Below are positions 1 to 64,000 of a stretch of 64,000 nucleotides of DNA, in pieces. The position numbers and the translations under genes are program-made. How positions within the stretch are numbered: position 1 is the first letter of the stretch; each line of letters starts with the position of its first letter. Below the pieces are notes generated by a model. The model was not told where the DNA came from, did no database searches, and saw only the letters and a program-made list of their open reading frames with translations. Origin of the DNA: Candidatus Altimarinota bacterium (GTDB taxonomy: Bacteria; Patescibacteriota; Gracilibacteria; JAUYGZ01); contig JARGOK010000002.1 in assembly GCA_029233985.1 (NCBI GenBank), positions 434,001 to 498,000 of the forward strand, given 5' to 3'.

Positions 1-1346
1 GTGTTCACTACAATTGTTGCAATAGGTCCCAAGCTCTTGTCCAAGTGACTCTCAATAACAGTACCAATCGCTTCACGGTTTGGGTTCGCTTTCAATTCTT
101 GCATTTCTGCCAAAACCAAAATCGTATCCAAAAGATCATCAATACCGTCTCCACGTATGGCAGAAGTCTCAACAACAGGAACATTCCCTCCCCATTCTTC
201 GAGCTCTATTCCTAATTTTTGCCCAAGCTCTCCTTTAACACGCTCAGGATCAGCATTTTCTTTATCGATTTTATTTAAGGCCACAATCAACGGAACTTCT
301 GCTTCTTTCGCATGATGATATGCCTCTACAGTTTGTTCTTTTACTCCTTCATCGGCAGCTACTACAAGAATAGCCACATCAGTGACACGAGCACCACGTG
401 CACGCATAGCAGAAAATGAAGCATGACCAGGTGTATCGAGAAAAGTAATTTTCTTCTCCTTATGACCGATCTGATAAGCTCCAATATGCTGGGTAATCCC
501 ACCACTCTCACCTGCCACAACATCAGCATTTCTGATCCGGTCCAATATCTGTGTCTTCCCATGATCTACATGTCCCATGATAACAACTACAGGTGGCCGT
601 TCTTCGAGCTGTCCAGGATCATCTTCTTTGAGTAATGATTCGAGATCACCTTCCATCATTTCTTCGATCGAAGCCTCCTCACGCTTTCGCTTTACCTTCA
701 CTCCAAAATCCTGAGTGATAATATGCGCCGTTTCATAATCAATTTGTTGATTAATTGTCGCTAAAATTCCATTTTTCATCAATTCTCCAATAATTCTCGC
801 AACCGGAATACCTGTTCTTTGAGCCAAATCATTTACAGAGATCACATCTGGAAGCTCCAAAAACCCATCCTTTGTTCGGAGCACGGCTTCTTGAACACCA
901 GTATCTTTTACGGTTCCTTCGTCTGCTTCATCTTTTTTCTTCTTTTTTAATTTCTTTGAAGCATCTTTCTTTCCTGCCGTAGACTTCCGCTGAGCCTGCT
1001 TAATTTCACGCTGAAGTTTTTCTTCAAAATCATCTTCAAATTCTTCGATCTTTGTTGTTGATTCTTCACTAATAGCTATTTTATCAGGATTTTCTTGAAC
1101 ATTCCCATCTTCATCCACTTCCACTTCTTCTGCCGCAATATCTTCATTCTCATCAATATCTTCAGTCTCTTCCGCACTTTCTTCTCCGACATCTTTCAAA
1201 ATTTCTTCTTCAAGAAATGCAGCATTTTCCTCACTAATTTCTTGAGCAGATTTTGGCACATCAAGATCCAGAAAATCGATGTAATCACGCACATCAGCCA
1301 CTTTCACACCTAATTTGTCAGCAAGATCAACGAGCTTTACAGCCAT
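1..1346 (-). CDS. infB: Translation initiation factor IF-2 (3' part outside window)
   Basis: GTPase that places initiator tRNA on the 30S subunit and promotes subunit joining. The reading frame opens at ATG 1346 ([15 protein letters not shown]) and runs off the left edge after about 448 codons, so the C-terminal part is not seen. Residues 1-30 look like the small IF2_N helical domain. An acidic then Lys-rich linker (about 40-140) leads to a second IF2_N-like segment (about 165-215) and the G domain. G1 GHVDHGKT lies at 258-265, the DTPGH switch at about 304 and NKID at about 358. The start is preceded by a U/C-rich tract, not a Shine-Dalgarno site. Family assignment is certain. Confidence 0.97.
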
Positions 1347-1468
1347 AAAAAGAAAAAAAGAAACAAAACAAAGGGTCGAGATGCAGAATACGGCATCAGA
1401 AAGCCCTTGTAAAGCAACAAAAGGGCAAATAAAGCCTTTTAAAGAAATTGTTTACAATTCGGAACATA

Positions 1469-1504
1469 CTGAATATCCTCAGTATCGTTAGTATCATCAG
1501 CATT
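1469..1504. repeat. Four tandem 9-bp units before the 1507 gene
   Basis: Four consecutive nonamers (CTGAATATC, CTCAGTATC, GTTAGTATC, ATCAGCATT) fit NTNAGYATY and end two bases before an ATG. The same consensus recurs in the signal-peptide region of yibE at 20466-20501 and, as two units, at 3181-3198. Confidence 0.75.
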
Positions 1505-1506
1505 TT

Positions 1507-1773
1507 ATGAACTCTGAAGACTCCATTTTCAATTATCTCGAGTCCGACAATCGAGATCAAAGCAAAATTCCAAAAGCAGATGAGGAAATTCCTCCTTTCA
1601 AGGCTGTATGCTGCATGAAATATGCCATCGAAAAACAGTGCAAACGATGCCCTTTTCGTCAAATAGAAGACGCTAAAGAACAAGCACAGGCTCTCAAAGA
1701 ATGCCGAGAAAAACGTCGAGGGACTTATCATTATGAAAACCTCAACATCGAGTACAATTCAAAGTATTGGTAG
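1507..1773 (+). CDS. Small Cys-containing hypothetical protein, 88 aa
   Basis: No family recognised. The 88-residue product is acidic at the N-terminus (NSEDSIFNYLESDNRDQ) and then has a CCMKYAIEKQCKRCPF segment. Its four cysteines spaced C-C-x8-C-x2-C could bind a metal. A Lys/Arg/Glu-rich helix and an aromatic tail (NSKYW) follow. It is divergent from infB across about 160 bp, and its ATG sits directly after a nonamer repeat array. The Cys pattern and the clean start favour a real gene, but no function can be given. Confidence 0.55.
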   Translation: MNSEDSIFNYLESDNRDQSKIPKADEEIPPFKAVCCMKYAIEKQCKRCPFRQIEDAKEQAQALKECREKRRGTYHYENLNIEYNSKYW

Positions 1774-1814
1774 TAATGACGACACAACGTTCATTCTGAA
1801 TAAATTCGTTAGTG

Positions 1815-1820
1815 TATAAT
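1815..1820 (+). promoter_or_regulatory. Candidate -10 box for pgi
   Basis: TATAAT lies about 75 bp before the pgi ATG in the only AT-rich gap upstream of it. No good -35 is visible at 16-18 bp. The leader also contains TTTTTAGAAATAAAAAA, a string repeated before the antiporter start at about 8100. Confidence 0.35.
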
Positions 1821-1896
1821 AAGTTAGCCATATAAACGGAAGGTGAATTCCTAACAAATCATTCTGTTTTTAGAAATAAAAAATTAAAATTTTCTC

Positions 1897-3081
1897 ATGA
1901 TTTCCCTCAAGCTCAATGCTCTCACAACCTTCCCCCTCAAAGAGGAAAACTTCGCCCACCTCGACGCTATCCCAACCCGAGACTTCACGGAATGGCTCAA
2001 GCTTCCAGAAGACCCAGACAATATCATTGAATCAATCCAAGCATTTGTAACAGAACGTAAAGGAGCCTGGGACCATATAATCGCCCTCGGAATGGGAGGA
2101 TCAGCACTTGGAATAGTAACCCTCAAACAAGCCTTTTTTCCCTTCGACGACCGACTCATAGTTATCGACAATCTAGACTCCAACACAGTCGCTCACACCC
2201 TCTCCATTATCAACCCCGAACGAACCCTGATAATGGTCATTTCAAAATCGGGTGGAACACTCGAAACCATGACGAATTACGAAGTCTTCAAGGATAAATT
2301 TACTGAAGACCAATACAAAAAAAACTTCATCGCCATCACAGATCCAACATCAGGCATTCTCCGAGATATAGTAAACAAGGACGGACTTATCAGTTTCCCT
2401 ATCCCTTCCATGGTAGGCGGCCGTTTTTCAGTCCTCACAGCTCTCGGACTCCTTCCACTGGCACTCATGGGAGGAAATCCGAAAGCACTCTTAGACGGAG
2501 CCAAAAACATGTTGGCTCGCTGTTTAAAAAAGGCAGAATCAAATCCAGCTCTCCAACTCGCCAAAGCTGCATTCAGTCTTTCTACTCAAAATGAACGACC
2601 AAAAACCATCAATTGTATCTTTTCCTATTCCGACCAACTTTTCTCTCTAGGCCTCTGGTACCAACAACTCCTCGCGGAATCGATCGGAAAAAGTACTGAA
2701 GTCGGCCTGACACCCCTAGCTCTCCGAGGTGCCAGTGACCAACACTCCGTCCTCCAACTCCTTCAAGAAGGCCCGAACGATAAACTCAACATCTTCATCG
2801 ATGTAGAAAAATCCAACCATTCTGTTTCTATCCCAGGAAAAGACTACGACATGCATCATATTCTCCGTACAGAATGTGCCGGAACAGAACAAGCCCTCCG
2901 TGAAGACAATCGACCAACACTCACCATCTCCATCCCAGAAATCAATGAACACTCTCTCGGAGAACTCTTCATGCTCTTCCAAATGCAAATAGCTCTCATA
3001 GGAGAATTCTTCCAACTCGATGCCTTTAATCAACCAGGTGTTGAAAAAAGTAAGCAAATCGTGAAAGCAGCTCTAAAGTAA
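1897..3081 (+). CDS. pgi: Glucose-6-phosphate isomerase
   Basis: Interconverts glucose-6-phosphate and fructose-6-phosphate in glycolysis, in the cytoplasm. The 394-residue protein has the GMGGSALG loop (about 65-73) and the SIS-domain phosphate-binding SKSGGTLETM (about 116-125). It also has GGRFSVLTALGLLP, the ESIGKSTEVG segment with the expected catalytic Glu, the QHSVLQLLQ His region, and a C-terminal EKSKQIV Lys. It is shorter than the E. coli enzyme, as in other compact bacterial forms. The ATG at 1897 follows a U-rich leader (AAAATTTTCTC). A strong bidirectional hairpin follows the stop. Confidence 0.96.
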   Translation: MISLKLNALTTFPLKEENFAHLDAIPTRDFTEWLKLPEDPDNIIESIQAFVTERKGAWDHIIALGMGGSALGIVTLKQAFFPFDDRLIVIDNLDSNTVAHTLSIINPERTLIMVISKSGGTLETMTNYEVFKDKFTEDQYKKNFIAITDPTSGILRDIVNKDGLISFPIPSMVGGRFSVLTALGLLPLALMGGNPKALLDGAKNMLARCLKKAESNPALQLAKAAFSLSTQNERPKTINCIFSYSDQLFSLGLWYQQLLAESIGKSTEVGLTPLALRGASDQHSVLQLLQEGPNDKLNIFIDVEKSNHSVSIPGKDYDMHHILRTECAGTEQALREDNRPTLTISIPEINEHSLGELFMLFQMQIALIGEFFQLDAFNQPGVEKSKQIVKAALK

Positions 3082-3103
3082 ATCTTCACATACATGATAA
3101 ACC

Positions 3104-3137
3104 AAAGAAGGCGAGGAAACGATTCCTCGCCTTCTTT
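3104..3137. terminator. Bidirectional hairpin terminator
   Basis: A perfect 15-bp inverted repeat (AAAGAAGGCGAGGAA / TTCCTCGCCTTCTTT) with an ACGA loop lies between the convergent pgi and lipoprotein genes. It belongs to the GGCGAGGA hairpin family seen at 24480, 36224 and 60320. Confidence 0.85.
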
Positions 3138-3156
3138 CAAGATCATTACAACTTTT

Positions 3157-3441
3157 TTACATACCCATCGCCGTCTTACATTCAGCATTCTGAGCATTAT
3201 CTTCAGGAATTCGATCACATACCGATACATCATCAGATTCAATAGCCACTCCGATCAAACAGCTATATCCTGTGTCAGCATCGACCAATTCTCCGATTTC
3301 CTGACAATCCTGGATCGTCAAAGGCCCCAAATCTTCTTCAGCAACAGGTTCAATTTCTACAGAACCCGAATCAGACCCCATACAAGCCATCAATGAGAAG
3401 GAAAACAACAAGACAAAAGAAAGCGAAAGAAAACGTTTCAT
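3157..3441 (-). CDS. Small secreted lipoprotein, 94 aa
   Basis: Function unknown. It has a lipoprotein signal peptide (MKRFLSLSFVLLFSFSLMAC) with lipobox LMAC and Cys20 as the lipidated residue, followed by an acidic mature part. The mature part has four more Cys (DCQEI, YSCLIG, VCDRI, AECKT), which could form two disulfides outside the membrane. It is convergent with pgi and shares its terminator hairpin. Two copies of the NTNAGYATY nonamer fall in the 3' end of the gene and encode QNAQNAE. Confidence 0.75.
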   Translation of the reverse strand: MKRFLSLSFVLLFSFSLMACMGSDSGSVEIEPVAEEDLGPLTIQDCQEIGELVDADTGYSCLIGVAIESDDVSVCDRIPEDNAQNAECKTAMGM

Positions 3442-3630
3442 AACAATAAATTAAGAATACATCAGTAATAAAAGATTATTAAGGAAGGTGCAAGCGTAAA
3501 ACAATCACCTCAATATGATGGAGAAGGTATTCAAGCAAGAAATACGATACATAAAACAAAAAAACTCTTCAGTAATTTCAGACACAGAAGAATATTCATG
3601 TAGGATACAAAAGGTTCAATAAACATCCAT

Positions 3631-4041
3631 ATGAAACACCTTCTTCTCTCCATCATCATCCTAGGAGTCACAACAAGCTGCACTTCTCATGAATCAACAT
3701 CAAAAAACACAACAATCATGAACAATACTGCCTTTGAAAATTTTTCTGGCATAGATGTGAAAAACTTCATAAACCTCTATGAAACAAGCGAATATACCCT
3801 GATTGATATCAGAACTCTTGAAGAAATAAATAAAGGAAAAATCAAAAACACAGCCTTAGAGATAGATTTTTATGCAGAAACCTTCAAAAACGACATCAAT
3901 AGCCTCGACAAAAGTAAAAAATACCTCGTCTACTGCCGAAGTGGAAACCGATCTGGCAAAACCATGAGCCTTATGAAAGAACTCAATTTTGAAAATGCCT
4001 ATCATCTCAGTGGAGGAATTATGGCGTACGAAAATCAGTAA
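3631..4041 (+). CDS. Rhodanese-like lipoprotein
   Basis: Predicted extracytoplasmic single-domain rhodanese (sulfurtransferase fold), 136 aa. Residues 1-17 are a signal peptide with lipobox TTSC. The rhodanese domain runs from about 38 with LIDIRTLEEINKGKI and reaches the active loop YCRSGNRSG, which holds the persulfide-forming Cys and the usual CRSGxRS form. GGIMAYENQ closes the domain. The sulfur acceptor is unknown. It stands alone, with the efflux operon starting 90 bp downstream. Confidence 0.9.
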   Translation: MKHLLLSIIILGVTTSCTSHESTSKNTTIMNNTAFENFSGIDVKNFINLYETSEYTLIDIRTLEEINKGKIKNTALEIDFYAETFKNDINSLDKSKKYLVYCRSGNRSGKTMSLMKELNFENAYHLSGGIMAYENQ

Positions 4042-4133
4042 TAGTCCATAGAGATTATGGCTTCATTAAAAAAACTGCACCATTGAAGAAATGGCATATT
4101 CATGGTAAAATAAAAGGATATAAAAAATAAATT

Positions 4134-6074
4134 ATGACTGAAATTTGGAAGAAAATAGGTCAATGGATACTTGTTATTTTAAGTATATTTATTCTCATTG
4201 GTGGATGTCAGTATCTCTTAAATGGTAATAATGGTGATTATTCTGAAGCCATTGTAGAAAAAAGAAATCTCAATACGACGGTATCTGTCTCAGGAAAAGT
4301 AGTTCCTTCAGAAAAAGCTGAACTCGCATTTGAAGAATCAGGACGTGTGAGTATCATTCACACCGCTATTGGTAATCTTATTCGAATTGGAGATCCAATC
4401 ATCACCCTTGAAAACCAAGATAAAAAAGCCGATCTTGCTGAAGCAAATGCAAGATTACAAAGCCAAAAAGCACAACTCCAACAATTTCGAGCTTCTCTAA
4501 AAACAGAACAAGCAAAGCTAGCTGAACTCAATAGTGGAACTCGACCTGAAGAACTCGAAATTGCTGAAACAGAAAAAGGAAATGCAGAAAAAATAGTAAA
4601 AGACAAACAACAGATTTTCAAAGAACAACAAGAAATTAGTCGAACAAAAAAAGAAAAAGATGAAAAATCTATTGCAGATGCTCAAGAAAATTACGATAGC
4701 GTGGTAGATCAAAATTCAATAGCAAATAAAAACATGTATAGCGATATTCCTCTTTTAGTTCAAGAAACAATAAATTCAACCATTTCTGCAGTCATTACCA
4801 AAACAGGAAATATATACAGGTCAAACAATCCAAACGCTTCGAACAGCCAACTCGCTGAAGGATCAGACTACACAGCAAATTTCCGAATACCAGATGGTCA
4901 ATTTCCATTAGAAATAATTGCCAACACAAAAAAGAAAGCTGCTTTACGATACAACAACGAACTACAAGAAGAATTATCAAAAATCTCAGAATCCAGTACA
5001 TATACCGAAAAAGAAGCACTTTTGATTCAAGCTGAAAAAGTCCTCAAAACATCTCTCGAATTTTTACAAGTCACGAAAAACCTTTTAGCAGTCGCCAATA
5101 ATGAAGAGCAGTCCGATCTTGTTTCTACTTTCAGATCAGCTGCCAACGAAGCAGCCATAGATATCACATCCAAATTAAATCAAGTTGAAAACCAAGAACA
5201 GCTTATTCGAACACAAAGAAATGAAAACCAAAATCGTCTCATTGCTGCTCAAGAAAAACTAAATGCTGCAAAAAATAGCCTGGAAATAACAGTAATAACA
5301 ACACAACAAGATCTCTCAAATGCAGAATCAAATATTAACACTGCAGAAAACACATTAAAAAGTGCTGCGAAAGAGCTCAATTTAAAACTTGCTGGTGCTC
5401 GACAAGAACAACTTGATGCTCAAGAAGCACTTGTAGAAGAACGTCGGGCAAACCTAAGTTTTCAACAAGCAAAGATCGAAGAATCTGAAGCGGAAGTGCT
5501 TCGAAAAGAAGCTGATTTAGAAAAAACAGTACTTCGCTCCCCTATCGATGGAATTATTTCAAAGCAAGATACAGAACGAGGAGAAATTATTGCAGCAAAC
5601 ACAGTAATTGCCGGAGTATTATCAGAAGATAATTTTGAAATTGAAGTCAATATACCAGAAATAAATATCGCATCACTTGAAGTAGAACAAACTGCTCTTG
5701 TTACACTAGATGCATATGGAAAAGATATTAAATTTGAGGCAATTATTTCTCACATTGACCCTGCTGAAACACTTATCGATGATGTACCAAATTATGAAAT
5801 ATCGCTCACATTCCTAAAAAAAGACGAACGTATACGATCTGGAATGACAGCAAACGTTACCTTGATATCTGCAGAAAAAGAAAACGTACTCACAGTTCCT
5901 CAACGTGCCGTCTATCAAGATGGAGAAGAACTCTATGTGTTCCGCAAAACAGAAAAAAATGATCGTGAAAAAGTCATCATCGAATCATCTTTTGTGAGCA
6001 CAGATGGATATCGAATGATAACCAAAGGGCTATCAGAAAATGACATGGTAATAATCCCTTACGGAAACGAATGA
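4134..6074 (+). CDS. HlyD/MacA-type membrane fusion protein of an ABC efflux system
   Basis: Periplasmic adaptor that links the following ABC permease to the outside. It is 646 aa, with a membrane anchor at about 8-25 that ends in LIGGC, so it may also be lipidated. A barrel-sandwich half follows (TVSVSGKVVPSEKAELAF to IRIGDPIITLENQDKKADLAEA, about 48-105). A very long Gln/Ala/Glu-rich coiled coil spans about 105-465. The second lipoyl half is LRSPIDGIISKQDTERGEII (about 467), then the beta-barrel and membrane-proximal domains. The hairpin is longer than in usual MacA. The stop overlaps the permease start (ATGA at 6071), showing translational coupling. Confidence 0.9.
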   Translation: MTEIWKKIGQWILVILSIFILIGGCQYLLNGNNGDYSEAIVEKRNLNTTVSVSGKVVPSEKAELAFEESGRVSIIHTAIGNLIRIGDPIITLENQDKKADLAEANARLQSQKAQLQQFRASLKTEQAKLAELNSGTRPEELEIAETEKGNAEKIVKDKQQIFKEQQEISRTKKEKDEKSIADAQENYDSVVDQNSIANKNMYSDIPLLVQETINSTISAVITKTGNIYRSNNPNASNSQLAEGSDYTANFRIPDGQFPLEIIANTKKKAALRYNNELQEELSKISESSTYTEKEALLIQAEKVLKTSLEFLQVTKNLLAVANNEEQSDLVSTFRSAANEAAIDITSKLNQVENQEQLIRTQRNENQNRLIAAQEKLNAAKNSLEITVITTQQDLSNAESNINTAENTLKSAAKELNLKLAGARQEQLDAQEALVEERRANLSFQQAKIEESEAEVLRKEADLEKTVLRSPIDGIISKQDTERGEIIAANTVIAGVLSEDNFEIEVNIPEINIASLEVEQTALVTLDAYGKDIKFEAIISHIDPAETLIDDVPNYEISLTFLKKDERIRSGMTANVTLISAEKENVLTVPQRAVYQDGEELYVFRKTEKNDREKVIIESSFVSTDGYRMITKGLSENDMVIIPYGNE

Positions 6075-7330
6075 AAAAGTTCACATCAGTTCGAGTAGGA
6101 TTCTTTCTGGCATATCGACAAGTCATAAGAGGAAGCCTATGGACCAACACCCTGATTATCTCAGTAATGTTTTTAACTTTTCTTAATTTAGTCGTGGTAA
6201 GTGGGATTCTCGTTGGACTCATACAAGGATCAAGCCAAGAAAGTCAGTTAAAGTACTCTGGAGATATTATTATTTCAAACCTTCCAACAAAAAACTACAT
6301 CGAAAATAGTCAGAGAATTATGAGTACATTGGAAACAATTCCTGAAATTGAAGCATTCACATCTCGATATCTAGAAGGAGGGACAATTCAAGCAAATTAC
6401 AAAGAAAAAACAAATAATGCCGAAAGACAAGATGAAGCAGGTACACAAATTGCAGGTATAGATCCTCGAAAAGAAAATCTAGTGACGAATATTTCTGGTG
6501 AAATGTTTGAAGGGGAATTTTTGAGGTCAGATGAAGAAAACTTTATTGTTTTAGGAAGTAGTCTTCTCAAAGAATACGCTCGAGGAGAAGCTCCCGGCTT
6601 TGATACATTAGAAAAAGTAAGAGTAGGAGACAAAGTCCGAGTGAAAGTGGGAAATTCAAGTAAAGAATTTACTATAAAAGGGATCTTAAAGAGCAAAGAA
6701 GGAAATCTCGACCGACGTGCGTTTATTATTGATAGAGAACTTCGAAAACTCATTGGCAGATCAGACTTTAATGTCGATGAAATCGCCATTAAATTGAAAG
6801 ATATTCCAGGAATAACTGCTCATGGATTCAAAAACTCATTACAAAACCTCAACTTTGAAGAGTTTGCAACTATTCAAACCTATAAAGAAGCTCAAGGACA
6901 GTTTTTAGAAGACATTGCTTTTACATTTGGAGTTTTAGGAAATGTTATTGGTTCCATTGGCCTTGCGGTCGCATCGATAACTATTTTTATTATCATTTTC
7001 ATAAACGCCATAACTCGCAGGAAATATATTGGAATTCTAAAAGGAATTGGAATTCAGGGTATTGCAATAGAACTTTCTTATGTATTTCAATCTCTTTTTT
7101 ATGCCATTATCGGCACTACTTTAGGAGTATTAGTGATCTATTTTTTCCTCATACCCTATATCGATCTCAATCCTATCGATTTTCCTTTTAGTGATGGGAT
7201 CCTCTACGCACCAGCTGAAGACACAGCAATAAAAGCCGCCATTCTTCTTTGTACAACCATGATCGCTGGATATATCCCTGCAAAAATGATTATTCGAAGA
7301 AATACTTTAGATGCTATTTTAGGACGCTAA
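6071..7330 (+). CDS. MacB/FtsX-family ABC transporter permease
   Basis: Membrane subunit of the efflux pump, 419 aa. It has one N-terminal membrane segment (about 27-52), a large extracytoplasmic MacB periplasmic core domain (about 55-285; GEFLRSDEENFIVLGSSLLKEYA is typical), and three C-terminal membrane segments. These include an FtsX-like GNVIGSIGLAVASITIFIIIF stretch (about 293-325) and RRKYIGILKGIGIQG. The ATP-binding subunit is encoded separately 2 bp downstream. The substrate cannot be read from the sequence. Confidence 0.9.
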   Translation: MKKFTSVRVGFFLAYRQVIRGSLWTNTLIISVMFLTFLNLVVVSGILVGLIQGSSQESQLKYSGDIIISNLPTKNYIENSQRIMSTLETIPEIEAFTSRYLEGGTIQANYKEKTNNAERQDEAGTQIAGIDPRKENLVTNISGEMFEGEFLRSDEENFIVLGSSLLKEYARGEAPGFDTLEKVRVGDKVRVKVGNSSKEFTIKGILKSKEGNLDRRAFIIDRELRKLIGRSDFNVDEIAIKLKDIPGITAHGFKNSLQNLNFEEFATIQTYKEAQGQFLEDIAFTFGVLGNVIGSIGLAVASITIFIIIFINAITRRKYIGILKGIGIQGIAIELSYVFQSLFYAIIGTTLGVLVIYFFLIPYIDLNPIDFPFSDGILYAPAEDTAIKAAILLCTTMIAGYIPAKMIIRRNTLDAILGR

Positions 7331-7332
7331 CT

Positions 7333-8019
7333 ATGATTACAGCAAAAAACATCAAGCGATCATTCAACGATGGACAACGAGAACTCGAAGTACTCAAAGG
7401 CATCGATGTAACAATCACAAAAGGAGAATTTGTAGCTATTATTGGTCGATCTGGAGCAGGAAAAAGCACACTTCTCTATCAGTTAAGTTTATTAGACAGA
7501 CCAACTGCAGGAAATGTCATCTTAGATAAAAAACAAACCGCCACACTTTCAGACAATGAAAGAACTCAATTTCGATTAGAAAACTTGGGATACGTTTTTC
7601 AAGACTATGCGCTTATTCCTGATCTCACGGCAGAAGAAAACATCATCGTTCCGATGCTCATGAAAGGGATGGAAAAAACGGAAGCATTACAAAAAGCTCT
7701 TAAAGCTATGAATCAAGTAGGACTAAAAGACCGTGTCAAAAACCTTCCTTCAGAGTTATCCGGCGGAGAACAACAACGTGTTAGCGTAGCACGAGCGTTT
7801 GCCGATGAACCAAAAATTATTTTTGCAGACGAACCAACCGCAAACCTTGATAGCGCAAGTGCAAAAATGGTTCTAGATGTATTCTTAGACCTCCACAAAG
7901 CAGGGAACACCATTGTAATGGTCACGCATGAAATGGAATATGCAAGGCTCTCAGAGAGAATTATCACGCTCAAAGACGGCCTTATTTACTCCGATAAAAA
8001 GGTTTCAAAAAAGAAATAG
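7333..8019 (+). CDS. ABC transporter ATP-binding protein (MacB/LolD type)
   Basis: Cytoplasmic ATPase that drives the permease encoded just upstream. It is 228 aa from ATG 7333; an earlier in-frame start at 7249 would lie inside the permease gene and lacks family support. It has Walker A GRSGAGKST, a Q-loop in VFQDYALIPDLTAEENI, signature LSGGEQQRVSVARA, Walker B IIFADEPTANLD and H-loop VTHEMEYA. With the two genes before it, it forms a complete three-gene efflux operon. Confidence 0.94.
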   Translation: MITAKNIKRSFNDGQRELEVLKGIDVTITKGEFVAIIGRSGAGKSTLLYQLSLLDRPTAGNVILDKKQTATLSDNERTQFRLENLGYVFQDYALIPDLTAEENIIVPMLMKGMEKTEALQKALKAMNQVGLKDRVKNLPSELSGGEQQRVSVARAFADEPKIIFADEPTANLDSASAKMVLDVFLDLHKAGNTIVMVTHEMEYARLSERIITLKDGLIYSDKKVSKKK

Positions 8020-8120
8020 AGTTGCTCGCAAAAATAATCAGTTCTTTTCACATTTGGAGATAAAAGCTCATTGATCTATGATGTATAACACCTCTGAGAT
8101 TTTTAGAAATAAAAAAAACA

Positions 8121-9731
8121 ATGAACACTCTTATCTCTATAATAATACTTACTGCTTCAATTGCCCTTTTCTTAAACCTCTTTTTTAAGAAAGTAAATAT
8201 TCATTCAATTATTGGATATATCATTGCTGGAGCCATCATCAGCTATGTATTTGATTTCCAAAACACCAGCAGTGAAATGTTGAGCATTATTGCAGAGTTT
8301 GGAATTGCCTTCTTGATGTTTAGCATCGGCTTGGAATTTTCGATCAATAAATTAAAAACGATCAAAAAAGAAGTTTTTGTCTATGGATCCTTGCAGGTTG
8401 TATCCACAGCATTATTTTTTTATGTCATCGCGTATTCACTCTTTCATTTAAATCACGCGATCTCTCTTATTATCAGTTTAGCTTTAGCATTGTCATCTAC
8501 AGCTATTGTCCTGAAACTCCTCAATGACAGTGGTAAAATCTATAAAACATATGGGAAAAACACAGTTGGAGTACTTCTTTTTCAGGATATGGCTGTCATC
8601 CCAATTATGCTAATGATCACTATATTGGCAAGTTCACAAAGCAATGTAAATGAACTCCTCTTTGGGACACTCTTGAATGCTCTTACACTCCTCGGAGTTT
8701 TCTTTGTCTTGGGGCAATATATTCTGCCTAAGTTTTTTGACATGGTCACAAGCACCAAATCAGATGAATTATTTATCACTTCTATACTTCTCTTGGTCAT
8801 TGGTTCTGCTCAATTTGCACATATTTTAGGGTTTTCATACTCACTCGGTACCTTTATCGCTGGTATGGTTATTGCCAAAACAAATTATAAATATCAAATC
8901 GAAGCAGATCTCATTCCTTTTCGAGACTTACTCCTAGGTATATTTTTTATCTCAGTAGGAATGCAGCTTGATGTTGCTGTTATCCCAAATAATATCGTCC
9001 TAATACTTAGTCTACTCATTGGTATTATTTTAAGCAAAGCAATCATTGTTTTTGCAGTTATCCGTCTCTTTCATACTTCCCAGATATCCTTTAAAACAGC
9101 TATTATTTTAGCTCAAGCTGGTGAGTTTTCTTTCGTTATTTTCGAATTAGCAAAAATTAATGGTTTATCACTCGACACACAAATGAGCCAAGTGATTATG
9201 GCAGTGATTATCTTTTCAATGCTGTTGACACCATTTATGTTTAATAATCTAAACAACATAAGTGGGTTTTTTCTTGAAAAAATCAAGGACGAAGGCAAAA
9301 TATTAGGAGAAGAAGATATTAGTGGTCACATCCTTGTTTGTGGCTATGGAGGATTAGGACAAAAACTTGTCAGCAAGCTTAAAGAACTAAATATTCCCTA
9401 CCTCGCTATCGAACGCGACCGAAAACTCATCAAAAAATCAATAGAACAAGGAAATAATGTTTTGTATGGCAACGCCAGTAAAAAAAACCTCTTAGAAAGA
9501 GCAAACATCCATAAAGCAAAAGCTATCATCATTGCTATGAGTAATGACAAAAACATCCAAATGGTCACTCAAGCAATCCACCAAACTGCACCAAATGCTA
9601 CAGTCCTTGCTCGTGCTGCCAACAATTATCAAAAAGCTGAATTAGAAAACAGCAACGTCAATTTCATTGTTGACAATATGGAGATCACGGCTAATTCATT
9701 TCTCGAATACATTTCAAATGAAGTAAATTGA
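8121..9731 (+). CDS. CPA2-family cation/proton antiporter with RCK (TrkA-N) domain
   Basis: Integral membrane Na+ or K+/H+ antiporter of the Kef/CPA2 class, 536 aa. About 12 membrane segments fill residues 1-375; GFSYSLGTFIAGMVIAKT and FRDLLLGIFFISVGMQL are typical of the family. A C-terminal Rossmann TrkA-N domain starts at about 397 with HILVCGYGGLGQKLVSKL and an acidic IERD after beta-2, fitting NAD(H) regulation. The gene ends in TGA, which argues against UGA recoding. It is a single-gene unit behind a U-rich leader that shares TTTTTAGAAATAAAAAA with pgi. Confidence 0.92.
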   Translation: MNTLISIIILTASIALFLNLFFKKVNIHSIIGYIIAGAIISYVFDFQNTSSEMLSIIAEFGIAFLMFSIGLEFSINKLKTIKKEVFVYGSLQVVSTALFFYVIAYSLFHLNHAISLIISLALALSSTAIVLKLLNDSGKIYKTYGKNTVGVLLFQDMAVIPIMLMITILASSQSNVNELLFGTLLNALTLLGVFFVLGQYILPKFFDMVTSTKSDELFITSILLLVIGSAQFAHILGFSYSLGTFIAGMVIAKTNYKYQIEADLIPFRDLLLGIFFISVGMQLDVAVIPNNIVLILSLLIGIILSKAIIVFAVIRLFHTSQISFKTAIILAQAGEFSFVIFELAKINGLSLDTQMSQVIMAVIIFSMLLTPFMFNNLNNISGFFLEKIKDEGKILGEEDISGHILVCGYGGLGQKLVSKLKELNIPYLAIERDRKLIKKSIEQGNNVLYGNASKKNLLERANIHKAKAIIIAMSNDKNIQMVTQAIHQTAPNATVLARAANNYQKAELENSNVNFIVDNMEITANSFLEYISNEVN

Positions 9732-9792
9732 AATTCAAAGAAAATTAAGAAAAGAACAATAGCTTCTATAATGAATTGCAATCAAATACCAT

Positions 9793-10365
9793 ATGGAAAA
9801 AAGAATAGAAATATACTGTAAGAATAAAAATGAATGGCGTGAGTGGTTGTTAATCAACCACAAATCATCAAGTGGCGTATACCTTGTTTTTTATAAAGTA
9901 AAGAGTCCAAAAGAAAGCATGCGCTGGGAAGAAGCTGTAAAAGAGGCTCTTTGCTTTGGATGGATAGATTCGGTTGTAAAAAAGATAAACGATGAAAAAA
10001 GAAAACAACTTTTCACACCTCGAAAACCAAAAAGCGGATGGAGCAAGCTGAATAAAGATCACATAAAAAAACTCATCGCAAATAATTTAATGCATGAGTC
10101 AGGATTACAAAAAATACAAATGGCAAAAAAAGATGGCTCGTGGTCAATGAATGACGATGCAGAAAACCTCATTGTTCTCAATGATCTACAGAAAGCATTT
10201 GATGAAAACAAGAAAGCCTCTAAGAATTTTCAATCCTTTAGTAACAGTTCTAAAAAAGCTTATCTACATTGGTTATACTCTGCTAAACGTGAAGAAACCA
10301 AAAAGAAGCGCTTACTTGAAATAATACGTTTATGTGAGAAAAACATAAAATCAAGAAATGAGTAG
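9793..10365 (+). CDS. YdeI/OmdA-like family protein
   Basis: 190-aa cytoplasmic protein of the YdeI (OmpD-associated / bacteriocin-protection) family. The diagnostic stretch is SSGVYLVFYKVKSPKESMRWEEAVKEALCFGWIDS followed by FTPRKPKSGWSKLNKDHIKKL. The C-terminal half is Lys-rich (KAYLHWLYSAKREETKKKRLLEII), matching the family pattern of ending in a basic helix. Its biochemical role is unknown. It follows the antiporter by 60 bp on the same strand and may be co-transcribed. Confidence 0.85.
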   Translation: MEKRIEIYCKNKNEWREWLLINHKSSSGVYLVFYKVKSPKESMRWEEAVKEALCFGWIDSVVKKINDEKRKQLFTPRKPKSGWSKLNKDHIKKLIANNLMHESGLQKIQMAKKDGSWSMNDDAENLIVLNDLQKAFDENKKASKNFQSFSNSSKKAYLHWLYSAKREETKKKRLLEIIRLCEKNIKSRNE

Positions 10366-10386
10366 CGATCATGAGGAAAATGATCG
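10366..10386. terminator. Short hairpin after the YdeI-like gene
   Basis: CGATCAT / ATGATCG inverted repeat with a 7-nt loop, directly after the TAG stop. The poly-T run only comes about 40 bp later (ACTTTTTTT), so termination here is uncertain. Confidence 0.4.
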
Positions 10387-10393
10387 GAATTGT

Positions 10394-10403
10394 TGGCAGG
10401 CCC
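10394..10403. repeat. Possible displaced copy of the tRNA-Trp 3' end
   Basis: TGGCAGGCCC equals the last ten bases of the tRNA-Trp gene at 13491-13500, in the same orientation. ATTGTTG precedes both copies, and a degraded GGA..CGAAC follows. The geometry fits a direct repeat left by integration into the tRNA 3' end. The exact match is short, and a 12-bp match also occurs by chance inside msrA at about 14070. Confidence 0.25.
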
Positions 10404-10469
10404 GTCTGGACGCTATCCGAACTTTTTTTAAAAGAATAAATCTATAGAAGCTAAATACATTTATATCCC

Positions 10470-11420
10470 TTAATTCCTAATATTCATAACGACATTCCCT
10501 ACTTTTCTTCCACTATCTACTCTTTCATGAGCTAATCTCATTTGGCCGAATGAATACTCACTATCAATAACAGATACCAGTTTGCCTTCCTCAGCCATTC
10601 TTATGATCTTGTCTAGTCCATCATCTGACGATACCCCCAAGACAATTTTTGTCCGATTAAAAACATAAGCAAGATAGTCTCTTATTTGTGCATTATTGGT
10701 CACAAACCTCCCTTTTTTACTAAGAGAGTGTTTAACTCTAGCAAAATGAAGTGTACCAATCGTGTCATAGATAACATCGTAAGTTTTTCCATTCTGGGTA
10801 AAATCTTCTGATTTGTAGTCAATAACATGGTCAGCACCAAGCTTGCGCACCAATTCAAAATTTCTTTGTGAACAGACACCTGTGACTGTGGCGCCATGAT
10901 ATTTTGCAATTTGGACAGCTGCCACGCCGACCGCTCCTGATGCTGCATTTACCAGTACATTCTCGCCAGTTTGTATATGGCTTTTGGCGAGAAAGTGGAG
11001 AGCGGTAGTAGCACCAAAGATAAGAGCAACAGCTTCTCTGAAAGAATATTGTTCAGGTTTGAGGGAAACATGACCATCTTCTGGAATACAAGCATACTCT
11101 GCATACGCCCCAAAGTTCATACCAAGACTTCCATATATTTTATCTCCTTTATGGAACTTTGTAACCTTAGAACCAACCTCTTCCACTATTCCGGAAATAT
11201 GCATCCCTAAAACTTTCTTCTTTGGTTTTAATAACCCATTAATAAAACGAATAGGAAATGGATTTCCTTGTCTGATTCGTGCGTCTCCTGTAGAGACTGA
11301 TGTCGCAGCTACTGAAACAAGAAGCTCATTTTCTTTTGGAATAGGCTTTTCTATCTCTTGTAGAGTGAGTACTTCTGGACCACCGTATTGCTCATATATG
11401 TATGCTCTCATTGCTTCCAT
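10470..11420 (-). CDS. Zinc-independent medium-chain dehydrogenase/reductase (quinone oxidoreductase-like)
   Basis: NAD(P)H-dependent reductase of the QOR branch of the MDR family, 316 aa. The N-terminal GroES-like domain starts MRAYIYEQYGGPEVLTLQEIEKP. The catalytic zinc Cys/His set is absent. The nucleotide-binding loop is NAASGAVGVAAVQIAKYHGATVTGVCS (about 158-185), followed by GADHVIDYKSEDF. Start may be M1 (11420) or M4 (11411). It lies 20 bp downstream of the TetR regulator on the same strand, so it is probably autoregulated with it. A paralogue is encoded divergently at 12294. Confidence 0.9.
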   Translation of the reverse strand: MEAMRAYIYEQYGGPEVLTLQEIEKPIPKENELLVSVAATSVSTGDARIRQGNPFPIRFINGLLKPKKKVLGMHISGIVEEVGSKVTKFHKGDKIYGSLGMNFGAYAEYACIPEDGHVSLKPEQYSFREAVALIFGATTALHFLAKSHIQTGENVLVNAASGAVGVAAVQIAKYHGATVTGVCSQRNFELVRKLGADHVIDYKSEDFTQNGKTYDVIYDTIGTLHFARVKHSLSKKGRFVTNNAQIRDYLAYVFNRTKIVLGVSSDDGLDKIIRMAEEGKLVSVIDSEYSFGQMRLAHERVDSGRKVGNVVMNIRN

Positions 11421-11440
11421 AACATAGATAGGTAAAGAGA

Positions 11441-12100
11441 TTATGTCGTTTCACATTCTTTTCTTTTTACAGTTCTTTCGAGGCTATCAAGAATTAACTG
11501 GAGCCCAAATTCGAAATCAGGAATACCATTATGTACTCCACTTATGACTTCCAATGAAAGTGCATGCAGAAAAGGGTATTGATCTATTGGTAGTAGTGGG
11601 AGAAATTTTTCTGCAGCTTTTTGGTACTCTGAAGTTTTCAAAGGAAAATGTACTGTCTGCTGAATAAAACCGTACAGGTAACTATCAATAGTATTCCATG
11701 CATAGTCAGCTAATTCTGGTGAGAATCCCCCCTGATGCAAGTAGCCTAAGGTGGTATCAACATAACGAAGCATAGAGGGACCCACATTAGCTCGAGAGAC
11801 AAAAAGGAAGGCAGCCCAAGGATGCTGCATGAGCACCTGGTGTGCAGAGATTGTTCGTTTGTATAAAGCATCTTTCCAGTTTTTTTCTGAGAGGGGTAAT
11901 TGAATTTTGAGAACTATAGCTTCCACTAAGCCATCAAGGATATCATCCTTATTTTTTACATGATTGTAGAGTGACATAGCCTTTACCCCCAATGAACGAG
12001 CTATTGTTCTCATTGAAAGTGAATCAATACCAGTTTTATCAGCCCTTACAAGAGCGCTTTGTATGATGGTATCCCGAGAAAGAGTTGATTTTGTTTTCAT
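11441..12100 (-). CDS. TetR-family transcriptional regulator
   Basis: DNA-binding repressor, 219 aa from ATG 12100; a longer frame reaches 12175, but the added residues are not family-like. The N-terminal helix-turn-helix is TIARSLGVKAMSLYNHVKNK (about 30-50). The C-terminal half (RTISAHQVLMQHPWAAFL, YGFIQQTVHF) resembles the TetR_C ligand-binding domain. A palindrome ACTTACA-C-TGTAAGT sits four bases upstream of the start codon, a good candidate for its own operator. It probably controls the downstream MDR gene and perhaps the divergent one; the ligand is unknown. Confidence 0.9.
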   Translation of the reverse strand: MKTKSTLSRDTIIQSALVRADKTGIDSLSMRTIARSLGVKAMSLYNHVKNKDDILDGLVEAIVLKIQLPLSEKNWKDALYKRTISAHQVLMQHPWAAFLFVSRANVGPSMLRYVDTTLGYLHQGGFSPELADYAWNTIDSYLYGFIQQTVHFPLKTSEYQKAAEKFLPLLPIDQYPFLHALSLEVISGVHNGIPDFEFGLQLILDSLERTVKRKECETT

Positions 12101-12103
12101 ATA

Positions 12104-12118
12104 ACTTACAGTGTAAGT
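12104..12118. promoter_or_regulatory. Candidate TetR operator
   Basis: Inverted repeat ACTTACA-G-TGTAAGT (7-bp arms around one base) just upstream of the TetR start codon, between the divergent reductase genes. The TTACA(n)TGTAA core is common for TetR-family sites. Assignment is inferred from position and symmetry. Confidence 0.65.
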
Positions 12119-12293
12119 ATATCGTATCAATTTATAAACACTTTTGCTACACGTAATCTGAAAAACTTTATTCAAATTACTAAAGCATTACTTCAGTTCA
12201 TTACTGGAACAATTTTTCTTGTCAGGGATTTGAGTCAGGCAAGGGTGATCAATTCAGGAAGAATTCATTACTTTATTTCTTTATTACAAAAAC

Positions 12294-13283
12294 ATGAAAG
12301 CTATTATACAAAAAAAATATGGAGGACCAGAAGTTCTTCAACTTACAGAAGTTGAGAAGCCAGTAGCAAAAGATGATGAAGTATTAGTAGAAATCCAAGC
12401 AGCTACCGTAGCACGGTCCGAGACCATGATGCGCACCGGAAAACCATTGATTGGACGTTTATTTACAGGCATAAATGGTCCTAAAAACCTCGTTCCTGGA
12501 ACTGGTTTTTCTGGGAGAATAGTTGCCGTGGGCAAAGAAGTTACAGAATTCAAAAAAGGCGATGAAGTATTTGGCGAGTCTACTTTTACCGCTGGCACTT
12601 ATGCAGAATATCTCGCTATAAAAGCGGTGGGGCTCATTGAAAAAAAACCTAAAAATTTGAGCTTTGATCAAGCTTCTACTCTTTGCGATGGTCCACTTAC
12701 ATCTTATAGTTTTCTAAAAGATGTGGGGAATTTGAGAGCAGGTCAAAAGGTATTGATTAATGGTGCTTCGGGAAGCTTGGGAACCGCAGCGGTCCAACTA
12801 GCGAAAAATATAGGAGCAAAAGTCACTGCAGTATGCAGCACAAAAAATGTAGAGATGGTAAAAGATCTCAGAGCTGATGAGGTAGTTGATTACAAAGAAA
12901 TTGATTTCACCAAAACTCACGAAAGATATGATCTTATTTTTGATACCATTGGCGTAAGCTCATTTCTGACTTGCAAACCAATCCTTACTGAAACTGGAGT
13001 CTATATGGCTCCTGCAATGGAGAAAGGAGTTCTCTTGTTTTTGTTTCAAATTATGTGGACTTTCGTATTTGGAAAGAAGAAAGCAAAATTTTCATCCACT
13101 GGTGCTCGCCCACTTCCCAAATTAAAAATTCTCTTGGCTGAACTTAAAAAAATGGCTGAGCAAGAAAAATTAAAGGTAGTCATTGACAAGACTTACCCTC
13201 TGGAACAAATCGTTGCGGCTCATCAGTATGTAGACTCTGGGCACAAAAAAGGAAATGTAGTAATAAAGCCAAAAACTGACTAA
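12294..13283 (+). CDS. Second zinc-independent MDR reductase (quinone oxidoreductase-like)
   Basis: 329-aa paralogue of the 10470-11420 product: MKAIIQKKYGGPEVLQLTEVEKPVA at the N-terminus, nucleotide loop INGASGSLGTAAVQLAKNIGAKVTAVCS (about 152-180), then DLRADEVVDYKEIDF. A hydrophobic MEKGVLLFLFQIMWTFVFGKKKAK insert at about 240-265 is family-typical. It diverges from the TetR gene across 190 bp and may share its control. Both reductases probably detoxify quinones or reactive carbonyls; the substrates are not visible. Confidence 0.9.
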   Translation: MKAIIQKKYGGPEVLQLTEVEKPVAKDDEVLVEIQAATVARSETMMRTGKPLIGRLFTGINGPKNLVPGTGFSGRIVAVGKEVTEFKKGDEVFGESTFTAGTYAEYLAIKAVGLIEKKPKNLSFDQASTLCDGPLTSYSFLKDVGNLRAGQKVLINGASGSLGTAAVQLAKNIGAKVTAVCSTKNVEMVKDLRADEVVDYKEIDFTKTHERYDLIFDTIGVSSFLTCKPILTETGVYMAPAMEKGVLLFLFQIMWTFVFGKKKAKFSSTGARPLPKLKILLAELKKMAEQEKLKVVIDKTYPLEQIVAAHQYVDSGHKKGNVVIKPKTD

Positions 13284-13453
13284 CTAAACATCACCGCAGT
13301 CTCACCGAGTCAACCACAAGTATTGCTTATTTCGATGACATTGATAAAGATGGCCTCAATACTATCGCTATCACTTTAACTATTCCACCTCGGAAGGAGA
13401 GGGGCTTTCTTTGCAAAAAACCCCATCCGAACCGGTACTTACCCTACAAATAA
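13280..13453 (+). pseudogene. Open stretch with a calcium-loop-like motif, no start codon
   Basis: A 58-codon open stretch between TGA 13277 and TAA 13451 has no ATG. It encodes FDDIDKDGLNTIAI at 13331-13372, where DxDxDG resembles thrombospondin type-3 or EF-hand calcium loops. It may be the remnant of a surface protein between the second reductase and tRNA-Trp, or chance. The rest of this 207-bp gap shows nothing else. Confidence 0.25.
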
Positions 13454-13490
13454 GCCAAAAAGTGGTGATCTAAACATGAATATTGTTGAA

Positions 13491-13566
13491 TGGCAGGCCC
13501 ACCAGGATTCGAACCCGGACTTGCGGTTTTGGAAACCGACGTGCTAGCCATTGACACCATGGGCCT
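13491..13566 (-). tRNA. tRNA-Trp (CCA anticodon)
   Basis: A 76-nt cloverleaf can be folded by eye on the minus strand. The acceptor is AGGCCCA/TGGGCCT, the D stem GTGT/GCAC, and the anticodon loop TTCCAAA gives CCA. The T arm is CCGGG-TTCGAAT-CCTGG, the discriminator G73, and CCA is encoded. Position 27-43 of the anticodon stem is a mismatch and position 14 is C. It reads UGG only, consistent with TGA being a stop here. Confidence 0.95.
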
Positions 13567-13728
13567 CTATTACTCCTGAAGCCATTGTGTATCCTTCCGT
13601 AACCTTACCGAATGAGGAACACCACGAGCCTTTAAGAGCGTAAAAATCATATCAGACAACAGCCCCACGGTGAACTTCTTTTCGAGAAAAAATAAGGTAA
13701 GCTAAAAACACACCTCTAAATCACCAAT

Positions 13729-14367
13729 ATGAATACCAAACTCATTGTACTATTTCTCACAATCAGTCTCCTAACCGCCTGCACTATGACTTCACAAACT
13801 CCTGAAGAAGCTTTTCCAGATATTTCTTATCTCGAAAACAACGAGGACCTCAACGTCGCTACCCTGGCCGGAGGGTGCTTTTGGTGTATGGAGCCACCTT
13901 TTGAAGCACTAGAAGGTGTTGAAGCCGTCATTTCAGGGTACAGCGGAGGAGAAGAAGATCGTCCCAGCTACAAAGAAGTCTCCTCAGGACAAACAAGCCA
14001 TACCGAAGCTGTACAAATCTTTTACAATCCAAAACAAGTCAGTTACGACCAACTCCTCGATACTTTCTGGCAGGCCCACGACCCTACAGACGACGGTGGA
14101 CAATTCGCCGACCGAGGAAAACACTACCGACCTGTCATCTTCTTTCAATCAGAAGAAGAGGAAACTATCGCAGAAAAATCTAAACAAGCACTCCAAGACT
14201 CCAGAAAATTCGACCAACCCATCCTAACCGCCATCGAAGAATTCACCAATTTCTTCCCAGCCGAGGAATACCACCAAAACTACTACATCAAACAATCACC
14301 ACATTACCAGAGGTATAAAAAGGGATCAGGAAGAGAAGATTTTTTGGATAACAATTGGGAAAAATAG
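13729..14367 (+). CDS. msrA: Peptide-methionine (S)-S-oxide reductase MsrA, lipoprotein form
   Basis: Repairs the S epimer of oxidised methionine. The 212-aa protein has a lipoprotein signal (MNTKLIVLFLTISLLTAC, lipobox LTAC), so it should act outside the cytoplasmic membrane. The catalytic motif is GGCFWCMEPPFE (about 49-60), with YSGGEEDRPSYKEVSSGQTSHTEAV, FWQAHDPT, QFADRGKHYR and a C-terminal EEYHQNYY following. Cytoplasmic MsrA lacks the signal. A membrane-anchored MsrB is encoded at 28505. Confidence 0.95.
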   Translation: MNTKLIVLFLTISLLTACTMTSQTPEEAFPDISYLENNEDLNVATLAGGCFWCMEPPFEALEGVEAVISGYSGGEEDRPSYKEVSSGQTSHTEAVQIFYNPKQVSYDQLLDTFWQAHDPTDDGGQFADRGKHYRPVIFFQSEEEETIAEKSKQALQDSRKFDQPILTAIEEFTNFFPAEEYHQNYYIKQSPHYQRYKKGSGREDFLDNNWEK

Positions 14368-14412
14368 ACCATCAATAATGGCATTTAAAAAATCAGTGTT
14401 CAATCAAAAAAA

Positions 14413-15831
14413 TCACATATATCTGCAATTCAGCCCCTCACCAACCCTTACCACTTCCTCAAAAAACTGCTCCACATGCTTTTTCTTCGTAGAGTGATTA
14501 CAGATCACCAGTCGAATCACTTCCTTCCCTTCAACCATCGCCTGATTGACCATACTATGCCCAGAAGCCAAGAGTTCTTGACGAAGTTTCGAAGTAAATG
14601 CATCAAAATCCTGGCCATCTTTACCATCCTTTCCTTTAGGTATAAACCGAAAACAAACATTCGTGTATGAACGAGGCACAACCAATTCAAGTTGGTCAAA
14701 TTCATGAATTATCTGTTCAGCATACTCAGCCAATTCAAAGAAGTAATCAATAATCCTCTCCCAACCTTCATCTCCGAGTGATTTCCACGCTAACCACAGC
14801 TTCAAAGCATCATTTTTCCGTCCACAATGCATCGAACTTGGTCCCAAATCATCCGACGCTTCTTCATCACGAAACAAGTACTTCGAATGATCAGCTGAAA
14901 AAGTACTCATCATCTTCCCCTTCTCGCGAACCAACAAAACCGAACACATCAAGCTCATTCCCATCATCTTATGAGCATCCCACACAAAGGAATCCGCTCG
15001 TTCCACTCCTTTCAAAAGATACCGATGCTTCGAACTCAGTAAAGCTGAACCACCCCAAGCACCATCCACATGAAACCAAAGCCCTTCTTCTCGAGCAATA
15101 TCAGCCATCTCTTCAAGAGGATCATAAGCACCTCGTACCGTCGTCCCAGCCGTCCCCACCATCATCATTGGCATACTCCCTTCTTCTCGAGCTTTTTGAA
15201 TCAAACGTCTTAAATTTCCCATGTCCATCTTGCCCTCATCATCCACCTCCACCTTCCAAACCTGATCAGCTCCAATTCCCGTAATATTCGCCGCCTTCAA
15301 AATCGAATAATGAGATTCTGCAGATGTGAAAATAACCATTTTTTGTTGACCAAATAATCCTTCCTGTTTTCCTCTTTCACAAGCCTGATGTCGTGCCATC
15401 ACCACCGCCATCAGGTTTCCATTACTCCCACCAGTCGTAAACTGTCCTTCAGGATTTTCAAACCCAGCAATCTTACCCATTTTCTGGACCAGCTCTTTTT
15501 CAATCAAAGTAGCTACCGGCGCCACTTCATGAGTATACATCGAGGTATTCGCCGCTGAACTGATTACATCTCCCATAAAACCAGCCTTTTGAAATCCACC
15601 CCAAAGCTGATTGAAATAGCGAGGATGTGAAGTTTTGACAGAGTATTTGAGGTACTGTTGAATCAGCGATCTAAGGTCCTCATCTGAAACCGAATTGCCT
15701 ATTTTTAAATCAATATTCGCCCGCAATTCATCTGGTTTTAAATTCGAAGTCACCAAATTCTCCTCAGTGGCATACTGAAAAAAAATTTCCAAATCCTTTA
15801 GCAACGAAATGTACTCTGAATGATCAAACAT
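14413..15831 (-). CDS. Group II PLP-dependent amino acid decarboxylase
   Basis: 472-aa fold-type I decarboxylase of the glutamate / aromatic-L-amino-acid group. It has HPRYFNQLWGG, the substrate loop MYTHEVAPVATLIEKE (about 98-113) and TTGGSNGNLMA (about 132-142). HVDGAWGG contains the PLP-pyridine Asp256, and DAHKMMG contains the Schiff-base Lys288. A Glu decarboxylase would usually be longer at the C-terminus. Substrate (Glu, Asp or an aromatic amino acid) cannot be fixed from sequence. It is convergent with msrA and divergent from the DoxX-like gene. Confidence 0.88.
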   Translation of the reverse strand: MFDHSEYISLLKDLEIFFQYATEENLVTSNLKPDELRANIDLKIGNSVSDEDLRSLIQQYLKYSVKTSHPRYFNQLWGGFQKAGFMGDVISSAANTSMYTHEVAPVATLIEKELVQKMGKIAGFENPEGQFTTGGSNGNLMAVVMARHQACERGKQEGLFGQQKMVIFTSAESHYSILKAANITGIGADQVWKVEVDDEGKMDMGNLRRLIQKAREEGSMPMMMVGTAGTTVRGAYDPLEEMADIAREEGLWFHVDGAWGGSALLSSKHRYLLKGVERADSFVWDAHKMMGMSLMCSVLLVREKGKMMSTFSADHSKYLFRDEEASDDLGPSSMHCGRKNDALKLWLAWKSLGDEGWERIIDYFFELAEYAEQIIHEFDQLELVVPRSYTNVCFRFIPKGKDGKDGQDFDAFTSKLRQELLASGHSMVNQAMVEGKEVIRLVICNHSTKKKHVEQFFEEVVRVGEGLNCRYM

Positions 15832-15964
15832 AGACTTAGAAAGTATACCCTTTCTGAAAAAGAAAAAACCCTATTGAGCAATAAAGGCTACAGAACTTCC
15901 TTATTAAGGTTCATTCAAGAATGGTACCCTCTATTTACAACCTACCATTTAAAACCTCATACTT

Positions 15965-16462
15965 GTGAAACACATTAAACCCATCATTAGCTGGATATCA
16001 GCCCTTTGGATCTCCCGTATATTTATTACATCTCTCTCATATAAATTCACAGGAGCTCCTGAAACCGTACATATTTTCAGTACTATTGGAAAATGGCTAA
16101 GTGAAACGATTTACGAACCACTCGGATCACTCTTCACAAACTATGGTGCATATATCACCGGTACTGGAGAACTCATCGCCTCCATCATTCTTCTCGCCCC
16201 TGCAGCACTTTGGCTTCTTCATAAAGCAAAACTAACTCCAGAAGCCAAAAGACCTAGTTTCCATGCGCTCGGAGGTATTCTCTCTGCAGCTATCATGGGT
16301 GGGGCAATCATGTTTCACCTCATCACTCCATTAGGAATTGAAGTGCTGCACAATGGACAAAGTGACGGAGGATCACTCTTTTACGCTGGAATCATCATCG
16401 CTATTCTTGGGCTCATCATGTTCAATATCAACGGACGAACCATCATCCCTAAGTTTGAATGA
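15965..16462 (+). CDS. DoxX-like membrane protein
   Basis: 165 aa, four predicted membrane segments (about 8-25, 62-88, 103-125, 137-157). The YKFTGAPETVHIFSTIG segment after the first helix matches DoxX/DoxD-like small membrane proteins. The frame opens with GTG at 15965. The stop overlaps the next gene (ATGA at 16459), so the two are likely co-translated. Function in this organism is unknown. Confidence 0.75.
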   Translation: MKHIKPIISWISALWISRIFITSLSYKFTGAPETVHIFSTIGKWLSETIYEPLGSLFTNYGAYITGTGELIASIILLAPAALWLLHKAKLTPEAKRPSFHALGGILSAAIMGGAIMFHLITPLGIEVLHNGQSDGGSLFYAGIIIAILGLIMFNINGRTIIPKFE

Positions 16463-16995
16463 TGAAAAAACCAAAGGTCAAAAATGCAACATGGGCGAGC
16501 AAAGAACATCGATCATTTATATCTCTGACTCAAACGGAACCAATTTTTCAAGGATTCCTGAATAAATGCTTTCTCTTACTGATTCCACTCATCCCAGGTT
16601 CAAAAATCATCGTTCTAAAAATCAACAACGAAGTTATTGGTGGAAAAGTTCTCAGCACTTTTTTTATCAGTTCTTGGAGTCACACGTCAAACACTGGACG
16701 TACTGAAATGTTTCAATACTTTAAAAAACACCACTACCTCTATTCTTGCTACGGTATAATTAAAAAATCTCATAGAAGGAAAGGATACTTCACTCATCTT
16801 CTCACATGCATCACTGAGCCTCACTTCTTCGTCGCAAAAGAAAAATCGGTAGAAGACCTCGCTATCAAACAAGGGGCAAAGTACTTTGTAGCGAAGAATG
16901 GAAACAAGGTTCCGAATCGAACAAATAGAGGTAAGACACATTACTTAGTGATGAATTTCAAAAAAAACCCGTCACTGCGAGCGAAAGCGTCGTAA
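16459..16995 (+). CDS. GNAT-like N-acetyltransferase, tail formed by a dispersed repeat
   Basis: 178 aa. Residues around YSCYGIIKKSHRRKGYFTHLL fit the acetyl-CoA-binding beta4-alpha3 motif of GNAT enzymes (RRKG in place of Q/RxxGxG/A). HYLVMNFKK resembles a closing strand. The overall match is weak, so the family call is tentative. The last residues (PSLRAKAS) are read from a TGCGAG-type dispersed repeat that also supplies the stop codon. It overlaps the DoxX-like gene by 4 bp. Confidence 0.6.
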   Translation: MMKKPKVKNATWASKEHRSFISLTQTEPIFQGFLNKCFLLLIPLIPGSKIIVLKINNEVIGGKVLSTFFISSWSHTSNTGRTEMFQYFKKHHYLYSCYGIIKKSHRRKGYFTHLLTCITEPHFFVAKEKSVEDLAIKQGAKYFVAKNGNKVPNRTNRGKTHYLVMNFKKNPSLRAKAS

Positions 16996-16999
16996 TCCC
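16971..16999. repeat. TGCGAG-type dispersed repeat
   Basis: GTCACTGCGAGCGAAAGCGT followed by CGTAATCCC, a form of the GTCATTGCGAG...CGTGGCAATC element known from many bacterial genomes. A second degenerate copy lies at 49210-49244. The rest of the gap to 17223 shows nothing recognisable. Confidence 0.6.
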
Positions 17000-17223
17000 A
17001 TGGCCTTCAGCAATTCGAAACATTTCAACATTGTACGAATCACCCAAAATAATTCTTAAAACTTGTTTCAACAAAAAACTCCTGAAATTCACGAGATTCT
17101 TATGTTATCGATCTGAAAGACAAACATATTTTTAAACTGCTCTGTTCCTTCCTTTCAAAAGAACTAAGGAATCTATATCGTTCCCCACTTAAAGAAATTA
17201 AGGGTTGAACGGCTTACTTCTCT

Positions 17224-18135
17224 TCAATACACATCCCGATCATCCACCTTCAATGCATCCAATTTCTGATACAACGCTTTCATATCCGGCACATCACCCC
17301 AACGCGGAACAGCATGCATTTTCAAATAAGGACGTGAATTTACTTCAAGAAAAATCGTTTTCTGTTCATCAAAAGGGATTTCTACACCCTTCTCCATGAT
17401 CACATCAATCCCCAAAATATTAGCATCAAAGATTCTCAAGACTTTTGCAAACAAATCAATATTTTTCTGTGGAATACAACTCATATCAATGGTTTCCAAA
17501 ACTCCACCAGGAGAAAGTGCCACACGATGAAAGAGCTCTACTTCATGATCCAAAGCTGGGACAGAATCAAGCGCCAATCCCTGCTTTTTGAGAAACCGAA
17601 CCACATCTTTACTTTTTTCAATTTCATGAATAATAGGCAAAAGTTTCATTTCTCTCCGAATCTGGTTTTCTTCATCAATCAATTGAGAAATATTCTTCAT
17701 TCCATCTCCCACCACAAAAGGAGGAAATCTTCTCGTCACAATCTGAACACCCTCTCGCGTCACTACTACCCGATAATTTTTTCCACGCAAGTACTGTTCA
17801 ATCACCGACCTAGGCCACCATACCTTCACTCCTAGCATCGCCTTTCTCAAACCTTGCTTGCTTGTAATAGGAAAATAACTCCCACGTGAATACCCTCCTA
17901 AATTTGGCTTCACAACAACAGGGTATCCATATTTTTTTACAAAATTTATTGCAGACCATGGCCAGACCCATATTTTCCCTTCAGCAAAAGGAATACCATG
18001 TTGTCGAAATTTTTCTCGAGCTTGCTCTTTCGTACGGCATGCACGTCTTACTTCAAGTGAATTATAACTACTACAACCATCTAAAAACTGCTTATCCACC
18101 CATGAATACAGTTTCTTTTTTATATATCTGATCAT
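17224..18135 (-). CDS. ATP-grasp ligase (cyanophycin synthetase / RimK-like)
   Basis: 303-aa ATP-grasp enzyme that should join a carboxylate to an amine with ATP. Lid helix ACRTKEQAREKFRQHGIPFAEG (about 31-52) leads into KKYGYPVVVKPNLGGYSRGSYFPI (about 68-90). Next come VIEQYLRGKNYRVVVTREGVQIVTRRFPPFVVGDG (about 111-145) and the metal-binding end FLEVNSRPYLKMH (about 272-284). The pattern matches the ATP-grasp half of cyanophycin synthetase. Its start overlaps the stop of the upstream ATP-grasp gene by 4 bp. The substrate is unknown. Confidence 0.85.
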   Translation of the reverse strand: MIRYIKKKLYSWVDKQFLDGCSSYNSLEVRRACRTKEQAREKFRQHGIPFAEGKIWVWPWSAINFVKKYGYPVVVKPNLGGYSRGSYFPITSKQGLRKAMLGVKVWWPRSVIEQYLRGKNYRVVVTREGVQIVTRRFPPFVVGDGMKNISQLIDEENQIRREMKLLPIIHEIEKSKDVVRFLKKQGLALDSVPALDHEVELFHRVALSPGGVLETIDMSCIPQKNIDLFAKVLRIFDANILGIDVIMEKGVEIPFDEQKTIFLEVNSRPYLKMHAVPRWGDVPDMKALYQKLDALKVDDRDVY

Positions 18136-19040
18136 AATTCATTAGGAGAGGACAAAAAAGAAGACAGTTTCTTCACCTTGTAATGCATCTTGGTTTTCTT
18201 CCAAAAAATAGACTTATCTGCCCCTTTTGGCAACTCATGTACAGCATTCACCAAGGCTTGAGAAAGTTCCCAAATAAACATACGCTTCACTCTCCAAGAC
18301 TGGTTAAGATCCAAGAGATTAAGAGGCATAGGAGTAAATAAATTAATTTCAATCACTTGAAATTTTCCTTCGATCAAAGCCTCTTTTGAGTCAGCCTTTA
18401 CACCTACTCTTGCCATACGAAAGCTTCCAATAGACAGCACATGTTCCAATACTTTTTTGATTTCCAAATAAGAAAATTCATCGGTCATATCATGGTACCT
18501 CGTCCCATGATGCACACTATGAACAGGAAGGGATTCTCCCGCATATGATCGAGATTCAGCGACAGAAAAAACAGCTGCTTCGTTATCACTCTTAGGGCAT
18601 CGAACATAAAAAATTTCAAATTCACACACATCCTCACCGGCTTCTTGTGCAAAATACGGAATATGACTTTGCTCAATAATCATCAAAGCCTCATTGAGTT
18701 CTTTTGTATCTCGGATACGAAACACTCCATATCCATTCTGTCCCCACTCTGGCTTGAGAAAAAAAGGATATTGATAAGTATCGAGCAAGACCTGTTTTAT
18801 CTCTGAAATATCCATATCCAAAGGGAAGTTTATACTCTTTAGTCTCCATCGATTTGGAATATACTGTTCAATATCAAGTTTTGAGAAATACCCCTTTTCA
18901 TCATTAAAGTATGGGGCATTCAGTTGAAAAAACCTCCATGGAGCTACACCAGCCCATAGAGCTTTCCAAATAAAATGAAGATTGAGAACTGTTCGAATCA
19001 TAAAAACACATAATACTAAGCTACTATAAGCGAAATTCAC
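18132..19040 (-). CDS. Divergent ATP-grasp-like protein
   Basis: 302 aa; the start may instead be Met14 (19001). An ATP-grasp core is suggested by YQYPFFLKPEWGQNGYGVFRI (about 92-112), HIPYFAQEAG (about 125) and FQVIEINLFTPMPLNLLDL (about 242-260), the last where the metal-binding E-x-N is expected. It precedes another ATP-grasp gene with a 4-bp overlap, so the two products are made together and probably act on one pathway or molecule. The product cannot be inferred. Confidence 0.65.
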   Translation of the reverse strand: MNFAYSSLVLCVFMIRTVLNLHFIWKALWAGVAPWRFFQLNAPYFNDEKGYFSKLDIEQYIPNRWRLKSINFPLDMDISEIKQVLLDTYQYPFFLKPEWGQNGYGVFRIRDTKELNEALMIIEQSHIPYFAQEAGEDVCEFEIFYVRCPKSDNEAAVFSVAESRSYAGESLPVHSVHHGTRYHDMTDEFSYLEIKKVLEHVLSIGSFRMARVGVKADSKEALIEGKFQVIEINLFTPMPLNLLDLNQSWRVKRMFIWELSQALVNAVHELPKGADKSIFWKKTKMHYKVKKLSSFLSSPNEL

Positions 19041-19113
19041 ATAAAAAACGAGAAAAGAAAGGGCTTAAACAACAAGAGATTCACATATTTCAGGTACAAT
19101 AACCCCGTCTTAA

Positions 19114-19148
19114 AACTCTCTCTACTCTAAACTCCCAGCTCACTACTT
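19114..19148. repeat. Tandem 7-bp units before the MFS gene
   Basis: Five degenerate heptamers (AACTCTC, TCTACTC, TAAACTC, CCAGCTC, ACTACTT) end six bases before the ATG at 19154. They share the CTC-rich character of the heptamer arrays in epmA (27064) and guaA (55972). Confidence 0.55.
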
Positions 19149-19153
19149 TCCTC

Positions 19154-20419
19154 ATGATCAAACGCCTCCTTCCCATTTACCTCCTCAGCTTTGTTAATAT
19201 TTTAGGGTATAGCATCCTCATTCCCGTCCTTCCTGGAATAGTAAGAGAACTTACCCAATCCGAAATGAGCGGAACCATTTATGGAGGAATCATTTCCATG
19301 TATGCTTTTTGTCAGTTCATAGGAGCTCCTATACTCGGATCTCTCAGTGATCGTTATGGAAGAAGACCACTCCTCTTGATAAGCCATGGAGGAACTGTTT
19401 TGAGCTGGCTCATTTTCGCAAGTTCATGGCTCTTTATGGATGTCAATTTCTTCGGATCTATCAATCTTGCCATTCTCATCATTTTCTTATCTCGAATGAC
19501 AGATGGAATCACCGGTGGAAATATCGCCGTTGGCCATGCGTGGATAGGAGACATGACCACTCCAGAAGAAAGACCAAAAGCCTTCGGGTATGAAGGCGCT
19601 ATTTTTGGAACAGGATTTTTAGTTGGCCCACTTCTTGGAGGACTTACTTTTACCGAAAGCTATGGCTATCTTGGAACAGCAGGTCTCAGTTTTTTGATTT
19701 CCAGTATCACACTCATAGTCATGCTCTTCAAAATGCCTGAGTCCCTAAAAAAAGCAGACCGCAACACCACTCCAATGAAAAAAATCCATGAAGAAATCAA
19801 TATTTTCAAAAAAGTACAAATTTTCTCAAGCAATCATTGCCTCAGAACACTTCTCCCAACTCGGGGTAGCTTTGCCCTCCTTTTCATTTGCTTTACGACA
19901 TCCGTCATCCTCATGCTGGAATCCGACTATCTTCTTGACCCTCTTCAAATTGGTCTCATCCTGAGTGGAATTGGTGTTTTTTCCATACTCAACCAAAGCA
20001 CAGTAGTTCCGCGTCTTATAAAGAAATTCGGCATGGTGAAAACATTCCTCATGGGCGGACTCTCTACTGGTTCTGCACTCTTCTTATTACCTCTCATCCC
20101 CTACTCATTCGGAACTCAAATGACGATAAAGGTTCTGGTGATCTTTTTTGCCAATTCATACTTTATTAATCTCGGGCTCACGTCTGCCTTAACAAGCTTT
20201 CGATCACTCATTTCTTCTCTTCTCTCATCAAAAGACCGAGGCGAAGCAATGGGAGTAGATCAGTCCATTGCATCGCTAGGACAAGCAATAGCACCCATCA
20301 GTGCAGGACTCATCTACGATGTTATTTCTTACAATAGCTTTGCTCTGTATGGATTAGGATTTATTATTCCAGCAACAATTGCGCTCACTCAACTCAGTTC
20401 ATCAGAAAAACGCTCTTAA
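19154..20419 (+). CDS. MFS transporter, TetA-like drug/metabolite exporter
   Basis: 421-aa major facilitator with 12 predicted membrane segments. Motif A is GSLSDRYGRRPLLLISHG (about 59-76). The antiporter-type motif GFLVGPLLGGLTF (about 154-166) and the SRMTDGITGGNIAVGHAWIGDMTTPEERPKAFG stretch are close to tetracycline-type exporters. The central loop is Lys-rich. A conserved C-half repeat is LSSKDRGEAMGVDQS. Resistance cannot be assumed from family alone. The following gene starts 19 bp after the stop. Confidence 0.88.
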   Translation: MIKRLLPIYLLSFVNILGYSILIPVLPGIVRELTQSEMSGTIYGGIISMYAFCQFIGAPILGSLSDRYGRRPLLLISHGGTVLSWLIFASSWLFMDVNFFGSINLAILIIFLSRMTDGITGGNIAVGHAWIGDMTTPEERPKAFGYEGAIFGTGFLVGPLLGGLTFTESYGYLGTAGLSFLISSITLIVMLFKMPESLKKADRNTTPMKKIHEEINIFKKVQIFSSNHCLRTLLPTRGSFALLFICFTTSVILMLESDYLLDPLQIGLILSGIGVFSILNQSTVVPRLIKKFGMVKTFLMGGLSTGSALFLLPLIPYSFGTQMTIKVLVIFFANSYFINLGLTSALTSFRSLISSLLSSKDRGEAMGVDQSIASLGQAIAPISAGLIYDVISYNSFALYGLGFIIPATIALTQLSSSEKRS

Positions 20420-20438
20420 TATTTCACCACGTTCGCTC

Positions 20439-21545
20439 ATGTCTAAACTTTTTCAATCCTCAATTCTCAGCATTATTAGTATTCTGAGTATCTTTAGCAT
20501 TCCTCTCACAGCTGCACAAGAACCACTTTTTTCAGACGAGTACTATTTAGGAACAGTAAAAGAAGTCACCGAACAATCATCTGAAATCATCGGACAAGAT
20601 CAAATCATACAAAACCTTTCAATCGAAATAACAGAAGGACCAGACAAAGGTACACAACTCGAACTCGACCACGACTACAGTAGTTTTGATAAAGCCTCTC
20701 GAAAAGTCGAACAAGGAGAACAAATCATTGTTCTTAAAAACCGTGAATTTGATACAACACTTTATTATATCGCCGATAAATATCGAATCCCATGGATGAT
20801 AGGACTTCTTCTAGCATTCTTTGCTCTCACGATTTTCTTCACAGGTATAAAGGGGTTCACTTCATTGATTGGATTAGCATTCAATATCGGCATCATTGTT
20901 CATTTCATCATTCCACGTATTATCGCAGGTGATTCACCTCTTCTCATCTGCCTCATAGGTGGATTTGTTATTGCCATCGTATCTCTCTACTGTGCACACG
21001 GCTTCAATAAACGAACGACGATTGCTCTTGTCAGCACACTCATCACACTCATTATTGCGACTATACTTGCTCAACTTGTTGTGAATTGGGCAAGTCTCTC
21101 TGGCACAGGCACAGAAGAAGCCTTCTTTCTTCAGTTCGGAGAGCTCGCAAATGTAAACCTCAAAGGTCTTCTTTTAGGGGGAATCATTATCGGAGTCCTC
21201 GGTGTCTTAGACGATGTCACCACAGCTCAGGCAGCAGCAGTAGATGAACTCAAAAAAGCCAACTCAAACCTGGATCCTCAAGAACTCTACAAACGAGGGC
21301 TTTCTATTGGAAAAGAACATATCACTTCGCTGGTCAATACTCTTGCACTCGCCTATGCAGGAGCATCTCTTCCTGTCCTCATCATCTTCACGATTTCAAA
21401 CCAGCCTCTATGGGTTGTTTTCAATTCAGAATTTGTAGCTGAAGAAGTCATCAGAACGCTAGTTGGAAGCACAGCACTTATTTTAGCCGTGCCTATCACA
21501 ACGTATATCGCAGCTCATTCATTTGGAAAACCTAAGCATTCTTAA
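20439..21545 (+). CDS. YibE/F-like membrane protein
   Basis: 368 aa from ATG 20439 (MSKLFQSSIL); an upstream start at 20379 would overlap the MFS gene. It has a signal peptide to about residue 26, an extracytoplasmic beta-rich domain (about 27-105), then seven or so membrane segments typical of YibE/F: WMIGLLLAFFALTIFFTGIKG, GGIIIGVLGVLDDVTTAQAAAVDEL, and GKEHITSLVNTLALAYAGASLP. YibE/F proteins are membrane proteins of unclear function. The signal peptide coding region contains four NTNAGYATY nonamers that give an Ile/Ser repeat. Its 3' end overlaps the convergent YceI gene by 14 bp. Confidence 0.88.
   Translation: MSKLFQSSILSIISILSIFSIPLTAAQEPLFSDEYYLGTVKEVTEQSSEIIGQDQIIQNLSIEITEGPDKGTQLELDHDYSSFDKASRKVEQGEQIIVLKNREFDTTLYYIADKYRIPWMIGLLLAFFALTIFFTGIKGFTSLIGLAFNIGIIVHFIIPRIIAGDSPLLICLIGGFVIAIVSLYCAHGFNKRTTIALVSTLITLIIATILAQLVVNWASLSGTGTEEAFFLQFGELANVNLKGLLLGGIIIGVLGVLDDVTTAQAAAVDELKKANSNLDPQELYKRGLSIGKEHITSLVNTLALAYAGASLPVLIIFTISNQPLWVVFNSEFVAEEVIRTLVGSTALILAVPITTYIAAHSFGKPKHS
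20466..20501. repeat. Four tandem 9-bp units inside the yibE signal peptide
   Basis: CTCAGCATT, ATTAGTATT, CTGAGTATC, TTTAGCATT: the same NTNAGYATY unit as before the 1507 gene. Here it is translated as LSIISILSIFSI within the hydrophobic core of the signal peptide. Confidence 0.75.
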
Positions 21546-22134
21546 AGACGAGTTTTACTTCAAGAGGTACCGGCACATCGACATGGTTTTCTTCGCCAAT
21601 ACCAAAATCAAGACGATTGAGCTCGTGTTTGAAAACAGCATAATCATTCGTAATATTGGCTGTAAAAGTAACCGATTTCGATACTTCTTTTATCATCAAA
21701 TCCCCCGACATTTCATATTCCTGGTCTCCAATGTTTTTCAATGATGTAGAAACAAAAGTTGCCATTGGGAACGTTTCAGTATCAAAGTAATCAGACTCTA
21801 AAAGATGGCCCGTCACGCTGTTATTTTCAGTTATCAAACTCGTAATATCAATCGCAACGGTAACATCTGCTTTTTCAAGATTTGTAGGCTCAGCTTCATC
21901 CAAAGCAATTTGAACCGTGTATTTTTCAAATTCTCCCTGATGACTCGCTGAAAAACTATTCTTAGTGCCCGTAAATGCGATATAACTCTGATCGTAATCA
22001 ATATCTACAATACTTCGTTCAAAATTCACTTGAGCAGTACTTGGAAGAACTTTCTCTTCATCAGATAAAGTAGAGCTTTCAAGGCACCCTGTAAGTAAAA
22101 CAAAAAATGACATCAGTATAGCAAATTTTTTCAT
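21532..22134 (-). CDS. YceI-family lipoprotein
   Basis: 200 aa from ATG 22134 (MKKFAILMSFFVLLTGC). The lipobox LTGC marks a lipoprotein. The mature part is a YceI lipocalin-like barrel: VDIDYDQSYIAFTGTKNSF, VTVAIDITSLITENN, HLLESDYFDTETFPMATFVS, and GDLMIKEVSKSVTFTANI. The family binds polyisoprenoid or similar lipids; the ligand here is unknown. The longer frame beginning at 22173 adds non-signal residues and is rejected. The gene converges on yibE with 14 bp of overlap. Confidence 0.92.
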   Translation of the reverse strand: MKKFAILMSFFVLLTGCLESSTLSDEEKVLPSTAQVNFERSIVDIDYDQSYIAFTGTKNSFSASHQGEFEKYTVQIALDEAEPTNLEKADVTVAIDITSLITENNSVTGHLLESDYFDTETFPMATFVSTSLKNIGDQEYEMSGDLMIKEVSKSVTFTANITNDYAVFKHELNRLDFGIGEENHVDVPVPLEVKLVFKNA

Positions 22135-22265
22135 AATTTTTTTTAATAATATTGACCAAGCCCATAGTACCATGCTTTCAAAAGAGATATACCAAGACTT
22201 CAGAGATCAATTTGAGTATCAAGCCCGGAAGGATATACTAAAAGCAATACTTGCTGTTCACTCTT

Positions 22266-23075
22266 ATGGCCAAAAGCAAACGCATCACTATTGCTAAAAA
22301 AGCTTTCAAGAATAAAAATATCGAAGCAACAAAAAAAGCCCATTCAAAAAAAGCGATCTCTGCCGACCTTCATCACGATCATGATGAACACTCTGGATCA
22401 GGAAAGTACCTTGGAGATGCTGTTTATGGTGCCATTGATGGGATTGTAACCACCTTTGCCATCGTTTCAGGGGTCATCGGCGCCGAACTCAGTGCCAACA
22501 TCATCCTCATCTTAGGATTCGCAAACCTCATTGCTGATGGGTTTTCCATGGCAGCAGGAAACTACCTCAGCGTAAAATCAGATATCGAATACCAACAACT
22601 CGAATACAATCGTGAAAAATGGGAGATAGAACATCATCCAGAAGGAGAATGTGAAGAAATCAGGCAAATCTACAGGGCAAAAGGCTTCAAAGGAAAAGAT
22701 CTCGAAAAAATTGTAAATGTCATCACCAGCAACGAAGAAGTATGGATCCAAACCATGATGCTCGAAGAATTAGGCATCACTCCAGAAGAAAAAAATCCAA
22801 AAATTTCCGCATCTATCACTTTCATTTCATTTTTGATCTGTGGGTTTCTTCCACTGTTGATTTTTGTTCTTATTGGATTCTTTCCGTCACTCCAAGCAAA
22901 TGCCTTTATGTACTCATGTATCATTACAGGTGTCACTATCTTCATTGTAGGGTCTCTCAGGAGCATAGTCATTGCAAAAAACTGGATTGTATCTGGTATA
23001 GAAATGCTTCTTGTCGGAGGCGCAGCTGCTACTGTTGCGTATTACATCGGATATTTCTTGAAAGGATTGGCATAA
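22266..23075 (+). CDS. VIT/CCC1-family metal transporter
   Basis: 269 aa from ATG 22266. A basic, then His/Asp-rich cytosolic head (HHDHDEHSGSG) leads to the VIT signature DAVYGAIDGIVTTFAIVSGVIGA (about 50-72) and GFANLIADGFSMAAGNYLSVKS (about 85-106). The cytosolic Glu-rich metal-binding helices span about 107-160 (YNREKWEIEHHPEGECEEI). Three more membrane segments close the protein. It probably moves Fe2+ or Mn2+ out of the cytoplasm. The histidine head could bind metal. Confidence 0.92.
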   Translation: MAKSKRITIAKKAFKNKNIEATKKAHSKKAISADLHHDHDEHSGSGKYLGDAVYGAIDGIVTTFAIVSGVIGAELSANIILILGFANLIADGFSMAAGNYLSVKSDIEYQQLEYNREKWEIEHHPEGECEEIRQIYRAKGFKGKDLEKIVNVITSNEEVWIQTMMLEELGITPEEKNPKISASITFISFLICGFLPLLIFVLIGFFPSLQANAFMYSCIITGVTIFIVGSLRSIVIAKNWIVSGIEMLLVGGAAATVAYYIGYFLKGLA

Positions 23076-23110
23076 AGTTATCCTTCCTTTTCTGACCTTA
23101 CAAAAACACA

Positions 23111-23209
23111 CCAACCGAAAGAGAGGTTTCGTTACTTCGCCGTAGGTTTCAAAACTGGATTTATTGACCTCACCAAAGAGCCCATGCGAGGAAACAAATC
23201 CTCACCTTC
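23111..23209. repeat. About 100-bp hairpin element, copy A
   Basis: Starts CCAACCGAAAG and ends in GCGAGGA-AACAAA-TCCTCAC plus CTTC. It matches copy B at 24407-24506 over its whole length, with about two thirds identity by eye; a truncated copy C is at 36171. It sits right behind the VIT gene and may act as its terminator. Confidence 0.65.
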
Positions 23210-23287
23210 GAGTAATGAACGAATAACATTTTCGAAATGTACATTTGTGCTATTGTATTTTTGAAAAAAATTAAAAATGTTGTCCTT

Positions 23288-24346
23288 ATGGCCATCCAAT
23301 CATCAAATCAAAACACAAACCCCACTCCAATTACTTCTAGTACTGCAAAGGAAGCCGACATCTTCGAAAACACTCTCCGTCCCAAAGCACTAGATGAATA
23401 TATCGGACAAAGCCGGCTCAAAGAAAACCTCAAGGTTTTTTTAGCGGCCGCCAAAAAACGAAATGAGCCTCTCGAACACACACTCCTCTATGGTCCACCA
23501 GGACTCGGAAAGACCACAATGGCCAGTATTATTGCCCATGAAATGGGAGGGAAACTCAAAGTCACCTCTGCTCCGGCAATTCAAAAACAAGGTGACCTTG
23601 CCGCGGTCCTCAGCAATCTCAAACCAGGTGACGTCCTTTTCATTGATGAAATCCACCGCATGAGCTCTAGCGTAGAAGAAATCCTCTACAGCGCCATGGA
23701 AGATTACGTCCTCGATATCATGATCGGAAAAGGTCCTTCCGCTCGCACGATGCGCCTCAATATCCCTCAGTTCACGCTAATAGGAGCTACAACAAAATTC
23801 GCCATGCTCAGCTCACCACTCCGAGATCGTTTCGGACACATTTTCAAGCTCGAGTTTTATAGTGAATCTGAAATCTCACAAATCATCCACCGGTCAGCAC
23901 GTATTCTAGAGTACCAAGTCACTGAAGAAGCCTGCAAAAAGCTCGCTAAATGCGCTCGTCGAACCCCTCGTGTAGCCAACCGACTCCTCAAACGCGTCAG
24001 AGACTTTGCCGATATCGATGAAAACACTCACAACATCATTGATCTTGAGATCACAAAAAAAACCATGTCAGCCCTCGGTATCGACGAGCTCGGCCTCAAC
24101 CGAACCGATATCGATCTCCTCAAAACGCTGATCGAAAAATTCAAAGGAGGCCCTGTCGGACTCAATACCCTCTCAGCAGCCACGGGAGAAGACTCCGGTA
24201 CCATCGAAGACGTCTACGAACCTTTTCTCATCCAATTAGGAATGCTAGACCGCAGCCCACGAGGGAGAATTGCTACTGAAAATGCTTACCAACACCTGGG
24301 GTTAGATATTTCAGATCTCAAGAAAAAACAAGAAGCACTCTTTTAA
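23288..24346 (+). CDS. ruvB: Holliday junction branch migration helicase RuvB
   Basis: AAA+ motor that drives branch migration with RuvA. It is 352 aa from ATG 23288 (MAIQSSNQNTN); an upstream start at 23237 would add an unlikely hydrophobic leader. The core begins LRPKALDEYIGQ. It has Walker A GPPGLGKTT, Walker B FIDEIHRMS, sensor 1 IGATTKFAMLSSPLRDRFG, the C-terminal winged helix GGPVGLNTLSAATGEDSGTIEDVYEPFL, and R-Rich RSPRGRIAT. Two copies of a hairpin element flank the gene. Confidence 0.97.
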   Translation: MAIQSSNQNTNPTPITSSTAKEADIFENTLRPKALDEYIGQSRLKENLKVFLAAAKKRNEPLEHTLLYGPPGLGKTTMASIIAHEMGGKLKVTSAPAIQKQGDLAAVLSNLKPGDVLFIDEIHRMSSSVEEILYSAMEDYVLDIMIGKGPSARTMRLNIPQFTLIGATTKFAMLSSPLRDRFGHIFKLEFYSESEISQIIHRSARILEYQVTEEACKKLAKCARRTPRVANRLLKRVRDFADIDENTHNIIDLEITKKTMSALGIDELGLNRTDIDLLKTLIEKFKGGPVGLNTLSAATGEDSGTIEDVYEPFLIQLGMLDRSPRGRIATENAYQHLGLDISDLKKKQEALF

Positions 24347-24406
24347 TTGGCAGAAAGCCATTAAAACGATATCCTTCAAATCGATTCACGCTTAACAAAA
24401 CAACTC

Positions 24407-24506
24407 ACAAACCGAAGGCGAGGTTTCATTACCTAGCCGTACTCTACAAGACAGGTTTATTTTCCTCATCGAAAGCCTTCAGGCGAGGAAACAAATCTTC
24501 GCCTTC
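24407..24506. repeat. About 100-bp hairpin element, copy B
   Basis: ACCGAAGGCGAGGTTTCATT at the left end and AGGCGAGGA-AACAAA-TCTTCGCCTT at the right end, parallel to copy A on the other side of ruvB. It directly precedes the epmB reading frame and probably ends ruvB transcripts. Confidence 0.65.
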
Positions 24507-24526
24507 ATTATCTCAAAATTTCTTCT

Positions 24527-25732
24527 CTGAAAACCTACCACCACATCAACAGTCTCGAAAAACTCGAAGTCGTACTGGGAAAAAATTACGAAAACATCGA
24601 TCGTGAAGCATTCAGCCAATTCATCTTCAAGCATCCTCTCCGCTTCACACCTTATTTAGTCGAGCAAATTAAAAAATCTCCAGCAATTGCTAAACAATAC
24701 CTCCCAGATCCAAGAGAAATGGATCCTATTGGACTAGATCGAACACTCCCCGGTCTCATGCCAACACAAATACCAGGTCTAGAGCGGCTCTACATGGACC
24801 GTGTCATTTTGATGCCTACTTCACAATGCTTTGCCTACTGTCGCTTTTGCTTTCGAAAAAACTACTCTCACAAAGCAACCGATGGAGACTACGGAACTCC
24901 ACAACAACACTTTGCCAAAGCCATCAAATACATCGCGAATGATCCCCGAATAAAAGAAGTCCTTATCACGGGAGGCGACCCTCTCATGTTCCCAGAAAAA
25001 GTCCTAGAAATCATAGATAAACTCAGAACAATCCCGCACCTCATCGGAATCAGAATCGGATCTCGTATCTTTACCTCTGACCCGGACCTCATCGATGAAA
25101 AATGGATTCAACCATTTAAAGAACGAAATCAATTATCAAATGACCAAATGATCCAATTTTCAGAATCATGTCGATCAGATTCGAAAATTCGAAAATTTGA
25201 AAATTCCTCAATTCCAGCCCCCGTCAGCATCAGCCCTCATATTAATCACACAGACGAAATAACTGTTCAGGCAGCTAAATCTCTCCTTCTCTGCACTCAA
25301 AACAATATCCCTCTTTATAATCAAACAGTCCTCATGAAAGGGATCAATAACAATCCCGAAGTCCTGCTGGATCTCTTCAGAAAACTCCGCCAACTCGGCG
25401 TCGAACCCTACCGGGTCTATCATGCCGACCCTCTTCAAGGAACTGAACACTTTCGAACCACTCTCGATGAATTCATGACCATAAAACGCTACCTCAGAGC
25501 TCACGGAAGCGGTCGAATAGTCCCGAGCTTCATCGTCGATACCAGAGTCGGAAAAGTAGAGCTCGGAGCTGATGCAGACATTCTCCGAAGAGTAAATGAA
25601 ACCGTCACCATTAAAACACCTTACACTCTGGACCAATTTCGAGCCGTGATCCCTGATTGGGAAATACCAGAATACTGCTCATTAGCAGAAGATGGACGGC
25701 TCATTGTGGAGTATGAAGATGCATACAGCTAA
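24527..25732 (+). CDS. epmB: KamA-family radical SAM lysine 2,3-aminomutase, probable EpmB
   Basis: Radical SAM/PLP enzyme, probably converting lysine to beta-lysine for EF-P modification. The FeS motif CFAYCRFC (CxxxCxxC) is followed by FRKNYSHK; ITGGDPLMFP and a C-terminal VDTRVGKVEL Lys (likely PLP site) are family features. Conserved N-terminal sequence (FKHPLRFTPYLVEQIK, DPREMDPIGLDRTLPGL) lies upstream of the first ATG at 24719. The real start must therefore be earlier, but no in-frame ATG, GTG or TTG exists. CTG 24527 (LKTYHHINSLEKLE) or ATT 24518 are the candidates. AATTCGAAAATT-type repeats around 25180-25205 insert SKIRKFENSS. It is convergent with efp and epmA, supporting the EpmB role over catabolic aminomutase. 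Confidence 0.85.
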   Translation: MKTYHHINSLEKLEVVLGKNYENIDREAFSQFIFKHPLRFTPYLVEQIKKSPAIAKQYLPDPREMDPIGLDRTLPGLMPTQIPGLERLYMDRVILMPTSQCFAYCRFCFRKNYSHKATDGDYGTPQQHFAKAIKYIANDPRIKEVLITGGDPLMFPEKVLEIIDKLRTIPHLIGIRIGSRIFTSDPDLIDEKWIQPFKERNQLSNDQMIQFSESCRSDSKIRKFENSSIPAPVSISPHINHTDEITVQAAKSLLLCTQNNIPLYNQTVLMKGINNNPEVLLDLFRKLRQLGVEPYRVYHADPLQGTEHFRTTLDEFMTIKRYLRAHGSGRIVPSFIVDTRVGKVELGADADILRRVNETVTIKTPYTLDQFRAVIPDWEIPEYCSLAEDGRLIVEYEDAYS

Positions 25733-25812
25733 GCCCAAAGCGCAACATTCTAAATCCAAAAAAGTCAAAAAGTCTATATTTTGGACTCTATACTTTGGAT
25801 TTTGGGTTATCT

Positions 25813-26370
25813 CTAGTTTGCTCTTTCAACATATTCGCCAGTATCAGTGTTTATACGAATCTTATCACCAGTTTTGCAAAAAAGCGGGACCTGGATAATC
25901 GCTCCCGTATCAATGGTAGCTGGGATAGTTTTTCCAGTAGCCGAGTCTCCTTTCACTCCTGGTGGAGCATCTATGATTTCAAAAACAATCTTTGGTGGAA
26001 GCTGAACTCCAGACGCTTTTCCATTTATCGTTTGAAGTTTTACATCAGAATTTTCCTTCAAAAACTTCGTCACATCTCCCAAAACCTCTTCTGTTAAAAC
26101 AACTTGTTCAAAAGTATCATTCTCCATAAAGTGATATCCCTCACCATCAGAGTACAAATACTGTGCATTCATATACGCAACCGTCGCTTCATCCAAAGAC
26201 TCTCCAGACTTAAAGGTGTTTTCCACAACCTGTCCTGTTTCAACATTCCTCAGCTTAACCTTGTAAAAAGCCGAACCCTTTCCAGGATTCACAAAAGTAA
26301 TATCAATAGCCTGCCATACTCCATGCTTCCAATTAATAGCTCCTCCTTTTTTTAATTCTGAAATGATCAT
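25813..26370 (-). CDS. efp: Elongation factor P
   Basis: Relieves ribosome stalling at polyproline. It is 185 aa with three beta-barrel domains. The KOW-like N domain carries the modification loop NPGKGSAF with Lys31, equivalent to the E. coli Lys34 that EpmA lysylates. The middle OB domain has TFKSGESLDEATVAYMNAQYLYSDGEGYHFMENDTFEQV. The C-terminal OB domain has APPGVKGDSATGKTIPATIDTGAIIQVPLF and TGEYVERAN. It lies between epmA (same strand, upstream) and epmB (convergent). The ATG is preceded by heptamer repeats. Confidence 0.98.
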   Translation of the reverse strand: MIISELKKGGAINWKHGVWQAIDITFVNPGKGSAFYKVKLRNVETGQVVENTFKSGESLDEATVAYMNAQYLYSDGEGYHFMENDTFEQVVLTEEVLGDVTKFLKENSDVKLQTINGKASGVQLPPKIVFEIIDAPPGVKGDSATGKTIPATIDTGAIIQVPLFCKTGDKIRINTDTGEYVERAN

Positions 26371-26435
26371 AAATCACAAATAACAAATAGAATGCCCACA
26401 AACCATAAACTATCAACCATCAACCATCAACTAAC
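26371..26435. repeat. Heptamer arrays between epmA and efp
   Basis: Two runs of 7-bp units in the efp leader: AAATCAC, AAATAAC, AAATAG(A) at 26371-26391, then AACCATA, AACTATC, AACCATC, AACCATC, AACTAAC at 26401-26435. The second run overlaps the epmA stop codon. Confidence 0.7.
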
Positions 26436-27609
26436 TTACATCCCTCCAAGGAAACAACAATACCTCTTCTATCGACTTCTTACCCAAAAGAACCATAACC
26501 AATCGATCAATCCCCAAAGCATTCCCACCACTCGGTGGCATCGTCTCAAGAGCCTCCAAAAAAGCCTCATCAATGCCATATGGTTCTTTTTCCATGCTAT
26601 CTCTCAAATTCTTCTCATTTAATAATCGCTCACGCTGCTCTTCAGGATCAACCAATTCAGTAAAAGCATTGCACAGTTCAATACCATTGATGTACAGCTC
26701 AAAACGCTCTGCCCATTCTGCTTCACACCTCTCCAGGTACCCCTCAGTTTCGCAGAAATGGTTTCCGTTTTCATGCTTTTCACAAGTATGAGCTTTCTTT
26801 TTCGCCAATGCAGCCTGAGTCGCAGGATAATCGATGAGAAATTGCGGTTTCTCCTTCCCCAATTGAGGCTCTATTTCATTCAATAGAACTAAGAAGAACA
26901 AATCGTCCCAAGTATATTCAGTATTCATCTCATAGCCCTTCGCCTCAACAGCATTTCGAAGATCATCAATATTTTTCAACTCATCTAAGTCCATATCAGC
27001 ATATCGTTGAAAAGCATCTCTCACTGTCAAACGCTCCCATTCCACGTCTAACTTTTTCTGATGCTCCCGACTCCCAACTCCTAACTCCCTACTCACATAT
27101 TTGATCATACTTTCACAGTCATCCATGATGTCATTATAATCCGCATTCGTCCGATACCATTCCAGCATGGTAAATTCAGGATTATGTCGGCTATTTTGAA
27201 TTCCAATTTCCATCTGGAAAGTGTCTGATTCCTCTTTCTCTTGTTCTTCCGTACCTTTTGCAATGGAAGATAAGCAGGGGGTAGTCTGAAGAGTCACCTC
27301 CCCATTCCGAAACACTTTTCCAATCTGATAAATTCTTTCAAATCCAGCACCAAGCAATTTCTTCATCCCATACTCTGGCGAAGTATGAAGAAAGCGCTTA
27401 TCCATATACTTTCCATCTTCAGAAACAAATTCAGAAGAAAACAAATTTAAATGAGGCTCCATCCCCGGATACTTCAGCATCAAAGGGGTCTCAACCTCAA
27501 GAAACTCTTGCTTACGAAACCATTCCCGCATCAAATCCAAAATCCGTGCTCTCTGAACAAAGGTTTCACTACTCATCTTCCCATCTCGGATCAGTTGCCA
27601 ATTTTGCAT
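26431..27609 (-). CDS. epmA: EF-P--(R)-beta-lysine ligase EpmA (GenX/PoxA-type class II synthetase)
   Basis: Class II synthetase-like enzyme that attaches (beta-)lysine to EF-P. It is 392 aa and begins directly in the catalytic domain (LMREWFRKQEFLEVETPLMLKYPGMEPHL), without the tRNA anticodon-binding OB domain of LysS; that absence is the mark of EpmA. Motif 2 is IYQIGKVFRNGE, then HNPEFTMLEWYR; motif 3 is GGNALGIDRLVMVLLGKKSIEEVLLFPWR. Unusually, about 30 residues are inserted in the motif 2 loop (27190-27300). A 7-bp repeat array at 27064 encodes the SRELGVGSRE insertion. It is upstream of efp on the same strand, 60 bp apart. Confidence 0.92.
   Translation of the reverse strand: MQNWQLIRDGKMSSETFVQRARILDLMREWFRKQEFLEVETPLMLKYPGMEPHLNLFSSEFVSEDGKYMDKRFLHTSPEYGMKKLLGAGFERIYQIGKVFRNGEVTLQTTPCLSSIAKGTEEQEKEESDTFQMEIGIQNSRHNPEFTMLEWYRTNADYNDIMDDCESMIKYVSRELGVGSREHQKKLDVEWERLTVRDAFQRYADMDLDELKNIDDLRNAVEAKGYEMNTEYTWDDLFFLVLLNEIEPQLGKEKPQFLIDYPATQAALAKKKAHTCEKHENGNHFCETEGYLERCEAEWAERFELYINGIELCNAFTELVDPEEQRERLLNEKNLRDSMEKEPYGIDEAFLEALETMPPSGGNALGIDRLVMVLLGKKSIEEVLLFPWRDVS
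27064..27096. repeat. Heptamer array inside epmA
   Basis: CTCCCGA, CTCCCAA, CTCCTAA, CTCCCTA plus CTCAC: four and a half nearly perfect 7-bp units, in frame within a conserved enzyme. The translated product (ELGVGSRE on the minus strand) has no counterpart in EpmA proteins that I know of. Confidence 0.85.
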
Positions 27610-27731
27610 AGAAAAAAATAAATATATTCCAGAACATCCTATAGGTCTTCTCTATCCTTGAGGTCGTTATATCTTCACTATCCCAACTCCTACCTTTCCC
27701 AAAGCTCTCACATTTCTAACCTTTCTCACAC

Positions 27732-28445
27732 CTACACCTTCACCGTATCAAACAATTCCTTCATCTGATCAAAAATTTTCTGATCCATACTCAGTCTCCC
27801 AACTTCAGACAATGAATAAAGCTGAATGAAAGAAACGATTTTCAACAAGTCGAATGATATCGACACCGTAGTATTTTGTACAGTTTCGGTGTTCATCGAC
27901 AAGCATTTTCGATGTGCAAAACCCTTATGTTCCGCACAAAATACTAAATCAAAAGAACTGTCAGGCTTCTCATGACACCCTACGCAAATTTTAAAATCAG
28001 GAAGAAAGCCAAGAAAATCCAACAAATGAATCCAATACCACATCTCAGAAACATTCAAAATGACACCATCAAGCCCCTGAGAGAGCAAAGCATAGACTTC
28101 ATTAACATTATGTTCTTCTTGTACAAATTGATCAGTTAATTTAAGCATCCCCAAAGCCCTGTAAAACTCATCCAAAGTGCTATCTTCCTCGACAATATGA
28201 AACCCACGAGACTTCAAAAGCTTCACCTGATTCAAATACGGAAACCTGCTCTTCGACTCCCTTACCTGAAACCCTATCGTATTGCAGAGTTCCAATATAC
28301 CGGCTTTTTTACTCCTGGGATCTCGAGAGCCTGGCACCACAAACATCATTTTCCCATGATTTTTCGTCAAAACCGTCACCAGCTCATCTTTTTCCTTCAG
28401 CTGTCGCTTCCGCAACACGATCCCTTCATCCTGGATAATCTTCAT
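27732..28445 (-). CDS. recO: DNA repair protein RecO
   Basis: Loads RecA with RecR during gap repair. It is 237 aa from ATG 28445 (MKIIQDEGIVLRKRQLKEKDELVTVLTK); the upstream Met at 28472 is unlikely. It has an N-terminal OB fold (residues 1-80; GKMMFVVPGSRDPRSKKAGILEL) and a helical C-terminal domain with a Zn-finger-like CVGCHEKPD...FCAEHKGFAHRKC. It diverges from msrB across only 59 bp. The 120-bp gap to epmA holds degenerate heptamers and no gene. Confidence 0.92.
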   Translation of the reverse strand: MKIIQDEGIVLRKRQLKEKDELVTVLTKNHGKMMFVVPGSRDPRSKKAGILELCNTIGFQVRESKSRFPYLNQVKLLKSRGFHIVEEDSTLDEFYRALGMLKLTDQFVQEEHNVNEVYALLSQGLDGVILNVSEMWYWIHLLDFLGFLPDFKICVGCHEKPDSSFDLVFCAEHKGFAHRKCLSMNTETVQNTTVSISFDLLKIVSFIQLYSLSEVGRLSMDQKIFDQMKELFDTVKV

Positions 28446-28504
28446 AGATGACAATACCAATAAGGAGTACACTCAAAGACACTACACCACTTTACCCACC
28501 AACA

Positions 28505-29017
28505 ATGAAGAAAAAACTCATCCTCGCAATCGCCCTTATCGCCATTTGCATACCACTCTTTATTGGATACACCGTTTTTAAAAACCCAAAACGAGAAGGA
28601 AACGTTTCTCTCAAAGAAACACTCACCCCTCTCCAATACGCCGTCACCCAAGAAGAAGCGACCGAATACCCCTTCACCAATGAATATTGGGACAATGAAG
28701 AACCTGGCATCTACGTCGACATCGTATCAGGAGAACCTCTTTTCAGCTCAACTCATAAATTCAAATCCGGATCCGGATGGCCTAGCTTTTGGCAGCCTCT
28801 CGTACCAGAAAACATCGTAGAGTCAGAAGACAACCGTCTCTTCTACCCCAGAAGAGAAGTCAAAAGCAAACAAGCCCGCTCTCATCTTGGACATATATTC
28901 GAGGATGGACCAGAACCAACAGGGCTTAGGTACTGTATAAACTCTGCAAGCCTAAGGTTCATCCACAAAGAGAAGCTAGAGAAAGAAGGCCTAGAAGAGT
29001 TTGCAAATCTTTTCTAG
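28505..29017 (+). CDS. msrB: Peptide-methionine (R)-S-oxide reductase MsrB, membrane-anchored
   Basis: Repairs the R epimer of oxidised methionine. It is 170 aa from ATG 28505 ([25 protein letters not shown]), a single N-terminal membrane segment that would hold the enzyme on the outer side. The SelR domain has [56 protein letters not shown] and [11 protein letters not shown] with the catalytic Cys. The CxxC pairs of zinc-containing MsrBs are missing. Together with lipoprotein MsrA (13729) it suggests repair of envelope proteins. Confidence 0.94.
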
Positions 29018-29020
29018 TCA

Positions 29021-30634
29021 CTACACCTTCTTCCTCATCAAATACTTAAAAAAAGGAAGCTTCTTTAAATAAGGCCACATAAAAACATGCCCCCAATGCC
29101 GACGCGAATGCACCAAACCGTGAACCTCCTCCCAATCATCCTCCCAGTCTCGCGTATCCATTTGAATCTGCCGAGACTTCTCTAAAATAGGAACGGTCAA
29201 CTCTGGACACTCCACGTAGGACCGACAAGTCAAATACGTATTCACTTCCCTACTCTCAGGTCTTGCATCTTCTACGATAGGAACAAAGAAAAGCGAACTA
29301 TTATACTCGTCGCGAAACTGTTTTGGGGCTCTCATCATGTGAGCAAGGTACCTCATTGGATTCTCTGGATGTTGAGACTCCATATCATAAACCTTCATTG
29401 CCCCATGATAGCCCGAAAAGATTTGAACCTTTCCATGAAGCTTCAAAGACAAATAATCACCATCGGTATCTGGGTCTTTCGTAGGGTCAGCATCTAAAAG
29501 ATGAAAGTTTTCTGGATGCATATAAAAATAATAATCTTTTTCACCTTTCGGAAGAAAGTCCCTTATAAATCGGGTTTGAGCAGCATCTACTTTTCCCATA
29601 AATGAATGATTCATTGCTTCTGTCTCATAGCGATCAAATACATTTTCAGCTTGCACCAAATCTACCAAAAGAGACTCTCTCCCCTTATCAGTAGTCATAA
29701 CAGGAAGATCATCTTGCAACACATCACCATTTGGGTACATCGCTTTCATCAAGGGCAATTGATATGGTATAGCAACTGTAACGGACTCTTCAGCAGGACC
29801 TTTGTCATAATTAAAAATCCGACTCCCACGCAGCAGGACCCGGGGCATCACCTTGACCACAGCATGAGTAGAACTCACATACAAAAATCTTGGCTTCAAC
29901 TGTTGGGTCTTTTCATCAAGAACATACACCACCAAAGCACGTCTTTTCTTACCACTCTGACTCATCAAATCAAACCCTTGCGATGGGTACAAAACCGTTG
30001 GCCCATGATCATAAGAAAATTCTTTTTGAGGGGGCCACTGCTTCAATTCTTTCAATTCATCAAACAAACCGTCTTCACGAAATTTCTCCTCAAGCTCCCT
30101 CTCAAACCTCAAATAACGAATCCGATTTGGGTCTAATTTCATCGTAATTTTTGAGTCTTGACGAATAGCTTTGGGATCCAAACGTGTCAAATGACTATCA
30201 AAACTATTTTCTATCTGTTCTTTGAGGTAAAGAAAAAGCCCCAAAATTCTTTTTGAAAGCAAGTCGCTATCAAGATCTTGGAGAGTCAGATGACGTTTGC
30301 AAAAATATTCCCGAAAAGTCTTCATCATACTCTCTAAAGAAATCACAAAAGCAGCTCCATTAGAGAGCTCAAAAGCAAAAACTCGCTCTGCCATCCTCAT
30401 GGTTAATGTCACCTTTGATATCCTAAGCATGCCTAAAAGCTGGCACATAGAAAGCACCAAATCAGCTGGATATTTCGTACAAGTTTCTTCACCCATCACA
30501 CACAAATCATAATATAACTGATCACTGTCTTTTGATGAAGCCAACTGCATCAATACATGCTCATCAAGGATTCGAGATTCATCGATTGGACGATCATCCT
30601 GAAAAGAAAGGCTTTCTAAGAGAGACATAAACAT
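29021..30634 (-). CDS. Orphan 537-aa protein
   Basis: Not recognised. Start is 30634 (MFMSLLESLS) or Met3. It has no signal peptide and no membrane helix. The N-terminal 220 residues look helical and charged; the middle (about 225-330) contains beta-type stretches (ALVVYVLDEKTQQLKPRFLYVSSTHAVVKVMPRVLL). The C-terminal third is rich in aromatic, His and Asp residues (FYMHPENFHLLDADPTKDPDTDGDYLSLKL, SGYHGAMKVYDMESQHPENPMRYLAHMMRAPKQFRDEY). It ends in a basic hydrophobic tail (FFKYLMRKKV). Coding quality is good, with no stops or frameshifts. It converges with msrB, 3 bp apart. Confidence 0.8.
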   Translation of the reverse strand: MFMSLLESLSFQDDRPIDESRILDEHVLMQLASSKDSDQLYYDLCVMGEETCTKYPADLVLSMCQLLGMLRISKVTLTMRMAERVFAFELSNGAAFVISLESMMKTFREYFCKRHLTLQDLDSDLLSKRILGLFLYLKEQIENSFDSHLTRLDPKAIRQDSKITMKLDPNRIRYLRFERELEEKFREDGLFDELKELKQWPPQKEFSYDHGPTVLYPSQGFDLMSQSGKKRRALVVYVLDEKTQQLKPRFLYVSSTHAVVKVMPRVLLRGSRIFNYDKGPAEESVTVAIPYQLPLMKAMYPNGDVLQDDLPVMTTDKGRESLLVDLVQAENVFDRYETEAMNHSFMGKVDAAQTRFIRDFLPKGEKDYYFYMHPENFHLLDADPTKDPDTDGDYLSLKLHGKVQIFSGYHGAMKVYDMESQHPENPMRYLAHMMRAPKQFRDEYNSSLFFVPIVEDARPESREVNTYLTCRSYVECPELTVPILEKSRQIQMDTRDWEDDWEEVHGLVHSRRHWGHVFMWPYLKKLPFFKYLMRKKV

Positions 30635-30798
30635 GAGTAAAGAGACTGCATTTTAACAAAATATCAAAATTTGACAACAGACATGTATCTTAATCTTCAA
30701 TCGATTTCAAAATAGAAGCATTCAATAAACTTTCATCAAGTTGTCATATTATTTGACCTATAATACAAAAAGTACAATCAGATAATCACATAAGAAAA

Positions 30799-31113
30799 AT
30801 GACTACATTAACCAAATCAATAAACTATCTAGAAAAGTTGCTCGAATCAATTTTCAATGAACCATCAGGCACAACAATCAAACATAATATTTCAATTTCA
30901 CCCAAGAATACCAACAAACCCCTAGAAGAAATTATATCAATAACCAAAAAAACGCTCAAAAAAAAGAAGTATAAAATACAAGAAAGAAGATCTAAAAATA
31001 TCAATGTTCATCACCATGATTTGTTTGCTACAAATAGCAAAAAAAGAACACTCATAATAACCATCACACTATTAACAATACACATTGTCAGAGTAACGAT
31101 TATAACCACCTAG
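30799..31113 (+). CDS. Small hypothetical protein with C-terminal membrane segment
   Basis: 104 aa, unrecognised. The N-terminal half is helical (SINYLEKLLESIFNEP), the middle strongly basic (KKTLKKKKYKIQERRSKN), and the C-terminal 20 residues are hydrophobic (RTLIITITLLTIHIVRVTIITT), suggesting a tail anchor. TATAAT at 30759-30764 lies 35 bp before the ATG. Base composition is more AT-rich than its neighbours. It may be a real gene of recent origin or a chance frame. Confidence 0.4.
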   Translation: MTTLTKSINYLEKLLESIFNEPSGTTIKHNISISPKNTNKPLEEIISITKKTLKKKKYKIQERRSKNINVHHHDLFATNSKKRTLIITITLLTIHIVRVTIITT

Positions 31114-31119
31114 CAATTA

Positions 31120-31359
31120 TTACTTGTCAAACCATCCCATCACATCTTTCACCCCTCGATACACATCCATCACAATACGAACAGGAGCCTTCACGTATGT
31201 CTCCAATTGCTCAGCAGTTTCTCGCACATGCATAGAGGTATAACTAAAATCCCTGAGGATCATAATCAGATAAAACAACACAAACACCAATAAGAAGCTA
31301 CAAGCACCCACACCAATCGCCAAAACCATATTCAAGATGTCAGAGGAGGATTCCCACAT
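31120..31359 (-). CDS. Small single-pass membrane protein, 79 aa
   Basis: One hydrophobic helix (about 9-33; LNMVLAIGVGACSFLLVFVLFYLIMIL) is followed by an amphipathic helix (MHVRETAEQLETYVKAPVRIVMDVYRGVKDVMGWFDK). This layout resembles short DUF948-type or other coiled-coil membrane proteins. No named family can be given. It is convergent with the 30799 frame. Confidence 0.65.
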   Translation of the reverse strand: MWESSSDILNMVLAIGVGACSFLLVFVLFYLIMILRDFSYTSMHVRETAEQLETYVKAPVRIVMDVYRGVKDVMGWFDK

Positions 31360-31480
31360 AAGTATTATATTTATTCAAATGAATCATACTAGAAGGAAAG
31401 CTTGTACAAAAATTGTAATCACCAATTACACTTGAGAAAGGTGAGAATGGTGGGATTGTTAGGAAAAATGAGAAAAATTC

Positions 31481-31506
31481 AATCTAAACCCTATGAGGTT
31501 TAGATT
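31481..31506 (+). terminator. Hairpin terminator in the 31360-31758 gap
   Basis: AATCTAAACC / GGTTTAGATT, a perfect 10-bp stem with loop CTATGA followed by TTTTTG. The rest of this 400-bp gap holds an imperfect hairpin at about 31646-31673 (CCTAACGAAG / CTTCGTAAGG) and a 39-codon TTG-initiated open stretch after 31507 that I do not claim as a gene. Confidence 0.75.
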
Positions 31507-31758
31507 TTTGAGAAGCAATAAATTTTTTCAGGAGAAATGCAGCTTTATTAATCCCCTACAAGAAAACTTTCTTTCATTACCCTATGGAACATTTGCCATA
31601 ACAGAACTCGGTGACCTCCTCAATTGACTAATAATTATAAATTTTCCTAACGAAGGAAATTTCTTCGTAAGGTCATATATATGCATTTTAAGATCCATTG
31701 CTCTTTGACAAACCACAGGACTCCTACACTTCTAAAGCTCGCAACATCCCCACTTTTC

Positions 31759-33216
31759 TTACTGAAGCTTCCCCTTCAAAATCCCGTTCACTACCCCAGG
31801 ATTCGCCTGCCCCTTTGTAGCTGCCATCACCTTTCCAATCAAAGCCCCAAAGGCTTTTTCTTTCCCGCCCTTGAAATCAGCAACAATCTTCTCATTTTCT
31901 AGCAATATCTGATCACAAATCACTTCCAACTCACCAGTATCACTCACTTGCTCCAATCCTTTTTCATTAATTATAGAGAGAGGATCTTTTCCTGTTAAAT
32001 ACGTCTCTTCAAGAACATCCTTGGCCACACTTGCTGAAATCTTTCCTTCATCTATAGCCCTAATCAATTCCACCACATGACCAACCGAAACTTTCGAATC
32101 AGAGACATCAATCGTATCTTCTTTGAGTTTTCCAAGAAGCACATTCAAAACAAAGGTTCGAGACCGTTTTGGGTTCTTTGTTGCCTTCGCAACTTCTTCA
32201 AAAAACCGCCCAAGACTCATCTGAGTCACGGCTATTTCAGCTTCATCATCACTCAAAGCATACTGTTCCTTTAGGCGCGACCGATAAACGGCTGGCATTT
32301 CTGGAAGCATCGCACGAAGCTCTTCAGTTTTCTCAGGAGTCACAGAAAGAGATGGTAAATCAGGCTCAGGAAAGTACCGATAATCAGCTGCTGACTCTTT
32401 TTCTCTCATCATTTGAGTGCGTTGTTCATCTTCTATCCAACCAACAGTCGTTTCTGTCTCAGGAACAGCATTTTCTGCCCAGAGTTTTTTCTGTCGTCGA
32501 ATCTCATACTTCAAAGCCGCCTCAAGAGACCGAAAAGAATTTAAGTTTTTGATTTCAGCTCGAGGATAGAGCTTGACTTCACCCATAGGACGAAGAGAGA
32601 TCGATGCATCAAATCTCATCTGTCCCTTGTACATATTCGCCTCACTCGATCCCACAGTCTGAAGAATCTTCTGGAGCTCCTCTGCAAAAGAACGTGCCTC
32701 TTCAGGAGTCCGCATATCAGGTTCGGTTACGATTTCCATCAGAGGTGAACCAGAACGGTTGTAATCCACCAAACTCCAATCTCCTTCATGAGTCAGCTTT
32801 CCAGCATCATTTTCCAGATGAAGCCGAGTAATTCCAACAGTTTTTTGGGAAACCACACGATCGTTTCCACTTTCATCAGGTTCTTTCATATCCACTTTAA
32901 GATGCCCATCTAGAGAAACAGGTTCATCAAATTGAGATATTTGATACCCCATCGGAAGATCAGGGTAAAAATAATTTTTTCGATCAAATTTTGATTCAGC
33001 TGGCAAGGTGCAATTCAGAGCAAGAGCTGTCTGCAAAGCCAGATCAAGCGCTTTTTTATTCAATACAGGCAATGCACCAGGCAATCCTAAACACACCGCA
33101 CACACCACCATATTTGGATCCGCATCAAAATCATCATTGCTACATCCACACCACATCTTGGATTTTGTCGCGATCTGCGCATGAACTTCCAAACCGATAA
33201 TAACTTCTAATTCCAT
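31759..33216 (-). CDS. gatB: Aspartyl/glutamyl-tRNA amidotransferase subunit B
   Basis: Kinase/tRNA-binding subunit of GatCAB, which amidates Glu-tRNA(Gln) or Asp-tRNA(Asn). It is 485 aa from ATG 33216 (MELEVIIGLEVHAQI). It has the GatB cradle motifs GLEVHAQIATKSKMWCGCSN, VCAVCLGLPGALPVLNK, KFDRKNYFYPDLPMGYQISQ, DYNRSGSPLMEIVTEPD and ADYRYFPEPDLP. The C-terminal YqeY-like helical domain ends NPGVVNGILKGKL. A separate YqeY gene is at 41164. gatA and gatC are not in the window. Confidence 0.97.
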   Translation of the reverse strand: MELEVIIGLEVHAQIATKSKMWCGCSNDDFDADPNMVVCAVCLGLPGALPVLNKKALDLALQTALALNCTLPAESKFDRKNYFYPDLPMGYQISQFDEPVSLDGHLKVDMKEPDESGNDRVVSQKTVGITRLHLENDAGKLTHEGDWSLVDYNRSGSPLMEIVTEPDMRTPEEARSFAEELQKILQTVGSSEANMYKGQMRFDASISLRPMGEVKLYPRAEIKNLNSFRSLEAALKYEIRRQKKLWAENAVPETETTVGWIEDEQRTQMMREKESAADYRYFPEPDLPSLSVTPEKTEELRAMLPEMPAVYRSRLKEQYALSDDEAEIAVTQMSLGRFFEEVAKATKNPKRSRTFVLNVLLGKLKEDTIDVSDSKVSVGHVVELIRAIDEGKISASVAKDVLEETYLTGKDPLSIINEKGLEQVSDTGELEVICDQILLENEKIVADFKGGKEKAFGALIGKVMAATKGQANPGVVNGILKGKLQ

Positions 33217-33286
33217 AATATATGTCGTCAAATAAGCCCATAAAGTCTAGCAAACCTCTAGAAGAAGTAAATCTCGATCACGCATA

Positions 33287-33982
33287 CTAACTCCACCTCA
33301 TCAATTTCTTTACCCGATCCTTCCATCCTCGACTTTTTTTCACCACGAGGTAATTTTCTAAATCCCCTTTCATCAAACCACACACCATCAAGAGCTCTTC
33401 TTTATCAATTTGAATGTCACTCTTCACTCGATGGGAGATTTCATCGATCAAACGCTGAACCTGCTGAGGGAGTGGAATATCATCCAAAAGCAAAAATCTC
33501 GGCCTTGATCCAGGAGCAGAAAAAGAACTACTCGCAGCCGTTTGAACCTGAAGTGTCCCAAAATCAAACAGACTTCGAAGTACACCATTTTGAATCAGAT
33601 TCACATTCTCTACAGATTTGAGATTTGCAGTAGACTGTTCTCTAGAAAAGAAAAATGACTGATTATAGTCAATCACTCGTTGGTTCGTAATGATATCTTC
33701 ATCATAAACAAAATCTATCAATCTCTTGGTAAACTGATACAAACCAATAAAAAAAGGCAAACCAGCAAAAATAAGGACTCCGATCGTGATAGAAGGATCT
33801 TCAATAAATCCTGTAGGGTAAATAAATGCAAACAAGATTATCACAAACCCTAAAGTCATCAGGAGAAGACCTACAAGAGATTTCCTCAGAAAAGCGAGCC
33901 AGTACAGATTTGCCCGATATATAATCTCCTCACCAGGATTCAAGTCGCCTTCTCCAAACCGATGTAGACCCAAAAAATCCAT
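33287..33982 (-). CDS. PH-domain membrane protein
   Basis: 231 aa. Two membrane helices (about 30-55 and 64-85; FLRKSLVGLLLMTLGFVIILFAFIY) are followed by a bacterial PH (bPH2/YdbS-like) domain. The hallmark is the stretch ITNQRVIDYNQSFFFSREQSTANLKSVENVNLIQNGVLRSLFDFGTLQVQTA. A charged C-terminal tail follows (KDRVKKLMRWS). Cellular role is unknown. It diverges from uvrB. Confidence 0.82.
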   Translation of the reverse strand: MDFLGLHRFGEGDLNPGEEIIYRANLYWLAFLRKSLVGLLLMTLGFVIILFAFIYPTGFIEDPSITIGVLIFAGLPFFIGLYQFTKRLIDFVYDEDIITNQRVIDYNQSFFFSREQSTANLKSVENVNLIQNGVLRSLFDFGTLQVQTAASSSFSAPGSRPRFLLLDDIPLPQQVQRLIDEISHRVKSDIQIDKEELLMVCGLMKGDLENYLVVKKSRGWKDRVKKLMRWS

Positions 33983-34129
33983 AAATATTGCTTATACCTT
34001 TATTAAACCAGCTGAGAAGGCTTGAATAAAGGCAAAAAACCTGTAAACTCTTTTAGCTATAGAGAAGGTATAAAACTCTATCCTCGAGATCACTCAAAGT
34101 TTCAAGCACATTTCCTAGCTCCCACCAAT

Positions 34130-36166
34130 ATGGATTTCAAACTCCACTCCAAGTTCCAACCAGCAGGTGACCAACCCCAAGCCATTGAAAAATTGGTGAA
34201 AGGACTGGAAAAAGAAAAAAAACACCAAACACTACTCGGGGTGACCGGATCTGGAAAAACTTTTACAATGGCAAACATTGTTGCCCAACAAAACAAACCA
34301 ACGCTTGTCTTGGCTCACAATAAAACCCTTGCAGCTCAGTTGTGTCAGGAATTCCGAGATTTCTTCCCAGATAATGCCGTCTGTTATTTCGTATCATACT
34401 ACGACTATTACCAACCGGAAGCCTACATGGCTGCATCCGACACCTATATCGAAAAAGACGCCTCCATCAATGACGAGATCAACAAGTATCGTCATCAAGC
34501 AACACAAAGCCTTCTTACACGAAACGATGTCCTTATCGTGGCCTCAGTCTCTTGTATCTATGGTCTTGGACCAGTAGAAGACTACAAGGCACTCGCCATA
34601 ACCATTAATAAAGGAGAAAAAATCCCACGTGACCAAATCCTTCGGAAGCTGACAGATATTCAGTTCACCCGAAGTCATCTCGAATTCAAGCAAGGAATGT
34701 TTCATGTGCTCGGAGACAGTATAGAAATCTTCCCCAGTTCACAAGACACCCTTTACAAGCTCGATTTTTGGGGGGATGACATCGAAACCATCCACGAATG
34801 TGATTCTTTTACAGGAGAAATTATTAGAGAATTGGATACGATAACTGTCTTCCCAGCAAAGCATAATGTCACCACAGATGAAAAAATCAAAATTGCAGTT
34901 GAGGAAATTCGAAAAGAAAAAGAAGCTCAAGTAAAACACTTCAAAGATATTGGGAAAATCGTAGAAGCCGAACGAGTCAACACACGTACTGAATACGATC
35001 TCGAGATGTTGCTAGAAACTGGTTACGTTTCTGGGATTGAAAACTACGTTCGGTACTTTGGAAATCGAGAACCTGGCAAGCAACCAGCAACCCTCCTCGA
35101 TTATTTTCCAAAAGACTCCCTATTCTTCATCGATGAATCTCATATCAGTATTCCTCAAATTGGAGGCATGTTCGGAGGAAACAAATCCCGAAAAGACAAT
35201 TTGATAAATCATGGGTTCCGGCTCCCCTCTGCATACGACAACCGTCCACTCACCTTTCAAGAATTTGAAGGGCATGTTAATCAAGCCATCTATGTTTCTG
35301 CAACACCCAATAAATACGAATACGCAAACACAAAAAAAGAAGACATCATTGAACAAATTATTCGTCCAACTGGGCTTCTCGATCCGATCGTATCTGTGAG
35401 ATGCAAAGAACACCAGATCGATGACCTCATGAATGAACTTCAAGTCAGATTGAAAAAGAAAGAACGCGTCCTCATTACAACTCTTACAAAAAAACAAGCG
35501 GAAGACCTCACAGAATTTTTGAAAGAAGCAAATATAAAAGTCGAATACCTCCATTCAGATGTCGACACCATGCAAAGAATAGAAATACTCAGACAACTTC
35601 GGGTGGGAGATATCGATATCATTGTAGGAATCAACTTGCTTCGTGAAGGTCTTGATCTCCCAGAAGTATCTCTCGTCGCTATCCTCGATGCCGATAAGGA
35701 AGGCTTCCTTCGCTCACGAGATGCCCTCATCCAAACCATAGGACGTACAGCTCGCCATCTCGAAGGAACAGCCATACTCTATTCTAGAAAAAGCACCGAA
35801 AAAGATAAAGAGCTCGGTCACGCCAGAACAGAAGACGGCCTCCATCTCACCAAAGCTATGAAAGCTGCTATCGATGAAACAAGGCGTCGTCGTATCATCC
35901 AACAAGAACATAATGAAAAACACGGTATTACTCCTCAAAGTATCAAGAAAGCGATCAATTCTATCGTTGACGAAGAAAAGATGGCTATAGATGAAGCTCG
36001 CAAAGCAAAGGAAGCCTATATGAAAAAAGTACCAAAAGAAGAAATACCTCGTCTCATCCATGCCATGGAAACACAAATGCAACTCGAGGTAGAAAACCTC
36101 AACTTCGAAAAAGCTGGAGAACTCAGAGATGAGATCGATGAACTCCAAGCAAAATTAAACAAATAA
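34130..36166 (+). CDS. uvrB: UvrABC system protein B
   Basis: Damage-verifying helicase of nucleotide excision repair, 678 aa. ATG 34130 (MDFKLHSKFQPAGDQPQAIEKL) matches the usual N-terminus; the TTG at 34022 would add 36 unlike residues. It has Walker A GVTGSGKTFT, the beta-hairpin YYDYYQPEAYM, the DESH box in FIDESHISIPQIGGM, TLTKKQAEDLTEFL, the GINLLREGLDLPEVSLV and QTIGRTARH helicase motifs, and a C-terminal UVR domain (ENLNFEKAGELRDEIDEL). Two hairpins follow the stop. Confidence 0.98.
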   Translation: MDFKLHSKFQPAGDQPQAIEKLVKGLEKEKKHQTLLGVTGSGKTFTMANIVAQQNKPTLVLAHNKTLAAQLCQEFRDFFPDNAVCYFVSYYDYYQPEAYMAASDTYIEKDASINDEINKYRHQATQSLLTRNDVLIVASVSCIYGLGPVEDYKALAITINKGEKIPRDQILRKLTDIQFTRSHLEFKQGMFHVLGDSIEIFPSSQDTLYKLDFWGDDIETIHECDSFTGEIIRELDTITVFPAKHNVTTDEKIKIAVEEIRKEKEAQVKHFKDIGKIVEAERVNTRTEYDLEMLLETGYVSGIENYVRYFGNREPGKQPATLLDYFPKDSLFFIDESHISIPQIGGMFGGNKSRKDNLINHGFRLPSAYDNRPLTFQEFEGHVNQAIYVSATPNKYEYANTKKEDIIEQIIRPTGLLDPIVSVRCKEHQIDDLMNELQVRLKKKERVLITTLTKKQAEDLTEFLKEANIKVEYLHSDVDTMQRIEILRQLRVGDIDIIVGINLLREGLDLPEVSLVAILDADKEGFLRSRDALIQTIGRTARHLEGTAILYSRKSTEKDKELGHARTEDGLHLTKAMKAAIDETRRRRIIQQEHNEKHGITPQSIKKAINSIVDEEKMAIDEARKAKEAYMKKVPKEEIPRLIHAMETQMQLEVENLNFEKAGELRDEIDELQAKLNK

Positions 36167-36170
36167 GATA

Positions 36171-36200
36171 CCAACCGAAAGTGAGGATGCTTTTCCTCAC
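36171..36200. repeat. Hairpin element, copy C (truncated)
   Basis: CCAACCGAAA then GTGAGGA-TGCTTT-TCCTCAC. It shares the left end of copies A (23111) and B (24407) and, like them, starts just behind a stop codon. Confidence 0.6.
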
Positions 36201-36223
36201 CATCTCAAACCACACTATAAAAG

Positions 36224-36251
36224 AAAGGCGAAGATCATAATCCTCGCCTTT
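36224..36251 (+). terminator. Terminator of uvrB (GGCGAGGA hairpin family)
   Basis: AAAGGCGAAGA-TCATAA-TCCTCGCCTTT with one mismatch, followed by TTTT. The loop TCATAA is the same as in the hairpin at 60320. Confidence 0.8.
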
Positions 36252-36320
36252 TTTAGTAATCCAAATGAAATTTTAAAGATGTTCGATTCCCCTTTTAAGG
36301 GGTTAGGGGTCAAAGGCGAA

Positions 36321-37901
36321 CTAATACTTTCCTGCCATTCGATCCAAAATATCCATATAAGGAACGATACTCGACACCTGATGAAATTCCTTCGGACCAT
36401 GTGGGTTCGAACCCACTTGCCCCCATACTATCGCTCTTCCATCAAAGAACCGCCCATCATTCCCATGAAGTTTCCCAAGAGCAGGTGAATCTTTACCGAT
36501 CACAGATTCATACGATTCACGAAGCTTTTGAAAATGAAGGTTTTCGTGATCGATCTCCCATCCATCTCCATCATTCACTGTTGTGAGGTCCACCCCTACT
36601 TTTCGTAAAACATTTCTCATACTTTCTAACATTTCATTCACCCGCTGTGTATGTTCTGGTATTTCACGAAGGTCTATTCCAATCAAAGGTTTCGTATCCA
36701 CCTTAGCAATATTGGATTCAGGGCTAGCAAAAAATTCTATTCCATGACCAGCATGATTATCATGGTTCAGTTGTTCAGAGATTATTCCTCCCAAAACAGT
36801 CACTACAGCCATATGAGATCCGCTTACAACAAATTCAACGGTTCCTCCACCGGTCACAGAATTATAGTTTTCATCTTCTCCAATAACGACCTGCCGCAAA
36901 GAAAGGTTTTCCTCTCCAAACTCCGCAGAAAGTGCACCCGAAACGCCTATTAATTCCTCAAGAAAAGTGGGACGATCTGGGTTAAAAGCACCTGAATGCT
37001 TTGATTTTCCATGAGAGGTCATTCGAACCAATGTTCCATCCGAAGGCATATCTAGATCTGATCCAACTCGAACAAAAGAATTCACAAAACCTGTCTTCCA
37101 ATTTGACTGATCCTTTTGTCTTTGAGAAGTACGATCAGCATTAAGATTACTAATAAGAGCTCTGCAATCAGCAATAGCCTGAGAAAGTGCAAAAAAAGCA
37201 GGCATCCCGTTCTCCCCTTCTTTACTTTGCTCACCTCTATACCATCTCCACCCACGATTGGCTTCACAAATAGGACCCACTTTTATATCAGCATCCATGT
37301 GCTCTAGTTCTCCGGTCCGTTCTCCTACAATTGCCATACCAAACTCCATACCAAATTCTTTTCGAGCGACTTGCATCATATCCTTCATATTATTTCCTCT
37401 CACACTTCCATTTTCTTCACATCCTGAAAGCATCAAAACAAATGGGGGCTTTTTCCCAGGTTTTGCTTGCTGCTCTGCCATCCAGACCAACTGTGTCGCC
37501 ACAACGGTCTTCATATCTGCAGATGCTCTCCCATGAAGTTTTCCGTCTGAATCCAATCGAGGCTCAAATTGACCTTCAGACTTTGGTGGAACAACATCAT
37601 AATGACCTACCAATGCTACTTTTTCACCATTCTTTTCCGATTCACGAAACATCACCATCAATTGCGGATAAGGTTTTTCATCGGTCAATTCCATTTCAAC
37701 ATAATCTAAGGAATTCTCTTCCAAAAACGCCTTAATCATCTCATGACTCTTCAAAATATTTTCAAAATCAGCATCCTTATCTGGCATCGAAATTCCAGGA
37801 ATAGCACACAATTTCAAAGACAATTCCGTCACTCGTCGGGTTCGTTCGTCGAGCTTTACCAGCTCTTCTGTATTAGATGCAATTGGGTGGTACGTATCCA
37901 T
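36321..37901 (-). CDS. M20-family metallopeptidase (ArgE/DapE-like)
   Basis: Zn-dependent amidohydrolase, 526 aa from ATG 37901 (MDTYHPIASNTEELVKLDERTRR). Metal and catalytic motifs: GHYDVVPPKSEGQF (His/Asp), GRASADMKTVVATQ (bridging Asp), SGCEENGSVRGN (Glu base) and, near the end, GSNPHGPKEFHQVSSI (His ligand). A dimerisation domain with MTSHGKSKHSGAF sits between. It is longer than typical ArgE/DapE (about 380-410). Third gene of an operon with a GCS2-type ligase (11-bp gap) and an aminotransferase. Substrate unknown, probably a peptide-like or acylated amino acid. The inverted repeat CCCCTTTTAAGGGG lies at 36289-36302 beyond the stop. Confidence 0.85.
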   Translation of the reverse strand: MDTYHPIASNTEELVKLDERTRRVTELSLKLCAIPGISMPDKDADFENILKSHEMIKAFLEENSLDYVEMELTDEKPYPQLMVMFRESEKNGEKVALVGHYDVVPPKSEGQFEPRLDSDGKLHGRASADMKTVVATQLVWMAEQQAKPGKKPPFVLMLSGCEENGSVRGNNMKDMMQVARKEFGMEFGMAIVGERTGELEHMDADIKVGPICEANRGWRWYRGEQSKEGENGMPAFFALSQAIADCRALISNLNADRTSQRQKDQSNWKTGFVNSFVRVGSDLDMPSDGTLVRMTSHGKSKHSGAFNPDRPTFLEELIGVSGALSAEFGEENLSLRQVVIGEDENYNSVTGGGTVEFVVSGSHMAVVTVLGGIISEQLNHDNHAGHGIEFFASPESNIAKVDTKPLIGIDLREIPEHTQRVNEMLESMRNVLRKVGVDLTTVNDGDGWEIDHENLHFQKLRESYESVIGKDSPALGKLHGNDGRFFDGRAIVWGQVGSNPHGPKEFHQVSSIVPYMDILDRMAGKY

Positions 37902-37912
37902 AGTGATTAATA

Positions 37913-39568
37913 TTATGAAATAGAAGAAGGGGTCATTCGAAACCAAAGCTTTTTTGTGACCTCTAACAAGGTCCGAACAGTTTCTTGATCAGACTCTGGA
38001 AGAGAGGAAAGATCATTTTCAATCTGCTCAACTTCGAGCTGCATAGCTTTTCGAGTCCGGATTAAAAGGTCTTTTGGGTACTGATCATCTGGAAGCATAT
38101 GCTCTCGGTCTCGCTCAGTAGAAATATTATAACGATTCTCTACTTCATGACGAATCATCTCAGCAGGAGTCTTACGTAAACCATCAGCTATTTCTCGAAT
38201 ATACTCCAAATCTTCTTCACGATTAAATTCTTTCGCCAAAGGCTGAATACGATCCAAAAAAAACTTCAACATACTTCGAGCCGAAGCCTTCTTCATTCCT
38301 CCCGGGATCCAATGAAGCCGAGCATTCAAACCTCCTTGCAATACCGCCTTTTCATTGCTTTTTGCAGCCTGTAGCTCTACTTCACTATGCGTCAATTGCT
38401 GCACACATTCTGGAGACTGCGACAAATAAATAAACATCAGCTCAGCAAAAGTATGCAGTCCTTTGGTATGCTGATAAGGTGTCTGTCCCTCAAATGCTGG
38501 AGCTGTCTCAAAAACCCGTACCTCAAGACGTTCTCGAGGAGCATTGATAAACTTTGAGAGATACTCCTCTCTCCATGATTGAACCTTTTGAAAATGATCA
38601 TCACTCAGATATGGATTGACCTCACCAAAACTAGAATGTGCCCGACCAAAATCAAACAGAGCAAAAATTCGGTCTCGTGATTCTGAAAAACAAAGATCTG
38701 TTTCTGGAAAATCAGGAAGACCTTGAATCGAACCTGGTTGTGGACGCACTGGCAAATATAAATCTCGACCAGTGAGGAGATAATTATCTCTTTGAAGATT
38801 CTCAAGCTCACTTCGAAACATTTCTCCATTCCGAAAGAGTGTCGAAAGATCCATATTCGTCCGCCCAGGCCATACTTTTCCGAGCCTTGTACTATCATAC
38901 GGAGTCATAATCATCCGTTCACCAGATCCATTAAACTGTCCAAAACTAAGAGGTGAAGCAGCAGAAAGTGCAATAAGAAGTGGAACAACTAAGAGTCGCA
39001 TCCTTCCTGTTATTTGCACCATCAAATTCGTCATTTCATGTGGAGACATCCTCCGCCAAGGAGCTGAAAAATTCAAATGATCTCCAGCTGCTGCAGCCAT
39101 CTTGTCACCATAGTTTTTAACCTGATACTCATAATACGCTCGACTAAAAGACTTTGCTTGTTTTGACACATCCTCACTCGTGATATTCAGTGAACGAAGA
39201 GCTACACCTTTTTGAAGCTGTATACCAATGCCATGTTCCTCGCTCAAGCCCTGGCATGCCGCATCGAGAAGAATAGAATACAAACGTTGAACGGCAGCTG
39301 ATGCACGAGGCGTCACCAAAGGATCAGGATTCGCCTCAACCGTCATCTCCGTAACATCAGGAGTGATAAACTTCGAAATGGCAATCCCCTCTTCACCCAA
39401 TTGATGATCAATCCACTGCTTCACAGCTTGTGTAGGCTGAAGATCTCCAATCATATGAATACCCTCAAGCGTTTTAGGGTTCACAGCTATCCCTTCTGTC
39501 TCAGGCCCAATGTGTTTTTCCTGAATACCATCAGCGATCCAATCCATCTCTTGTTTACTCAGTGGCAT
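37913..39568 (-). CDS. GCS2-type glutamate--cysteine ligase-like (carboxylate-amine ligase) protein
   Basis: 551 aa. GCS2-like features are the N-terminal GPETEGIAVNP (about 21-31, in place of GxExE), and ITPDVTEMTVEANPDPLVTP (about 69-88). GDHLNFSAPWRR (about 162-173), PLLIALSAASPLSFGQFNG (about 196-214) and an LEVRVFETAPAF strand also fit. GCS2 enzymes make gamma-glutamyl or similar amide bonds with ATP. The match is by motif, the sequence is divergent, and the amine substrate is unknown. It sits between an aminotransferase (12-bp gap) and an M20 peptidase (11-bp gap), so all three should act in one pathway. Confidence 0.7.
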   Translation of the reverse strand: MPLSKQEMDWIADGIQEKHIGPETEGIAVNPKTLEGIHMIGDLQPTQAVKQWIDHQLGEEGIAISKFITPDVTEMTVEANPDPLVTPRASAAVQRLYSILLDAACQGLSEEHGIGIQLQKGVALRSLNITSEDVSKQAKSFSRAYYEYQVKNYGDKMAAAAGDHLNFSAPWRRMSPHEMTNLMVQITGRMRLLVVPLLIALSAASPLSFGQFNGSGERMIMTPYDSTRLGKVWPGRTNMDLSTLFRNGEMFRSELENLQRDNYLLTGRDLYLPVRPQPGSIQGLPDFPETDLCFSESRDRIFALFDFGRAHSSFGEVNPYLSDDHFQKVQSWREEYLSKFINAPRERLEVRVFETAPAFEGQTPYQHTKGLHTFAELMFIYLSQSPECVQQLTHSEVELQAAKSNEKAVLQGGLNARLHWIPGGMKKASARSMLKFFLDRIQPLAKEFNREEDLEYIREIADGLRKTPAEMIRHEVENRYNISTERDREHMLPDDQYPKDLLIRTRKAMQLEVEQIENDLSSLPESDQETVRTLLEVTKKLWFRMTPSSIS

Positions 39569-39580
39569 AAAAAGAAAAAA

Positions 39581-41008
39581 TTATGCAGATAAAAGTTTTT
39601 TAAAAATCTCTCCCAGTTTATTGATATCTTCCAAAGTCGCAGCAGCCGACACACGAATAAGCGGTCCTGCTTCAGCACCAGAACGGAACATTGCACCTGG
39701 TGCCCCAACTACTCCATGGTCTTTTACCAGACGCTGACTCACCTGTGCTGGATCTATGACAGGCCCCCCATCTGTATCCTTGATAAGAGGCTGACCATCC
39801 GCATCCACTAGACCAATCACCGCATAAAAAGACCCACCAACACTACACGGAAGCCCCAAATCATCACACATTTTTCGAATCGCCTGCCGAGCTGTTTCAA
39901 GAGCCAAGTATCGAGGTCCCATTGCTTCATGGAGATGAAGACCAGGTTGCTCATCATTTTCTTGTTTAAAAGTATGGAGTGCTGCAGCAGCAAGAGCTTC
40001 ATCTGGACGCGGGTAAGCATTCCGAAGTTTCAATTTTGCATAGGATTCCATCATCACTTCTTTTGCCATTTCATCTTGTCCACTTGGAGCCATCCACATC
40101 AAGGTCCCAGTCTTTTTTTGCGAGCTAATAACTTTCGTTTCTCCCACCAACATACCCACATAAGCAAAAGCTTCAGGAGAAAGCTCTTTCTCCAACCATC
40201 CCATAGGAACAGACTCTGCATGTCCTTCAGGAGCCAATGGAGAATAAAATGCATCAATAAGCACAGGTAAATCTTTTGAAGCTGCCATTTCAATCATTTT
40301 TTTGAGCTCATTTCTATCCATCCCCACTCCAGTCGGATTACTCGGCACAATAGTAACTACTGCAGAAGGATACTGGCCTTGTTTTTCCAAGTACTCTAGA
40401 CTCTGCTCCAAACCAGATGCTGTCATCTGTAGACCACTTCCTGGCTGAACTGGAGCATTCACAATCTTCAATCCATGTTCTGAAGGCTTGCAATATGGCT
40501 TATAACCTGACCAAGCCATCGGATCAAGGATCAATCCATGAGCCTTTCCAGGAGCAGATTCTACTGCTCTTTTTTTCATAGCAGAAAAAAAGAAATCAAG
40601 GGCCATACGCCCTGAAACGGTTTGAATACTTTTTACAGGAGTATCTGTAATTCCCCAACTCTTCGCTAAAATATCAGTCACTGCAGAAAACTGTTGTTGA
40701 TATTTATCATGATGACCAAATAAACTTGTATCAATCCATGGAAATACATCCTTGAGAGCTCCCTTACGAATATCTCCCATCCACTTTGCTAACTCATCTG
40801 ATAGTGGCTGATTCGTATCTGCAATATCACCTGCTGACTGATCGATAATCATCTTTCCATTTTCAGCTAATTCTTGAGCAAGCTTCTTCAAATCTGGCAA
40901 GGTAGGAAGTCCCAAATCAACAGCAGGTCTCACTTCTTGAAAACCTTTATTATTCGACAAATACGCTTCCATCGCACGCTCGGATGGAGACATTTCAGGA
41001 GTACTCAT
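39581..41008 (-). CDS. PLP-dependent class I/II aminotransferase
   Basis: 475 aa, fold-type I. TVSGRMALDFFFSAMKKR is the region that binds the cofactor phosphate, VTIVPSNPTGVGMDRNELKKM (about 218-238) holds the conserved Asn-Pro, and PVLIDAFYSPLAP has the Asp-x-x-Tyr pattern. GETKVISSQKKTGTLMWMAP (about 287-306) should contain the Schiff-base Lys. VSAAATLEDINKL near the end follows the substrate Arg (IRVS). First gene of a three-gene operon with the GCS2-type ligase and M20 peptidase. The amino acid substrate cannot be named. Confidence 0.85.
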   Translation of the reverse strand: MSTPEMSPSERAMEAYLSNNKGFQEVRPAVDLGLPTLPDLKKLAQELAENGKMIIDQSAGDIADTNQPLSDELAKWMGDIRKGALKDVFPWIDTSLFGHHDKYQQQFSAVTDILAKSWGITDTPVKSIQTVSGRMALDFFFSAMKKRAVESAPGKAHGLILDPMAWSGYKPYCKPSEHGLKIVNAPVQPGSGLQMTASGLEQSLEYLEKQGQYPSAVVTIVPSNPTGVGMDRNELKKMIEMAASKDLPVLIDAFYSPLAPEGHAESVPMGWLEKELSPEAFAYVGMLVGETKVISSQKKTGTLMWMAPSGQDEMAKEVMMESYAKLKLRNAYPRPDEALAAAALHTFKQENDEQPGLHLHEAMGPRYLALETARQAIRKMCDDLGLPCSVGGSFYAVIGLVDADGQPLIKDTDGGPVIDPAQVSQRLVKDHGVVGAPGAMFRSGAEAGPLIRVSAAATLEDINKLGEIFKKLLSA

Positions 41009-41163
41009 AATGAAAATATTAAGAATGAGAAAGGGAGATCTCAGTGCTATCGATTTTTGTGTGACGTGATGATAAAGTGTGAACAGACATTGTCAAGAAA
41101 GTTCAACACTCATCTAAATAGTGGACTTCAAATCATTACTCGCTATTCTTAACTCCCAAACCA

Positions 41164-41610
41164 ATGCTCAAAGACAAACTCTATGCCGATATCATCACTG
41201 CTATGAAATCAGGAGACTCACTCAAAAAAGAAGCTCTCAAAATGGTCAAAGCAGAAATTATGAAATTCGAAGTCTCAGGTGCCGAAATGATAGCCGATGA
41301 TGAAAAAGTATTAGAGATCCTCGGGCGAGCAGTCAAACAACGAAAAGAAGCCGCTGAAGGATTCACTCAAGGTGGAAACACTGAAGCTGCCGAAAAAGAA
41401 ATGCAAGAAGCTGCCATTTATGCTGAATACCTTCCCGAACAAATGGGAGAAGAAGAAGTAAAAAAAATTGTCGAAGAAACCATCGCAGAAGTTGGAGCTG
41501 CTGGACCTTCTGATATGGGGAAAGTAATGGGAGCCATCATGCCAAAGGTAAAAGGAAAAGCTGATGGAGGACTGGTGAAGCAACTTGTTCAGTCTTGTTT
41601 AAATGAATAA
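41164..41610 (+). CDS. GatB/YqeY domain protein
   Basis: 148-aa stand-alone YqeY protein, the helical domain also found at the C-terminus of GatB. MLKDKLYADIITAMKSGDSLKKEALKMVKAEI is the usual N-terminus, with RAVKQRKEAAEGFTQGG and AEYLPEQMGEEEVKKIVEETIAEVGA following. SDMGKVMGAIMPKVKGKADGGLVKQLV closes the domain. Its role is presumed tRNA-related. Its leader has weak 7-bp units (41134-41161), and a clear terminator follows. Confidence 0.94.
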   Translation: MLKDKLYADIITAMKSGDSLKKEALKMVKAEIMKFEVSGAEMIADDEKVLEILGRAVKQRKEAAEGFTQGGNTEAAEKEMQEAAIYAEYLPEQMGEEEVKKIVEETIAEVGAAGPSDMGKVMGAIMPKVKGKADGGLVKQLVQSCLNE

Positions 41611-41622
41611 GATAAAATGAAA

Positions 41623-41644
41623 AACCCGCGCCGAATCGCGGGTT
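41623..41644. terminator. Terminator after yqeY
   Basis: AACCCGCG / CGCGGGTT, a perfect 8-bp GC-rich stem with loop CCGAAT, 13 bp after the yqeY stop and also downstream of the convergent 43-aa gene. Confidence 0.85.
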
Positions 41645-41679
41645 ATCTCTTCATAGCGGAAGGCCGAGAAGAATCCTCA

Positions 41680-41811
41680 TCACTGGTTAATAGCGATGAG
41701 GAAAGCGGCTAAGCAAACTACTATACCGCCTATAAGGAACATCGCCCTCGTAACACCACTATACTTCATAGCTTCGTCCAATTCAGGTCCTGTCATCTTC
41801 TTCTGAGTCAT
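41680..41811 (-). CDS. 43-aa single-pass membrane protein
   Basis: A short gene that begins at ATG 41811 with MTQKKMTGPELDEAMKYSGV and continues into one hydrophobic helix (about 24-41) ending IAINQ and TGA. AAAGGAGATT lies 5-6 bases before the ATG, the only strong Shine-Dalgarno site I found in the window. A soluble head plus one helix suggests a small regulator or subunit of a membrane complex. No family is recognised. Confidence 0.75.
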   Translation of the reverse strand: MTQKKMTGPELDEAMKYSGVTRAMFLIGGIVVCLAAFLIAINQ

Positions 41812-41901
41812 AATAATCTCCTTTCTTAGTGAGATTAAGGTTTAAACGGAGAAGAATTCTATCAAACAAAACAGTATTTGTCAATCACTGACAACAGTAT
41901 T

Positions 41902-42729
41902 TTATTTCGTCTTCCCAGTCTTCATATCCATCACCTGGTACTTTCCATCACATATCGCCACGACTTTCACTTCATCAGATTCAGATAAAACACTTGGGTC
42001 TCCATAATATGTCGTTTGCTCTTGGTAAGGACAAACCACACGAGAAAGGAGAACAAAATCCTTCCCAACTTTTTTAAACACCAAAAAACTCCCCCAGCTT
42101 GAAAACCATTGAAGTGCTGCTAATTCCGTAAACCCATCTTTAACACGGAGCGTCAGAGAAGGGAGAGGAAAGGTATCTTGAATCATTTCTGGATCTTCCT
42201 TCATGCCTTTTTTAAAGCTCTCAAAAGTCTGTTGACCAACACTCACCATTTCAGAAACTTCCTTTCGAGCTTTCTTTGCATCCCCATCTCCCTCCCACAC
42301 AAGCTCTATCTGAACAACACTCTCTTTAGAAATTTTCTTTTGAGACATTTTCAATGAAGTCCTTTTTTCACGATTTTTTCTTAAATCTCTCCAGTCTTTC
42401 GAAGACTTCCTTCCCTTCACAACATGTCGAGGCACTCGTATTTCTTGAAGAATTACTTTTTTCCCATCTTTCATCACAAACAACCTCGTCACATCTTGTC
42501 CTTTTTCATCCCAACGAATCTCCACATCCAAACCATCAATAAGAGCAATAACATTTGGTAAGACCTTTTTCTCCAAAACTTCAGCAAGCTTCGTTCGGTC
42601 TTGCGCCATCACCCTTTCCGGTTCAAAGACAGAGTGAAAGACAAATACGACTCCCAATAGGACCAACAATCTTTGTACATCTTCAAAAGAAAACGATTCT
42701 TGATCACGGGCTAATAATGATTCGAGCAT
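41902..42729 (-). CDS. Hypothetical anchored extracytoplasmic protein, 275 aa
   Basis: Unrecognised. One hydrophobic segment near the N-terminus (about 21-36; LLVLLGVVFVFHSVF) would anchor it. The rest is Lys/Glu-rich with a beta-strand pattern and a central SFKKGMKEDPEMIQDTFPLPSLTLRV. Two cysteines late in the protein (RVVCPYQEQ, AICDGKYQV) could pair. It lies head-to-tail 46 bp downstream of rarA. Directly after the stop, TTGTCA-ATCAC-TGACAA (41878-41894) is flanked by ACAGTATTT direct repeats. Confidence 0.65.
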   Translation of the reverse strand: MLESLLARDQESFSFEDVQRLLVLLGVVFVFHSVFEPERVMAQDRTKLAEVLEKKVLPNVIALIDGLDVEIRWDEKGQDVTRLFVMKDGKKVILQEIRVPRHVVKGRKSSKDWRDLRKNREKRTSLKMSQKKISKESVVQIELVWEGDGDAKKARKEVSEMVSVGQQTFESFKKGMKEDPEMIQDTFPLPSLTLRVKDGFTELAALQWFSSWGSFLVFKKVGKDFVLLSRVVCPYQEQTTYYGDPSVLSESDEVKVVAICDGKYQVMDMKTGKTK

Positions 42730-42775
42730 ACAAAATAATCACAGACTAAGACTCATTTATAACACATCTCAATAC

Positions 42776-43900
42776 CTAAACATACTTCTTCCCACTCAAC
42801 TTCTTCGGCAACAAGCTCTCTTTCGTATACATTTCATAGTCCTTTCCATACCCCATCTTTTTCATCATCTTGGTCGGAGCATTCCGAGCCTTCATCGGAA
42901 TCGGCAAATCGCCATGCTCACGAATATCTTGTAATGCTTGCTTAAACCCTTCATAGGCTGACCGATCTTTCTTGCAGGTCGCCAAGTACACCACTCCATG
43001 AGCCAGGTTAATCCCACATTCTGGAAGGCCAATCGTTTCTACAGAGCGAAATACTTCATTGGCTACTACCAACGCAGTTGGCATGGCCATCCCAATATCT
43101 TCTGAAGCAAATACGACCATACGGCGAGCTATAAACTTCGGGTCTTCACCTCCTTCCAGCATTCGAGCTAAATAATACAATGCCGCATCAGGCTGACTTG
43201 CTCTCATAGATTTAATAAAAGCAGAAATCGTATCGTAGTGCCCTTCCCCTTTCTTGTCGTATCGAACCGACAAAGAAGACAACGAAGACTTTAAATGCTC
43301 CACAGAGAGATCAGGGTACAACTGAGAGGCTGTCTCCAAAATAGTCAGCAACCTCCGCGCATCACCATTGGCATAGTGGATCAACCACTGCCGAGATTCA
43401 TCTGGTACCTCTAGTTCAGACTGATCGATAATCGTATTCAAAGCCTCTTCATCATGAGACTGCAGCACAAAAACCTGGCAGCGTGAAAGCAAAGCACCGA
43501 TCACTTCAAAGCTCGGATTCTCAGTTGTCGCACCAATCAAAGTCAAATCGCCTGTTTCCACAAAGGGCAATAAATAATCCTGTTGAGCTTTATTAAAACG
43601 ATGAATTTCGTCTACGAAGAGAATTTTTGGCTGTCCCATCGTAGCCTGTTTCACAATTTTCTTCAGATCTTCCTTACCAGCCGATACTGCAGAAACCTCA
43701 AACAAAATCCCCTTCACTGCTTTTGCATAAATCCGAGCCAAAGTCGTCTTACCAACTCCCGGAGGACCCCAAAGAAGAAAAGAAAATAAATGACCTTTTT
43801 CTATCGCTTCATATAAAGGCTTCCCCGGACTCACCAAATGAGCCTGACCGATGTAGTCATTGAGGGATCGTGGACGAAGGCGATGAGCGAGAGGCTGCAT
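42776..43900 (-). CDS. rarA: Replication-associated recombination protein A (MgsA/RarA AAA+ ATPase)
   Basis: 374-aa clamp-loader-like AAA+ ATPase that acts at stalled forks. LRPRSLNDYIGQAHLV, Walker A GPPGVGKTTLARI, Walker B ILFVDEIHRFNKAQQDYLLPFVE, sensor 1 IGATTENPSFEVIGALLSRC, then the RarA tetramerisation part MRASQPDAALYYLARMLEGGEDPKFIARRMVVFASEDIGMA. The C-terminus is slightly short of the E. coli form. A MgsA-type YLATCKKDRSAYEGF segment confirms the family. Confidence 0.96.
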   Translation of the reverse strand: MQPLAHRLRPRSLNDYIGQAHLVSPGKPLYEAIEKGHLFSFLLWGPPGVGKTTLARIYAKAVKGILFEVSAVSAGKEDLKKIVKQATMGQPKILFVDEIHRFNKAQQDYLLPFVETGDLTLIGATTENPSFEVIGALLSRCQVFVLQSHDEEALNTIIDQSELEVPDESRQWLIHYANGDARRLLTILETASQLYPDLSVEHLKSSLSSLSVRYDKKGEGHYDTISAFIKSMRASQPDAALYYLARMLEGGEDPKFIARRMVVFASEDIGMAMPTALVVANEVFRSVETIGLPECGINLAHGVVYLATCKKDRSAYEGFKQALQDIREHGDLPIPMKARNAPTKMMKKMGYGKDYEMYTKESLLPKKLSGKKYV

Positions 43901-43960
43901 AGAAGAAAAACGAAAATAATGGTTATCATTGAGGGTTCGACATTATAATCTCACCGAGCG

Positions 43961-43986
43961 CACTACTGTACTTTTGTACAGTAGTG
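43961..43986. promoter_or_regulatory. Perfect inverted repeat between rarA and the 1264-aa gene
   Basis: CACTACTGTAC-TTTT-GTACAGTAGTG, 11-bp arms. It has no adjoining poly-T run. It lies upstream of rarA and downstream of the large orphan, so it may be an operator for rarA or a terminator for the orphan. Confidence 0.5.
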
Positions 43987-44054
43987 AATGATTCATCAAT
44001 CTACAAGACAATTTGTGCCGTAAATAAAAACCCGTATGATATTCTTTCTTGATA

Positions 44055-47000
44055 TCAAGTATCAACAGAATCACTTGGTAATTGCGGTTTTTGAAGTGGA
44101 TCTTTACTCGTTTTTTCAGACTTCTCCTTCATTTCTTTTCGATAAGGGTAAAGATCAAGTAAGAAATGATAAACCCTAAACAAAGTATTGTTCTCTGGAT
44201 TTCGATGCTGAGTAAGGAGCACATCACTACTTAAAGTTCCCTCAGGAAAAAAAGTAGAGGCTCTTAACACTTCCCCTTGAACTTCAAATACTCGAACACC
44301 ATCCTTCATCTCAGCAGAAAAATTTTTGAGGTTTTCTATACGCATTTTTCGAACTACTAAGCTAGGCACTGGTAATGAACTTCCTTTTCCTCTATTAAAA
44401 ATAACAGTTATTCCAAAATCACAAAGAGGTGTCATATAAGAGAGCAATTGGGAAAATTGCCTTCTAAACTGCTGAGCCCCACCCCACACCTTATTTTCTC
44501 CAACCATTATCGTCTTACCATTCTTAGAAACATGAATATCTAATTCTCCTTCTTTTTTAGCTGCATACATTTGCCGATGTTGTGTTGTAAGAACAAGCCC
44601 ATTCTCTTCAAAAATTCTTTCAGCTTTCGATACGATCCATTCAGTAGAACTGTCCTCATCACAATCTTCAATCTGACGAGGTTTTTGAGAAAGTCTATCA
44701 ATAGTATCCCCTAGTTCCGATACAATGAATTTTTCTTCATCAGAAATATCCAACCCTTCAATTTCTCGCTCTGTTTCACGAATTATTGAAAGAAATCGAT
44801 TACTCAAATCACTTTGCACTTTGTTCAAGCCCAGACCTTGCAAACGTCTTGCAGCATCTGGGATAGCATCTGTCAAGGTTTGTATCAATGCCGTATCTGG
44901 TGAATACTCAGCAGTATTCTCCCAAGAATCATATGCGTCTGTGGCTCGTTTCAAGTATGGAAAAGCTTCATATATATCGACACCTGCGTAAGCAGCACCT
45001 AAATTCAAATTAAGTAAAAAATCTTGTTTTGAATACAAATCTCTATGAGATTCAATCAAATCAATCGCTGCTTGATGTTTCTTTCTCCAAATCAAAACCG
45101 CAGAGTAATTAATAACATCGCCTACTTCTATTGGAGCATTTTCCTGAGCAAAAAACCGTTTATAAGAACTTTCAGATTCCCCCAAAAGTTGTTCGAGATT
45201 TAGAGGTAGCTCAGAAGTTTCAGAAGAAGAATCATTTCCATCGCTTGGACCATCAGAAGGAACTGCTAATCCTCCAGTTTCAGCTCTTTCCTTCTCATAC
45301 TGCCACTCTCTCAAGAAGATCAACCCGTCACGAGCAAGAGAACGCTGGAGAAAACGAGTATCTTCAAGAGTTCTGACTTGTTCATGTATTGGCCTAGCCA
45401 TATTTTTTGAAAATTCTCTCGCCTGTTTAAATTGTGCTAGTTTAAGAAAAGCATTCATACGAAGAGCCTGAACAGGTCTCACATAGGTATTCAAGCCTTT
45501 TATTTGAATATATTCAGAAAGCTTATCAACAAATTTTAAAGCCACTTTTACATCGCCGTACTCAATAAAAAATTGAGCCTGATAAAAAAGTTCTGCCATG
45601 TGAATATACTCAAAACCCTCTGCTTTTTTATAAGCAGATGTCAAATCATAATTAGCAATAGGTTCAACATCATGAAACACCATTTGAAAGAGAATAATTT
45701 CCATCACCGATAAACGAGGCTCGATCTCTTGAAAAGACTTTATCACTGTCTGGTCCAAGAAGGCATTTTTATCACCTTGTGCATTAGCACGAGCTGCAAT
45801 AATACTTTCCTTCTGTAAAAGAAATACTTGAAAACTGAGAACATCATCAGGATGAAATGCCGAATTCTTAGTATCTCTCTTATATATTTCAGCGTCTTTA
45901 TCCAGCAAAAACTCTCTCAAGCTCAAAGGTGGAAAAGACGAATAATCATAGTTTTTAAGCTTCGAAAACTGTTCAACAACATAATTCAAAATGACTGTGC
46001 GATGAGAAAAATCTCTATTGTCTCTAAGAGTAGAAAGAAGTACTCCCATATGAAAACGAATACGCTGCAATGCTTCATAATAATCATTACCTGTTCCTTC
46101 TGGCAAATCATCATATTTTTTTTGCTTATCATTCCCCAAGATATCATCAAGTTCTTGTGTTTGATCAACATCAAGAATTTTTGTTGCTAACTTCACTTTA
46201 TCCATATGCATCAAAGCCAAACGAACAGCCTGAACTCTCGTCCCTTTAAGAGCAGATAAAACTTTGTACCTTCCATTCTTTAAAAACTCAAAATACTCCT
46301 GCAAAACACTTCGAGATTCTTTTGCGAGCTCCTCATTCGATAAATCAGCTTCAAAAATCACTTCATATTGATCAAAAATATGTGGGTTTAATGTACTCAA
46401 ACCTTTCTTGAGCCATTGAACCTTATCTGGAACATTTGGAATATATTGCTTAAGGTAGTTCACAACCATTTCGACAACCTCATCCTTATAAACAAATATT
46501 TGAAAACGAGAACCAGGTTCATGAAGTTCTCCTAAAAGATCTCTCAAAAACTCTCTTTTCTCTTCCAAATTTGTGGTATTAGTACAAACTCTCTCTATAT
46601 AATACTTCAATAAATCTCGCTTAAAGAGTTCATGTTGCTCAGCATATTCATCTTGTCCATTACCTATCAATGACTGAATACCAAGAATATTTTGAATAAT
46701 AAAAGGCGCTATCTCTACATAAGCATATTTGAGAATACGGTGGTAGTGTGAAGGATCATTTAACCTCCGTGACAACAAAAATGCTGCCACATTCACCCCT
46801 TGCTGAAGAATTTTTTGCCATTGCGCTTCACCTACTTGATCAAATAAATAGTTCAAAGAAAATTGGATATCTTGTGTAATAATTTGCACTTGTTCCGCCA
46901 ATCCTCCCATACCACAATCCATTTCTGATGAATATTTTCTCTTAAAATCAAAACTATTAAGATCATTCTTTGGTTTTAGAGAAACAATATCTTGTCCATC

Positions 47001-47849
47001 TAAAAGATAAGGAATATTGCTAAGCCTTACCAAAAACTGCACCTGTCCAATAGTCTTCAGATTTTCATTCTCAAGCAATCGTTTCTTTACAACATAATCA
47101 GCTAAAATTCGTATTTTAGTACTTCCTATGTTTTTTTCCCAATTAGGTGGTAAATATCCATCGAGACTACTCAGGCTCAATAGCAGTGCATAATGCTTAC
47201 TAATATCCTCTTTCCAATCATTCTCCGAAACACCTTCCAAATAAACTTGAAAAGCCTCATCAAATGCTTCATATATCTGCAAATATCCAGACTGCAAGGT
47301 GTCATTCAACATATAAGTCTGCCTTACATTATTCGTATCATTTGGAAGAAAATACGCTATTGGCAACTTCTCCGTTCTATTCATATTATGATTTTCCAAA
47401 ACCTGTTCTAAGACACCTCTAGAAAACAATGGAATAGTATATCGAGATATGTCGTACTGATCCAAAAACAACAATTTTGGATCAATAAAGGCATTGCATC
47501 TCCGAAAACCAGAACTAGAACGCAAATGAGGGTTCATCATGACCTGATCATTTGCCACAATAATAAAATTTTCTTCTTCAAGACTTTTTTCATCGATCTG
47601 TGCGTTTAGATTTGTATCATTCCATTTTCTTAATAATTCTTGAAAAAATGCCATGGAGTTTGGCAGATGTTTTTTTGGATCAAAATACTCAAAAAGTTTT
47701 ATAAAAAAACCATGCACATCATACTGATATAAATACTCTCTATGCTTTCGCTGTTCTTGTATTTGCTCTGCACACAAAAAAGTGTCTTGATTTGAATGAT
47801 CTCTGTATCTATTTAAGACCTTCCTCAAACGATAATAATCTTTGTTCAT
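44055..47849 (-). CDS. 1264-aa helical-repeat protein with C-terminal PD-(D/E)XK nuclease-like domain
   Basis: No known family as a whole. Residues 1-1000 are almost entirely helical, without signal peptide, membrane helix or visible P-loop. The stretch at about 765-860 (AELFYQAQFFIEYGDVKVALKFVDKL, AFLKLAQFKQAREFSKNMA) looks like TPR-type helical pairs. A Ser/Asp/Gly linker is at about 895-910. The C-terminal part carries EGELDIHV (Asp1104), MVGENKVW (Glu1118, Lys1120) and QFSQLLSYM (Gln1134, Tyr1138), the spacing of a PD-(D/E)XK core with a QxxxY-like motif. It is a stand-alone gene, AT-richer than its neighbours. A nuclease role, perhaps in defence, is inference. Confidence 0.7.
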   Translation of the reverse strand: MNKDYYRLRKVLNRYRDHSNQDTFLCAEQIQEQRKHREYLYQYDVHGFFIKLFEYFDPKKHLPNSMAFFQELLRKWNDTNLNAQIDEKSLEEENFIIVANDQVMMNPHLRSSSGFRRCNAFIDPKLLFLDQYDISRYTIPLFSRGVLEQVLENHNMNRTEKLPIAYFLPNDTNNVRQTYMLNDTLQSGYLQIYEAFDEAFQVYLEGVSENDWKEDISKHYALLLSLSSLDGYLPPNWEKNIGSTKIRILADYVVKKRLLENENLKTIGQVQFLVRLSNIPYLLDGQDIVSLKPKNDLNSFDFKRKYSSEMDCGMGGLAEQVQIITQDIQFSLNYLFDQVGEAQWQKILQQGVNVAAFLLSRRLNDPSHYHRILKYAYVEIAPFIIQNILGIQSLIGNGQDEYAEQHELFKRDLLKYYIERVCTNTTNLEEKREFLRDLLGELHEPGSRFQIFVYKDEVVEMVVNYLKQYIPNVPDKVQWLKKGLSTLNPHIFDQYEVIFEADLSNEELAKESRSVLQEYFEFLKNGRYKVLSALKGTRVQAVRLALMHMDKVKLATKILDVDQTQELDDILGNDKQKKYDDLPEGTGNDYYEALQRIRFHMGVLLSTLRDNRDFSHRTVILNYVVEQFSKLKNYDYSSFPPLSLREFLLDKDAEIYKRDTKNSAFHPDDVLSFQVFLLQKESIIAARANAQGDKNAFLDQTVIKSFQEIEPRLSVMEIILFQMVFHDVEPIANYDLTSAYKKAEGFEYIHMAELFYQAQFFIEYGDVKVALKFVDKLSEYIQIKGLNTYVRPVQALRMNAFLKLAQFKQAREFSKNMARPIHEQVRTLEDTRFLQRSLARDGLIFLREWQYEKERAETGGLAVPSDGPSDGNDSSSETSELPLNLEQLLGESESSYKRFFAQENAPIEVGDVINYSAVLIWRKKHQAAIDLIESHRDLYSKQDFLLNLNLGAAYAGVDIYEAFPYLKRATDAYDSWENTAEYSPDTALIQTLTDAIPDAARRLQGLGLNKVQSDLSNRFLSIIRETEREIEGLDISDEEKFIVSELGDTIDRLSQKPRQIEDCDEDSSTEWIVSKAERIFEENGLVLTTQHRQMYAAKKEGELDIHVSKNGKTIMVGENKVWGGAQQFRRQFSQLLSYMTPLCDFGITVIFNRGKGSSLPVPSLVVRKMRIENLKNFSAEMKDGVRVFEVQGEVLRASTFFPEGTLSSDVLLTQHRNPENNTLFRVYHFLLDLYPYRKEMKEKSEKTSKDPLQKPQLPSDSVDT

Positions 47850-47923
47850 AAAGATAATAGTAAAAACACTATAGAAGATACTCTACCATACTCTCAAAAA
47901 GACATGATACTACAAAGAATAAA

Positions 47924-47947
47924 AAAGCGCCCCTCTCAGAGCGCTTT
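47924..47947 (-). terminator. Terminator of the nrd genes
   Basis: AAAGCGC / GCGCTTT around a 10-nt loop. Read on the minus strand it ends in GCGCTTTTTTATTC, about 40 bp behind the nrdB stop. Confidence 0.8.
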
Positions 47948-47986
47948 CTTTCCAATCCAAATCAATCATTTTCAATCCTTCTCTTT

Positions 47987-49168
47987 TTACCACTCAAGCG
48001 TCCCTCCCACCTGATACTCAGTCACGCGTCGTTCAAAGAAGTTCTTCTCCTTCCCAAGATCAATCGCTTCACTCATCCATGGAAATGGATTTTCAGAACC
48101 ATAGATTGGCTTCAGTCGGATTCGTTCGAGACGTCGATCAGCAATATGTTGGACATACTCACGAATAGATTCTGGACTCAATCCAAGGATTCCATAAGGA
48201 ATCACATCATTTCCATACGTCACCTCCAATTCCACACCGTTACGAACCATTTTATACACCTTTTCTTGAAATTCAGGTGTCCACAGTTGAGGATTTTCAT
48301 CAATAACCGTATTGATCATATCAATCCCAAAGTTCATATGCATCGATTCATCTCGCATAATGTACTGAAACTGTTCAGCTGTTCCCACCATCTTATTTTG
48401 ACGTTGGAAACTCAGCATCATCACAAAAGAGGAGTAAAAGAAAATCCCTTCCATCACAACATAAAAAATAATCAAATTTTCCAAAAACATTTGCGCAGCC
48501 TCATCTGATTTTGTTGTAAAAGCAGAGTCTAAAATCCCTTCAGTCAAGCTCACAGCAAACATATCTTTATTGTAAATACTGTCGATCTCACGATACATAT
48601 TAAAGATTTTTGATTCATCCAATCCAATTGACTCTACGATGTATTGGTAAGAGTGCGTATGTACGGCCTCCTCAAAAGACTGTCGCAACAAGTACATTCG
48701 ACACTCCGGAGAAGTAATATGCTTGTAGATAGCAAGAACCAAGTTGTTCGCCACAATCGAATCAGCTGTCGTAAAAAAACCCATCGTCATCTCAATAGCT
48801 CGTCGTTCGTTATCAGACAACTCATCAGACTTCCAGAGCTCAATATCTTTTTGCATAGAAATTTCTTCAGGCAGCCAATGATTCGCATTTCCAGCCTTGT
48901 ACGCATCCCAAGCAAACTGATGTTTTATCGGAGAAAGCTGTACCACATCTCCTTCTTCACCATTGATAACTCGACGGTCATTCACATTCGGACGTTCTTG
49001 AGTCATTTTAAAATCTCCATAAAAGGTATTTTCAATCTCAACCGTTTGAGGGCGTTTGATATCTTTTACCTGAGCAGCATTCGCCTGTGCATCAGTATTT
49101 TGACCAACCGAAGGAACTGAAGAAGTTTGAGTAGAACTTGAGGAAGTTTGTGTAGAGTTATCGGACAT
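47987..49168 (-). CDS. nrdB: Class Ia ribonucleotide reductase beta subunit
   Basis: Provides the tyrosyl radical for NrdA. It is 393 aa. Diiron ligands and radical site are visible: Asp in FFTTADSIVANNL, Glu and His in FEEAVHTHSYQY with the radical Tyr four residues after His, Glu in VVMEGIFFYSS, and Glu/His in RDESMHMNFG. The C-terminal tail EYQVGGTLEW should dock on NrdA. The N-terminal 35 residues are a low-complexity Ser/Thr/Gln segment made from a 21-bp tandem repeat. It lies 153 bp downstream of nrdA. Confidence 0.97.
   Translation of the reverse strand: MSDNSTQTSSSSTQTSSVPSVGQNTDAQANAAQVKDIKRPQTVEIENTFYGDFKMTQERPNVNDRRVINGEEGDVVQLSPIKHQFAWDAYKAGNANHWLPEEISMQKDIELWKSDELSDNERRAIEMTMGFFTTADSIVANNLVLAIYKHITSPECRMYLLRQSFEEAVHTHSYQYIVESIGLDESKIFNMYREIDSIYNKDMFAVSLTEGILDSAFTTKSDEAAQMFLENLIIFYVVMEGIFFYSSFVMMLSFQRQNKMVGTAEQFQYIMRDESMHMNFGIDMINTVIDENPQLWTPEFQEKVYKMVRNGVELEVTYGNDVIPYGILGLSPESIREYVQHIADRRLERIRLKPIYGSENPFPWMSEAIDLGKEKNFFERRVTEYQVGGTLEW
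49122..49163. repeat. Two 21-bp units in the nrdB N-terminus
   Basis: GAAGTTT-GAGTAGA-ACTTGAG followed by GAAGTTT-GTGTAGA-GTTATCG: two copies of a 21-bp unit made of three heptamers. On the minus strand they encode the STQTSSSSTQTSS stretch of NrdB. Confidence 0.65.
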
Positions 49169-49209
49169 AATGAGAAAAAATTAGAAAGAAAAAAAGAAAA
49201 AGAGAATAT

Positions 49210-49244
49210 GTCATTGCGAGGGAAAAACGACGGTGGCAATCTCG
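49210..49244. repeat. TGCGAG-type dispersed repeat
   Basis: GTCATTGCGAGGGAAAAACG then ACGGTGGCAATCTCG, between nrdA and nrdB. It is a second form of the element at 16971. No promoter was seen here. Confidence 0.6.
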
Positions 49245-49321
49245 TGAATCTCAGCACTGTGCTCAGTCACGGAATTACGACATTTCATTCACAATAACGA
49301 CCATTATTTATCATGTAAAAA

Positions 49322-52135
49322 TTACTGACAAGCATCACACTCCGGACCATTCAAAATACTGCACATTACCGCATCCTCATCAGCTGGATTAGGAGCAACT
49401 TGGGACGAAGTTGAGTTAGTTTCTCCTTTTAAGGCGTCGGAAGCCGGAGGGACTTCTCCTGTATCTCGCTTATGAGTAAATCCATATTTCGCAGAATTCA
49501 CGGTAGATTTTTCTACTTGAGAAATACCAAGTGATCGAAGATAGTAAGTTGTCTTCATTCCAAGCTTCCAAGCCTGGAAGTAAATATCATGAAGTTTTTT
49601 TCCAGAGACTCCTCGCACAAAAATATTCACCGACTGACTCTGATCAATCCATCGTCCTCGATGAGCCGCATGCTTGATCAACCAAGATGCATCGATCTCA
49701 AAGACTTCTTTATATTTCGCTCGAAGTTTTTCTGGAATCTCTTCGATCTGCTGGATACTTCCATCGTGATACTTGATCTGTTCAGACATATCATTACTCC
49801 AAAGTCCCAAAGCCTTGAGATCTTCAATGAGATAAGCATTCACAATCGTAAATTCACCACTTAGATTTGATTTGACATACATGTTTTTATAGATCGGTTC
49901 GATACATGGAAAGACTCCAGAGATATTGGAGATCGTAGCCGTAGGAGCAATCGCCATACAGTTGGAGTTCCGCATCCCCTGCTCTGCTACTTTGGTACGG
50001 AGCGCACCCCAATCCATTGTTTCATCTGTCGGTGTTGGGATTTTTTGTCCCCGTTCTTGTTCAAGAAGAGCCACTGTATCGTGTGGAAAGATACCTCGAT
50101 CCCATTTTGACCCCTTGTAAGATTCATATGTTCCTCGCTCCTTTGCCAGATCTGAAGAAGCATCCAAAGCGTAATAAGCAATCATTTCTTGTGAGCGATG
50201 TGAGAATTCCACTGCCTCATCACTTCCAAAATTCAGATCAAGAATATAAAGCGCATCCTGAAGCCCCATCACCCCAAGCCCAACTGGTCGATGCCGAAGG
50301 TTTGATGTTTTTGCTTCCTTGGTTGGGTAAAAATTAATATCGACAACATTATCGAGCATTCGCATTGCTGTCGTAACCGTTTTCTTCACCAACTCTTGAT
50401 CCAATTTTCCATCCTTTATATGCTTCTTCAAATTCACTGACCCCAGATTACATACTGCTGTTTCCTCAGCAGAAGTATTAAGGGTGATCTCAGTACAAAG
50501 ATTTGAGCTATGAATCACTCCCATATGATCTTGAGGAGAGCGAACATTACACGGATCCTTGAAAGTGATCCAAGGATGTCCAGTTTCAAACAACATTGTA
50601 AGCATTTTTCTCCACAAATCTTTCGCTTCTACTTTTTTGAAATGAGTAATCTCACCTGTCTCGGTCATTTTTTCATACTCTTCATAACGCTTTTCAAAGG
50701 CAGCTCCATAGAGATCATGCAGATCCTTCACATCATTTGGCGAAAACAATGTCCAAGTACCAGCAGACTCCACTCTCTTCATAAAAAGGTCTGGGATCCA
50801 GTTTGCAGTATTCATATCATGTGTTCGTCGTCGTTCATCTCCAGTATTTTTTCGGAGCTCGAGAAAATCTTCGATATCCAAATGCCAAGATTCGAGGTAA
50901 GCACACATCGCTCCCTTTCGCTTTCCTCCTTGATTTACAGCTACAGCAGTATCATTAGCAATCTTGAGGAAAGGAATCACTCCTTGTGAGCTCCCATTCG
51001 TCCCCTTGATGTGAGATCCAGTTGCTCGTACATTTGTCCAATCATTTCCAAGTCCTCCAGCCCATTTCGAAAGCTGAGCATCATCTCCAATAAACTTAAA
51101 GATATGACCCAAATCATCGTTTACTGTAGAAAGATAACAAGAGCTAAGTTGCTGATGACAAGTACCTGCATTAAAAAGTGTAGGAGTTGAATTAACATAA
51201 AGGAGCTGGGACAGGACATCGTAAAACTCCTTTGCCTTCGCTTGCTTGTCAGATTCCTGACTAGCCAATCCCATCGCTACCCTCATCCAAAAATACTGAG
51301 GAGTCTCGATTCGTCGTCCTTCAATATGAATGAAGTACCGGTCATAAAGTGTCTGAGCTCCAAGGTATGTAAAGAGATTATCTCGTTCAATATCGAGGTA
51401 AGCTGAAAGATCTGCAATATCATAATCCAATAAACTCTCACTCATCCGTTGATTATCAATAGCCAACTGAATGTTTTCTGCAAACATATTTCTATACTTG
51501 TCTTGAAAATTATTCTTAGCCAAATCAGCTCCGAGCACTTCTTTGTACACTCCATTCATAAACATCCGAGCGGTTGCGTATGTGTATGCCGGATCTCGTT
51601 CGATCCGAGCCTTCATCGTCATCACCACTGCCTTATCAATATCAGCTGTGGTAATCCCATCAAACATGTTTCGCTTGGCCGCCTCAGCCACTTCCGCTGC
51701 GTCGATCACATCTTCAAATCCTACAATAGCTCGCCCAACAGCCGTTTCTAATTTTTTCACATCAAAAGGTACTTTTTCACCGTTTCGCTTTTCAACCGTC
51801 AATTGCTTTTGGTCCATCTTCACCAGCATTTCTTGAGTTCGTTTTTCAGATTGTTGTTCTCTATACAAGATATAAGCCTTCGCAATCTCATAAAAACCAT
51901 CTTTCATAAGAGTTTTTTCTACCATATCCTGAACCATCTCCACATCCGGAGTATTTTCAACATCAGCAAATTTTTTCTCCATCAATTCTACGACTTCTGC
52001 CGTCAAAGGAACAATAAAAGACAAGTCTCGTTGCTCTGTAGACAATGCAGCTTTTTCAATTGCGTTTTGGATTCGTTCAGGCTCAAATTCAACAACATCA
52101 CCATTTCGTTTGCGGACTTTAGTAAGTATGGACAT
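49322..52135 (-). CDS. nrdA: Class Ia ribonucleotide reductase alpha subunit with two ATP-cones
   Basis: Reduces ribonucleoside diphosphates. It is 937 aa. Two ATP-cone domains stand in tandem: VRKRNGDVVEFEPERIQNAI (about 7-92) and VEKRNGEKVPFDVKKLETAV (about 113-205). Catalytic residues: Cys in QLSSCYLST, NLCTE (Asn, thiyl Cys, Glu), Cys in ETAVCNLGSVNL, the radical pair MKTTYYLRS and the C-terminal redox pair ECDACQ. Two ATP-cones imply finer dATP control than the single-cone E. coli form; two-cone NrdAs are known elsewhere. It is followed by nrdB. Confidence 0.97.
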   Translation of the reverse strand: MSILTKVRKRNGDVVEFEPERIQNAIEKAALSTEQRDLSFIVPLTAEVVELMEKKFADVENTPDVEMVQDMVEKTLMKDGFYEIAKAYILYREQQSEKRTQEMLVKMDQKQLTVEKRNGEKVPFDVKKLETAVGRAIVGFEDVIDAAEVAEAAKRNMFDGITTADIDKAVVMTMKARIERDPAYTYATARMFMNGVYKEVLGADLAKNNFQDKYRNMFAENIQLAIDNQRMSESLLDYDIADLSAYLDIERDNLFTYLGAQTLYDRYFIHIEGRRIETPQYFWMRVAMGLASQESDKQAKAKEFYDVLSQLLYVNSTPTLFNAGTCHQQLSSCYLSTVNDDLGHIFKFIGDDAQLSKWAGGLGNDWTNVRATGSHIKGTNGSSQGVIPFLKIANDTAVAVNQGGKRKGAMCAYLESWHLDIEDFLELRKNTGDERRRTHDMNTANWIPDLFMKRVESAGTWTLFSPNDVKDLHDLYGAAFEKRYEEYEKMTETGEITHFKKVEAKDLWRKMLTMLFETGHPWITFKDPCNVRSPQDHMGVIHSSNLCTEITLNTSAEETAVCNLGSVNLKKHIKDGKLDQELVKKTVTTAMRMLDNVVDINFYPTKEAKTSNLRHRPVGLGVMGLQDALYILDLNFGSDEAVEFSHRSQEMIAYYALDASSDLAKERGTYESYKGSKWDRGIFPHDTVALLEQERGQKIPTPTDETMDWGALRTKVAEQGMRNSNCMAIAPTATISNISGVFPCIEPIYKNMYVKSNLSGEFTIVNAYLIEDLKALGLWSNDMSEQIKYHDGSIQQIEEIPEKLRAKYKEVFEIDASWLIKHAAHRGRWIDQSQSVNIFVRGVSGKKLHDIYFQAWKLGMKTTYYLRSLGISQVEKSTVNSAKYGFTHKRDTGEVPPASDALKGETNSTSSQVAPNPADEDAVMCSILNGPECDACQ

Positions 52136-52236
52136 AACAAGAAAAATAAAAGAAAAAATGAAAATAAAGACAGATAAAACACAGCGGCAGACCCAAAAAA
52201 GGCCCCTTGAAGGTTTTTCGATCGATCTGTGTCAAA

Positions 52237-52254
52237 CACACAAGATGTTGTGTG
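52237..52254. promoter_or_regulatory. Palindromic operator in the nrd leader (NrdR-box-like)
   Basis: CACACAA-GATG-TTGTGTG lies 102 bp before nrdA. The inner 16 bp ACACAAGATGTTGTGT fit the outer part of the NrdR box (ACAC-W-A ... T-W-GTGT) but not its AT-rich centre. A possible minus-strand -35 (TTGACC, about 52306) lies just upstream. A second box at the usual spacing was not seen, so assignment to NrdR is uncertain. Confidence 0.5.
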
Positions 52255-52474
52255 CCAGAAGAAACTACACCCCAAAATATAGTCGGTCAACGATTCACTA
52301 TTGACCCAAATGAACAGTGATGTTCGGACTATTCTCACTTTTGAAAAACTTGGCTTTCTTAGCCAAAAGTCAGCATTTTAATTGTGGAAAACTCGTGGAA
52401 AACACCTCCGAAAGGTGTAAGGTATCAAGGAAGAAAGAGAAAAAAAACTAAATATCATCCATACTTCATATCCT

Positions 52475-52651
52475 ATGACATCAAGGAACAAAAAAGCTGA
52501 TCCAGAAAACTGCAAAGCAACAAGCTGCAGTGGATGTTGCGGTCCCGTAGGATTTGAAATCCCAGATGAACTCATGACACCTGAAATGGAAACACTAAAA
52601 AAAGAACTCGGTGAAAAAGCCTTCTTGGAGATGATGAAGAAAATGCTATAA
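52475..52651 (+). CDS. 58-aa Cys-rich small protein
   Basis: Begins MTSRNKKADPENCKATSCSG and continues CCGPVGFEIP. Four Cys at 13, 18, 21 and 22 (C-x4-C-x2-CC) suggest metal binding. The C-terminal half is an acidic/basic helix (EMETLKKELGEKAFLEMMKKML). The frame is clean from ATG 52475 to TAA 52649. It lies between the divergent nrdA and the prsW-like gene. No family is recognised. Confidence 0.6.
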   Translation: MTSRNKKADPENCKATSCSGCCGPVGFEIPDELMTPEMETLKKELGEKAFLEMMKKML

Positions 52652-52778
52652 AACACTACACATCTTCATTTGTCATTCAGAGAAATGAAGAATCATATCG
52701 GGAAAATTTTTCATTCCTCTGGACAACAAGCTCATTGAAAAATCATTTCAAAACCTACCACTCAGGCCCTTTTTCTGC

Positions 52779-52784
52779 TATAAT
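52779..52784 (+). promoter_or_regulatory. Extended -10 promoter of the prsW-like gene
   Basis: TGC-TATAAT, a consensus extended -10, lies 88 bp before the ATG at 52872. No clear -35. Upstream, CTTCATTT / AAATGAAG forms a hairpin at about 52666-52693. Confidence 0.6.
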
Positions 52785-52826
52785 AAGAAGATCACTCTGA
52801 CATTAAAAAAGAACTTTTAAAAAGCT

Positions 52827-52862
52827 CCTAACGATTTCAACCGTCCTAATAATCCTAACCGT
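52827..52862. repeat. Four tandem 9-bp units before the prsW-like gene
   Basis: CCTAACGAT, TTCAACCGT, CCTAATAAT, CCTAACCGT in perfect 9-bp phase, then nine bases (CCTCTCCTC) to the ATG. The same CNTAACCGT unit precedes mltG at 62024. Confidence 0.85.
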
Positions 52863-52871
52863 CCTCTCCTC

Positions 52872-54131
52872 ATGTCCGTCCTCGACATCACCCTTCGACA
52901 ATTTCTCCAATTCGCCCAATACGCACTACCGGCTGTCATACTTTGGTACTTTCTTTTTCGGTTTCAAAACCGCAGAGCACTCTCACGAGACCTCGTACGA
53001 GACACATTCTTTATTGGAATTTTCTCTGTGATTCCTCTCTTTGTGTATCAATACATGTACACAAACTATCTTCCTAAGTGGAATATCGAGTACCTCAGTA
53101 CTATTTTCAGCAACGAAGCCTTTGTCATCAGTGCAATGCAAATCATGTTGGCCTTTGTCTCAATTGGATTCTTCATCATGGTTATTATCGGAAGTTTCAC
53201 GATTTTTTATTCCCTCTTCACAAAGGAGTCACTAATGAACACTCTCAAAGCACTGATTTCAGAACCACTAAATTTTAGTGCCAGTGGAGTCATTCTCTTG
53301 CTTCTTCTTGTAGGAGATACCGTCATTCGTAGCATCAGCCCCTGGAGTATACCCGTCGGAATTATTGGAACAACCTTTATCCTGGCAATACTAGAAGAAT
53401 ACTCCAAACACCTCGTAGTACGGCTCTTCGATGACCACAAAATAAAAAACGTCGCAAACGCCATCGAGTTCAGCATTATCGTAGCTCTCAGTTTCGCTTT
53501 TTTAGAAAATATTATCTATTTCACAACCGCAGCCCAAGGCCAACTCCAAAGTATCATCATCGGAAGATCTATTATCTCAATGCTGGGACACATCATCTTT
53601 TCTGCAATCTTTGGGTATTATTATGGAATCGCAAAATTTGCGAAGTCGGTCAAGACCGTACAAAGTATAGAAACTCATGAACCAAAACTTCCTCAATGGC
53701 TCTTCAAAGTTCTCAATATCAAAGCTGAACAGAGTTACAAAGCCCAAAAAATTTTTGAAGGACTGATTTATGCCAGTCTTGTCCACACCGTCTTTAATAT
53801 ATTCCTCCAATACAACTTCTTTATCGGAATCGTCCCAATTCTCGTCGGAGGTGGGTACATGATCTACGCCATGATGAATAGCGATATCGCTCAAAGGGAA
53901 CTCTCGCTTGTTGGAACCCAAGAAATGCCAGAAGCAGATTTCGAAAAACTCACCTGGAAGATCTCTGTAATGAAACATCTGCAAAATATCAAGAAAGCTC
54001 ACCCCGACAAAAATGACCCCGAGCAGAAAAAATCATCAGTCATGAAACATACCAAAAGCATCAGAGAGACACATCCTGATCACCCCAAAAATCCTGATGG
54101 TTCCACTCAGAAGAACTCAGCTGACGTATAA
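52872..54131 (+). CDS. PrsW-type intramembrane metalloprotease
   Basis: 419-aa polytopic membrane protein, about eight to nine helices, with the PrsW motifs in order: EEYSKH (Glu175/Glu176), FAFLENIIYF (Glu212), GHIIFSAIFGYYYG (His240) and SLVHTVFNIF (His about 299). These residues form the expected metal site. PrsW of Bacillus cleaves an anti-sigma factor; no sigma/anti-sigma pair lies nearby. The C-terminal tail holds two MKHxxxIxxxHPDxxxP repeats (about 373 and 393). The last 71 bp overlap the convergent 54061 gene. Confidence 0.88.
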   Translation: MSVLDITLRQFLQFAQYALPAVILWYFLFRFQNRRALSRDLVRDTFFIGIFSVIPLFVYQYMYTNYLPKWNIEYLSTIFSNEAFVISAMQIMLAFVSIGFFIMVIIGSFTIFYSLFTKESLMNTLKALISEPLNFSASGVILLLLLVGDTVIRSISPWSIPVGIIGTTFILAILEEYSKHLVVRLFDDHKIKNVANAIEFSIIVALSFAFLENIIYFTTAAQGQLQSIIIGRSIISMLGHIIFSAIFGYYYGIAKFAKSVKTVQSIETHEPKLPQWLFKVLNIKAEQSYKAQKIFEGLIYASLVHTVFNIFLQYNFFIGIVPILVGGGYMIYAMMNSDIAQRELSLVGTQEMPEADFEKLTWKISVMKHLQNIKKAHPDKNDPEQKKSSVMKHTKSIRETHPDHPKNPDGSTQKNSADV

Positions 54132-55467
54132 GGTAATGATACAGCTCACTCACCTTATTCAAGGAATCTGAAGACGCTTCTCCAGACTTCAATAACTTCA
54201 TATGAAGAGACCGAGAATACTCAGCATAAGGTTTCGCTTTATCAAGTTCCCCAAATTGAGAGTATAAATACGCCTGGTTGTAATTCAATGTGGCAAAATC
54301 AAGGTTCTCAGAAAAGTTTTTCGCTTTAGGCATTTCTTCAATCAATAACGTATTACAGTCCAGAGCAAGACCATAGTCTTGGGCAATATCTATAGATAGG
54401 GTTCCAAATCGATGCAAAAATGAACGGCAATAAACCACCATCTCAGGATTCTCAGAAATCAGATGAAACAAAGGAAGAAAACTAGAATCACACAAAGACT
54501 GATATGTATCTACATCAGGATGAAGAGTTAAGAAATCAATATCTTTCAAAGCCCAATGCAGACAACGGTACAAATAGGCAGCTGGATCCTCCAAAACAAG
54601 TCGGTCAAATAGTTCACATTCTTGAGCACCTAGGCCATCCGGGTCTTGAATCAAAGCATTCACAACCCTCATAGAAAAAGATTTCAACACCAAGTTTTTT
54701 ATATCAAGAAACTCATCAAGCACATTCCAAACACTTTCTAAAACCTTCTGTCGATGACGAAACACATCGATAAATTTCTTCATCATATCTGCTACAAAAG
54801 CATCCTCAAAACCTGCATTCAAAAACCCCATAAAAACAAGCTCCAATTGTGGACAAACAAGTTGCTTCTGAACACACAGCCTTAAAATTTTCACAGAGTG
54901 CTCACCTCGCTCCATTGTAGGCAAACACCAAAGCGCATTACAAAGCGCAGAAAGAGTGATCTTAAAATCTTTCTTTTTTTGGGAGATGCTAGCAATATGG
55001 AGATAAAAACGAAATTGATGAGCAGGAGACACAACAAATTCTTCAAAAAAAACGTCAACAATTTCTTGGTTTTGAAAGAGTGACAAATCATTAAAAAACA
55101 TTTTTTGCGCTAACAAAAAACAGTGTGTTTTTTTATCTTCAGGTGCAAGGCGATATGCTTCTCCAAATGATCTGATGGATTGAAAATAATCACCATGTTG
55201 AAGACAAAGTTGCGCATATTCAAGAAAAGGAGGAGCCAAGTCGTGAAACTCAGAAGAGAAAAACTCCTGTTTGAAAGCTTGAAACGCCCCTATTACAAAT
55301 GTCTTACCGGCTTGATCTGAAGACGATGACAAAATCATTTCCACATATTTTCTCACAAAAGGTGCAATAGCCGGACGACTACCATGTTGTATTTGTTCGC
55401 GAAACTGCGCTACTTGATGTTCAAGATTGGCCAATCTCGTCTGATAATGAGGGAGTCTTTCTGTCAT
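54061..55467 (-). CDS. Helical-repeat hypothetical protein, 468 aa
   Basis: Unrecognised. It starts with a short coiled coil (YQTRLANLEHQVAQFREQI). The rest is helical, with TPR-like pairs such as YAQLCLQHGDYFQSIRSFGEAYRLAPEDKKTHCFL (about 86-120) and ATLNYNQAYLYSQFGELDKAKPYAEYSR (about 398-425). There is no signal peptide or membrane segment. Probably a cytoplasmic scaffold; partner unknown. The 3' end overlaps the prsW-like gene by 71 bp tail to tail, and both C-termini there are low in complexity. Confidence 0.75.
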   Translation of the reverse strand: MTERLPHYQTRLANLEHQVAQFREQIQHGSRPAIAPFVRKYVEMILSSSSDQAGKTFVIGAFQAFKQEFFSSEFHDLAPPFLEYAQLCLQHGDYFQSIRSFGEAYRLAPEDKKTHCFLLAQKMFFNDLSLFQNQEIVDVFFEEFVVSPAHQFRFYLHIASISQKKKDFKITLSALCNALWCLPTMERGEHSVKILRLCVQKQLVCPQLELVFMGFLNAGFEDAFVADMMKKFIDVFRHRQKVLESVWNVLDEFLDIKNLVLKSFSMRVVNALIQDPDGLGAQECELFDRLVLEDPAAYLYRCLHWALKDIDFLTLHPDVDTYQSLCDSSFLPLFHLISENPEMVVYCRSFLHRFGTLSIDIAQDYGLALDCNTLLIEEMPKAKNFSENLDFATLNYNQAYLYSQFGELDKAKPYAEYSRSLHMKLLKSGEASSDSLNKVSELYHYLIRQLSSSEWNHQDFWGDQDVSL

Positions 55468-55609
55468 ATTTTTCTAAAAAGCAATGGTGTTATAACACTT
55501 TTTCACTTTCTCATCAAAACGACGTAAAAATGAAATAATGCATTTTGAAATTGGGATTTTAGGCTTTTTTTGCAATACTGTGGCTACATTCGACATAACT
55601 CAATATCCT

Positions 55610-57472
55610 ATGCAGAATCCAGACACCATTGCAGTCCTCGACTTTGGAGGCCAATACGCTCACCTCATTACAAATAGAATCAGACGTCTAGGAGTCCATG
55701 CGGTGATCGCAGACCACGATACTTCCGCAGAAAAACTCAAAAACTACAAAGGTCTCATTCTCTCTGGAGGTCCACAAAGTGTAAATGCAGACGAAGCTCT
55801 CTTAGCCGATCCAGCTATTTTTGAGCTTGGTATACCTGTGCTTGGGATTTGCTATGGACACCAAGTCACCAATAAAATCCTCGGAGGAACTATTTCCCCA
55901 GGAACAACCAAAGAATACGGAAAAACAAAACTGATCATCAATAAATTCGAAGGTATCTTTGCTGACTTAGACTCTCAGCTCCAGACTTCAGACTCCTCAC
56001 TTTCGGTCTGGATGTCTCACTGGGACGAAGTCACAGATATCCCTGTAGACTTCGAAGTTCTTGCCCATACCGATATCAACGATTTTGCAGCAGTTGGAAA
56101 CCAAGAAAAGCACATCTACGGAATCCAATTTCACCCGGAAGTGACTCATACTGAGCAAGGAATGAAGATTTTAGAAAACTTTGTAAATCTCACCGGTGCA
56201 GAAAAAACCTGGACCACCAGCAACTACCTCAGCATCATCACGGATGAAGTGAAGGAACATGTGGAAAAAATGAACCGTAAGGTTTTTCTCCTTGTTTCTG
56301 GTGGGGTGGACTCTGTTGTCGCCTTCACCTTGCTCAATAAAGTCCTTGGAAAAGAAAATGTTTATGGAATGCTCGTCGACACAGGTTTTATGCGCAAAGG
56401 AGAAGTAGAAGAAGTTCAAACCGCATTGAAAGAACATCATTTCGACAATCTCCACGTCTATGACGCCAAAGAAGAGTTTTACAACTCTCTAAAAGGCATT
56501 TCAGACCCTGAAGAAAAACGCGCCATTATCGGAAAAAAATTTATCGAGATCCAAGGAAAAGCTGTCCATGAGCTCGACCTCAATCCTGACGAGTGGATGC
56601 TCGGCCAAGGAACCATCTACCCAGACACCATTGAATCAGGCGCAACAAAACATGCTGCAAAAATCAAAACCCATCACAATCGTGTCCCAGAAATCGATGC
56701 GCTCATCGAACAAGGACTCGTAATAGAACCCCTGAAAGATCTCTACAAAGATGAAGTGCGCGAACTCGGAGAAGCCCTCGGCCTCCCTCACCATCTCGTG
56801 TGGAGACATCCATTCCCAGGGCCAGGTCTGGCAATCCGAATGCTCTGCACTCCAGAAAAAACAAATAATTCAAAAGCTCAAAATGATGATCAACTCATCA
56901 ACAACTATCTTTCACCAAAAGGCTTTGCAGCAAAAATCCTCCCTGTTCAATCCGTGGGTGTCCAAGGAGATGCAAGAACATACCGTCACCCTGTAGCAAT
57001 ATGGGCAACTGACGAGAATTGGAAACATCACTGGAATGCAAAAGAACTCCAGGAAATAGCTACCGAACTCACCAACCGCTTCGAATCCGTCAACCGCGTC
57101 ATCATTTCCCTCAACGGACCAATAAATTCAAGCGAACTCATCGCCGAGCGATACCTCACTCCCGAACGAACACAAGTCCTCCAAGAAGCTGATAGCATCG
57201 TGATGAACGCCATCATGACCTTCGATGAACAAGAAAAAAAAATCTGGCAATGTCCAACAGTACTCCTGCCAATCTCTGCAAACAATACGAATAATGAATC
57301 TATCTTAATTCGTCCTGTCTCCTCCATAGATGCCATGACTGCCGATGCTGCTATGATTCCCTCTGAAGAATTGAACAAAATTATTGATCAACTCTCAAGC
57401 ATCTCTCCAGCTCCTTCAGCGATCTTCTATGATCTGACCAAAAAACCACCAGGGACCATCGAGTGGGAATAA
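55610..57472 (+). CDS. guaA: GMP synthase (glutamine-hydrolysing), long form
   Basis: Converts XMP to GMP. It is 620 aa from ATG 55610 (MQNPDTIAVLDFGGQYAHLI); the frame from 55538 adds unlike residues. The GATase has GICYGHQ (Cys81) and FHPEVTHTE. The PP-loop is VSGGVDSVVAF (about 226). The ligase end is KPPGTIEWE. It exceeds the usual 510-525 aa because of insertions. A heptamer array encodes DSQLQTSDSSL before VWMSHWDE, and a longer insert follows MLCTPEK (about 418-450, KTNNSKAQNDDQLINNYL). No purine riboswitch is visible upstream. Confidence 0.96.
   Translation: MQNPDTIAVLDFGGQYAHLITNRIRRLGVHAVIADHDTSAEKLKNYKGLILSGGPQSVNADEALLADPAIFELGIPVLGICYGHQVTNKILGGTISPGTTKEYGKTKLIINKFEGIFADLDSQLQTSDSSLSVWMSHWDEVTDIPVDFEVLAHTDINDFAAVGNQEKHIYGIQFHPEVTHTEQGMKILENFVNLTGAEKTWTTSNYLSIITDEVKEHVEKMNRKVFLLVSGGVDSVVAFTLLNKVLGKENVYGMLVDTGFMRKGEVEEVQTALKEHHFDNLHVYDAKEEFYNSLKGISDPEEKRAIIGKKFIEIQGKAVHELDLNPDEWMLGQGTIYPDTIESGATKHAAKIKTHHNRVPEIDALIEQGLVIEPLKDLYKDEVRELGEALGLPHHLVWRHPFPGPGLAIRMLCTPEKTNNSKAQNDDQLINNYLSPKGFAAKILPVQSVGVQGDARTYRHPVAIWATDENWKHHWNAKELQEIATELTNRFESVNRVIISLNGPINSSELIAERYLTPERTQVLQEADSIVMNAIMTFDEQEKKIWQCPTVLLPISANNTNNESILIRPVSSIDAMTADAAMIPSEELNKIIDQLSSISPAPSAIFYDLTKKPPGTIEWE
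55972..55999. repeat. Heptamer array inside guaA
   Basis: CTCTCAG, CTCCAGA, CTTCAGA, CTCCTCA: four 7-bp units in frame within the GATase domain. They resemble the CTCCCAA units of epmA and encode an insertion in the loop before the conserved VWMSH. Confidence 0.7.
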
Positions 57473-57481
57473 ACAAATACC

Positions 57482-57509
57482 GCAGGGACAGGTCATAACT
57501 TGTCCCTGC
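57482..57509 (+). terminator. Terminator of guaA
   Basis: GCAGGGACA / TGTCCCTGC, a perfect 9-bp stem with a 10-nt loop, followed by AAAGGTTTTTC, 10 bp after the stop. Confidence 0.8.
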
Positions 57510-57652
57510 AAAGGTTTTTCCCGAGATCATTCCAACCTCTGGAGAACACATACCAAATAATGATGTAGTCATACGACAAGGACAACCTCATAACCCTTGT
57601 TACATTTTTCCCGTATCCTCGTACTAACAGGTGTGATCATTAATCTTTCATT

Positions 57653-60292
57653 ATGAAAAAATATTTCAAGAAGTTTCTTTCGATTCTTCACATTGCTCTT
57701 TTCCTAGTTCATATGCCTTATTTGGCCAATGCATTAGGAGTAACTTTTTCTGATGTCTCAGAAGAACACGAAAACAAATCGGCTATCGAATACCTCAGAA
57801 ACGAAGGAATCGTCCAAGGGTATGAAAACGGACAGTTTAAACCAGACTACACAATCAATCGTGCAGAATTCATAAAAATTGTTGCAGGTTCTTTAGAAAG
57901 CTTCTCTCAACAAAAACTTGATGATTGTGTAAAAGACAAAGACCTCAAAAACTGGACCTCAATGTATTTCGAAGACATCCCAATGGATGCTTGGTTTGCA
58001 TCATATATCTGTGTTGCCAAAGAGTTAGGTATCGTCGATGGGTATCCAGACGGCACCTTTAAACCAGCCCAAGATGTCAATTTTGTTGAAGCATCAAAGA
58101 TCGTTGCCAATGCTCAAGGGCTCAAAACAGCAGAACAATCTGGAGATGAAGACTGGTATATCCGCTACGTAAAGTCACTAGAAACCGAGTCCGCCATTCC
58201 AGAATCTATTCGAAGTTTTGGGAAACGTATCACTCGAGGAGAAATGGCAGAAGTCGTCTTCCGAGTCAAAGAAGACCCAAAAAAAGAGAGCCTCAGCCTC
58301 ACAAAACTCACAGACAGAAATAGTCGAGAAAATGAACTCCCTCAGATCGACTCTTGCAACGCCCTTATCGAAAAACTCGAACTCGATAGAGATCAAGAAA
58401 GGTACTATGAAATGGAAGAAGACATGGCAATACCTCTTGCTTCTCCATCACCAACCACAACAAGATCAGAATCAAAAAGCATGACTCAAAATGAGGCCGT
58501 TGCCGACACTTCAGGAGCATCAGCTGGTAGTGATGACTTTTCTCAAACGAATCTTCAAGTAAAAGGGGTAGACGAAGCTGATATCATTAAAAACGATGGA
58601 AAGTACATCTACATGATTCGAGGAAAAACAGTGAAAATCATCGATGCTTTCCCAGCCGGACAAATGAAAGAAATTGCGACAATAGAACTCGATGACGACG
58701 ATTTCAATCCTTCTGAAATCTATATTGATAAAGACCAAATGGTCATCATTGGAAGCGTATACCGTTCAAGAACAATGCCAGTAGAACCATTCAATCCCAT
58801 TGGTGGGCCAGCAACTTCACGAATGATCGCTCCACAAAGCTTTGGAAGCAGCCGAATGAAAACCTACCTCTACGATATCTCAAACCGCTCAAACCCAAAA
58901 AGACAACGAGCTATCGAAATGGAAGGGAACTACCAAAGCTCTCGAAAGGTTGGGAAAAATGTCTACTTTGTCTTGAATCAGTACATTCCTTACTACCGTA
59001 TCCAAGACGACCAACCTGCCGATATCATCATCCCTCAATTCAAAGACTCCGCTCATGGAAATGAAGATATGCCGATGACTCGTTGTACCGGGATTCAGTA
59101 TTTCCCTCGCTTCAGCGAACGAAATTACCTGATCGTCGCTGGTCTCGATATCTCTGACCTCGATGGAGACCTCAATCGTCGTGTAATCCTCGGGAATAGT
59201 CAAAATATCTATGCTTCAAGAGAAAATCTCTACGTCGCAGCACCTCATTATTTCAAAGGAGAACGAACCGTTGGACGTGATATCGTTATCGAAGAAACCA
59301 ACGGTACGCTCATCTACCGCTTCAGTCTCAATGATGATGAAATCGAGTACCAAAACCAAGGATTCGTACCAGGAAATATCCTGAACCAGTTCTCAATGGA
59401 CGAATACGATGACCATTTTCGTATTGCCACCACTCAAGGAAACTTTTGGAGCAATGGACAAGACAAGTCCTTTAGCAATATGTTTGTCCTCGACAATCAA
59501 ACGATGAACATCAAAGGGAAAGTCACAGAGATCGCTCCAGGTGAACGAATTTACTCAGTCAGGTTCATGGGGGCAAAAGCCTACATGGTGACCTTCAAGA
59601 AAGTCGACCCCCTCTTTGTTTTTGATGTTTCAGACCATACCAATCCAAAGATTCTCGGAAAACTCAAGATCCCTGGATACAGCGACTACATTCACCCCTA
59701 TGATGAAAACCACATCATTGGGTTTGGAAAAGACGCCGTCGAAGCATCAAACGACATGCAAGAAAGCAGAAATCTAGACTTCGCCTGGTATCAAGGCATG
59801 AAGATCGCTCTCTTTGATGTCAGCGATGTAGAAAACCCAAAAGAAAAGTTCGTCGAAATGATCGGAGACCGAGGAACAGAAAGTGAAGTCCTCCACAATC
59901 ACAAAGCTCTCCTCTTTGATAAAGAAAAAAACCTCCTCGCCTTCCCCGTAACGGTGCACGAAATAAAGGATAAAGAAAACGCTGCACCAAACAGCTACGG
60001 CGAACCTGTTTTCCAAGGGGCCTATGTCTACAGTATCGACAAAGACACAGGGTTTGAACTACGTGGGAAAGTCACTCATATGGAAGACGACTCCGCCTTT
60101 GAAAACGGTAATATTTGGCAATACAGTGGACGGATGATCCAACGTCTGCTCTACATTGGTGAGTACCTCTACTCTATCTCTCCAGACTATGTCCGTTCAT
60201 ACGACCTCAAAACCACAGACTCAAAGAAATTCATCAAACTGTCTGGTGAACAAAAAGAAGATGTAAACTATATCGATGAAGTGATCTTCTAG
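57653..60292 (+). CDS. SLH-domain surface protein with C-terminal beta-propeller
   Basis: 879-aa secreted protein. Signal peptide to about residue 26, then two clear SLH repeats (FSDVSEEHENKSAIEYLRNEGIVQGYENGQFKP, about 32-75; FEDIPMDAWFASYICVAKELGIVDGYPDGTFKP, about 104-136) and a weaker third to about 208. A Ser/Thr-rich linker (about 263-300) leads to a beta-propeller domain: QVKGVDEADIIKNDGKYIYMIRGKTVKIIDA starts it, and GYSDYIHPYDENHIIGFGKD and HNHKALLFDKEKNLLAFPVTV follow. This matches the family of secreted C-terminal beta-propeller proteins. The SLH part should bind the cell-wall polymer. Ligand of the propeller unknown. Confidence 0.9.
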   Translation: MKKYFKKFLSILHIALFLVHMPYLANALGVTFSDVSEEHENKSAIEYLRNEGIVQGYENGQFKPDYTINRAEFIKIVAGSLESFSQQKLDDCVKDKDLKNWTSMYFEDIPMDAWFASYICVAKELGIVDGYPDGTFKPAQDVNFVEASKIVANAQGLKTAEQSGDEDWYIRYVKSLETESAIPESIRSFGKRITRGEMAEVVFRVKEDPKKESLSLTKLTDRNSRENELPQIDSCNALIEKLELDRDQERYYEMEEDMAIPLASPSPTTTRSESKSMTQNEAVADTSGASAGSDDFSQTNLQVKGVDEADIIKNDGKYIYMIRGKTVKIIDAFPAGQMKEIATIELDDDDFNPSEIYIDKDQMVIIGSVYRSRTMPVEPFNPIGGPATSRMIAPQSFGSSRMKTYLYDISNRSNPKRQRAIEMEGNYQSSRKVGKNVYFVLNQYIPYYRIQDDQPADIIIPQFKDSAHGNEDMPMTRCTGIQYFPRFSERNYLIVAGLDISDLDGDLNRRVILGNSQNIYASRENLYVAAPHYFKGERTVGRDIVIEETNGTLIYRFSLNDDEIEYQNQGFVPGNILNQFSMDEYDDHFRIATTQGNFWSNGQDKSFSNMFVLDNQTMNIKGKVTEIAPGERIYSVRFMGAKAYMVTFKKVDPLFVFDVSDHTNPKILGKLKIPGYSDYIHPYDENHIIGFGKDAVEASNDMQESRNLDFAWYQGMKIALFDVSDVENPKEKFVEMIGDRGTESEVLHNHKALLFDKEKNLLAFPVTVHEIKDKENAAPNSYGEPVFQGAYVYSIDKDTGFELRGKVTHMEDDSAFENGNIWQYSGRMIQRLLYIGEYLYSISPDYVRSYDLKTTDSKKFIKLSGEQKEDVNYIDEVIF

Positions 60293-60319
60293 AGCGACTA
60301 AAAGAAGCACAATACATCT

Positions 60320-60347
60320 GAAGGCGGGGATCATAATCCTCGCCTTC
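60320..60347. terminator. Hairpin between the SLH gene and the toxin remnant
   Basis: GAAGGCGGGGA-TCATAA-TCCTCGCCTTC with one G-U pair, then TTTG. Same stem and loop as at 36224. Confidence 0.8.
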
Positions 60348-60364
60348 TTTGTATTGAACGAAAA

Positions 60365-60659
60365 ATCATATGGCCATTGTTTATGATACACCTCTTCATA
60401 AGTACCAATATCAATAAAGGTCACCTAATCCCCTCCTACAAAAAAACAGACAACCCAAAGATCCTTTTCCACCGAAAAAGACCATTTATTTTTAAGTCCG
60501 CATACTAATTTATGAGCTTTCAAAACTGGATCAAAAGGGCACTTTCGAAATATTTTTATGACTTCTTAATTTTTCTTTCTTTGTCGTAGCATTCTTTTGA
60601 GTCCATTTTCTTAGTTTTCGGACGAATTCAGAACTAAATGTAACAACAAAATCATCTAT
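60365..60659 (-). pseudogene. Decayed RelE/HigB-type toxin gene
   Basis: Behind the antitoxin, the minus strand reads DDFVVTFSSEFVRKLRKWTQ, then NISKVPF. One base too many in an A/T run (60533-60536) shifts the frame, after which it continues DPVLKAHKLVCGLKNKWSFS and FFVGGD. A TAG (60425-60427) interrupts it before VTFIDIGTYEEVYHKQW. The order (hydrophobic start, DPxLKxHKL, W-x-F-S, DIGTxxEVY) is that of RelE-superfamily mRNA-cleaving toxins. The first codon is ATA instead of ATG. Three lesions make an active product very unlikely. The exact 3' end is unclear. Confidence 0.8.
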
Positions 60660-60940
60660 AAATCATCAAAAAATGTATCAATATCACCATGTGACTCCAA
60701 AACTATTTGATCTTTGTCATCAAGAGATTCCTTCTCAGACTCAAGAAACCGTTTACGAGCACCCATGAGAGGCATATTCGCCTGCTTCACCTCATTGGCA
60801 ATAAGCAGCTTAGTATAAGCCGAAACAGAAAATCGAAAACGATCAGCTTGAGGCTTCAGTAAAGCTTTTAAACTATGTGAAAGATTAATTTTCACTTGTG
60901 CGTATTGCTGTGGCACGATAACTACTGATTTTAGTACCAT
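60656..60940 (-). CDS. Ribbon-helix-helix antitoxin-like protein
   Basis: 94 aa, intact. QVKINLSHSLKALLKPQADRFRFSVSAYTKLLIANEVKQ (about 15-53) fits a ribbon-helix-helix fold: beta-strand, helix, turn, then a helix starting FSVSAY. The acidic C-terminal tail (ESEKESLDDKDQIVLESHGDIDTFFDDL) is the part that would wrap a toxin. It overlaps the RelE-like remnant downstream by 4 bp, the usual antitoxin-first order. Two 12-bp near-palindromes around its start codon are likely its own operators. Confidence 0.75.
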   Translation of the reverse strand: MVLKSVVIVPQQYAQVKINLSHSLKALLKPQADRFRFSVSAYTKLLIANEVKQANMPLMGARKRFLESEKESLDDKDQIVLESHGDIDTFFDDL

Positions 60941-60957
60941 TACACACTAAAATTAGT
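60924..60957. promoter_or_regulatory. Paired operator sites of the RHH antitoxin
   Basis: ACTGATTTTAGT (60924-60935) and ACTAAAATTAGT (60946-60957): two near-identical 12-bp inverted repeats whose starts are 22 bp apart, two helical turns. One overlaps the antitoxin 5' end, the other the presumed promoter. Such pairs are typical of self-repressing RHH antitoxins. Confidence 0.65.
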
Positions 60958-61070
60958 CTATTTTACAAAAAAAATACGAGGCACTTTTCTAAAGTCATCC
61001 AAGTGAACAAAATTATTATACAAAAATAACAATATACGATAAAATAAAAAATGAAGTTAATTGTAAAATC

Positions 61071-61535
61071 ATGAACAATCCTCCTTCTCCATTAAAAGAA
61101 CAAAGAAAAACATTCTATTCAAAAAGAGCGATAGGATGGGTAACTTTCTTAACTGGTCCACTTTCAGGAGCCTACATGCTCGCTGAAAATTTTAAAAACC
61201 TCGGGAATGAAGATGCCTATCGAAACACACTCATAACCAGTCTTTTAGCCACGTTTTTCTATTTTTTAGGAGCTTTCTACCTCCCAGAAAACATTGTAAA
61301 TATTCTCGACAAAGGATCCTCAAGCCTCATAAACCTCCCCTGCCTCTTTGTACTCGTAGCTCTTCAAGATCACTATCAAAGAAAAAAAATTGAACAAAAA
61401 ATAAAAAATGGAGCTCATTTAGCCACAGGCTGGAGCAGTTTCAAAATTGGAGTCATTGGGTTCTTCATCTTTCTTTCTATTGGATTCGCAATAACAATGG
61501 CATATATTGCTCTTGGATTGCCGATTGGCGAATAA
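61071..61535 (+). CDS. Four-helix membrane protein, 154 aa
   Basis: Unrecognised. An N-terminal basic segment (SPLKEQRKTFYSKRAIGW) precedes hydrophobic stretches at about 22-40 (FLTGPLSGAYMLAENF), 55-75, 85-105 and 125-148. Several small-residue motifs (GPLSGAYMLAENFKNLG) resemble those in other CPR membrane proteins of unknown role. The promoter-like CGATAAAATAAA is just before the start. Confidence 0.65.
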   Translation: MNNPPSPLKEQRKTFYSKRAIGWVTFLTGPLSGAYMLAENFKNLGNEDAYRNTLITSLLATFFYFLGAFYLPENIVNILDKGSSSLINLPCLFVLVALQDHYQRKKIEQKIKNGAHLATGWSSFKIGVIGFFIFLSIGFAITMAYIALGLPIGE

Positions 61536-61546
61536 TGCGATAAAAT
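61518..61546 (+). promoter_or_regulatory. Promoter of ybaB
   Basis: TTGCCG (61518-61523), 17 bp, TAAAAT (61541-61546), about 34 bp before the ATG at 61580. It overlaps the 3' end of the upstream membrane-protein gene. Confidence 0.55.
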
Positions 61547-61579
61547 AAAGGCCGTATTTCTACTCAATAATTCAACACT

Positions 61580-61909
61580 ATGGGAATGTTTGACCAAGCA
61601 AAAGAGCTCTACGAGCTCCAAAAACAAGCAAAAAAAATCAAAGACGAACTCGGAAATATCCATATCGAATCAACAGAAGGAGGAGTTAAAGTCACCATAA
61701 ATGGTGAACAAGTAGCTATTTCATGTGAAATCGATTTTGCTTATTACGAAGGAAAACAAGAGCAAATCGGGAAAGATATTGTTATTGCGATGAACAAAGC
61801 CGTAAAAAAATCTCAAGGAATTGCTGCAGAAAAAATGAAAGACATCATGGGTGGTATGGGACTCGGAGGACCAGCTACTCCCCCAGGACCAAACGCCCCA
61901 CAAGCATAA
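61580..61909 (+). CDS. ebfC: YbaB/EbfC family nucleoid-associated protein
   Basis: 109-aa DNA-binding protein of the YbaB/EbfC family, usually a dimer with a tweezer shape. MGMFDQAKELYELQKQAKKIKDEL is the N-terminal helix, followed by the strand set HIESTEGGVKVTINGEQVAISCEID, a long helix (QIGKDIVIAMNKAVKKSQGIAAEKMKDIMGGMG) and a Gly/Pro-rich tail. The usual neighbours dnaX and recR are not here. Confidence 0.94.
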   Translation: MGMFDQAKELYELQKQAKKIKDELGNIHIESTEGGVKVTINGEQVAISCEIDFAYYEGKQEQIGKDIVIAMNKAVKKSQGIAAEKMKDIMGGMGLGGPATPPGPNAPQA

Positions 61910-61961
61910 AAGAAAGGACATTTAAGATGAGTACAACAATCAGAACTATTAAGAACTGATC

Positions 61962-61999
61962 ATTAAAAAAAGCTAGGGCATGTCCTTAGCTTTTTTAAT
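61962..61999 (+). terminator. Terminator of ebfC
   Basis: ATTAAAAAAAGCTAGGG and CCTTAGCTTTTTTAAT pair around CATGT with one bulge and one G-U; the T-run is inside the right arm. Confidence 0.75.
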
Positions 62000-62023
62000 G
62001 ATTTTCGGGGTTCAATGCACTAT

Positions 62024-62059
62024 CCTAACCGTCGTAACCGTCCAAATAGCCTTAACCGT
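62024..62059. repeat. Four tandem 9-bp units before mltG
   Basis: CCTAACCGT, CGTAACCGT, CCAAATAGC, CTTAACCGT in 9-bp phase, then eight bases (CCTTTCTT) to the ATG at 62068. Same unit and same placement as before the prsW-like gene. Confidence 0.85.
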
Positions 62060-62067
62060 CCTTTCTT

Positions 62068-63096
62068 ATGAGGAAAACCAAATGGAAAACTCTTCTCCTC
62101 TTGATCTCAGCCTTTCTTTTCATTGGCGGTGCAGCCACTTATACCTATTTTGGAAACCTCTACGAAAACCATTTGCTCACTCCAGTAGACTCTGGGTCTT
62201 CAGCACGAATCAACTTTAGTATAGAAAAAGGTGAAACAGGTGCTGATATTTCAAAACGTCTCGAGCAACTTGAGCTTATTGTGTCTGAATGGGCCTTTTA
62301 CAAATACATCAAAGAAGAAAACATAGCGCCTCAACTAGAAGCAGGAAAATACGTCCTCAAAAAATCCTACACTATCCCAGAAATAGCGCAGTTCCTCACA
62401 AAATCTAGAAGTGACGAAGTCGTCCTCACCATCCGTGAAGGACTTACCCTCGGTCAAGTAGACGCATACCTCAGCGAAAAAAAAATTCTCCCAGCAGGTA
62501 GCTTTGAACAATGCGCCAAAGACTGCCCCTTTGAACCATCTCGATTTCTCGACTCGAAGCCCAACAACCAATCCCTCGAAGGATACCTCTTCGCCGACAC
62601 TTATTTCATTGATCCAGAGACTGCCAATGCTCAACAACTCGTAGAACGAATGCTCAATAATTTCAATCAAAAAATTAGTGGACTCATATCTGATATCGCA
62701 AAAAGTGGCTACTCCATTCACCAAATTGTCACCATGGCCTCTCTCATTGAAAAGGAATCTCGAAAAAACTCAGAAAAAAACATCATCTCAGGCATCCTCT
62801 GGAAACGACTCAAAGAAGGTATGCCACTCGGAGTCGACGCGACGGTTCGATATGCCGTAGACAAATGGACTGAGCCTCTCACCATCACCGACCTCGAAAT
62901 CGATTCTAAATACAACACCAGAAGATTTAAAGGACTCCCTCCCGGACCTATCAGCAACTTCAGCCTCAGCTCCCTCAAAGCCGCCATCAATCCTGAAGAA
63001 AGTGAGTACTATTTCTACCTTCACGGAAACGATGGACAAATCCGGTACGGACGAACGAATGAAGAACACAATGTGAACAAGAAAAAGTACCTCTAA
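62068..63096 (+). CDS. mltG: Endolytic murein transglycosylase MltG
   Basis: Cuts nascent peptidoglycan at the membrane. It is 342 aa with one N-terminal membrane helix (about 8-28). A LysM-like subdomain (about 55-115; IEKGETGADISKRLEQLELIVSEWAFYKYIKE) precedes the YceG catalytic domain. The latter has REGLTLGQVDAYL, LEGYLFADTYFIDP, MASLIEKESRKNSEKNIISGILWKRL with the catalytic Glu, GMPLGVDATVRYAV, YNTRRFKGLPPGPISNFSLSSLKAAINP, and YYFYLHGNDGQIRYGRTNEEHN. Confidence 0.96.
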   Translation: MRKTKWKTLLLLISAFLFIGGAATYTYFGNLYENHLLTPVDSGSSARINFSIEKGETGADISKRLEQLELIVSEWAFYKYIKEENIAPQLEAGKYVLKKSYTIPEIAQFLTKSRSDEVVLTIREGLTLGQVDAYLSEKKILPAGSFEQCAKDCPFEPSRFLDSKPNNQSLEGYLFADTYFIDPETANAQQLVERMLNNFNQKISGLISDIAKSGYSIHQIVTMASLIEKESRKNSEKNIISGILWKRLKEGMPLGVDATVRYAVDKWTEPLTITDLEIDSKYNTRRFKGLPPGPISNFSLSSLKAAINPEESEYYFYLHGNDGQIRYGRTNEEHNVNKKKYL

Positions 63097-63112
63097 AACA
63101 CATAATGAATTG

Positions 63113-63240
63113 CTGGGTCCACACCTCTGACTGGAGACGGAAGGTTGATGAGCTCAAGTCAAAGACATAGAGTCAACAGAGGAACTCCATCAAGTCCTGT
63201 CGGGAAAGATTCTTCGGCACCTATGAATAACAAGGGCTTT
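63113..63240. other. GC-richer unexplained stretch in the mltG-hsp20 gap
   Basis: The 264-bp gap between mltG and hsp20 contains a stretch richer in G and C than its surroundings (from GCTGGGTCCACACC to CTTCGGCACC), with short self-complementary segments (TTGATG / CATCAA). It could be a small structured RNA or a degraded repeat. After it, GATAATTCGA occurs twice (about 63263 and 63280). No coding frame is convincing. Confidence 0.3.
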
Positions 63241-63360
63241 GTTTTTCATTCAAATACCATTCGATAATTCGAGTATTTGATAATTCGAAAATTTTGTGAG
63301 AACTCTCATTCAGCAGTACGATACTAGTACCATTTTTACTCTTGAAGTCTTACTTGCCCC

Positions 63361-63765
63361 ATGTCCCTCTTCACCACCAGAAAAATATCGACGCCACTCC
63401 AAAAACAAGCCATGATGACAAACGACAATGGAACACCTCTCGCAGTAGACGTCTTCAGACACAAAAACAAACTCATTATCCTTGCACCTATTGCAGGTAT
63501 CACCATTGAAGACATCAATGTTGCTATTAGCGATGATATCCTCACCATCAAAGGAGAACGAAAACTCGAAGAAGATGTTTCTAATCAAAACTATTTCTCA
63601 CGAGAAGTCTCTTGGGGCAAATTCAGCCGATCTATCGTCCTTCCCATCAGCGTCAATATCGACAAGGTAGCTGCCTTTTACAAGAAAGGCATCCTAAGAA
63701 TAGAACTCCCCATTATCGAAGACGACCGCAGCCGCGTCATTCCAATCATTATGGATGAAGAGTAA
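63361..63765 (+). CDS. Small heat shock protein (Hsp20/alpha-crystallin)
   Basis: 134-aa ATP-independent holdase. The alpha-crystallin domain runs from about residue 28: PLAVDVFRHKNKLIILAPIAGITIEDINVAISDDILTIKGERK, then FSREVSWGKFSRSIVLPISVNIDKVAAFYKKGILRIELP, where GILRIELP is the diagnostic A-x-x-x-GVL-like strand. The C-terminal RVIPI gives the I-x-I anchoring motif (VIPII). No CIRCE or other heat-shock operator was recognised upstream. Confidence 0.93.
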   Translation: MSLFTTRKISTPLQKQAMMTNDNGTPLAVDVFRHKNKLIILAPIAGITIEDINVAISDDILTIKGERKLEEDVSNQNYFSREVSWGKFSRSIVLPISVNIDKVAAFYKKGILRIELPIIEDDRSRVIPIIMDEE

Positions 63766-63788
63766 ATATTCCCTAATAAAAATCGGAA

Positions 63789-64000
63789 ATGAACTACCCC
63801 ACCATTAAAAAATCAGAACACAAAATCACGCCAAACCTTCCAGACTACGAAGAAGCCTATTCAAACTTCGACTGGGAGGAAATGAAAAAAGAAATTCATT
63901 ACTTCGAGGACGGCACTCTGAATGCCGCTTATAATGCTCTCGACAAACACAAAGGAACTGAGACTGAGAACAAAACAGCCCTCATCTTTATCGATACCAA
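63789..64000 (+). CDS. acs: Acetyl-CoA synthetase, N-terminal part (cut by window end)
   Basis: The first 70 codons of an AMP-forming acyl-CoA synthetase, from ATG 63789. NLPDYEEAYSNFDWEEMKKEIHYF followed by DGTLNAAYNALDKHKG and NKTALIFID is the typical start of Acs (FxDGxLNxxYNxLDRH). The adenylation and CoA domains lie beyond the window, so an alternative short-chain acyl substrate is possible. Confidence 0.85.
   Translation, partial: MNYPTIKKSEHKITPNLPDYEEAYSNFDWEEMKKEIHYFEDGTLNAAYNALDKHKGTETENKTALIFIDT

Follow-up and report, generated by a model that had tools for sequence, protein, structure and literature searches.

A candidate one-protein sensor-nuclease with a predicted PD-(D/E)XK effector domain in a small-genome bacterial lineage

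The 64,000-nucleotide stretch of DNA analysed here (the window) contains a gene for a protein of 1264 amino acids that ends in motifs of a PD-(D/E)XK nuclease, which raises the question of what this protein does and what the long region in front of the nuclease contributes. The gene occupies positions 44055..47849 on the minus strand, begins with ATG, is free of internal stops, and is intact and single-copy in a genome of 1.66 Mb, in agreement with an earlier reading of the DNA letters (the sequence-only reading), which had proposed an open reading frame at this place. We favour, at a rough probability of 0.55, a single-gene sensor-nuclease that is most likely directed against phages, and for which we infer both the defence role and the trigger.

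The C-terminal nuclease domain

The stretches EGELDIHV, VGENK and QLLSY start at residues 1100, 1116 and 1134 of the protein, and the residues that the sequence-only reading had assigned to a PD-(D/E)XK core with a QxxxY-like motif, Asp1104, Glu1118, Lys1120, Gln1134 and Tyr1138, were all found at these positions. The motif alone is weak proof, since 25% of the shuffled versions also contained its loose form (D..[DE]xK..QxxxY); a second, unrelated loose match lies at residue 412. That reading had also proposed a profile search, a structure prediction and a survey of homologue neighbourhoods as checks. The first of these gave PDC-S54 as the sole PADLOC match of the protein (E=1e-7, residues 1099-1140 on profile positions 296-337 of 410), and nothing significant was obtained in Pfam, NCBIfam or PHROGs. 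Identical in 68/68 aligned relatives are G1101, D1104, I1105, E1118, K1120, W1122, G1124, Q1134, Y1138 and F1151, of which only the conservation beyond E1118-G1124 is independent, since the loci were retrieved by a pattern around this segment; the invariance of E1118 and K1120, both inside the pattern, is thus partly given by construction, whereas D1104, Q1134 and Y1138 lie outside of it. The profile match together with the conservation of the five motif residues in all 68 aligned relatives argues that the nuclease motif is real.

The region homologous to the C-terminal half of PDC-S54, as judged from the PADLOC match, the alignments A2 and A3 and the model pLDDT, comprises residues 1036-1160 (44370..44744, minus strand). 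Alignment A3 served as input for a model of residues 581-1264, whose core (residues 1036-1155) reached a pLDDT of mostly about 87-92. In this model, a helix (1065-1082) is followed by strands at 1086-1088, 1105-1109 and 1112-1121, a helix at 1125-1138 and a strand at 1145-1152. Asp1104 (44538..44540, minus strand), the putative metal-binding residue, opens the second strand, the (D/E)xK motif Glu1118-Asn-Lys1120 (44490..44498, minus strand) closes the third, and the QxxxY motif from Gln1134 to Tyr1138 (44436..44450, minus strand) is placed in the following helix by both alignment and model. The predicted core thus has the alpha-beta-beta-beta-alpha-beta plan of PD-(D/E)XK enzymes, with D1104, E1118 and K1120 positioned by the strand order. 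On the combined basis of profile, alignment and model, we are highly confident that the C-terminal domain has a PD-(D/E)XK nuclease fold. It would be a metal-dependent DNA nuclease with Asp1104, Glu1118 and Lys1120 as catalytic residues.

The alignment shows that the nuclease domain diverges from its relatives. The (D/E)xK motif reads E-N-K instead of the E-C-K found in all relatives, and the usually fixed positions carry the changes K1102E, T1103L and C1119N. The W-R-D-x-K of the relatives corresponds to P-L-C-D-F at residues 1141-1145, and the tail from F1151 onward measures 114 residues compared to 59-76 in the relatives.

For the nuclease domain, Foldseek searches returned an Mrr-domain protein (prob 0.97) and the restriction enzymes EcoT38I (0.90), DrdV (0.66) and McrC (0.47), all at E-values above 0.001 and, for the restriction-enzyme matches with a probability of 0.90-0.97, not below 0.01. 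That restriction enzymes and an Mrr-domain protein are the closest folds is what would be expected of a restriction-like enzyme of type IV or stand-alone type II style. In such an enzyme no phage protein would act as a switch; DNA, perhaps phage DNA carrying modifications, would be bound directly by the N-terminal region and cut by the C-terminal domain. We consider this the most serious rival, if an unlikely one. The lack of a methyltransferase gene adjoining the gene would suit a modification-dependent enzyme, but no DNA-binding domain and no Mrr or restriction profile was matched in Pfam, and the N-terminal region, far above the usual size and partly TPR-like, is better suited to protein binding.

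Relatives of the nuclease and their surroundings

The nuclease region was found at 80 loci in bacterial and archaeal genomes and in 8 viral contigs, with 68 of the retrieved loci taken into the alignment. The same region retrieves PDC-S54 proteins of about 410 residues from plasmids and from further genomes of the phylum. The nuclease domain itself is thus not an orphan, and within the collections searched the label of orphan given to the protein by the sequence-only reading applies to the whole layout and to the N-terminal part of about 1050 residues. The protein is not a member of PDC-S54 either: it shares with this PADLOC candidate family the C-terminal pattern G..(K/E).DI...(E)xK.WxG...QxxxY, but it matches the profile in one stretch only, whereas true members match nearly the whole profile, it differs at several fixed nuclease positions, and it lacks the length of about 410 residues and the N-terminal half of about 240 residues, which is replaced by about 1050 unrelated residues.

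A third arrangement was found in a filamentous cyanobacterium, in which a protein of 770 residues (L022) carries the same nuclease, recognised as PDC-S54 at E=4e-75 over the C-terminal 172 residues, together with a NACHT domain (Pfam E=1.7e-7). This protein (positions 6033-8345 of its locus) is NLR-like and has its effector at the C-terminal end. It resembles ours in carrying the nuclease behind a large regulatory part but differs in its NACHT NTPase, as no NTPase motif is found in the 1264-residue protein. The fusion of the same nuclease to a NACHT domain argues that the nuclease is a swappable effector, which we would expect of defence modules. The PDC-S54 nuclease is thus a portable effector that occurs on at least three unrelated regulatory parts, namely the N-terminal half of PDC-S54 itself, a NACHT domain and the orphan helical region described here. 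The reverse separation was seen in three genomes of the phylum, where the PDC-S54 N-terminal half (profile positions about 3-209) occurs without the nuclease, either stand-alone or differently fused (L128, L129 and L130).

The proposed survey of neighbourhoods revealed defence genes near the domain relatives. Neighbouring genes match GajA, type I REase, mad3, AriA, Lamassu and type IIG models, and one plasmid relative adjoins a retron. Near neighbours matched 164 PADLOC models and far neighbours 71 in samples of similar size, a comparison that is suggestive only, since it counts matched models and not genes. PDC families themselves are unvalidated candidates from a guilt-by-embedding approach (PMC12988326).

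The N-terminal region of about 1050 residues

Relatives of the full-length protein or its N-terminal part were searched for in its own and 39 related genomes, in plasmids and in phages, and none were found; the same was true of the N-terminal 1050 residues in 353 genomes of the class and 380 of the phylum. Scans of viral and genome contigs also gave none, with the limit that they used short peptide patterns and may thus have missed distant relatives. The complete layout of the protein was absent from every other genome searched. The weak N-terminal hits examined were dismissed as their loci carry unrelated genes (a MutS-like protein at L011 and unrelated open reading frames at L009 and L012). 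Two further hits, a UvrD-like helicase (L006) and an N6-methyltransferase/type I restriction-like protein whose N-terminal part contains a nuclease-like stretch (L007), were weak and left out of the relatives. The latter, at positions 1219-3105 of its locus in a genome of the same class, is a putative N6-methyltransferase of type I/IIG-like restriction character with the PD-(D/E)XK-like N-terminal stretch GHGTSGRLDILVKKNGKAFLMIECK.

Of the large helical region described by the sequence-only reading, the outline was retained, and a confident model was obtained only for residues about 745-815 and 885-940. The first of these segments forms helical hairpins (residues 746-817; 45399..45614, minus strand) that look TPR-like in the model, reach a pLDDT of 83-94 without aligned relatives and give TPR fold matches. 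The second (residues 885-940; 45030..45197, minus strand) has a pLDDT of 81-86 over model residues 311-360, again without aligned relatives. Between them lies a low-complexity, acidic and serine-rich linker (residues 856-884; 45198..45284, minus strand; AETGGLAVPSDGPSDGNDSSSETSE), for which the model pLDDT is mostly below 50. Residues 1-600 (46050..47849, minus strand) are predicted to be mostly helical and have no relatives, and their single-sequence model was discarded as uninformative at a pLDDT of 34. The structure prediction thus supported the order of PD-(D/E)XK elements in the nuclease core but did not extend to this first part of the protein.

The TPR-like character claimed for the region held in part for the model and the weak fold matches, as many of the remaining weak Foldseek matches are TPR proteins, but not for the sequence. 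TPR repeats by sequence were rejected, since 60/500 shuffles scored equally well in a consensus scan, and no Pfam TPR reached the cut-off in the protein. The absence of an NTPase loop, also noted in that reading, was borne out: the sequence scan found no Walker A motif, and Pfam gave no NTPase match.

This absence separates the protein from sensor proteins of similar plan. Several Avs (AVAST) STAND proteins pair a PD-(D/E)XK nuclease with a TPR-like sensor. Avs proteins, however, need a central STAND NTPase, and of the STAND-type P-loop NTPase that marks Avs, NACHT and other STAND proteins the 1264-residue protein shows neither a Pfam match nor a Walker A motif. DSR2 is not known to have an NTPase domain. 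It is the nearest functional parallel, alike in working only: a single protein in which an enzymatic effector is combined with a large helical recognition part, and which detects a phage tail tube protein (PMC11087589). Its effector is a SIR2 NADase, in contrast to the protein studied here, which has no SIR2 match; the Foldseek probability for DSR2 was about 0.1, and no homology was shown. It is a tentative idea, and a doubtful one, that the N-terminal residues, about 1000 in number, form a new kind of sensor fold, one that detects some component of the phage and activates the nuclease without an NTPase, which would make the protein the representative of a new class of one-protein immune receptors.

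The genomic site and the probable role of the gene

In the window, the gene follows yqeY (41164-41610), a 275-aa orphan and rarA, and is followed by nrdB and nrdA. The orphan (41902-42729, minus strand) has no Pfam match and no relative in 39 related genomes. None of the neighbours of the gene, namely rarA, nrdB, yqeY and this orphan, was recognised as a defence gene. A terminator-like hairpin of 13 pairs with a T tail (47921..47950, minus strand) divides nrdB from the gene and so supports the view of the sequence-only reading that the gene stands alone. A promoter-like site, TTGAGA-18-TATAGT (47868..47897, minus strand), lies just 5' of the start codon; the number of such sites is not above chance. 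The higher AT content that had been noted for the gene was real but mild (GC 35.3% compared to 40.6 +/- 3.2% for the genes of the window), and its codon usage is typical of the window; the gene is thus either long-resident or derived from an AT-rich donor, and no obvious fresh foreign insert.

None of 352 other genomes of the class has the gene. G001, which belongs to the same family, has yqeY, a MazEF-like pair and then nrdB, with rarA and the 1264-aa gene missing. In a second genome (G002), the order is yqeY, a VapBC-like pair, rarA, a sugar-dehydrogenase-like gene and nrdB, and the 1264-aa gene is again missing; the sugar-dehydrogenase-like gene spans the ends of two contigs, which share IRNTV (L119 and L118). 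The names MazEF, VapBC, YqeY and sugar dehydrogenase were read from translations without profile search. The stretch between yqeY and nrdB (41610-47987), which in the window holds the 275-aa orphan, rarA and the 1264-aa gene, is thus a variable site whose cargo is swapped among relatives, as the contents differ between G001, G002 and the window. Since relatives lack the gene and carry others at this variable site, it is accessory and not housekeeping.

This setting bears on two further explanations. The position of the gene next to rarA and nrdB could have functional reasons if the protein were a lineage-specific nuclease of DNA repair or recombination, in line with its host-like codon usage; QxxxY PD-(D/E)XK domains are found in the repair nucleases RecB and AddAB. 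Such a role is improbable, and the least probable of those we considered, because the gene is missing from the 352 other genomes of the class, including G001 and G002, both of which keep nrdB and one of which (G002) also rarA, because the terminator-like hairpin separates it from nrdB, and because the relatives of its domain sit among defence genes. Only slightly better placed is a toxin that serves some conflict other than defence against phages. It could belong to a mobile element, be delivered as an effector into a neighbouring cell, or form a toxin-antitoxin-like unit whose partner, for example the 275-aa orphan, has escaped notice. MazEF-like or VapBC-like pairs occupy the same site in relatives, and a second orphan (41902-42729) lies within the same variable stretch, but the protein has no signal peptide-like start and no strong transmembrane stretch, rarA stands between its gene and the 275-aa orphan, and the adjacent genes examined include no recognisable transposase or integrase.

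The reading as a single-gene anti-phage sensor-nuclease would work as follows. The effector module is that of the C-terminal half of PDC-S54, and the preceding residues, about 1050 in number and at least in part a TPR-like solenoid without NTPase, would probably restrain it. Binding of a phage-derived protein or nucleic acid may lift this restraint, and the freed nuclease would cut phage or cellular DNA and so halt the infection. The gene for this protein is accessory and occupies a site whose cargo is exchanged among related genomes. The link to PDC-S54, the NACHT fusion and the defence genes beside the domain relatives strengthen the defence reading. Counting against it are the lack of a defence neighbour, the status of PDC-S54 as itself only a candidate, the Foldseek E-values, all above 0.001, the divergence at fixed positions, a codon usage that does not look foreign and an N-terminal region without full-length relative for comparison. 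If the defence reading is true, the gene would add a sensor-nuclease receptor that does without an NTPase and comes from a lineage with small genomes.

Elsewhere in the window, a 537-aa open reading frame (29021-30634, minus strand) has no Pfam match and lies in a stretch unmatched in G001. The sampled members of the phylum had genome sizes of about 0.6-1.7 Mb in most rows read, and the small size of these genomes and of the one carrying the 1264-aa gene would fit Patescibacteria.
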